DNA of 26,579 bases from a virus. Position numbers and translations under genes: made by a program. Below the pieces are notes generated by a model. It ran no database searches and was not told where the DNA came from. It saw only the letters and a list, made by a program, of their open reading frames with translations. Shown here in pieces: positions 1 through 26,579 of this stretch (position 1 is the stretch's first letter; each line of letters opens with the position of its first letter). The stretch spans positions 1 through 26,579 of IMG/VR virus record IMGVR_UViG_3300046724_000403; one strand, written 5' to 3'.

Positions 1-42
1 GATGTCCCGCCACGCTTCGTTGGCGCTGTTGCTTTCGCTCAT
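1..42 (-). CDS. Partial small-cluster gene, N-terminus only
   Basis: The start codon (complement of 40-42) begins a frame reading MSESNSANEAWRDI and running off the left edge. It overlaps the stop of the upstream gene by four bases (ATGA), and a GGAG ribosome binding site lies about 8 nt upstream, as in the rest of this leftward cluster. Only 14 residues are visible, so no function can be given. Confidence 0.6.
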   Translation of the reverse strand, partial: MSESNSANEAWRDI

Positions 43-647
43 TGCAGCGTCTCCGGTTTGAGCTGCATGCTCTGCAGATCGATGCCGTGCTTCTTGCAGA
101 ACGCTTCGATCAGGACTTGCGCCGCCGCGCGGATATCGGGCGTCGTCTCCACCGGGCACAACAGGTCGGTCATGGTGCCGCCAAATTCTTGGTCAACTGC
201 CTCCCGCTCAATCACCTCGGTCAGCGTGCCGTCGACAGTGCGCATCATGTCGAGCGTGCTGACCAGCGAGTGCCGCTCGTTGTTCTCGCGATAGGTCAGC
301 GACACGATCAACACCTCGGTGCGGTCCTCCGCCTCGGCCGGTCGCACCGCGTCGATGCGCGCCTGATGCTCGGCCTCGGTCTCGCGGGGATGCCGCATCA
401 CCGCGCGGCTCCAGGCCTCCGAGATGAAGCTAATGGCGGTGGCATTGGCGGCGAGTGCCATCAGCCCGACCATCTGTTGGGCGCGGCGCTTCTCGGTGTC
501 ATCGGCCCAGCCGGCGCCGACGATCCTGACCTCGTCTGGGCAGTGCAGGATGAACATCGGCATCAGGCTGCCTTGTTTGAGCAACGCAGTGCGGGCGAAG
601 TCGACGTCGCGCTTGAGCTGGTCTTGCCAGTCGATGGGCTTGGTCAT
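39..647 (-). CDS. Hypothetical phage protein, 202 aa
   Basis: The reading frame gives a 202-aa, mostly soluble protein starting MTKPIDWQDQLKRDV. I chose this start rather than an upstream in-frame one because GGGAGG sits just ahead of it and it overlaps the upstream stop by ATGA. The middle part (about residues 40-160) alternates beta-like and helical stretches, and there are two cysteines near the C-terminus. It is the largest gene of the left leftward cluster. I do not recognise a family. Its place among short, coupled genes outside the structural block suggests an accessory or early role, which is inference only. Confidence 0.75.
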   Translation of the reverse strand: MTKPIDWQDQLKRDVDFARTALLKQGSLMPMFILHCPDEVRIVGAGWADDTEKRRAQQMVGLMALAANATAISFISEAWSRAVMRHPRETEAEHQARIDAVRPAEAEDRTEVLIVSLTYRENNERHSLVSTLDMMRTVDGTLTEVIEREAVDQEFGGTMTDLLCPVETTPDIRAAAQVLIEAFCKKHGIDLQSMQLKPETLQ

Positions 648-1117
648 GGCGCGTCCTCCCGTGCGGTGTAGGCCTTGCAGTTGTCGCACCAACCGTTGCG
701 AATATCGTTCAAATTCCAGCTAGTCTTGTTGCAGCGCGGGCAGGTGATGTTGATCGGGATATGATCACTGCCCGCGTCTGGATCAGTGGGCGCGTCGCGC
801 ATCACCCAGCTCGCCGGTGGGATCAGCGACGCCCGCAGCAACACTACGCTGACCGTGGTCACCTGGGTGTCGATCTCGAGCACCCGCTTGACGGTGTCGA
901 GATGCGGCATGGCGTCGATCGGCGCGAACGCGTAAAGCTCACGCGCGGCGTGACGCAAGCACGCGACGTATTCGGTGTTGCCCATCCTGCGCGCCGAACA
1001 GATCAGCTCGGCATAGGCGCGGCAGACTTCGATGATGTTATGATCGATCATAGCTGAATCCCTTTGCAGTTGCTCCAGCATCTTGCCGACTGGACCTTTT
1101 GGTGTGAGGTCGGTCAT
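644..1117 (-). CDS. Small zinc-ribbon protein, 157 aa
   Basis: The C-terminus carries two CxxC knuckles, CPRC (C126, C129) and CDNC (C144, C147), separated by 14 residues. This is a typical treble-clef or zinc-ribbon arrangement expected to bind one zinc ion. The first 100 residues are helical with no recognised domain. The start at 1117 overlaps the upstream stop by ATGA. A second in-frame ATG at 1051 (MIDHNIIEV) is preceded by nearly the same bases as the 1117 start, so it could be the true or an additional start, which would remove 22 residues. Role unknown; zinc ribbons in small phage proteins often contact nucleic acid or protein partners. Confidence 0.75.
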   Translation of the reverse strand: MTDLTPKGPVGKMLEQLQRDSAMIDHNIIEVCRAYAELICSARRMGNTEYVACLRHAARELYAFAPIDAMPHLDTVKRVLEIDTQVTTVSVVLLRASLIPPASWVMRDAPTDPDAGSDHIPINITCPRCNKTSWNLNDIRNGWCDNCKAYTAREDAP

Positions 1118-1326
1118 AGCTGGATCCCTTTGCGGTCGTGTTGCAGCAGATCCAGCGCCAACACGACGGTGGGGTTGGTATTGTTCGCCGCGTTGTCCAT
1201 TGCGATCAGCAGTTGCTCGGCTTCGTTGAGCTCAACCGATGTATATACAGGTGACACTACGACCAGATAATGGTTGACGGTGGCGACGTGGAGATAGGCC
1301 TCGACGATGTCCTTGGGGTCGGTCAT
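1114..1326 (-). CDS. Hypothetical small protein, 70 aa
   Basis: The protein starts MTDPKDIVEAYLHV. The start is set by an AAGGAAAA ribosome binding site and an ATGA overlap with the HTH gene upstream. The sequence is mostly helical, with a beta-like stretch (HYLVVVSPVYTSVEL) in the middle and an asparagine-rich turn. The C-terminal codons overlap the next gene's start. One copy of the octamer GTATATAC (1241-1248) lies inside it. No family recognised. Confidence 0.7.
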   Translation of the reverse strand: MTDPKDIVEAYLHVATVNHYLVVVSPVYTSVELNEAEQLLIAMDNAANNTNPTVVLALDLLQHDRKGIQL

Positions 1327-1607
1327 GGGGTTTTCCTTTGCTTGGCGCGGGACTTGCGTTTGGCTTCCGCGTTCTTGTTGGTCGAATAGACGTGCGGTGC
1401 CCGCCAATGCTGCGGTGGTGGTGGTTCCGGATATTTGCCGCGCACCTCGACGCAATCCTCGAGCCAGTCGGCGACCGGCTGCGGCACCGGTCGCTCACCC
1501 AGTGACCAGTGCCGCGTTGCGCCAGGACTGCAGCCTAACACCCGCGCCAGATCGCGCCGCGACAGCCGCATGGTGTGCAGGCATTCCTGAAACCGTTTCG
1601 GTGTCAT
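1323..1607 (-). CDS. Helix-turn-helix DNA-binding protein, 94 aa
   Basis: Residues about 3-52 (MTPKRFQECLHTMRLSRRDLARVLGC...) read as a lambda-Cro/XRE-type helix-turn-helix: LSRRDLARVLGCSPGATRHW gives the two recognition-motif helices, followed by a short third helix. The C-terminal 40 residues are proline- and then lysine/arginine-rich, which could add non-specific DNA contact. The start overlaps the stop of the upstream membrane miniprotein by one base (TGATG), so translation is probably coupled and there is no strong own ribosome site. It is the only clear repressor-like protein in this cluster and a candidate regulator of phage promoters. Any link to the palindromic operator at 16501-16521 is untested. 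Confidence 0.75.
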   Translation of the reverse strand: MTPKRFQECLHTMRLSRRDLARVLGCSPGATRHWSLGERPVPQPVADWLEDCVEVRGKYPEPPPPQHWRAPHVYSTNKNAEAKRKSRAKQRKTP

Positions 1608-1699
1608 CAGTCGTCGTCGTTGGTCAGTAGCGCGACCAGCACGGTGGCCAGCAGCGCGGCCAGCAGTGGCGCGACCAGGGTGAACGACCAATAGAGCAT
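1607..1699 (-). CDS. Single-pass membrane miniprotein, 30 aa
   Basis: A 30-codon frame reads MLYWSFTLVAP, then LLAALLATVLVALL, then TNDDD and a stop. It is almost wholly one hydrophobic membrane span with a triple-aspartate tail. Both ends are coupled: its ATG shares one base with the upstream stop (TGATG at 1697-1701), and its own stop shares one base with the next start (TGATG at 1605-1609). That exact nesting between two genes and the aspartate-capped span argue for a real protein. Possible roles are a holin or antiholin-like peptide or a membrane partner of a neighbour; the sequence does not decide. Confidence 0.6.
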   Translation of the reverse strand: MLYWSFTLVAPLLAALLATVLVALLTNDDD

Positions 1700-1911
1700 C
1701 ACCACCTCCATTCCGGCGGCAGATCGTTATAGAGCTCTTCGCAGATCCTATCGCAGTGCAGTGCGTCGCCGATGTCGCCGAGTATGCGGGCGCGCATGGC
1801 ACGCTCGCGGCAGGCACAATAGCGCGCCAGCCGCTTCAGATTGCGCGCCAGGGGTCCGAGGTCCTCGACCACCATGGCGTCCGGGTTCAGGTAGGCCAGG
1901 GGGTGGGTCAT
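1699..1911 (-). CDS. Hypothetical small protein, 70 aa
   Basis: The protein starts MTHPLAYLNPDAMVVEDL and ends PPEWRW. It is helical and arginine-rich, with three cysteines (CAC near residue 33 and one near residue 53). The start overlaps the upstream stop by ATGA and its stop overlaps the membrane miniprotein start by one base. The CAC pair could bind a metal, but no full site is visible. No family recognised. Confidence 0.65.
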   Translation of the reverse strand: MTHPLAYLNPDAMVVEDLGPLARNLKRLARYCACRERAMRARILGDIGDALHCDRICEELYNDLPPEWRW

Positions 1912-2129
1912 GGGTTGTTATCCATGGCCACCCGGGTGCGCCGGGCCAGCCCCTGCCCGGTCACCATCCGCAGAGCGCGCGCCAGGGCCTCGGGCCACTC
2001 AATGGTCTTGGAGGCCACCCAACGGCCGTCGAGGCGCCACTCGCCGCCGTGCTGCGCCAGCCAGTAGTGTTTGCCGTCGAGCTCGATACCGAAGCCGAAG
2101 CTCGACTCCGCGGTGATGGTGAGGTTCAT
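1908..2129 (-). CDS. Hypothetical small beta-rich protein, 73 aa
   Basis: The protein starts MNLTITAESSFGFGIELDG. A GGAGGAG ribosome binding site 10-11 nt upstream fixes the start. The first half reads as a beta sheet (LTITAESSFGFGIELDGKHYWLAQ has alternating hydrophobics), followed by a helix (WPEALARALRMV). The start overlaps the upstream stop by ATGA. I do not recognise the family. Confidence 0.65.
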   Translation of the reverse strand: MNLTITAESSFGFGIELDGKHYWLAQHGGEWRLDGRWVASKTIEWPEALARALRMVTGQGLARRTRVAMDNNP

Positions 2130-2353
2130 GGCTCGAGCTCCTCCCGCCCGGCCAGCCGCAGCGCCTCGGCGCTGATCGACTCCTGATCGGTGGCGTCGGG
2201 CAGTCCCACGAGGCGGGCGTAGCCGATCGCCATCGAGAAGCCGCACAGGAAGGCCGCTGACGGCCCGGCCAGCGGGTTGGCTTCGCTGTAACGAGCCAGG
2301 GCCATGCGCGCGAAGCGCAGCGCCTCTGGGGTGAAGTCTTTGCGCTTGGTCAT
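2126..2353 (-). CDS. Hypothetical small helical protein, 75 aa
   Basis: The protein starts MTKRKDFTPEALRFARMAL. The start has a GGAGGAGG ribosome site and overlaps the upstream stop by one base (TGATG). It is helical throughout, with a moderately hydrophobic patch (AAFLCGFSMAIGYARLVGL, about residues 33-51) that could be a buried helix or a weak membrane segment. No family recognised. Confidence 0.65.
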   Translation of the reverse strand: MTKRKDFTPEALRFARMALARYSEANPLAGPSAAFLCGFSMAIGYARLVGLPDATDQESISAEALRLAGREELEP

Positions 2354-2583
2354 CACACCTCCTCCGCGTCGCCGGCCGCGAGCTCGATCATCTCGTTGCT
2401 GATCGCGTCGGCCAGCATGCTGTGGTGCCCGGCCTTGCAGGCGTAGCCAACTTCCGCCCACAGCCGGGCGGCGAGGTGGTGCTGGGTGGCGGCGGTTGAC
2501 AGCCGCTCGTCGATGTAGGCGCTGCTCGCCGCGGCGGAGACCGCCAAAGCGAGATTCAACAGATCAGTGCGAGAGAAGGTCAT
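2353..2583 (-). CDS. Hypothetical small helical protein, first gene of the left cluster, 76 aa
   Basis: The protein starts MTFSRTDLLNLALAVSAAA and is predicted helical, with histidines grouped near the centre (QHHLAARLW, GHHSM). GGAG lies close upstream of the chosen ATG. A longer frame would begin at a GTG nine codons earlier, but there the AAGGAGG would directly abut the codon. As the first gene after the divergent region at 2584-2657, it probably heads the leftward transcript. Function unknown. Confidence 0.6.
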   Translation of the reverse strand: MTFSRTDLLNLALAVSAAASSAYIDERLSTAATQHHLAARLWAEVGYACKAGHHSMLADAISNEMIELAAGDAEEV

Positions 2584-2657
2584 CGAGGGACTCCAAAATG
2601 TGTGCACCCTCCTTGTGACCGTTTTTGCCCCAGATGTCAACAAAAGGGGTCATCCCG
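2584..2657. promoter_or_regulatory. Divergent intergenic region between the left cluster and the packaging genes
   Basis: This 74-bp gap separates the leftward cluster from the rightward terminase genes, so it probably holds at least one promoter. On the minus strand a perfect TTGACA (complement of 2635-2640) is a good -35 candidate, but the hexamer 17 bp further on (CACAAG) is a poor -10. No clear rightward pair was found. AAAAGGGG at 2642-2649 is the likely ribosome binding site of the small terminase gene. Confidence 0.35.
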
Positions 2658-3146
2658 ATGTCGAACCAATACGCCGCGTTGATGCGGGAGGGCGGCAAGC
2701 TGCCGCCGGAGGCCAAGGGCCCGGACGGACGGCTCGAGCCGTTCGTGCCGAGCGATAAGGAGCGCGAGCAGGTGCGGATCCTGGCCAGCAACGGGGTCGC
2801 CCACCAGACCATCAGCAAGGTGCTCGACATCGCCAACCACACCCTGACGAAGCACTTCCACCAGGAGCTGGAAGACGGCCGCGACATGGTCACCGCCAAG
2901 ATGGGCTTCGCCCTGGTGACCGAGGGCTTCGCCGGCAACGTGGCGGCGATCAAATACTGGCTGCTGACCCGCGGCGGGCCGGAGTGGAAGCTGACCGCGG
3001 CCGACATGCGCGGGCTCGATCCGTTCGCCGAAGCGCGCGAAACCGTTCATTTCTTCATGCCATCGAACGGCCGCGACAAGCCGGAGGCGATCGAACCCGA
3101 GCCCGGGCCGCCGACCATCGACGGCAAGGCGGAGGAGGCGGCGTGA
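2658..3146 (+). CDS. Probable terminase small subunit
   Basis: The 162-aa protein has an HTH-like segment at about residues 33-68 (DKEREQVRILASNGVAHQTI...), as in small terminases that bind phage DNA and hand it to the large subunit. The middle part (VTEGFAGNVAAIKYWLLTRGGPEWK) also resembles small-terminase and related phage HTH proteins, and the tail is acidic and disordered. The start at 2658 is favoured by AAAAGGGG upstream; an ATG at 2634 lacks a ribosome site. It directly precedes the Acb2-like gene and the large terminase, with overlapping stops and starts, which supports the assignment. Confidence 0.75.
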   Translation: MSNQYAALMREGGKLPPEAKGPDGRLEPFVPSDKEREQVRILASNGVAHQTISKVLDIANHTLTKHFHQELEDGRDMVTAKMGFALVTEGFAGNVAAIKYWLLTRGGPEWKLTAADMRGLDPFAEARETVHFFMPSNGRDKPEAIEPEPGPPTIDGKAEEAA

Positions 3147-3364
3147 TCCTGCATGAGTCGACGTTTGAATATTTGAAACCGACCGACGAACAGCTGATGC
3201 AGATGGCGGATCTGCGTCACGTGTTCCGCGAGTTCGCGCTCTATGTCGAGGGTCACCTCCAGCCCGGCGCCGATCGTGACCACGTGCTGCGCACGCTGCG
3301 CACTGCGGCGATGTGGGCGAACGTTGCCATCACCCGCGAAGCGGACGGCACGCCCCGCACATGA
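3143..3364 (+). CDS. Acb2/Tad1-like small protein, candidate anti-CBASS nucleotide sponge
   Basis: A GTG start overlapping the previous stop (GTGA), with GGAGGAGG just upstream, gives a 73-aa protein. It shows the pattern I associate with Acb2/Tad1 hairpin-domain proteins: an N-terminal aromatic-Leu-Lys-Pro segment (YLKP), a long helix (DEQLMQMADLRHVFREFAL), a short turn, and a second helix ending in MWANVAI. Known Acb2 proteins are small helical hexamers that bind cyclic oligonucleotides and so block CBASS or related defences. Y10 and R25 lie roughly where I recall ligand-contacting residues in characterised Acb2; that placement is tentative. Its location between the terminase genes is typical of small accessory genes. 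A plain packaging-associated protein is the alternative. Confidence 0.55.
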   Translation: MILHESTFEYLKPTDEQLMQMADLRHVFREFALYVEGHLQPGADRDHVLRTLRTAAMWANVAITREADGTPRT

Positions 3365-4749
3365 GTGCCAGCGCCGCATTTGACGCCGCGGTTAAGATCA
3401 TGCCGCAGGAGGGCCCGCAGCAGACCTTCCTGGGCTGCGACGCGGACATCGCGATCTTTGGTGGCTCCGCCGGCTCCGGCAAAAGCTGGTCGTTGCTGCT
3501 CGAGGCGATGCGCTACCCGTCCAAGGTGCAGGGTTTCGATACCGTGATGTTTCGCCGCACCACGGTGGATCTGCGCCGGCCGGGCGGCCTCTGGTCAGAG
3601 ACCATGAAGCTGTTTCCGCACGCCAACGGTATTCCGGTCAACCATCGTCTCGAATGGGTGTGGCCCGGCCGCGGCAGCGTCAAACTGTCGCATCTCGAAT
3701 ACGACCAGACCGTGCTCGACTGGCATGGCTCGCAGATTGGTTGCATCTGTTTCGATGAGCTGACCACGTTCACGCAATACCAGTTTATGTATCTGATGTC
3801 GCGCAACCGCTCGACCACAGGTATACGTCCGTATATACGCGCGTCCTGCAACGCCGACGCCGGCTCATGGGTCGCCAAGCTGATCCAGTGGTGGTGGGAT
3901 CCGGACAGCGGCTATCCGATCATGGAGCGCAGTGGTGTCGTGCGCTACTTTGTGCGCGGCGCCGACGACGCGCTGAAATGGTATGACAGCAAGCGCGCGG
4001 CAATACGCGACAATCCGGACCACACCGCCGACACCATTAAAAGCCTGACCTTCATCGCGGCACGGCTGGCCGACAACCCGGCGCTCGAGCGTAACGATCC
4101 CAATTACCGCGGCAACCTGATGATGCTGCCACAGGTCGAGCGCGAGCGGCTGCTCAACGGCAACTGGCGGATCCAGCCGTCGGCCGGGCTGTATTTCAAT
4201 CGCAGCTGGGTCAAGGTGATCGACATCAAGCCGGCGCTGATCCAGAGCGCGCGCGGCTGGGATCTGGCGGCGACGCCGGAGACGCCCGGTGGTGATACCG
4301 ATCCGGACTGGACGGTCGGCGTCAAAATGGGTCGCACCCTGCAGGGTATGTATGTCGTGCTGCACGTGGCGTTCGCCCGCGGCACCCCGGCCGAGGTGGA
4401 GCGCATGGTGCTCAACACCTCCACCCAGGACGGCTACGGCTGCAAGGTCAACATCCCGCAGGATCCCGGGCAGGCCGGCAAGCATCAGGTCGCCGGCTTC
4501 GTGCGCATGCTGGCCGGCTTCCCGATCGAATACTCGCCGGAGACCGGCGACAAAATCACACGGTTCTCCCCGTTCTCGGCACAGGCCGAGGCCGGCAACG
4601 TGTTGGTGCTGCGCGGCGATTGGAATGAGAGGTGGTTCCAGATGCTCGAGGGCTTCCCGCAGCTGCCGCACGACGATGACGTCGACGCCACCGCGCGCGC
4701 CTTCCAGTCGATCGCGCAGACCAACCTCAACGTCTGGGCCAATCTGTGA
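3361..4749 (+). CDS. terL: Terminase large subunit (ATPase-nuclease)
   Basis: The 462-aa protein powers DNA packaging into the prohead and cuts the concatemer. The ATPase half shows Walker A GGSAGSGKS (residues 34-42), an arginine-rich FRRTTVDLRRPG segment, Walker B CICFDE (D132, E133) and a coupling-like segment (CNADAGSW). The nuclease half has acidic residues in GWDLAATPE (D301), DPDWTVG shortly after, and HDDDVDATARAF (D438-D442), as expected for an RNase H-like two-metal site. The start ATG overlaps the preceding stop by four bases. Length and motifs fit the Terminase_6 type. The gene contains a 17-bp TACG/CGTA element at 3823-3839 that forces two ATA codons. Confidence 0.95.
   Translation: MSASAAFDAAVKIMPQEGPQQTFLGCDADIAIFGGSAGSGKSWSLLLEAMRYPSKVQGFDTVMFRRTTVDLRRPGGLWSETMKLFPHANGIPVNHRLEWVWPGRGSVKLSHLEYDQTVLDWHGSQIGCICFDELTTFTQYQFMYLMSRNRSTTGIRPYIRASCNADAGSWVAKLIQWWWDPDSGYPIMERSGVVRYFVRGADDALKWYDSKRAAIRDNPDHTADTIKSLTFIAARLADNPALERNDPNYRGNLMMLPQVERERLLNGNWRIQPSAGLYFNRSWVKVIDIKPALIQSARGWDLAATPETPGGDTDPDWTVGVKMGRTLQGMYVVLHVAFARGTPAEVERMVLNTSTQDGYGCKVNIPQDPGQAGKHQVAGFVRMLAGFPIEYSPETGDKITRFSPFSAQAEAGNVLVLRGDWNERWFQMLEGFPQLPHDDDVDATARAFQSIAQTNLNVWANL
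3823..3839 (+). repeat. 17-bp TACG/CGTA element, copy 1
   Basis: The sequence ATACGTCCGTATATACG matches the copies at 5527-5543 and 18129-18145 at 15 of 17 positions each. It is built from alternating inverted half-sites TACG-CGTA-TACG with 2-bp spacers. It lies inside terL and uses two ATA codons (G-I-R-P-Y-I-R), which are rare in this GC-rich sequence. Confidence 0.6.
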
Positions 4750-6338
4750 GCGACTCACCGCCGACGATGAGCGAAGCGACCAAGCCGCGTGTTTCGGTGC
4801 GCGCCGGCACCGGCCTGACCACCGACGGCACCAGCTGGGCCGGCGCGCTCAATGACTCGGTGGAGAACTTCGCCGCCCGGGTCGGGTTCGGCATGCCGAA
4901 CCTGTTGTCCAACACCAGCTACAACTACCAGCCGCTGACCCGGCTGCGGCAGAAATTAGAATGGATGTATCGCGGCTCGTGGCTGGTCGGCGCCGCGGTC
5001 GATGTGGTTGCGGATGATATGACCCGCGCCGGCGTGACGATGAATTCCGACACGCCGCCCGACCAGATCGAAAAGATCAATACCGCAATCAACGAGCTGT
5101 CGATGTGGCAGTCGATCAACGAGACCATCAAATGGTCGCGGCTCTACGGCGGCTCGTTGATGGTGATGATGATCGACGGCCAGGACACCGCGACGCCGCT
5201 CGAGCTCGACACCATCGCGCCGGATTCCCTGCAGGGGTTCCTGGTGCTGGATCGCTGGATGGTGCAGCCATCCTACGCCCGCCTGATCCGCGCCTGGGGG
5301 CCGGATTACGGTAAGCCGGAATACTACGATCTGGTGGTGCAGAACCCTTACTTGCCGCAGTTGCGGCTGCACCATTCGCGGGTGGTGCGGATGGACGGCA
5401 TCGAGCTGCCGTTCAACCAGAAGATCACCGAGAACCTCTGGGGCATGTCGGTGCTGGAGCGGCTGAACGATCGGCTGGTGGCATTCGACAGTGGCACCAT
5501 GGGCGCGGCGCAGCTGCTCTACAAAGCGTATCTACGAACGTATAAGGTCAAGGACTACCGCAACCTCGTCGCGTTCAATTCCGAGCTGACTGAGAAGTTC
5601 CATAAACTTATGGATCTGATGCGGGCCTATCAGTCCAACGAGGGACTGACGGTGATCGACGCGGAGGATGAATTCGAAACGCATGCGTATGCGTTCGCCG
5701 GCATTCCCGAGACGCTGATGATTCTCGGGCAGCAATTGTCGGGTGCGCTCGGCATTCCGTTGACCCGGCTGTTCGGTCAGGCTCCGGCGGGGATGAACTC
5801 GACCGGCGAGTCCGACATGCGCAACTACTACGACATGATCAAAGCGGCGCAGCAGGCGCGGCTGCGGCGACCGCTGACCAAGCTGTTCAACATCATCTGG
5901 CGCAGCAAGCTGGGCAACGAGCCGCCGGACACGTTCGATTTTAGTTTCAATTCGCTCTACCAGCTCAACGAGATGGAAAAGGCCGAGGTCGCACAACGTG
6001 ACACCGACACCATCAACATGGCGCACCAGGGCGGCATCATCACCACCCAGATCGCGCTGAAGGAGCTGAAGCAGAGCAGCATCCAGACCGGGCGCTTCAC
6101 GAACATCACCGAGGAGGATATCGAGGCCTCCGAGGAAGCCCCGCCACCCTGGGAGCAGCCGGACCCGAACGATCCCAACGCGATGGGCGCCGGGATGCCG
6201 GGGCAGCCCGGTATGCCGGGAGCCGGTGGTAAACCGCCGGGCGGCGCGCCACCGGGTGGTGGCGGTATCGGCGTCGGCGCCAAGCTGCCGCATCCGGCGG
6301 CCGTGGCGCCGTCCAGCAACGAGAGTGTGGAGAAGTGA
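4746..6338 (+). CDS. Portal protein, DUF1073/Phage_portal_3 type
   Basis: The 530-aa protein would form the dodecameric portal ring at the head vertex. The segment NLLSNTSYNYQPLTRLRQ, then YRGSWLVGAAVDVVADDMTR, is the N-terminal signature of DUF1073-type portals. The YGGSLMVM segment (about residue 140) and the SGALGIPLTRLFGQAPAGMNSTGE stretch (about residue 335; not all contiguous motifs are equally conserved) also fit. The last 60 residues are a Gly/Pro-rich low-complexity tail. The GTG at 4746 overlaps the terL stop (GTGA); an ATG at 4767 is an alternative, and neither has a strong ribosome site. The Pfam family is also labelled Acb1-like N-terminal, but no catalytic HxT pair of Acb1 is visible here. 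Confidence 0.9.
   Translation: MSDSPPTMSEATKPRVSVRAGTGLTTDGTSWAGALNDSVENFAARVGFGMPNLLSNTSYNYQPLTRLRQKLEWMYRGSWLVGAAVDVVADDMTRAGVTMNSDTPPDQIEKINTAINELSMWQSINETIKWSRLYGGSLMVMMIDGQDTATPLELDTIAPDSLQGFLVLDRWMVQPSYARLIRAWGPDYGKPEYYDLVVQNPYLPQLRLHHSRVVRMDGIELPFNQKITENLWGMSVLERLNDRLVAFDSGTMGAAQLLYKAYLRTYKVKDYRNLVAFNSELTEKFHKLMDLMRAYQSNEGLTVIDAEDEFETHAYAFAGIPETLMILGQQLSGALGIPLTRLFGQAPAGMNSTGESDMRNYYDMIKAAQQARLRRPLTKLFNIIWRSKLGNEPPDTFDFSFNSLYQLNEMEKAEVAQRDTDTINMAHQGGIITTQIALKELKQSSIQTGRFTNITEEDIEASEEAPPPWEQPDPNDPNAMGAGMPGQPGMPGAGGKPPGGAPPGGGGIGVGAKLPHPAAVAPSSNESVEK
5527..5543 (-). repeat. 17-bp TACG/CGTA element, copy 2 (inverted)
   Basis: Read on the minus strand this is ATACGTTCGTAGATACG, 15/17 identical to both the terL copy and the copy upstream of the capsid gene. 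In the portal frame it encodes A-Y-L-R-T-Y and uses CTA and CGA codons, which are uncommon in the neighbouring sequence, so the DNA signal seems to override codon preference. Confidence 0.6.
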
Positions 6339-6340
6339 CC

Positions 6341-6814
6341 ATGAGCGCAGTGCCATCGACCACCGGATCCACCCTGATCACCTGTGTCTACAACGACGAG
6401 GTGTATGGCGAGCCGGGGATGTTGTGGGTGATCCTGCACGACAACCCGGTGTTGGCATGGCTGATCGATGATGCCGGGGCGGCGGGGCCGGCGCCGGTGA
6501 TCCTCGGCACCATGGGGGGTGCGGGCCCGAGCACTGATCCGATCCTGTCGCCACCCTGGGGGGTGCGCGAGGGCAACATGATCTTCATCCCCGACATGGC
6601 GCGCGGCAGCGCCAACGATTTTTTCAACTTCATCGCCTTCAACAACGGCGCGCGGCGGGCGCTGTATGCCAAATTCGCCGACACCAACCTGACCATCGAA
6701 TTCAACCAGTGGTGCAGCGCCAACCCGGCGCTGGCGCTGAAGGAGCCCCCCAACGTGGCGCCGGAACCGCCGCCGGTGACGTTCGTCCGCTCCAGCCAGA
6801 CCGAGAGCGTGTGA
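6341..6814 (+). CDS. Hypothetical head-region protein, 157 aa
   Basis: The protein starts MSAVPSTTGSTLITCVYND. GGAGA seven nt upstream favours this ATG over the GTG at 6335. It contains GEPGMLWVILHDNPVLAWLIDD, a Gly/Pro-rich loop, then a globular part (PPWGVREGNMIFIPDMARGSAN is the most distinctive region) and a proline-rich tail. It lies directly between the portal and Mu-F-like genes, so a head or connector accessory role is plausible. I do not recognise the family. Confidence 0.75.
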   Translation: MSAVPSTTGSTLITCVYNDEVYGEPGMLWVILHDNPVLAWLIDDAGAAGPAPVILGTMGGAGPSTDPILSPPWGVREGNMIFIPDMARGSANDFFNFIAFNNGARRALYAKFADTNLTIEFNQWCSANPALALKEPPNVAPEPPPVTFVRSSQTESV

Positions 6815-7071
6815 TGCTGACTCGCCCCCTGGAGCCGGATCTGACCACGGTGCTGGCGTCGCCGGAGATGGCGGAGCTACGGGCTTACTGCGAAGCCGAG
6901 GGCATCGACCCCTGGGGGGCGTTGGCCCACCTCGCGGTCACGGCGCAGGAGATGAAAGCGCTGCTCGATGCCGGGGAGATCGAAGAGGTGATGCGGCGCG
7001 ACGCTGCGTATCCCGACCAGCAGCTGCTGGATCACTTCAAGGACGCGCTGAGCAAACATGCTGGCCACTGA
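6814..7071 (+). CDS. Hypothetical small helical protein, 85 aa
   Basis: The protein starts MLTRPLEPDLTTVLASPEM. Its ATG overlaps the upstream stop by one base (TGATG), so it is probably translated by re-initiation. It is acidic and helical, with a region DPWGALAHLAVTAQEMKALLDAGE (split by a proline) resembling small phage head-accessory proteins only in general character. Its last codons overlap the start of the Mu-F-like gene by 14 bases. Function unknown. Confidence 0.7.
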   Translation: MLTRPLEPDLTTVLASPEMAELRAYCEAEGIDPWGALAHLAVTAQEMKALLDAGEIEEVMRRDAAYPDQQLLDHFKDALSKHAGH

Positions 7072-7891
7072 CGAGGCGGAGACCCAGAGCGAACGCCGGC
7101 AGCGCCAGCGCGCCGAGGAGGACGCCCGCGCCGATGCGGCGTTCCGCCGGGCGCACAACGCGCAGCGCAGCTACGGCGCGGCGTTGCGCGGCTACGCCAA
7201 GCAGATCGCCCACATCGTCCGCTACCACGCCGAGGGCGACCCCCTGGTGGTGCCGCCGGAGAAGCTGCCGCACCTCGTCGAGGCGCTGCGGCGCTACCGC
7301 CTCGGCACGCTGCCGTGGGCGCGCGCCACCGGCTGGCGGATGCTGCTCGAGGTCAACCAGCGCAATCTGACGGCATGGCGCAAACACGCCGCGGCGATGT
7401 CGGCGGCGTTGCGTGCGGAGCTGGCCAGCGCGCCGATCGGCGAGGCGCTGGAGCGGCTGCTGGCACTGCAGGTGGGCCTTATCACCAGCCTGCCGACCGA
7501 CGCCGCGGAGCGCGTCCAGGAGGCCAGCACGGCGGCCTTGCTGAGCTCCGCGCGCTACGCCGAGCGGACGCCGGAGGTGGAGGCGGCGTTGGAGCGCGCC
7601 CACCCAAACGCCACCGAGGCATGGCTGCGGAACAGAGCGACGCTGATCGCCAGAACCGAAACAGCTCGTTCTGCAAGCGTGCTGGTGCAGGCGCGCGCCG
7701 AGCATATCGGCGCCGAGAGCTACACCTGGAAGACGGCATCTGACTGGAAGGTCAGGCCGTCGCATCGAAAACTTAACAACACAGTCCAACGGTGGGATAA
7801 TCCACCCTTGTCTGATCCTCCCGATTACCACGCACATCCAGGTCAGATTTTTAATTGCAGGTGCGTATCGTTACCAATCCTTCCTGAATGA
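7058..7891 (+). CDS. Mu F-like minor head protein
   Basis: The 277-aa protein is probably a minor capsid or head-morphogenesis protein packaged with the portal. Residues about 1-190 are helical, starting with an Arg/Glu-rich coiled region. The C-terminus shows the Phage_Mu_F signature: RTETARSASVLVQARAE, then DWKVRPSHRKLNN, and finally HPGQIFNCRCVSLPIL with the characteristic NCRC. The start at 7058 overlaps the previous gene. From about 7740 to the stop the base composition is visibly more AT-rich than the rest of the gene, and the last 21 bases overlap the converging HNH gene. This suggests the 3' end arrived together with the endonuclease. Confidence 0.85.
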   Translation: MLATDEAETQSERRQRQRAEEDARADAAFRRAHNAQRSYGAALRGYAKQIAHIVRYHAEGDPLVVPPEKLPHLVEALRRYRLGTLPWARATGWRMLLEVNQRNLTAWRKHAAAMSAALRAELASAPIGEALERLLALQVGLITSLPTDAAERVQEASTAALLSSARYAERTPEVEAALERAHPNATEAWLRNRATLIARTETARSASVLVQARAEHIGAESYTWKTASDWKVRPSHRKLNNTVQRWDNPPLSDPPDYHAHPGQIFNCRCVSLPILPE

Positions 7892-8395
7892 GCCGTGCAG
7901 GCGTTCTGCTGCCTCGCGTCGGGCTGCGGCTGCCTCCTCTAGAGTTGAGAACATGCCGAGATAATGCACGACGCCGTTGTGCGTGATCTTGGCGCGAAAA
8001 CGCCCATGTAGACACAGCACACCTTTAACCCCGCTTTTATTCGCACTGTATAGACGCGAATATTCAGCATTCTCTACTTTGGTTGCGACGCGTAAATTGC
8101 GGATCCAATTGTGCTGTCGGTTTGTGTCTTCGTGATCGATCAGATTAGGGACCGGTTCACCGTGGACGTATAGCCAAGCAAGGCGGTGCGCTCGATACCT
8201 CGTGTTCAATATGCTGATGCTGATATAGCCGTTGGTGTCGATCCGACCGGCTATCTCACCGGCAAATTTGGCGTTCCAGCCATCAGCAGTTGTGCCGGTC
8301 TTCGCGCGCTTGCGCCACCTGAACACACCCGTCACCGGGTCATAGTCCAGCAGCTGGTGCACCAGCTCGCGCGGCGGTAGTGGTTTGATAGCCAT
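7871..8395 (-). CDS. HNH homing endonuclease with AP2 DNA-binding domain
   Basis: The 174-aa protein would cut DNA at a specific site to spread its own gene. The HNH nuclease part (about residues 45-105) has YRAHRLAWLYVHGEP followed by LIDHEDTNRQHNWIRNLR, the usual HNH_3 pattern with catalytic histidine and asparagines. The C-terminal AP2-type domain (about residues 118-170) begins NKSGVKGVLCLHGRFRAK and continues with YLGMFSTLEEAAAARREA. The ATG at 8395 has GAGAGG 8 nt upstream; a GTG at 8398 is an alternative. The gene points against its neighbours, is more AT-rich than they are, and converges with the Mu-F-like gene, all typical of a freestanding mobile endonuclease. Confidence 0.9.
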   Translation of the reverse strand: MAIKPLPPRELVHQLLDYDPVTGVFRWRKRAKTGTTADGWNAKFAGEIAGRIDTNGYISISILNTRYRAHRLAWLYVHGEPVPNLIDHEDTNRQHNWIRNLRVATKVENAEYSRLYSANKSGVKGVLCLHGRFRAKITHNGVVHYLGMFSTLEEAAAARREAAERLHGSFRKDW

Positions 8396-8488
8396 CACGA
8401 GGTCCTCTCCTCGTTGTTGGTCAGGGTGGCTCGGCGCGGTTCAGGCGCCGGGTTGCCCGCACTCTATACCCAAAAGGGAGAAACAGTC

Positions 8489-8932
8489 ATGGCAACACTT
8501 GAAGTCGCCCAGCCGTTCAGCGTGCGGCTCGATCCGATCCCGATGGACGCCGAGGTGCTTCCAGGCGCACGCGGTCCGACCGATCCGACCGTCTATCAGT
8601 TCCCGACGCCGGGCACCTATTCGGACGTGCCGGACGAGGTCGCCCAACACGCCTACACACAGCCCAATCTGGTGGGCTACGAGGCGCCACCGTTCAGCCT
8701 GCAGCCGGCGGACACCGTGGTGATGCAGCCGGACCCGGAGCCGCCACCCACCGGTGACGAGGCGCTGGACGCGCTGTCGACCGACCAGCGCGAAGAGATC
8801 GTGCAGCAGCGCCGCACCGGCCAGCGTCGCCCCGAGTATGGCGCGCGGTCAGACCGGCAGCAGCGCGCCGACCAGACCGCCGAGCACGCCCGCGCGGCCG
8901 AAGAGCAGCAGCGGCCAACCCGCGAGGCATAG
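8489..8932 (+). CDS. Hypothetical disordered head-region protein, 147 aa
   Basis: The protein starts MATLEVAQPFSVRLDP; AAGGGAGAAA upstream fixes the start. The N-terminal half is proline-rich (GPTDPTVYQFPTPGTYSDV), and the C-terminal half is a charged, Gln/Arg-rich, probably coiled segment (RTGQRRPEYGARSDRQQRAD). It resembles a small scaffold or linker protein only in composition. It restarts the rightward head genes after the HNH insertion. No family recognised. Confidence 0.75.
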   Translation: MATLEVAQPFSVRLDPIPMDAEVLPGARGPTDPTVYQFPTPGTYSDVPDEVAQHAYTQPNLVGYEAPPFSLQPADTVVMQPDPEPPPTGDEALDALSTDQREEIVQQRRTGQRRPEYGARSDRQQRADQTAEHARAAEEQQRPTREA

Positions 8933-8935
8933 GCC

Positions 8936-9172
8936 ATGCCGCTGACCGCCAAAGGCTCCAAAGTCATGGCAAACATGAAGGAGCAATATGGCGAAGAAAA
9001 GGGCGAAGAGGTCTTCTATGCCTCCAAGAATAAAGGCACCATTAAGGGTGTCGACAATACACCATCGATGGAAAACCCCCGCGACCACACGTGGCCGGTG
9101 GCGCTGCCGGGCGATACGATCCTGCAGATCGACGTCTATCGTTCCGGCCGCGTGAAGATCACGAGACGGTAA
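8936..9172 (+). CDS. Small conserved phage head-region protein, 78 aa
   Basis: The protein starts MPLTAKGSKVMANMKEQYG. Its first 38 residues contain KGEEVFYASKNKGTIKGVD, a pattern I recognise from short uncharacterised phage proteins found near DUF2213 genes, where it may be a helix-hairpin packing unit. The second half is beta-like (WPVALPGDTILQIDVYRSG). The stop overlaps the ATG of the polyvalent protein (TAATG), so the two are probably translated together. Confidence 0.7.
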   Translation: MPLTAKGSKVMANMKEQYGEEKGEEVFYASKNKGTIKGVDNTPSMENPRDHTWPVALPGDTILQIDVYRSGRVKITRR

Positions 9173-12100
9173 TGGAGTGGGCCACCATCACCCGGCTGTC
9201 GCCGCACTGCGACGAGACTGCCGAGGGCTATCGTATATACAGAGATGTGCCGATCGCGCGCACCGGCACGCAGATCTACTGGGAGAACGAAGTGCCGCCG
9301 CTGCAGGGCGACGTCGGCGGCAGGGTGCATGTTGAACGCGATGCCGCGGAGGTGTTCAACCCCGACAGCATCCGTTCGTTTGAAGGCAAGCCGCTGGTGG
9401 ACGATCATCCCTGGGAGCCGGTAGGCCCGGACAACTGGGACAATCTGGCGGTCGGCTACGTGGTCAACCCGCGCCGCGGCCAGGGGGTGCACGACGATCT
9501 GCTGCTGGCCGATCTGGTGTTCACCACCCGGCGCGGCATCGACGCGGTGAAGCGCGGCAAGCGGGCGATCAGCGTCGGCTACAACGCAGCCTATGAACAG
9601 ACCGCACCAGGGCTTGGCCGGCAGAGAAGTATCTTTTGCAACCATGTTGCCCTGGTGGACGAAGGCCGTTGCGGCGCGCGCTGCAGCATCATGGATGGCC
9701 GCACGGTCTACAATTACGACGCGGCATGGAATGAAGCGGAGCACCCGCGCGGCCAGCCAGAGAATGCCGGGCAGTTTGCCGAAGGCGGTGGCGGCGGGGC
9801 CGCAAAAACCAAAACCGGCCGTAAGAGCAAGGGCGCCGCATTCGTTTCGCCATCACTGGCTGAGCATCTCGACTTCCCGCAGGCGATCGCCGGGCTGAAG
9901 TCAAATCGCCAGCGCATCCTGGAGCAGGCGGCGCGCGAGATCGACCAGGGTCTCAAGCTGCGCTCACATAACATCGCAGCTGTCGGCGCATGGTCGGACG
10001 GCGCCGAGAACTCGATCATGAGCGAGATCGATGGCGGAACGTTTGAGGAGTTGAGCGTTGCCGCTGCGATGAAGGCGCATCTTGCCGAGCAGAAGGACGC
10101 CCTGGTGTTCCAGGACGATCCCAACGGCGATAAGTTCCTGTATAGCTTCCATGCCGCTGGCGACCTTGAGGAGATCCACAACAACCTGCTCGATGACGGT
10201 ATTGAGTTCCACACTGTCGTCCCCACCAAGGATGGCGCCACGGTCTATGTGGCCGATATGTCGGGAGATGCGAAAGATGCCGTTGCCAAAGGTGCTCAGC
10301 GTTATCATTCGAAAGTCACGGTCGACCAAGGACAAGCCAAGTTCATCGGGCCCGAAAACCAAGGTGGCACCGACGCCGAATACCGCGCGCGATCGCGCGC
10401 CGCCTACGAAGGAATCATTCGAAGCTCTGGGGTTCGAGGTGCGGACACCCTCTGGCAAAGGATATATAATACCTACGGGGCGACGCTTCACGGAGTAGGC
10501 GACGGCTGGACCGCCGACGTTGACTACGGTTGGCGCGAAGACATCGACTGGGATGACGACTGGGAAGAGGCCAAGCACCCGCGCGGCCAGCCGGAGAACA
10601 AGGGGGAATTCGCCAAAGGCGGGGGCGGCGGCGGATCCGGCGGCGGCAAGCGGGAATCGTTCGGCAAGAGCTACGTGCGCGCCGGTGAGACCGGCGAGAA
10701 GACCGCGGCCGGGGTTAAGGCGGAAGGCGGCAAGCAGGCCAAGGAGGCGGTCAACAAGATCGCCGGCAAGGCGTTCAAAACGATCAAGGGCGCGTTGGGT
10801 GCCGAGGACTATGAAATTGTCCACGAGCATTTCAAGGCCGCCAAATCCAAACCCAAAGAACGCGCCAAAATCGGAGGGTATCTGAGGCAGATGGCCAAGG
10901 CGGGCAAGAATCTGGCCAAGGCGCATTTGAAAGAAGAGGCGCACCACGCCAAGCACGCGGTGGGTGCGCTGCGCGCACTGGCCACCGGCAACAAGCCGAC
11001 CAAGCAACAGGCCATGGGGCTGTTCTCCTACGGCGCGCGGGCGCTGATGATCACCGGCTCGATGGCGCTGGGTGATCCGACCGGCCACTCGGGGGCGCTG
11101 GCCGCGACGTTCGCCGAAGACGCGGTGCACCACGTGCTGCTCGAGCATGCGGTGAAGCTGTTCGTGGGTGGCGGGTTCGGCATGATCAAGGGCGCTGTCG
11201 CCAAGCCGGAGCGCGACGCAGACCCAGGCTGGCGCCCGGATCAGTCAGACGACGAGCCAAAGGACGGCGACCCACCGGACGGTGATGAGTCTGACGATCC
11301 CGAGGAGATGAGCGACGAGGACGCCGCGCTGCTGCAGAAGTTCTTGGAGTGTCTGGCGGATACCGTCGAGGACATGACCGAGGAGGACGCCGTGCGCGTC
11401 CTGGCGCAGGGCGAGACGCCGGACGAGGACGAGGACGAGGGCGACGACGACGACGATGACGGCGAGCCCCAGGCCAAAGGCGGGGAGTCCGACGACGAGA
11501 CCCGCGACGTCGACCCTTGGTGGACCAGGGACATCGACTGGGATCCGGCGGAGCATCCGCGCGAGCCGGAGGGTGCGGCGGCGAGCAAAGGAGGCGAGTT
11601 CACCAAGGGTGCGGGCGCCAGTGCCGCACGGATGGCGGAGATCCGCGGCAAGAACAACGAGGCGAAAGCAAGCGAACGCGAGGGCAAGGCGAAACAACGC
11701 GAGGCCAAGGCGGCTGCCGCGGAAGCGAAGGCGGCATCGTTCAAGGAGCCGACGATTCCACGATCGAAGGAGGAGCCCTACGCCATCTCGACGCGGTTGC
11801 CATCCGAACCGCAACAAAAGAAAACCGGGGTCGACCCGCACAAGACCGCGTCGCTGCTGGTCGATTACGAGTCGACCCATCATCCCGAGGTGCAGGAGTG
11901 GTTGCAGAAGACCAGTGATCTGCTGGTCGGCAACACGCTCTACAATCGCGGCCTCGACAAGGATAAAAAGAAGAAGCCACCCCTGCCCTATGTCGGAATG
12001 CCGCCGGGGCCAGCCGACGAAACACCGCGCGAAGCGACCGAGCGATTCATTAACTTCGCCAAAGACAACATTCTGTCGATCTACCATGCGGTGCCGACGG

Positions 12101-13185
12101 AATGGCGCCACCGCGCGTCGCTCTGGTATGACGGCGCCAATGCGGTGGCCCATAAATGGGCGAAGGACTACGACAAAACGCCACAGCAAATTGCTGGTGT
12201 GATCGCTGCACAGTCACCCAAAAAGGATTGGTTCCAGAACGTCGAAGTGGCCAAGCGCATTATAGAATACAACAGCGAGAAGATGCGTGGCACGGCGTTC
12301 AACGACAAGGCTGCCGAGCGGCTGGATGCATTTATTGCCGCCCGCAAGAAGCCGCAGGACCGGTTGCTGTATAGCGCGCTGCGCGACAAGCTGCGCAACC
12401 CGGATGGGTCGTGGATGACGCTGGGGGAATTAACCGATCCGATTGAGCGCGCTGCCTTCATCAGCATGTATGATCAGGCCAACACCGATCTGCACTACAA
12501 GGAGCTCTCGCCGGAAGGTAAGTATGGCGATTTCGTGCGCAACAAGGATGTAGAACCCGAGGAGGCCGAAGAGGGCAAGAAGGCGAAGCCCGGCAAGATG
12601 GGTGATCCCACGGTGCTGGTCTGGCCGGTGATGGAAAACATCGCCAAGGGACTGCGGATCCTCGATGACGGGTCGGTGGAGAATATCTCAGCCAACCTGG
12701 GCGACGCGCACAAGGTGCGTAATTTTTTCATGAATATCATGTATCCGATGTCGAAGGGTGGCCATATCACTGCGGACACCCATGCGATTGCCGGGGCGTT
12801 CATGCGTCCACTCGGACAGAACGATCCGGAAGTGCTGGTCGGCCTGGGCAACGCCTCGCCGAGCAACAACACGCACGGTCTGGGTGGCACCTATCCAATC
12901 ATCGCGGAGGCCTACCGCCGGGCCGCAGCTGAGGTGAGCAAGGAGGGCGAAGAGATCCTGGCGCGGCAGATGCAATCGATCGTCTGGGAGGGGCTGCGCG
13001 GGCTGTTCTCGCCGGAGGCGAAGCGCAACAAGAACCTGCGCCAGGACGTCGACAACGTCTGGCGCAAGCACATGGCGGATCCGGAAAAGTTCACCGCCGA
13101 CATGGCGCGCAAGGCGATCATGCGGATCGCCAACCCCGAAACCGGCGCGCCGCGCACACCGAAGTGGTATGCGCGGACGGCTTAA
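9172..13185 (+). CDS. Giant polyvalent protein with N-terminal DUF2213 domain
   Basis: The 1337-aa protein has modules joined by a repeated linker. Residues about 1-185 are DUF2213-like (KPLVDDHPWEPVGPDNWD, then KRGKRAISVGYNAAYEQ and NHVALVDEGRCG), a domain found at the position of prohead proteases. Linkers of the form EHPRGQPEN...QF + polyglycine occur near 186-210, 464-490 and 790-815. Between them are an alpha/beta module (about 225-455), a Lys/Ala-rich helical module (about 500-680) and a very acidic stretch (about 690-785). Residues about 895-1337 form a large domain with IAGVIAAQSPKKDWFQNVEV (about 1005) and KVRNFFMN...ITADTHAIAGA (K1181, D1202), which resembles DNA-glycosylase HhH-GPD elements. 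The protein is probably incorporated in the head and perhaps delivered with DNA; function is inferred. Confidence 0.8.
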   Translation: MEWATITRLSPHCDETAEGYRIYRDVPIARTGTQIYWENEVPPLQGDVGGRVHVERDAAEVFNPDSIRSFEGKPLVDDHPWEPVGPDNWDNLAVGYVVNPRRGQGVHDDLLLADLVFTTRRGIDAVKRGKRAISVGYNAAYEQTAPGLGRQRSIFCNHVALVDEGRCGARCSIMDGRTVYNYDAAWNEAEHPRGQPENAGQFAEGGGGGAAKTKTGRKSKGAAFVSPSLAEHLDFPQAIAGLKSNRQRILEQAAREIDQGLKLRSHNIAAVGAWSDGAENSIMSEIDGGTFEELSVAAAMKAHLAEQKDALVFQDDPNGDKFLYSFHAAGDLEEIHNNLLDDGIEFHTVVPTKDGATVYVADMSGDAKDAVAKGAQRYHSKVTVDQGQAKFIGPENQGGTDAEYRARSRAAYEGIIRSSGVRGADTLWQRIYNTYGATLHGVGDGWTADVDYGWREDIDWDDDWEEAKHPRGQPENKGEFAKGGGGGGSGGGKRESFGKSYVRAGETGEKTAAGVKAEGGKQAKEAVNKIAGKAFKTIKGALGAEDYEIVHEHFKAAKSKPKERAKIGGYLRQMAKAGKNLAKAHLKEEAHHAKHAVGALRALATGNKPTKQQAMGLFSYGARALMITGSMALGDPTGHSGALAATFAEDAVHHVLLEHAVKLFVGGGFGMIKGAVAKPERDADPGWRPDQSDDEPKDGDPPDGDESDDPEEMSDEDAALLQKFLECLADTVEDMTEEDAVRVLAQGETPDEDEDEGDDDDDDGEPQAKGGESDDETRDVDPWWTRDIDWDPAEHPREPEGAAASKGGEFTKGAGASAARMAEIRGKNNEAKASEREGKAKQREAKAAAAEAKAASFKEPTIPRSKEEPYAISTRLPSEPQQKKTGVDPHKTASLLVDYESTHHPEVQEWLQKTSDLLVGNTLYNRGLDKDKKKKPPLPYVGMPPGPADETPREATERFINFAKDNILSIYHAVPTEWRHRASLWYDGANAVAHKWAKDYDKTPQQIAGVIAAQSPKKDWFQNVEVAKRIIEYNSEKMRGTAFNDKAAERLDAFIAARKKPQDRLLYSALRDKLRNPDGSWMTLGELTDPIERAAFISMYDQANTDLHYKELSPEGKYGDFVRNKDVEPEEAEEGKKAKPGKMGDPTVLVWPVMENIAKGLRILDDGSVENISANLGDAHKVRNFFMNIMYPMSKGGHITADTHAIAGAFMRPLGQNDPEVLVGLGNASPSNNTHGLGGTYPIIAEAYRRAAAEVSKEGEEILARQMQSIVWEGLRGLFSPEAKRNKNLRQDVDNVWRKHMADPEKFTADMARKAIMRIANPETGAPRTPKWYARTA
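9718..9801 (+). repeat. HPR-type linker repeat 1 in the polyvalent protein
   Basis: This copy encodes DAAWNEAEHPRGQPENAGQF followed by AEGGGGG. Copies 2 and 3 share W..AxHPR....(G)xF and the glycine run. It marks the boundary between the DUF2213 domain and the second module. Confidence 0.75.
10543..10641 (+). repeat. HPR-type linker repeat 2 in the polyvalent protein
   Basis: This copy encodes DIDWDDDWEEAKHPRGQPEN followed by KGEFAKGGGGGG. The HPRGQPEN core is identical to copy 1, so the linker was duplicated as a unit. It separates the second and third modules. Confidence 0.75.
11518..11628 (+). repeat. HPR-type linker repeat 3 in the polyvalent protein
   Basis: This copy encodes WWTRDIDWDPAEHPREPEGA followed by AASKGGEFTKGAGAS. 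It is diverged but keeps DIDWD, EHPR and the (G)EFTKG end. It follows the acidic stretch and precedes a Lys/Ala/Glu coiled segment and the C-terminal domain. Confidence 0.65.
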
Positions 13186-13385
13186 CGGCCGGCGCGTTCG
13201 CGCTCCAGGGCATCATAGTCGCGCAGGGATTCCGGCAAGCTGGCCTCGTCTTCGGCAGTCCAGTCGTAGTCGTCCATACCGAATGTCGCCATCGCGATGT
13301 AGTTCGCGCGGGTGAGCTGCTGCCCGTTGTCACGGAGCCATGTTAGCGTTGGGCTGTTTTTGATCTCGGCTTCGGTCACTGCCAT
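13182..13385 (-). CDS. Hypothetical small protein, 67 aa
   Basis: The protein starts MAVTEAEIKNSPTLTWLRDN and is acidic and helical with several aromatic residues. AAGGAG upstream sets the start. It is the last gene of the central leftward cluster and its stop codon overlaps the polyvalent protein's stop on the other strand by three bases (complementary TAAs at 13182-13185), so there is no room for a classical terminator between the converging genes. Function unknown. Confidence 0.7.
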   Translation of the reverse strand: MAVTEAEIKNSPTLTWLRDNGQQLTRANYIAMATFGMDDYDWTAEDEASLPESLRDYDALERERAGR

Positions 13386-13386
13386 G

Positions 13387-13704
13387 TCAGTCTCCTTCGA
13401 ATCTCCAGCCGTCGGTGCCGTGCAGGGCCCGTTTCCAGGCCACCTGACGGCTCAGCCCCAGGGCCCTTGCTGCCGCCCCGGCTGACGGGTAGCGCCCGTC
13501 TGGGGTCACCACAGCCCTGGCCTGGGCGTGATTGCCGGCGATGGTGTCCTGCTGGTTGATCCAGTCCTTAGCCTCCTGCACGGAGGTGAGGAAGGGCCGC
13601 GCCGGGCCCTTCGATAGCCGGCCGCCGATCGCATACAGCGGGCGGCCGGTGTCCGCGTGGGTAACGTCGGTGCGGACGATGGAACAGCTTTTGTAGGTGA
13701 TCAT
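13387..13704 (-). CDS. Small protein with C-terminal HTH-like segment, 105 aa
   Basis: The N-terminal 70 residues (MITYKSCSIVRTDVTHADTG and following) read as a beta-rich unit. The C-terminal 35 residues, PSAGAAARALGLSRQVAWKR then ALHGTDGWRFEGD, match the small HTH found at the ends of NUMOD-type modules and some homing endonucleases. A GGAGGAG ribosome site and an ATGA overlap with the gene upstream fix the start. It may bind DNA. No nuclease motif is present, so it could be a remnant of an endonuclease or a small regulator. Confidence 0.65.
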   Translation of the reverse strand: MITYKSCSIVRTDVTHADTGRPLYAIGGRLSKGPARPFLTSVQEAKDWINQQDTIAGNHAQARAVVTPDGRYPSAGAAARALGLSRQVAWKRALHGTDGWRFEGD

Positions 13705-13886
13705 TGGTGCTCCTCCAGGCGCTCGAGCAGATCGGCGACCGCCTCGTCCGCGGTCGCCCCGCGGCCGACGATCTGGCAGCTTGGATGAGCGTCTTCGGCG
13801 CCGTCATAGCTGTCGTCGTCGATCGCATAGAACCGGTCCGCGCGCGGCGCGAACCCGGTGTTGTCTTCCTCGACTCGGATCTTCAT
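13701..13886 (-). CDS. HicB-like small protein, 61 aa
   Basis: The protein starts MKIRVEEDNTGFAPRADRFY. The pattern FYAIDDDSYDGAEDAHP followed by VGRGATADEAVADLLERLEE is reminiscent of the short beta-beta-alpha fold of HicB-type antitoxins (partial RNase H fold), and similar small phage proteins exist without a toxin partner. No HicA-like gene is adjacent. The start has GGAGAA seven nt upstream. Function uncertain. Confidence 0.6.
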   Translation of the reverse strand: MKIRVEEDNTGFAPRADRFYAIDDDSYDGAEDAHPSCQIVGRGATADEAVADLLERLEEHQ

Positions 13887-13887
13887 C

Positions 13888-14091
13888 TCAGTTCTCCAGT
13901 TTGGCGGCCAGCTTCTGCAGTTTGGCGGCGTCGCGCAGCCAGGGCTGGGCGGACGCGTTGTCCTGCCAGTTGGCGCGGAGGTGCTCTGCCTTTTCGTGGC
14001 AGATCTCGGCGACGATCTCGAGCAGACGCGCGAGGCTGGTTGCGTCGATGGTCTGCTCGATGACGTCGGCAGCGTCAGAAGGGATACTCAC
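13888..14091 (-). CDS. Hypothetical small helical protein, 67 aa, GTG start
   Basis: The frame can extend to an ATG at 14106, but the GTG at 14091 fits better: it overlaps the upstream stop as GTGA and has GGGAG eight nt ahead. The protein then begins SIPSDAADVIEQTIDATSLA after its first residue and is helical throughout, ending in AKLQKLAAKLEN, which could be a coiled coil. No family recognised. Confidence 0.6.
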   Translation of the reverse strand: MSIPSDAADVIEQTIDATSLARLLEIVAEICHEKAEHLRANWQDNASAQPWLRDAAKLQKLAAKLEN

Positions 14092-14294
14092 TGCACAAAC
14101 TCCCATCGACCTACGGTGTTGCCGTTGCTGTCGCGCAGGGGGCCGCAGTCCCGCGTGTCGGGCCCGATACCTTTGACGACGGCAGTGGCCAGCGTCACCA
14201 GGATGAGGGCGATCTCAGGCCCGGGGTGGGGCTCACCGTCGTCATCGCAGAATGCGGCGTTGTCGGTGTCGATGCTCAGGATGAACTGGGCCAT
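14088..14294 (-). CDS. Hypothetical small protein, 68 aa
   Basis: The protein starts MAQFILSIDTDNAAFCDDDG. GGAGG lies upstream and the ATG overlaps the upstream stop as TAATG. A beta strand, then an acidic DDDGEPHPGPE segment, then a hydrophobic helix (IALILVTLATAVVKGIG) follow. This N-terminal pattern (FxLSIxTDNAAF) recurs in small uncharacterised phage proteins. Function unknown. Confidence 0.65.
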   Translation of the reverse strand: MAQFILSIDTDNAAFCDDDGEPHPGPEIALILVTLATAVVKGIGPDTRDCGPLRDSNGNTVGRWEFVQ

Positions 14295-14488
14295 TACGCT
14301 GCCACCTCCAGGCCTTCGTTCTCGGCGCCGGCCAGGATGGCCAGGGCGTAGCGGGGCTCGACGGCGAAGCCGCCGCACCAGCGTTGCGCGGACGGGTCGA
14401 GGTTCTCCTCCAGCCAGTCGCGGCCTTCGGGGGTGACGCCGGACACGATCACGATCGAGCCGTGATCCTGCAGTTGAATGTCGAACAT
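14294..14488 (-). CDS. Hypothetical small protein, 64 aa
   Basis: The protein starts MFDIQLQDHGSIVIVSGVTP. AAGGAGT upstream and a TGATG overlap with the next gene set the start. It reads as a beta hairpin followed by helices (PEGRDWLEENLD, and RYALAILAGAENEGL), with one GGFAVEPRY turn. Such proteins with the motif IVxxxTxxGxxWLxENL are common, uncharacterised phage and bacterial small proteins. Function unknown. Confidence 0.65.
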   Translation of the reverse strand: MFDIQLQDHGSIVIVSGVTPEGRDWLEENLDPSAQRWCGGFAVEPRYALAILAGAENEGLEVAA

Positions 14489-14688
14489 CAATTTGACTCC
14501 TTGCGAATGAGGATGCAGGCGCCCGGGTGATACCGAGCTTTGCTGCCATCGGTGAACTGGATCCGAACAAACTTTGTTACGGGGGTGGTGGAGACCGCGC
14601 GCACCGGATACTCGATGCCGCGGATCCTCACGACATCGCCGGGGACGATGTCGTGGGCCCATTTGTAGCCAGTGGTGCTGGGGGTCAT
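14488..14688 (-). CDS. Small beta-barrel-like protein, 66 aa
   Basis: The protein starts MTPSTTGYKWAHDIVPGDVV. The segment VPGDVVRIRGIEYPVRAVST then FVRIQFTDGSKARYHPG reads as a small SH3- or Hint-like beta barrel, common in short phage proteins. GGAGG upstream and an ATGA overlap fix the start. No catalytic residues of an intein are present. Function unknown. Confidence 0.65.
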   Translation of the reverse strand: MTPSTTGYKWAHDIVPGDVVRIRGIEYPVRAVSTTPVTKFVRIQFTDGSKARYHPGACILIRKESN

Positions 14689-14972
14689 GTGACGAACCTC
14701 CGGCCGGTGACGACGTTGACCAGGGTGACGCCAGGGCCATGCGCGGCTCGGGCCTCGGCCCGGTCTTCCGCGGTCAGCTTCGGCGGGTTGGCCCGGTAGG
14801 CCTTCAGGAAGGCGGTGTTCTGTCTGTCCCGCTCTGCGGCTGACTTGGTGAGGTCAACCGGGAAACCTTCGGCCAGGGCGGCCTCCAGCATGTCGTCGAA
14901 CGGCACGCGGCCGTTGGACTTCCAGGTCATCACGCCGTTGGCGAAGCTGGCGCTGGTGGCGAAATCTTTCAT
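14685..14972 (-). CDS. Hypothetical small protein, 95 aa
   Basis: The protein starts MKDFATSASFANGVMTWKSN. GAAAGGATC upstream fits a ribosome site. It contains WKSNGRVPFDDMLEAALAEG, then a charged helix (KSAAERDRQNTAFLKAYRAN), and ends with a beta-like VTLVNVVTGRRFVT. I have an impression of similar short phage proteins with the NGRxPFxDML pattern but know no function. Its stop overlaps the barrel-protein start. Confidence 0.65.
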   Translation of the reverse strand: MKDFATSASFANGVMTWKSNGRVPFDDMLEAALAEGFPVDLTKSAAERDRQNTAFLKAYRANPPKLTAEDRAEARAAHGPGVTLVNVVTGRRFVT

Positions 14973-14987
14973 CGAAGTGATCCTTTC

Positions 14988-15212
14988 TTATCCGAGATAA
15001 AGTATGCCGGAGTTGAATTCGCCGAACGTGCCGGAATACATCTCGTGGTCTTCAGGGGTGTCGCTGCGTTTCCAGCCGGTGATCAGCTGGCGGGCGTCTG
15101 CCTTGCTGATCCGGACCCATTTCTCGGAGCAGCCAAACCTCACCTGGGCGAGGACCTCGCTGGCGGTGTTGATCGCGATCCGGAGATCGGCGACGTGGGT
15201 GATGTCGGTCAT
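14988..15212 (-). CDS. Hypothetical small protein, 74 aa
   Basis: The protein starts MTDITHVADLRIAINTASEV. It has an alternating helix-strand pattern (VRFGCSEKWVRISKADARQL) and a Gly/Phe-rich C-terminal end. Its start lies in GAGATTCCGCAATGACC, an exact 17-bp copy of the start region of the gene at 15437. Unlike most cluster members it does not overlap its neighbours. Function unknown. Confidence 0.65.
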   Translation of the reverse strand: MTDITHVADLRIAINTASEVLAQVRFGCSEKWVRISKADARQLITGWKRSDTPEDHEMYSGTFGEFNSGILYLG

Positions 15213-15223
15213 TGCGGAATCTC
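15207..15223 (-). repeat. Duplicated translation-start cassette, copy 1
   Basis: The 17 bases GAGATTCCGCAATGACC (minus strand) contain the spacer, ATG and second codon of the gene starting at 15212. They are repeated exactly at 15432-15448, upstream of the gene starting at 15437, although the two proteins differ. The cassette seems to have been copied with its ribosome site. Confidence 0.6.
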
Positions 15224-15260
15224 TCTTTGGTGACGGGCGGCCGAAGCCGCCCGGTTGGTG

Positions 15261-15437
15261 TTAGTCCTTCTCGGTGATGGTGATGGTGTCGCCGGGCAGC
15301 AGGATGCTGCCCCCGATGAATTCGGCGACCGTCTCGGTGATCAGCGTGCCAGCGCTGTCGGCGGTGCCGTCGATGCGCAACGCGGTGCGATCGAGCTCGC
15401 CGCCGCTATTGCTCAGTGTGATGATGATGGTGGTCAT
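15261..15437 (-). CDS. Hypothetical small beta-rich protein, 58 aa
   Basis: The protein starts MTTIIITLSNSGGELDRTAL. AGGAGA upstream and the 17-bp cassette shared with 15207-15223 set the start. It reads as an all-beta unit ending in LLPGDTITITEKD. Function unknown; the pattern resembles short phage proteins with a beta-sandwich look. Confidence 0.65.
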   Translation of the reverse strand: MTTIIITLSNSGGELDRTALRIDGTADSAGTLITETVAEFIGGSILLPGDTITITEKD

Positions 15438-15448
15438 TGCGGAATCTC

Positions 15449-15673
15449 CTAGTGAGGGGTGGCCGCCCAGACTGCCTGGGCGGTGTCGAGCCAGCGCTGG
15501 GCGTGAGCAACCGCCTCGGCCCGCGTGGCGTAGGCAACGGCGGCGTTGGTGTTGTGCGTCCGCACGGTGGGGAACCGGTCGGGACCGTTGTCGGTCGTGA
15601 CGACAACGACGGGCACGTAGGGAAACTTGGGGTTCCGGCCGCGCTTGACGGCGCTGGGCTTCCGGGTGGTCAC
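15449..15673 (-). CDS. Hypothetical small protein, 74 aa, GTG start
   Basis: A GTG start overlaps the upstream stop (GTGA) and has GGAGA nearby. After a basic N-terminus (TTRKPSAVKRGRNPKFPYVP) comes a beta strand (VVVVTT) and a helix (YATRAEAVAHAQRWLDTAQ). The shape suggests a small alpha/beta protein, with the basic tail possibly contacting nucleic acid. Function unknown. Confidence 0.65.
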   Translation of the reverse strand: MTTRKPSAVKRGRNPKFPYVPVVVVTTDNGPDRFPTVRTHNTNAAVAYATRAEAVAHAQRWLDTAQAVWAATPH

Positions 15674-15858
15674 GGGGTGGTCTCCTCAGTGCGATCAGTC
15701 CGGCCACGCAGCCACTCAGTGTGGTTTGGCGTGCCGGGCGTGTAGGGGTTGGTTTCGTCGTCGTTCCAGTAGCCTTCCCAGTAAGCGCTGCTGAACTTGC
15801 CCTTGCGGGCAGCAGCGCGCTGGGCGCTGCGGGCTTGCAGCGCTTTGCGGGTAAACAT
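15670..15858 (-). CDS. Hypothetical small protein, 62 aa
   Basis: The protein starts MFTRKALQARSAQRAAARKG; it is basic at the N-terminus, aromatic in the middle (AYWEGYWNDDE) and charged at the end. Its start overlaps the upstream stop as TGATG. A GAGGAG stretch lies 12 or so nt upstream. No family recognised. Confidence 0.6.
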   Translation of the reverse strand: MFTRKALQARSAQRAAARKGKFSSAYWEGYWNDDETNPYTPGTPNHTEWLRGRTDRTEETTP

Positions 15859-16094
15859 CAGAAGGGCATCTCCTCTTCGTAGTAGGTGCTGGCGGGCTCA
15901 TCGCGGAGCGTCCAGCGGGCCATGTCGCGGTCGTAGATCAGGGCCTCGGTGAAGCGCCGATCGAGGTCTTCGTTGGCCTCTTCTTCAGCCCAGAAAGCGT
16001 CTTCGGCGGCCAGCTGTGCGGGGGTCTCGATGCCGTAGTAGCGGCAGGCCTCTTCGTAGCTGTGGAACTGATTTCCGTTGGCGTCTTGATACAT
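15858..16094 (-). CDS. Hypothetical small acidic protein, 78 aa
   Basis: The protein starts MYQDANGNQFHSYEEACRYY. The opening YxDxxGNxFxSYEEACxYYG reads like a small recognition unit, and the rest is strongly acidic (AAEDAFWAEEEANEDLDRRF). The ribosome site is weak (AAGGCAA). Small acidic phage proteins can act as DNA mimics, but nothing here proves that. Confidence 0.6.
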   Translation of the reverse strand: MYQDANGNQFHSYEEACRYYGIETPAQLAAEDAFWAEEEANEDLDRRFTEALIYDRDMARWTLRDEPASTYYEEEMPF

Positions 16095-16095
16095 T

Positions 16096-16224
16096 CTAGG
16101 TTGCCTTTTTCCAGGTCGGTGCGGCCATTGGCGCGAAATCCGCTGCCATCGCCGCCGCCGTCGGGGCCGGGTAGTGCTTGATCAGATACGCGAACCATTT
16201 CGCGTAGGCCTGCGGGTAGGTCAT
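16096..16224 (-). CDS. Leader-proximal small protein, 42 aa
   Basis: The protein starts MTYPQAYAKWFAYLIKHYPA and is short and aromatic. The ATG at 16224 has GGAGA six to seven nt upstream; the in-frame ATG at 16236 overlaps that ribosome site and is less likely. It is the first gene after the structured leader and promoter of the central leftward cluster, so its translation is the most likely target of leader control. Function unknown. Confidence 0.6.
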   Translation of the reverse strand: MTYPQAYAKWFAYLIKHYPAPTAAAMAADFAPMAAPTWKKAT

Positions 16225-16245
16225 CGGTTTCTCCATTGGGTGGGG

Positions 16246-16339
16246 CCAGCCGGTCTCCCGCAGTTCTGTGACGCGCAAGCGCGCCCTGGGCCTTGATGGC
16301 CGAACCAGGGATTGAACCGCGGTGCAAACGACCGGCTGG
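16246..16339 (-). ncRNA. Structured leader RNA element (nested four-stem fold)
   Basis: On the minus strand the arms pair as follows. P1: 16339-16330 with 16255-16246 (CCAGCCGGTC/GACCGGCTGG, 10 bp). P2: 16322-16314 with 16266-16258 (CCGCGGTTC/GAACTGCGG, 9 bp, one G-U). P3: 16310-16305 with 16289-16284 (CCCTGG/CCAGGG), extended by GCC/GGC. P4: a CGCG stem with CUUG loop at 16283-16272. The G-U of P2 would be an A-C mismatch in the other strand, so the minus-strand RNA folds better. It ends 22 nt before the ATG of the 42-aa gene, close to its GGAG. It carries a T-loop-like GGTTCAATCC but does not form a tRNA. It could be a riboswitch-like or protein-binding leader; function unknown. Confidence 0.6.
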
Positions 16340-16355
16340 TAAGGGGGGTTAGTCC

Positions 16356-16400
16356 GGGGCCTGACCGTGCGCCTAAAACACAACGCACGGTGTGCGCCCC
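16356..16400 (-). ncRNA. Long leader hairpin
   Basis: Arms 16364-16371 and 16384-16391 (ACCGTGCG/CGCACGGT) form a perfect 8-bp stem around a 12-nt A/C-rich loop. A second perfect stem, GGGGC/GCCCC (16356-16360 and 16396-16400), closes the base across a small internal loop. On the minus-strand transcript it lies between the promoter and the nested fold. There is no U-tract, so it is not a simple intrinsic terminator. Confidence 0.6.
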
Positions 16401-16490
16401 TTAGTCTCGCGATCCATAAAGCTAGGACCCCTGGCCAACCGGGACTTGCACCGTGGCGACCTCTCGAAGTTTCTTTCTCTTTTCAACCCA

Positions 16491-16519
16491 TATATAGGTA
16501 GGTTGACGGTAACCGTCAA
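16491..16519 (-). promoter_or_regulatory. Leftward sigma70-like promoter of the central small-gene cluster
   Basis: On the minus strand TTGACG (complement of 16514-16519) is followed by a 17-bp spacer and TATATA (complement of 16491-16496). This is a near-consensus -35 with ideal spacing and an acceptable -10. Transcription would start near 16484 and run through the structured leader into the gene at 16224. The overlapping palindrome suggests repression. Confidence 0.65.
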
Positions 16520-16521
16520 CC
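16501..16521. promoter_or_regulatory. Palindromic operator overlapping the promoter
   Basis: Two perfect 10-bp arms, GGTTGACGGT (16501-16510) and ACCGTCAACC (16512-16521), flank a single central A. The palindrome covers the -35 box and most of the spacer of the leftward promoter, so a dimeric repressor bound here would block RNA polymerase. A third half-site (TCAACC, 16483-16488) lies just beyond the -10. The binding protein is not identified; the HTH protein at 1323-1607 is one candidate. Confidence 0.7.
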
Positions 16522-16598
16522 ACCTCGGCGCGTATTTTTATGGAGGCGCCGCGATGCCGTGCCCATGCCAGCGCTGCGTGAACGAAAGGAGGGCCACC

Positions 16599-17570
16599 AT
16601 GAGTAGACGAACAATCGGCGACTATGTGCTGCGCGGGTTTTTATCCCGCGACAAAGCGACCGCGCACGCGGTCATTGAAGAGGCCGAGGCAGACAAGGAT
16701 CTGCTGCTGACCAAGGACGCCGACGAGGATCAGCCGCACCACGAGCCGGACGGCGATGAGGGCGGCGGTGACAAGCATACAATCGTCAATATTCACAATC
16801 ATCACGAGAACGGCGACGACGACAAGAATGGCGATGACGATTGGAAGAAGTCCAACGACGCCGCCATCAAAGAGCTGCGCGATGGCATGAAGGCCATTGT
16901 CGACATGATGACGTCCCGTTCGACCGACGGCGATCTGCCGCCCTGGCTGAAGAAGGGCGACGGCGACGACAAGGATGGCGACGACGACACCAAAGACGCC
17001 GAAGTGCCGAACCCGGCCAACGCCGGCGAAGAGGCACAGACCGGCACGCCGCCGGCCTCGATCGAGCCGGATCTGATGGAGGCTGACCCGGCCTTGAAGA
17101 TGGGTCCCACCATGATGGGCGACAGCACGCGGCAGTCGCGCATCAATCAGGCGATCAGCAAGCTGATCCGCGACACCAAGGCACGCGCCGAGGTGCTGTC
17201 GCCGGGGATCAAGATCGGCGTGCTGGACGGCGCGCTCGGTGACGATCGCCTGAAGCAGGCTGGCCAACGGATCTGCAACACCCGGCGGCAAGCGTTGACC
17301 GCAGCGTGCGGCACCCCGCGCGGCATGCAGGCGGTCGGGCGTCACACCAAGGACGCCATCGCGGCGATGTCGTGTGACGCCGTGAAGATGTTGTTCGTCG
17401 ATGCGTCCGATCGGATGCGGGCCATGAACAACGCGCAGAACCTGCCCAGCCCGCAGTTTGGCGACAACCGCCGCGCCGCCAACAGCGATCTGCGCTCGCG
17501 GATCGAGGCGATCAACAAGCGCAACGCCGAGCAGTGGTCCGCCTGGGGCGGCACAGCAAAGCGCGCCTAA
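16599..17570 (+). CDS. Acidic scaffold-like head protein, 323 aa
   Basis: The protein starts MSRRTIGDYVLRGFLSRDKA. AAGGAGGG five to six nt upstream is a near-perfect ribosome site. The N-terminal third is acidic with a HTIVNIHNHHENGDDD stretch and a predicted coiled segment (AIKELRDGMKAIVDMM). The rest is helical and more basic (DTKARAEVLSPGIKIGVLDG onward), ending RNAEQWSAWGGTAKRA. Its place between the DUF2213 gene and the cement and capsid genes suggests a scaffolding or internal head protein separated from its protease-like partner. A longer form from the ATG at 16554 (338 aa) also has a good ribosome site (GGAGG) and adds a Cys-rich MPCPCQRC segment. Family not recognised. Confidence 0.75.
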   Translation: MSRRTIGDYVLRGFLSRDKATAHAVIEEAEADKDLLLTKDADEDQPHHEPDGDEGGGDKHTIVNIHNHHENGDDDKNGDDDWKKSNDAAIKELRDGMKAIVDMMTSRSTDGDLPPWLKKGDGDDKDGDDDTKDAEVPNPANAGEEAQTGTPPASIEPDLMEADPALKMGPTMMGDSTRQSRINQAISKLIRDTKARAEVLSPGIKIGVLDGALGDDRLKQAGQRICNTRRQALTAACGTPRGMQAVGRHTKDAIAAMSCDAVKMLFVDASDRMRAMNNAQNLPSPQFGDNRRAANSDLRSRIEAINKRNAEQWSAWGGTAKRA

Positions 17571-17593
17571 CGGCCAACTGAAAGGAGACCACC

Positions 17594-18124
17594 ATGACCG
17601 CGTATCTTTTGACGATGCCGAGTGGCTTTCCTGGCTCACTGACACGCCAGGAACACGCCACCGTGGAAGGACAGCCGATCAACACCACCAGCCCGCCACA
17701 GACCTACGGGCAGGTGGTGGTGATGGACGTGGCGACCGGCACCATCCGCCAGCCGACCACCACCGACACCACAGGCTTTTGGGGCATCAGTGTGCGGCCC
17801 TATCCGACCCAGGGCTTCGGCCCGGCCGGCTCGGCGGCGCTGAGCTCGCCGGTGGGTGCGGTGACGCCACCGACCGCGGGCGCGGTCGACGTGATGCGCC
17901 GCGGCTACATCCTGTGCCAGCTCGGCGGAGCCACGGCCGCCGTGAAGGGTGCCCCCGTCAACGTCTGGACGGGTGCCACAGGCGCCGGACAGGTCACCGG
18001 CAATGTCACCGCGGTGGCACCGGCGGCCGGCTCCTGCGTGGCGCTGCCGGGCGCTGTGTTCATGTCGGTGCAGGACCCCGGGCCGTTGTCCCAGGGCCTC
18101 GTGGAAGTGGCGTTCAACATCTAA
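17594..18124 (+). CDS. Probable structural cement (head decoration) protein
   Basis: The 176-aa protein starts MTAYLLTMPSGFPGSLTRQE. The pattern of Pro/Gly/Thr-rich beta strands (GQVVVMDVATGTIRQPTTTD, WGISVRPYP, VMRRGYILCQLGG, GAPVNVWTG) matches phage cement proteins that clamp capsid subunits. AAAGGAGA lies ahead of the ATG. It directly precedes the major capsid gene, the usual position for this role. Confidence 0.7.
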   Translation: MTAYLLTMPSGFPGSLTRQEHATVEGQPINTTSPPQTYGQVVVMDVATGTIRQPTTTDTTGFWGISVRPYPTQGFGPAGSAALSSPVGAVTPPTAGAVDVMRRGYILCQLGGATAAVKGAPVNVWTGATGAGQVTGNVTAVAPAAGSCVALPGAVFMSVQDPGPLSQGLVEVAFNI

Positions 18125-18128
18125 GACG

Positions 18129-18145
18129 ATACGTTCGTATCTACG
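18129..18145 (+). repeat. 17-bp TACG/CGTA element, copy 3
   Basis: ATACGTTCGTATCTACG lies in the 72-bp gap between the cement and capsid genes. It matches the terL and portal copies at 15/17. GATACG/CGTATC (18128-18133 and 18136-18141) is a perfect inverted repeat inside it. This is the only intergenic strong copy and the one best placed to act on capsid-gene expression. Confidence 0.65.
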
Positions 18146-18196
18146 CCGGCCTCGAGCGCATCGCGGCACCCCCACACACTCTGAAAGGATACGCCC

Positions 18197-19180
18197 ATGC
18201 CAGACGGCATGACTGGCATCCCGCCCGCATACGGCGGTTTGCAGACGTTTGACGGCATCACGCGCGATAGTGCCGGTGCCTTCCTGACGGGAGAGCTCGA
18301 GCGGCTCGACCCGACACTGCACGAGCCTTTGGTTAGCATCACGTGGTCGCGTGATATCGATCTGCGCTCGGACATCACCACCGGCGATGAGTGGGTGTCG
18401 TTCACCAACTCAACGTTCGGCGCGTCCGGCGGTTTCGCGACCCAGGGCATTTCCTGGATCTCGAAGGACGCCAACGCGATCCCGGCTGTCTCGCTGGATA
18501 TCGGCAAGACCGCCAATCCGTTGCGGATCTGGGGTCAGGAAATCGGCTGGTCGATGCCGGAGCTTGCCTCGGCGATTCAACTCGGCCGTCCGATCGATGA
18601 GCAGAAGTTCCAGGCGCTTCGCCTGAAACATCAGATGGACACCGACCAGCTGGTCTATATCGGTGATCCTGTGGTCGGCACCACCGGGCTGTTCAACCTG
18701 TCGACCGTGACGCCGGTCAACGTCACCGGCGGCACCTGGACCTCCGGCGGTGCGCCGGTGATCATCCAGCAGATCAACGAGCTGATCGCGACCACCTGGG
18801 CCAACTCTGGTTACGCCATCGTGCCAAACCAGATCCGGCTCCCACCGCTGCAAATGGCGCAGCTGGTGTCGACCCTGGTCAGCACCGCCGGCAACGTCTC
18901 GGTGCTGCGCTTCATCCAGGAGAACAACCTCTCGATGACTCACGGCTCCGGCGCGCTCAACATCCAGGCGTCGAAGTGGCTTACCAACCGCGGCGTCGGC
19001 AACAGCCAACGCATGGTTGCGTATACGAAAGAGTATGACAAGGTGCGTTTCCCGATGACGCCGCTGCAGAAGACTCCGTTGGAGTGGCGCAGCCTCTACA
19101 ACATCACGACCTATTGGGGTCGGATGGGCCAAGTCGAAAGCCCGTATCCCGAGACGATTTCCTATCGGGACGGTATATAA
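18197..19180 (+). CDS. Major capsid protein, DUF2184 type
   Basis: The 327-aa protein builds the icosahedral shell. AAAGGA precedes the ATG (MPDGMTGIPPAYGG). Features resembling DUF2184-type capsids are VSITWSRDIDLRSDITTGDE, IWGQEIGWSMPELASAIQLG, DQLVYIGDPVVGTTGLFNLS and the C-terminal RFPMTPLQKTPLEWRSLYNI. The N-terminal arm, long helix region and beta-rich domain fit an HK97-like fold. The cement gene before it and connector genes after it support the call. The TACG/CGTA element flanks it on both sides (one weak copy downstream). Confidence 0.9.
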   Translation: MPDGMTGIPPAYGGLQTFDGITRDSAGAFLTGELERLDPTLHEPLVSITWSRDIDLRSDITTGDEWVSFTNSTFGASGGFATQGISWISKDANAIPAVSLDIGKTANPLRIWGQEIGWSMPELASAIQLGRPIDEQKFQALRLKHQMDTDQLVYIGDPVVGTTGLFNLSTVTPVNVTGGTWTSGGAPVIIQQINELIATTWANSGYAIVPNQIRLPPLQMAQLVSTLVSTAGNVSVLRFIQENNLSMTHGSGALNIQASKWLTNRGVGNSQRMVAYTKEYDKVRFPMTPLQKTPLEWRSLYNITTYWGRMGQVESPYPETISYRDGI

Positions 19181-19193
19181 CACCGTATATACG
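19177..19193 (+). repeat. 17-bp TACG/CGTA element, weaker copy 4
   Basis: ATAACACCGTATATACG overlaps the capsid stop codon region. It shares the 11-mer CCGTATATACG exactly with the terL copy, and 14 of 17 positions overall. Confidence 0.45.
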
Positions 19194-19400
19194 TAATTTC
19201 AGCTTTGAGACGGTAGATTAAATCCGGGGTAACCCGCGCGCCGCCTCCTTATTGCCGACCTCTGATGAGGCACACCGAAACTTGCGCTGTCGTGCCGCGT
19301 GGCAGATCAAGCATCGCAACCACGTCTTACCTGTCTTGCTGTGTCGCATCAGCGTAGCATTGCGGCGATGCAGCAAGTGGCCAAACCGACAGGAGGGCAT
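19181..19400. other. Intergenic region downstream of the capsid gene
   Basis: This 220-bp non-coding stretch separates the capsid gene from the gene at 19401. It holds the weak TACG/CGTA copy at its left end, a string CTGATGAG...CGAAAC (19262-19281) that resembles a hammerhead-ribozyme core without convincing flanking stems, and a hairpin at 19336-19376: TTGCT/AGCAA and GCATC/GATGC around an internal loop. AGGAGGG at 19391-19397 is the ribosome site of the next gene. No clear promoter or U-tract terminator was seen. Confidence 0.5.
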
Positions 19401-19781
19401 ATGCAGACTATCCAGGTGATCAAGCCGTTCATCCTGCAGCACGATCCGCTGACCCGGAAGGTGCGGGATCCGGTGAACGTGAACAACGAGATCGAAGAGA
19501 TACTGCCGTCGCGGAAGCAATATTTCGATGTCGGTATCTACGAGGTGGAGGACCACGTCGCCACCCACTGGTATGTGGTGCCGCACCTGAAGGGCTACGT
19601 GGCGCCGCCGGTGATCGGGATGCCGGAATTCCAGCTGGCGCGGCAGGCGGCGGAGAAGCTCAAAGCCGAGCAGGCGGCGGTGGATCCCACCTCACCGTCA
19701 CAGCCGATGCCGGCTGATGCCGTGGCACCGCGTATGGCGGGGCTGCCGCCGGGCGTGGAGCGGGCGGAGCCGATCGCGTGA
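19401..19781 (+). CDS. Hypothetical head or connector-region protein, 126 aa
   Basis: The protein starts MQTIQVIKPFILQHDPLTRK. AGGAGGG four nt upstream fixes the start. The first 80 residues are beta-like, with a proline- and valine-rich end (HWYVVPHLKGYVAPP); a Glu/Ala-rich helix and disordered tail follow. Its position after the capsid gene and before the DUF4054-type connector suggests a head-completion or decoration accessory. I do not recognise the family. Confidence 0.7.
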   Translation: MQTIQVIKPFILQHDPLTRKVRDPVNVNNEIEEILPSRKQYFDVGIYEVEDHVATHWYVVPHLKGYVAPPVIGMPEFQLARQAAEKLKAEQAAVDPTSPSQPMPADAVAPRMAGLPPGVERAEPIA

Positions 19782-20326
19782 GCGACGTCGTCGTCACACC
19801 TGTGCCGGGCCCGGTGCCGCTCGACACTTCTGGCGCGCCGGTGATCCCGACCAGCACCATCAGCGACCCACCGACATTCCGGCTGCACTTTCCGGAGTTC
19901 GGGGACGACACGGTCTATCCGGATCCGCAGATCCAGTTTGGCCTGGACATCTCCACGGTGTGCCTGAGCCCGTATCGCTGGGGCTCGCTGCTGCAGGCGG
20001 GCGTCGAGCTGATGACGGCGCATCAGCTGGCGCTGTCACAGCGCGCCCTGCAGAGCGGTGCGGCGGGCGGCACACCCGGCGCGGCGGGTGGTCTGGTGAC
20101 CAGCAAGAGCGTCTCCAAGGTGTCGGTGGGCTACGACGTCAGCAGCACCGCGATGGAGGGCGCCGGGCCGTGGAATTACACGACCTACGGTCAGCGGTTC
20201 TACTGGCTGATGCGCATGGTCGGCATCGGCGGCTACGAGGTGCTGAGCGACTGGGCCAGCGTCAACCTCTCAGGGGTCGCGCTGGGCTGGGCAACCGGCG
20301 TGATGTATCGCTGGGGCTCCTACTGA
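19778..20326 (+). CDS. DUF4054-type head-tail connector protein
   Basis: The 182-aa protein starts with a GTG overlapping the upstream stop (GTGA); GGAG lies 8 nt ahead. After a proline-rich N-terminus comes FRLHFPEFGDDTVYPDPQIQ, then AGVELMTAHQLALSQRALQ and SVGYDVSS, then YGQRFYWLMRMVG. This order (FPEF, YPD, AHxLAL) is the DUF4054 signature of small head-tail adaptor proteins. In many phages further connector and tail genes follow; here a fibre gene begins five bases after the stop. Confidence 0.8.
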   Translation: MSDVVVTPVPGPVPLDTSGAPVIPTSTISDPPTFRLHFPEFGDDTVYPDPQIQFGLDISTVCLSPYRWGSLLQAGVELMTAHQLALSQRALQSGAAGGTPGAAGGLVTSKSVSKVSVGYDVSSTAMEGAGPWNYTTYGQRFYWLMRMVGIGGYEVLSDWASVNLSGVALGWATGVMYRWGSY

Positions 20327-20330
20327 GCCC

Positions 20331-23300
20331 ATGATGGACGGCGCCAACTTCCCGCCCCCGAAGGACGACGAAGCGCAGCCGCGGGCGGGGGCGCGTTGGG
20401 AGACCGTGCAGCACCTCTACACCGTGAATTCCGGCAGCGCGCCGCCGGCCAACACGCTGTTAATTGGCGAGCTCGGACTGGAGCTGGCGGACCCGGTCAA
20501 GATCTGGGCCGGCGTGCCGACCAGCATGGACGCTACGGGCCGCAAGCTGCTCTACGACAGCAGCAAGGGCGCCGGGGCGGCATTCCCCGAGGCGCCGCTC
20601 GACGGGCTGGTCTACGGCCGCCAGGGCAGCACTGCGTCGTGGCTGGGGGTATTGCCCCTGACCGGCGGCACGCTCTCCGGAGCGCTGACCATCCAGAGCA
20701 CGAGCGACGCTACACTCTATGTCCATGCGACCGGACCAAGCTGGCCCGCCGTCAAATGGAACACTGATCTGGCGGGCACCGCTGCGGGCTACTTTGAATC
20801 GCAACGCTACGGCAAATCGCGCTGGTCGGTGGAGTTCGGCGGCACCGAGCGAGAGACTGGCTTTGACGCCGGCACCAACTTTCTGATCAACCGGTTTGAC
20901 GACAACGGCAACGTGAAGTTTCCCACTCCGTTCGCCATCACACGCGCGACCGGCTATGTGCATTTCGGCTCGCTGGTGTTTCTCGCCACCGATCCCAATA
21001 CCGACCTGGAAGCGGCGACCAAACACTACGTCGACCAGCAAAGCCCGGCGAACAAATACCTGTTGCTGACCGGTGGCACGATCAACCCCGGCCCGCTCAA
21101 CATCGAAAACCTGATCGACAACCCGCGGCTGAACCTCACCGGGCTGTCTGGCATCGGCTCCTACTGGCCGATCATCACGCTAAATGTGCAGGCGACCACC
21201 GGTTCGGTCGGTATCATCCAGAGCCAACGCAACGGCGCGCGGCGCTGGACGATCACCCTGGGCGACGGCTTTACGCCGGAGGTGCTCGGCTCCAGCGCCG
21301 GCACCGATCTGATAGTTTCGCGCTACGACGATTTCGGCGGGCTGCTCGGCAACGTGCTGACCATCGCGCGCGGCAGCGGCAACACCACCCTGAACGCCGC
21401 ACTGATCGTGGCAGGCACGGTATTGCTGCAAGCCGGTGATCCAACCACCGACCAGGGGGCCGCCACCAAGCACTACGTCGATATCAAAGCGGGCGGCTAT
21501 CTGCCGCTCACCGGTGGCCGGCTCAGCGGTGGGCTAAGCTTCGGGACGCGCTACGCGGCCAACGCACAAGACTTGAGCGCACATATCGCGCTGTATGATG
21601 GCTGGGGCGGCTTCAGCATCACCCCAGGCCATCTGAACGTTGTCGCTGGCGGCGCACTGGCGCTGAGCTTTGATGGCCCGTCGATCTTCGTGGCGCCGAA
21701 CACCGGCCTCTACGTGAACCGCGATCCCTCCACTGATATGGAGGTGGTCAATCTTCGCTACCTGAACGCCAACACGGTCAACATCGCTGGCGGCGACGCG
21801 CGCTGGGTCAACGTGACTGGCGACACGATGTCCGGCAATTTGATGATCTCCTCGCCGAGTCAGCAAACGGCGTTCGTGGTTAACGCGCCGATGGGAACCT
21901 CGCCGGGATATGCGTTCTACATCGGCGGCAGGCAGCGGTGGTTTGTCGGGGTCAGTCCTGATCTGGAAGATGGCAGCGGCTTCGGCAGCAACCTCGCATT
22001 TTACAGCTACCACGACGACGGCAGCTTCAGCGGCACGCCGCTATGGATCGATCGCCAGGATGGCTATCTCTGGGTGCAGAACACCATCTCGGTCGGCCGC
22101 GATCCGATCACCAGCATGGAGGTGGTTACTTTAGAATACGCGCGCGCCAACTACGCGCCGATCACAGGCGGTGGTTACCTCCCGCTGACCGCTGGGCCAT
22201 CATATCCTCTGACCAATGCGCTTTACATCGACTCAACCACGACGGGCCTCGCTGCTGCGATCCATCTTACGACACCGGGCTGGCCCGCCGTCGTGTGGAA
22301 CACCACGACCAACAGCGTCACAGGGGGAAACACTGCGGCAGGGTATTTCGCTTCGCAGCGACAAGGCAGGAACCGCTGGTCGGTAGAGTTCGGCGGCACC
22401 CAACAGGAAACCGGCGGTAATCAGGGCACTGACTTCCTGATCAATCGCTTCGATGATGGCGGCAACGTTCTCTACCCCAGTCCGTTCGGTATCAATCGCC
22501 AGCTTGGCACGGTGACCATCCTACCGCCGCTGATGCTCGCTGGCCCGCCTACAACCACCAACCAAGCCGCGACGATGGGCTACGTTGACGGCAAGGCGGG
22601 CAACTACCTGCCGCTCGGTGGCGGCATCATGCAGGGCGGCATCTCGTGGGCTGATGTGTATGGCCAAAGCCCGAGCGATGCCACGCATCATCTGATCCTG
22701 CACAGTGGTTTCGGCATCGGGGTTACCGCCAACCGGCTGAACTACATTGCCGACATCAACAGCGAACATTCATTCATCGCTGGCTCTGAGGTCGCGTGGT
22801 TCAACACCTACGGTCTAGGCATGGCGGCAGGCACCGACATCTATCTCGCGCGCGATCCCACATCAGCCTTACAGGCGACCACCAAGCGCTACGCCGATTT
22901 GATGCTGCCGTTGGCCGGTGGTGTGATGACCGGCGGCATCCGGTTTAACGATAACAATTACCTCGGTGTCGCTGGGCGACCCGACACCAGCCACCACATC
23001 ACGCTGTTCAGCGGTTACGGGTTCTCGATCACCACGGCCAGCTTGAATATCGTTTCGACTGATCAGATTTGGTTCTCTAACAGCCAGAGCGGCCACGACA
23101 TCGCCTATTTCCGCGAAAATGTCGGACTGGCTTTCGTCGGCATCACCAACACCGTCACGGTGGGCCGCGATCCAACCGCCAAGATGGAGGTGGTCACCAA
23201 ACAGTATGCCGATGGGCTAATCGGTGCGGCGGGCGGACCATTCCTGCCGATCGTTGCTGGGTTTAACAATGCGCTGACCGGCGAATTGTATCTGCCGCAT

Positions 23301-26300
23301 GTCACGCCGACGGTAGACGAAATGGCGACGCCGAAATTCTACGTCGACTTGGCAGATCAGAATCTGCAAAGCCAGATTTCGGCGGTGGTGTCCGGCAACC
23401 TCGTGTTCTACGGCCAGTTGGATGTCGCAAACGATGTGGTGCATTACAAATATACCGTAAACCTTCCCGACACTCCTATGCCGTCGCCGAGTGCTGTCCC
23501 CAAGGGCGGCTATATAATCGTGACAGTGGGAGGGATACCCCCGACAGGGACCAGCACGAACATTCCGCCTTTGCCTCTTGGCACTCCGCAGTATGTGCGC
23601 GGCGATTGGTTCATTAGCGACGGCGAGATATGGATTTTTCTGCCGACCGGCCTCGTCTACTTCACGGCGGATGCCGTTGAGGTTTCCCCGCCGATCCAAG
23701 GCACGACCGACGTGCAGGCCACACTGACGTGGCTCAACACCAACAAGCTTAACCTTGCTGGCGGCACCATGCAGGGGCAGCTATTACAGCCCCTGGTGCC
23801 AACCACCGGCACCAGCTTGGTCAACCGCAACTACGTCACCAGCACGCTCGGCGGCTACCTCGCGCTGTCCGGCGGCACCATGCTGGGCGGCATCAGCTTC
23901 GATGACAGTCTGGCAACCGGCAGCACCACAGACACATCGAAATACCTCACGCTGCACAGTGCTGGCTACGGGTTTGGCGTTTCAGCATACCGGCTGAATT
24001 ACACGGTCAGCGCCACCGACAACCACTATTTCATCGTGGGCGGCATCGACAAACTGTGGGTCAATTCAAACGGCGTCGGCACCTCGTGCCCAGTCTACCT
24101 GGGCCACGATCCGCCAACGACTGGCAGCGAGGCGGCCAGCAAGAACTATGTCGACGGCCGCACGCCGCTGGCCACCGATGCGCCGAATGACACTTGGTGG
24201 TGGGGCAGACACGCCGCAACGTGGGCGCCCGTGTCGGGCCTTCAGTATATCGGTGCTGGCGCCTATGACCTGAACGCGGTCGGTCCTGGGGCATACATCG
24301 GCTTGCTCAACATCACCAACCAAACCAACGCGCCGAACTGGCCGACTGACCTGTGGGCGCAGACCGCGCTCGTGTTGCACGGTTACAACTCCAACTACGG
24401 CTGGCAAAACCAGATATTGATGGGGCCTGCCCAAAACACTGGCGACGCGGCGATCTGGTATCGCAACCAGAGCGGCGGGGTGTGGTCACCGTGGTGGCGG
24501 ATCATGACCGCCGCTGGCGGCACGTTCACCGGGCGAGTCACATTCAACGGGGCTGCGGTCGCTGTTTTTAACGCCTACACCGGGGATGTCAGCGGCGTCG
24601 AGGCAATCGTTATTTCCGGCAATGGTAACCTCACTGTCCCCACGCCCGCTTGGAGCGGCGGCTTGTCGTGGAACCTGACCGGAGGTGGCAGCGAGCTATC
24701 GTTCGTCAATAATTTTACCACAACGTCGCGTAGCTTCAGTTGGTGGCAGGTTGATAGCGCGACCGCGATGCGGCAGCTTGGATGGTTCTCGCCGAACGGC
24801 GATCTGTCTGTCACGGGCGCGGTGTATCTACTGAAAGGCGATCCCTCCACATCGACACAGGCGGCCAACAAGAACTACGTTGATGGCGTCATCACCCGCG
24901 CGGGCGGACCGTTCCTGCCGATCATCGGTGGCACCCTTTCCGGCAATCTCGGCTTGAATGGCGCGTGGCCAACCATCACGCTGGACACTGCGTCGGGCAT
25001 GGCCCGGCAGATCATGGGCACGACGGTCGGGTCGCCGCGCTGGCTGATCCGTCTGGGAGATAACACTTCCGAAGCTGGCAACAACCTCGGGTCAGACTTC
25101 AACCTATGGCGCTATGCTGACAACGGCAGCGATGCCTGGATAGCGTTCTTCATTAAACGCCAGACTGGTGATGTTACCGTTGGCGGCACCATCTTCGTCG
25201 GCACCGACCCGACGCAGAACATGGCGGTCGCCACCAAGCAATACGTCGATGCGGTCCGCACGGCGCTCGGTGGATACCTGCCACTCACAGGCGGCACGCT
25301 CTCAGGGTTGCTGACCGCGCAAGCCAGCATCCAAATAACTGGCGGCGCACTTTGGTCTGGTTGGAATGGTGCCGGAGGCGCGCAGATCAACCTACAAGGC
25401 GTCCCTGGTTCCTATCGTTCGCTGACTTGGTATTCAGGCAACTACCGACTTTGGGACATCGGCAATTCCAGCAGCGAGCCGCGCGACGGTTCTAACACTG
25501 GCGGCGATCTGGTGTTCTATCGCTACGATGATGCCGCCAACATACTTGGCTCACCGTTGATGATCATGCGTGCCAGCGGCGCGGTGATGCTGGACCGCGA
25601 CCCAACCGCCAACCTGCAAGCTGCCACCAAGCAGTATGTCGATACCAAGTCTGGCAATTTCCTGCCGATCACGGGCGGCACGCTCACCGGTAGACTGAAC
25701 ATACAGTTCACGGCTGACTCCACCACAGGGCACCTGTTTCTGGCCCCCGCCAACTTCAGCGGCAACGCACTGGAAGGCAAGCTGCGGTTTGGCGGCACGT
25801 TTGGCATCGGTGTCGGTGATACCGGCGTGCGCCTCACATCATCGATCCGCTCGGGCTTCCGCTCCAACGCCTGGGGTTATGAATACCTCGACGTGTGGAT
25901 CAACAACGGCAACCCGAACGACGCGTCGTCCGACATCAATCAGGTGATGGTCGCCAGCTTCAACCGCTTCGGCCTCACCATGCCAGCCAGCATGGCCATC
26001 ACGCTGTCAGCGGACCCCACGGCCGACCTACAGGCTGCGACCAAGCAGTATGCTGATGGCATCATCCTGCGCAACGGCGGCCCGTGGTTGCCGATCGCGG
26101 GAGGCGAGATCACCGGTAACCTTCAGGTCGACGGTGTATTTACGATCGCCGCCAACGCGTCGACCATCAGTGGAATGCAAGGCTGGGGTGGGATCGTAGG
26201 TAACCTGACCCAAGGTCAGGGCGAGGTGGATTTCGTCGCGCTTTATACCGGCTATGGCGGCTTCAGTTGGTGGCAAGCGCAGCCCGGTTACGTGAAGGTG

Positions 26301-26579
26301 CAAATCGCGCAACTTCAACCAAACGGCACGTTTGCGACTTGGGGCTTAGGACACGTATATTACGGCTTGCCGCACGGTGGTAACGTTGTTGGCTTCTCGT
26401 GGTATGGCGGTTGGTTGAATGCCTATGTCGATGGCAACTTCATCGGCTACCTCGCAACGTCAGATTTTCTGTCGCAGACCTACCTCGCGCTGACCGGCGG
26501 CAATCTGAGTGGCGGCATTCACTTCACTGGCGTTGCCAGCGGCTGGAATGATCTGACGAAGCACATCGACCTACACGGT
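20331..26579 (+). CDS. Giant repetitive tail fibre, 3' end beyond the window
   Basis: From ATG 20331 (or 20334) one frame stays open to the right edge, at least 2083 residues. It begins with a host-region-like unit (LLIGELGLELADPVKIWAGV, DATGRKLLYDSS), then repeats a module of the form DPTxxxxAATKxYVDxxxxG(Y)LPLTGGTLSGxL. TK-Y-type units lie at about 21021, 21468, 22575, 22881, 23199, 23325, 24141, 24870, 25236, 25629 and 26043, with diverged ones at 21741, 22122 and 23826. Between them are longer beta modules present in several diverged copies, for example RWSVEFGGT...FLINRFDD at about 20820 and 22378, and HHxxLxSGxGxxI/V modules. Around 24180-24520 a WYRNQSGGVWSPWWRIM segment resembles pyocin-knob modules. 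It is probably a receptor-binding fibre; confidence is lower for domain identities. Confidence 0.85.
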   Translation, partial: MMDGANFPPPKDDEAQPRAGARWETVQHLYTVNSGSAPPANTLLIGELGLELADPVKIWAGVPTSMDATGRKLLYDSSKGAGAAFPEAPLDGLVYGRQGSTASWLGVLPLTGGTLSGALTIQSTSDATLYVHATGPSWPAVKWNTDLAGTAAGYFESQRYGKSRWSVEFGGTERETGFDAGTNFLINRFDDNGNVKFPTPFAITRATGYVHFGSLVFLATDPNTDLEAATKHYVDQQSPANKYLLLTGGTINPGPLNIENLIDNPRLNLTGLSGIGSYWPIITLNVQATTGSVGIIQSQRNGARRWTITLGDGFTPEVLGSSAGTDLIVSRYDDFGGLLGNVLTIARGSGNTTLNAALIVAGTVLLQAGDPTTDQGAATKHYVDIKAGGYLPLTGGRLSGGLSFGTRYAANAQDLSAHIALYDGWGGFSITPGHLNVVAGGALALSFDGPSIFVAPNTGLYVNRDPSTDMEVVNLRYLNANTVNIAGGDARWVNVTGDTMSGNLMISSPSQQTAFVVNAPMGTSPGYAFYIGGRQRWFVGVSPDLEDGSGFGSNLAFYSYHDDGSFSGTPLWIDRQDGYLWVQNTISVGRDPITSMEVVTLEYARANYAPITGGGYLPLTAGPSYPLTNALYIDSTTTGLAAAIHLTTPGWPAVVWNTTTNSVTGGNTAAGYFASQRQGRNRWSVEFGGTQQETGGNQGTDFLINRFDDGGNVLYPSPFGINRQLGTVTILPPLMLAGPPTTTNQAATMGYVDGKAGNYLPLGGGIMQGGISWADVYGQSPSDATHHLILHSGFGIGVTANRLNYIADINSEHSFIAGSEVAWFNTYGLGMAAGTDIYLARDPTSALQATTKRYADLMLPLAGGVMTGGIRFNDNNYLGVAGRPDTSHHITLFSGYGFSITTASLNIVSTDQIWFSNSQSGHDIAYFRENVGLAFVGITNTVTVGRDPTAKMEVVTKQYADGLIGAAGGPFLPIVAGFNNALTGELYLPHVTPTVDEMATPKFYVDLADQNLQSQISAVVSGNLVFYGQLDVANDVVHYKYTVNLPDTPMPSPSAVPKGGYIIVTVGGIPPTGTSTNIPPLPLGTPQYVRGDWFISDGEIWIFLPTGLVYFTADAVEVSPPIQGTTDVQATLTWLNTNKLNLAGGTMQGQLLQPLVPTTGTSLVNRNYVTSTLGGYLALSGGTMLGGISFDDSLATGSTTDTSKYLTLHSAGYGFGVSAYRLNYTVSATDNHYFIVGGIDKLWVNSNGVGTSCPVYLGHDPPTTGSEAASKNYVDGRTPLATDAPNDTWWWGRHAATWAPVSGLQYIGAGAYDLNAVGPGAYIGLLNITNQTNAPNWPTDLWAQTALVLHGYNSNYGWQNQILMGPAQNTGDAAIWYRNQSGGVWSPWWRIMTAAGGTFTGRVTFNGAAVAVFNAYTGDVSGVEAIVISGNGNLTVPTPAWSGGLSWNLTGGGSELSFVNNFTTTSRSFSWWQVDSATAMRQLGWFSPNGDLSVTGAVYLLKGDPSTSTQAANKNYVDGVITRAGGPFLPIIGGTLSGNLGLNGAWPTITLDTASGMARQIMGTTVGSPRWLIRLGDNTSEAGNNLGSDFNLWRYADNGSDAWIAFFIKRQTGDVTVGGTIFVGTDPTQNMAVATKQYVDAVRTALGGYLPLTGGTLSGLLTAQASIQITGGALWSGWNGAGGAQINLQGVPGSYRSLTWYSGNYRLWDIGNSSSEPRDGSNTGGDLVFYRYDDAANILGSPLMIMRASGAVMLDRDPTANLQAATKQYVDTKSGNFLPITGGTLTGRLNIQFTADSTTGHLFLAPANFSGNALEGKLRFGGTFGIGVGDTGVRLTSSIRSGFRSNAWGYEYLDVWINNGNPNDASSDINQVMVASFNRFGLTMPASMAITLSADPTADLQAATKQYADGIILRNGGPWLPIAGGEITGNLQVDGVFTIAANASTISGMQGWGGIVGNLTQGQGEVDFVALYTGYGGFSWWQAQPGYVKVQIAQLQPNGTFATWGLGHVYYGLPHGGNVVGFSWYGGWLNAYVDGNFIGYLATSDFLSQTYLALTGGNLSGGIHFTGVASGWNDLTKHIDLHG
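24180..24520 (+). repeat. Pyocin-knob-like module within the tail fibre
   Basis: This unique, non-repeated segment reads PNDTWWWGRHAATWAPVSGL, later NWPTDLWAQTALVLHGYNSN, and ends IWYRNQSGGVWSPWWRIM. Aromatic WYR...W.PW.R(I) endings are typical of knob domains inserted in fibres as receptor or folding units. It differs from the surrounding beta repeats. Confidence 0.5.

Follow-up and report, generated by a model that had tools for sequence, protein, structure and literature searches.

Repressor-overlapped early and accessory promoters of temperate phages carry lambda-type operators, dyads of 17-21 bp with an odd centre. The locus described here lies in the virus record IMGVR_UViG_3300046724_000403, analysed over its whole 26,579 bases (positions 1 to 26,579; hereafter the window), and resembles such operators in several respects: its dyad covers the -35 hexamer and spacer of a predicted promoter, a relative (L002) has tandem copies about two helical turns apart, and the dyad of a more distant phage (L042) recurs before small genes. 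It differs in that only one site is present in the window fragment, and the likeness is not a sequence match. Prophage moron and accessory loci (PMC7067206) share with it extra small genes on the opposite strand, a promoter of their own, insertion among late genes and absence from relatives; however, the window cluster comprises fourteen genes under one predicted promoter, and no clear terminator was seen. In HK022, putL follows closely on an early phage promoter and forms two stem-loops within about 70 nt (PMC9378689). The first 70 nt of the L002 and L005 leaders would also form two stem-loops according to folding predictions, whereas the window leader does not form the first hairpin and Rfam gave no match.

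The reading favoured here, at a probability of roughly 65%, is that the cluster forms an accessory operon under repressor control, inserted among the head genes of a tailed phage, and that its 5' untranslated region (UTR) is freely exchanged. A moron-type cluster would be read leftward from one sigma-70 promoter whose -35 hexamer and spacer lie within a palindromic operator, and a dimeric repressor, of phage or host origin, would most likely bind the TTGAC-N7-GTCAA dyad and block RNA polymerase. A short conserved element would open the transcript, near 16484; what follows in the 5' UTR, two strong folds included, would represent a lineage-specific segment swapped by recombination and not needed for cluster expression.

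Gene content around the leftward cluster

The fourteen small ORFs, all leftward and tightly packed, are located between the DUF2213 protease-like ORF and the scaffold-like gene of the head operon (Table 1). An upstream ATG of the first small ORF, at 16236, has no Shine-Dalgarno sequence, and a search for relatives of this ORF found none. The other 13 ORFs are mostly 100% identical in the sister contig L005 where covered and mosaic in L002; four have homologues in L042, and there were almost no family matches among the 13. L008, L010, L011, L012 and L014 have no leftward cluster, their protease and scaffold genes being adjacent or forming one ORF, and the cluster is therefore regarded as an optional insertion. 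As with morons, it is absent from related phages that carry the same late genes, and sequence match and conservation point to a promoter of its own.

Table 1 Features of the head-gene region and the leftward cluster (window coordinates)
Feature	Position	Strand	Remarks
Terminase	3313-4749	+	head operon
Portal	4746-6338	+	head operon
MuF-type head protein	7058-7891	+	head operon
DUF2213 protease-like ORF	end at 13185	+	head operon
Other 13 small ORFs of cluster	13182-16094	-	tightly packed
Exchanged segment, 381 nt	16095-16475		holds both folds and first small ORF
First small ORF, 42 aa	16096-16224	-	ATG 16224, GGAG 16232-16229; present in this contig only
Four-stem fold	16246-16339	-	in this contig only; disfavoured when the full leader is folded
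Hairpin	16356-16400	-	in this contig only
Conserved 5'-leader element, 27 nt	16439-16465	-	GAGAGGTC-N4-CGGTGCAAGTCCCGG
Predicted leftward sigma-70-type promoter	16491-16519	-	read from sequence
Operator-type dyad, 21 bp	16501-16521		TTGAC-N7-GTCAA core; overlaps -35 and spacer of leftward promoter
Scaffold-like gene	16554/16599-17570	+	head operon
Small virion protein	17594-18124	+	head operon
Major head protein	18197-19180	+	head operon

The protease and scaffold of L010 are a single in-frame ORF (3185-4825) with an internal Shine-Dalgarno sequence and start, which recalls lambda C/Nu3. Protease and scaffold are about 6.8 kb apart in the window (9091-17570), a stretch that includes a long ORF extension with DUF7178 and the leftward cluster. 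The head operon is also interrupted by an HNH_3 endonuclease gene (7871-8398, minus strand); the L002 match covers 7443-7891 and resumes from 8473 with nothing between, giving a clean pair of occupied and empty sites. An open ORF of more than 2080 aa (20331-26579, plus strand), with many LPLTGG-type segments as tail-fibre-like repeats, runs off the end of the contig.

Predicted promoter and operator-type palindrome

The preliminary description had placed an operator-promoter ahead of the cluster with a 10+1+10 palindrome covering it, and this part of the proposal is supported. The palindrome, GGTTGACGGT-T-ACCGTCAACC, with the minus-strand promoter set into it, is the sole dyad of at least 10 bp in the window, shuffles averaging 0.2. 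The putative promoter consists of -35 TTGACG (16519-16514), a 17-nt spacer and -10 TATATA (16496-16491), with a predicted start near 16484; it is missed by a generic promoter scanner because T is demanded at position 6 of the -10 hexamer. Relatives have either TATATA or TATGTA in the same register after TTGACG and a 17-nt spacer (TTGACG-17-TATGTA at the same place in L002), and the dyad is also kept.

The dyad reads GGTTGACGGTTACCGTCAACC in the window and CTTGACGTCTGACGTCAAG in L002, where it persists with 9-bp arms and three mirrored changes, and a second tandem dyad in L002 (TTGACGTGCCACGTCAG, one base off) is situated 21 bp away. Three of the nine arm pairs have changed on both sides between the lineages with complementarity kept, which was reached by 22 of 500 column shuffles and by no register slide. 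Drawn from three distinct dyad sequences in the lineage and at least one change event, the mirrored changes are modest evidence for an operator, and half of the dyad is explained by the promoter, since the -35 hexamer is itself TTGACx. A promoter-overlapping dyad kept with such changes points to a repressor-controlled promoter. No repressor gene was identified in the 26.6-kb fragment.

Besides the promoter and dyad of six related contigs and the tandem dyads of L002, evidence for a repressor-controlled operon comes from the more distant phage L042/L155 (IMGVR_UViG_3300045110_000153), which has homologues of four cluster genes. Nine TTGAC-N7-GTCA promoters were found on its minus strand (TTGACATYTTASGTCAGG..GATTAT, contig positions about 17777-36795), placed before individual small genes, mostly directly before leftward ones and with short leaders. 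Some of the genes behind these dyads are homologous to the window's cluster, and the repeated promoter-dyad looks like a regulon of single-gene cassettes. The one longer leader in this phage folds no better than shuffles.

Folds of the predicted leader and their replacement in sister contigs

Both folds previously described in the leader were recovered. The hairpin, reported as 13 bp, has 13 Watson-Crick pairs (8 bp and 5 bp) and two G-U pairs (-27.3 kcal/mol); folded alone, it was matched by none of 500 shuffles (z -4.6; plus strand z -3.6), and its probability in the full leader from 16484 is 0.99. The four-stem fold, made up of a 10-bp and a 9-bp stem plus two inner hairpins (-52.4 kcal/mol), was likewise matched by 0 of 500 shuffles when folded alone (z -4.7; plus strand z -3.9). 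Its strand-specific G-U pair (16318/16262) forms on the minus strand only, and the fold indeed ends near the first ribosome site, leaving 14 nt to the GGAG of the first ORF. The whole 245-nt leader has a z of -2.3. Windows of 94 nt taken at fixed steps (1060 per strand) were scanned, and coding ones reached z -6.5, with minimum free energies down to -55.9 (minus strand) and -58.8 (plus strand); the four-stem fold is therefore strong, but in this GC-rich contig such values also turn up without any leader function.

When the full leader is folded from 16484, the outer stem of the four-stem fold has a probability of 0.006 and the inner stem 0.03 (about 1-4% of the ensemble), as CCAGCCGG and TTGCACCGCGG are taken up by pairing with CCGGTTGG and CCACGGTGCAA further upstream. 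Moving the 5' end to 16436 or further in, or blocking 16466-16425, restores the domain to above 0.95. Forcing the folds as first described on the full leader costs about 4 kcal/mol and, as this is near the model error, full-leader folding weakens the four-stem fold but does not alone exclude it. The statement that no known riboswitch or tRNA is present holds: Rfam 15 gave no match at gathering, the sole match (sok, E 1.2) being due to chance, and ARAGORN found no tRNA. Homologues of either fold were absent from the viral and genome collections searched, and matches to the segment in phage and plasmid records were at chance level only. As an intrinsic terminator or attenuator, only a weak 7-pair match inside the hairpin was seen.

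A major-head-protein search of viral contigs gave 31 loci. Six related contigs (L002-L007) have retained the promoter together with parts of the gene cluster, and both folds are absent from all six. The exchanged segment has as its counterpart 190 nt of unrelated sequence in L005 and L006 and about 83 nt in the other four (the L002 group). L005 is 99.0% identical over window positions 13984-16094 and 99.8% over 16476-20711, and L006 92.6% over 15797-16094 and 99.5% over 16476-22818; these two still have the promoter, dyad and downstream genes but lack the folds and the first ORF. Within the exchanged segment the 16439-16465 element alone recurs, and the persistence of a short element inside a diverged stretch, with contact points that are not blunt, argues against a chimeric assembly. 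The replacement segment of L005 (2112-2301, minus strand) has a long stem of its own, unrelated and made of two 9-bp helices, immediately ahead of the first gene.

In the preliminary description, the hairpin and four-stem fold were proposed to act as a structured leader RNA that controls the cluster, and stem disruption in related genomes was named as evidence that would tell against this; such disruption is seen in all six contigs. The proposal draws on the strength of both folds when taken alone, greater on the minus strand, and on the position of the four-stem domain just ahead of the first GGAG, but the folds are missing from every sister contig with the same promoter and genes, including L005 and L006, which are more than 98% identical close by on both sides. 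With the four-stem fold at about 1% of the full-leader ensemble and coding windows of the contig folding as unusually, it is left unsupported and very unlikely. The leader matches no described RNA family in Rfam 15, and its structure is not kept in relatives that have the same operon. Against the repressor-controlled operon with an exchangeable 5' UTR, it may be noted that good folding (z -1.9) is also seen for the L005 leader with its replacement segment, as would be expected of a function that calls for some structure rather than a particular sequence.

The conserved 5' element and competing readings

The 27-nt element has 8 + 15 nt identical in the window, L005 and L002 between diverged flanks. 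It resembles a tRNA T-arm hairpin, and it could equally hold the Shine-Dalgarno sequence and GTG start of a tiny leader ORF. A tRNA or tRNA cluster is excluded by ARAGORN and Rfam, neither a full cloverleaf nor a tRNA model match having been found, and an attachment site in a tRNA 3' end was rejected, as GAGGTCNNNNCGGTGCAAGTCCCGG has no exact match in genome contigs and the location is wrong. Mimicry of a type I-C CRISPR repeat (ATTGAAC, plus strand) was dropped, being a partial likeness by eye only. The combined operator and element pattern gave 55 matches in viral contigs, all those outside this group being coding or chance.

A tRNA-derived or tRNA-like T-arm, whether the remnant of a phage tRNA or a hairpin with a T-loop that binds a tRNA-handling protein or another RNA site, is improbable, although it fares better than the other alternatives. 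Like the T-arm of phage tRNA-Met, the element has GAGGTC and GGTGCAAGTCC, and its loop, UGCAAGU with a GG/CC closure, is of T-loop form; a near-identical pattern, GAGGTC-N3-GGTGCAAGTCC, retrieves phage tRNA genes, chiefly those for tRNA-Met. The spacing in the element is, however, N5 and not N3, a difference of 2 nt, and there is no tRNA body, the 5' half being absent and ARAGORN and Rfam giving no tRNA match in the window, L002 or L005. The 13 nt that follow the loop terminate in CCA in L002, as would a tRNA 3' end, but this is CCC in L005; the CCGG/CCGG hairpin has a probability of about 0.9-0.99 in L002 and L005 but 0.00 in the full leader of the window.

A switch confined to this phage, in which a ribosome on the candidate GTG ORF (16451-16422; nine codons, VQVPVGQGS) covers the competing pairing sequence and lets the four-stem domain form, deserves very little credence. 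The Shine-Dalgarno-like GAGAGG 8 nt before the GTG is kept in all three leaders, and holding 16466-16425 unpaired raises the four-stem domain from 0.6% to 99.8%. Yet the complementarity is marginal against shuffles (20/500) and absent in the sisters (249/300 in L005), and the switch would have no clear output, because the Shine-Dalgarno sequence of ORF 16096-16224 is free in both states. Equally slight is the chance that the element marks a new phage 5'-leader RNA with a T-loop hairpin, followed by a rapidly exchanged folded module that pairs with the element or not according to translation of the tiny leader ORF. A stand-alone small RNA of about 230 nt from the same promoter would account for a compact folded region right after it, but with no intrinsic terminator before the first ORF, no conservation of the region in the sisters and only about 85 nt from start to first ATG in L002, it too is scarcely credible.

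Under the repressor-controlled operon, evolution appears to keep a DNA site of repressor type together with a short 5' element rather than a folded leader, and the whole is largely ordinary phage gene control. At this locus strong folding and conservation part ways: a z near -5 in a GC-rich phage leader was not evidence of function, and it was two near-identical sister contigs, L005 and L006, that settled the question of the folds. The promoter-dyad unit, present in nine copies in another phage beside homologous small genes, offers a testable regulon handle for uncharacterised small phage genes.
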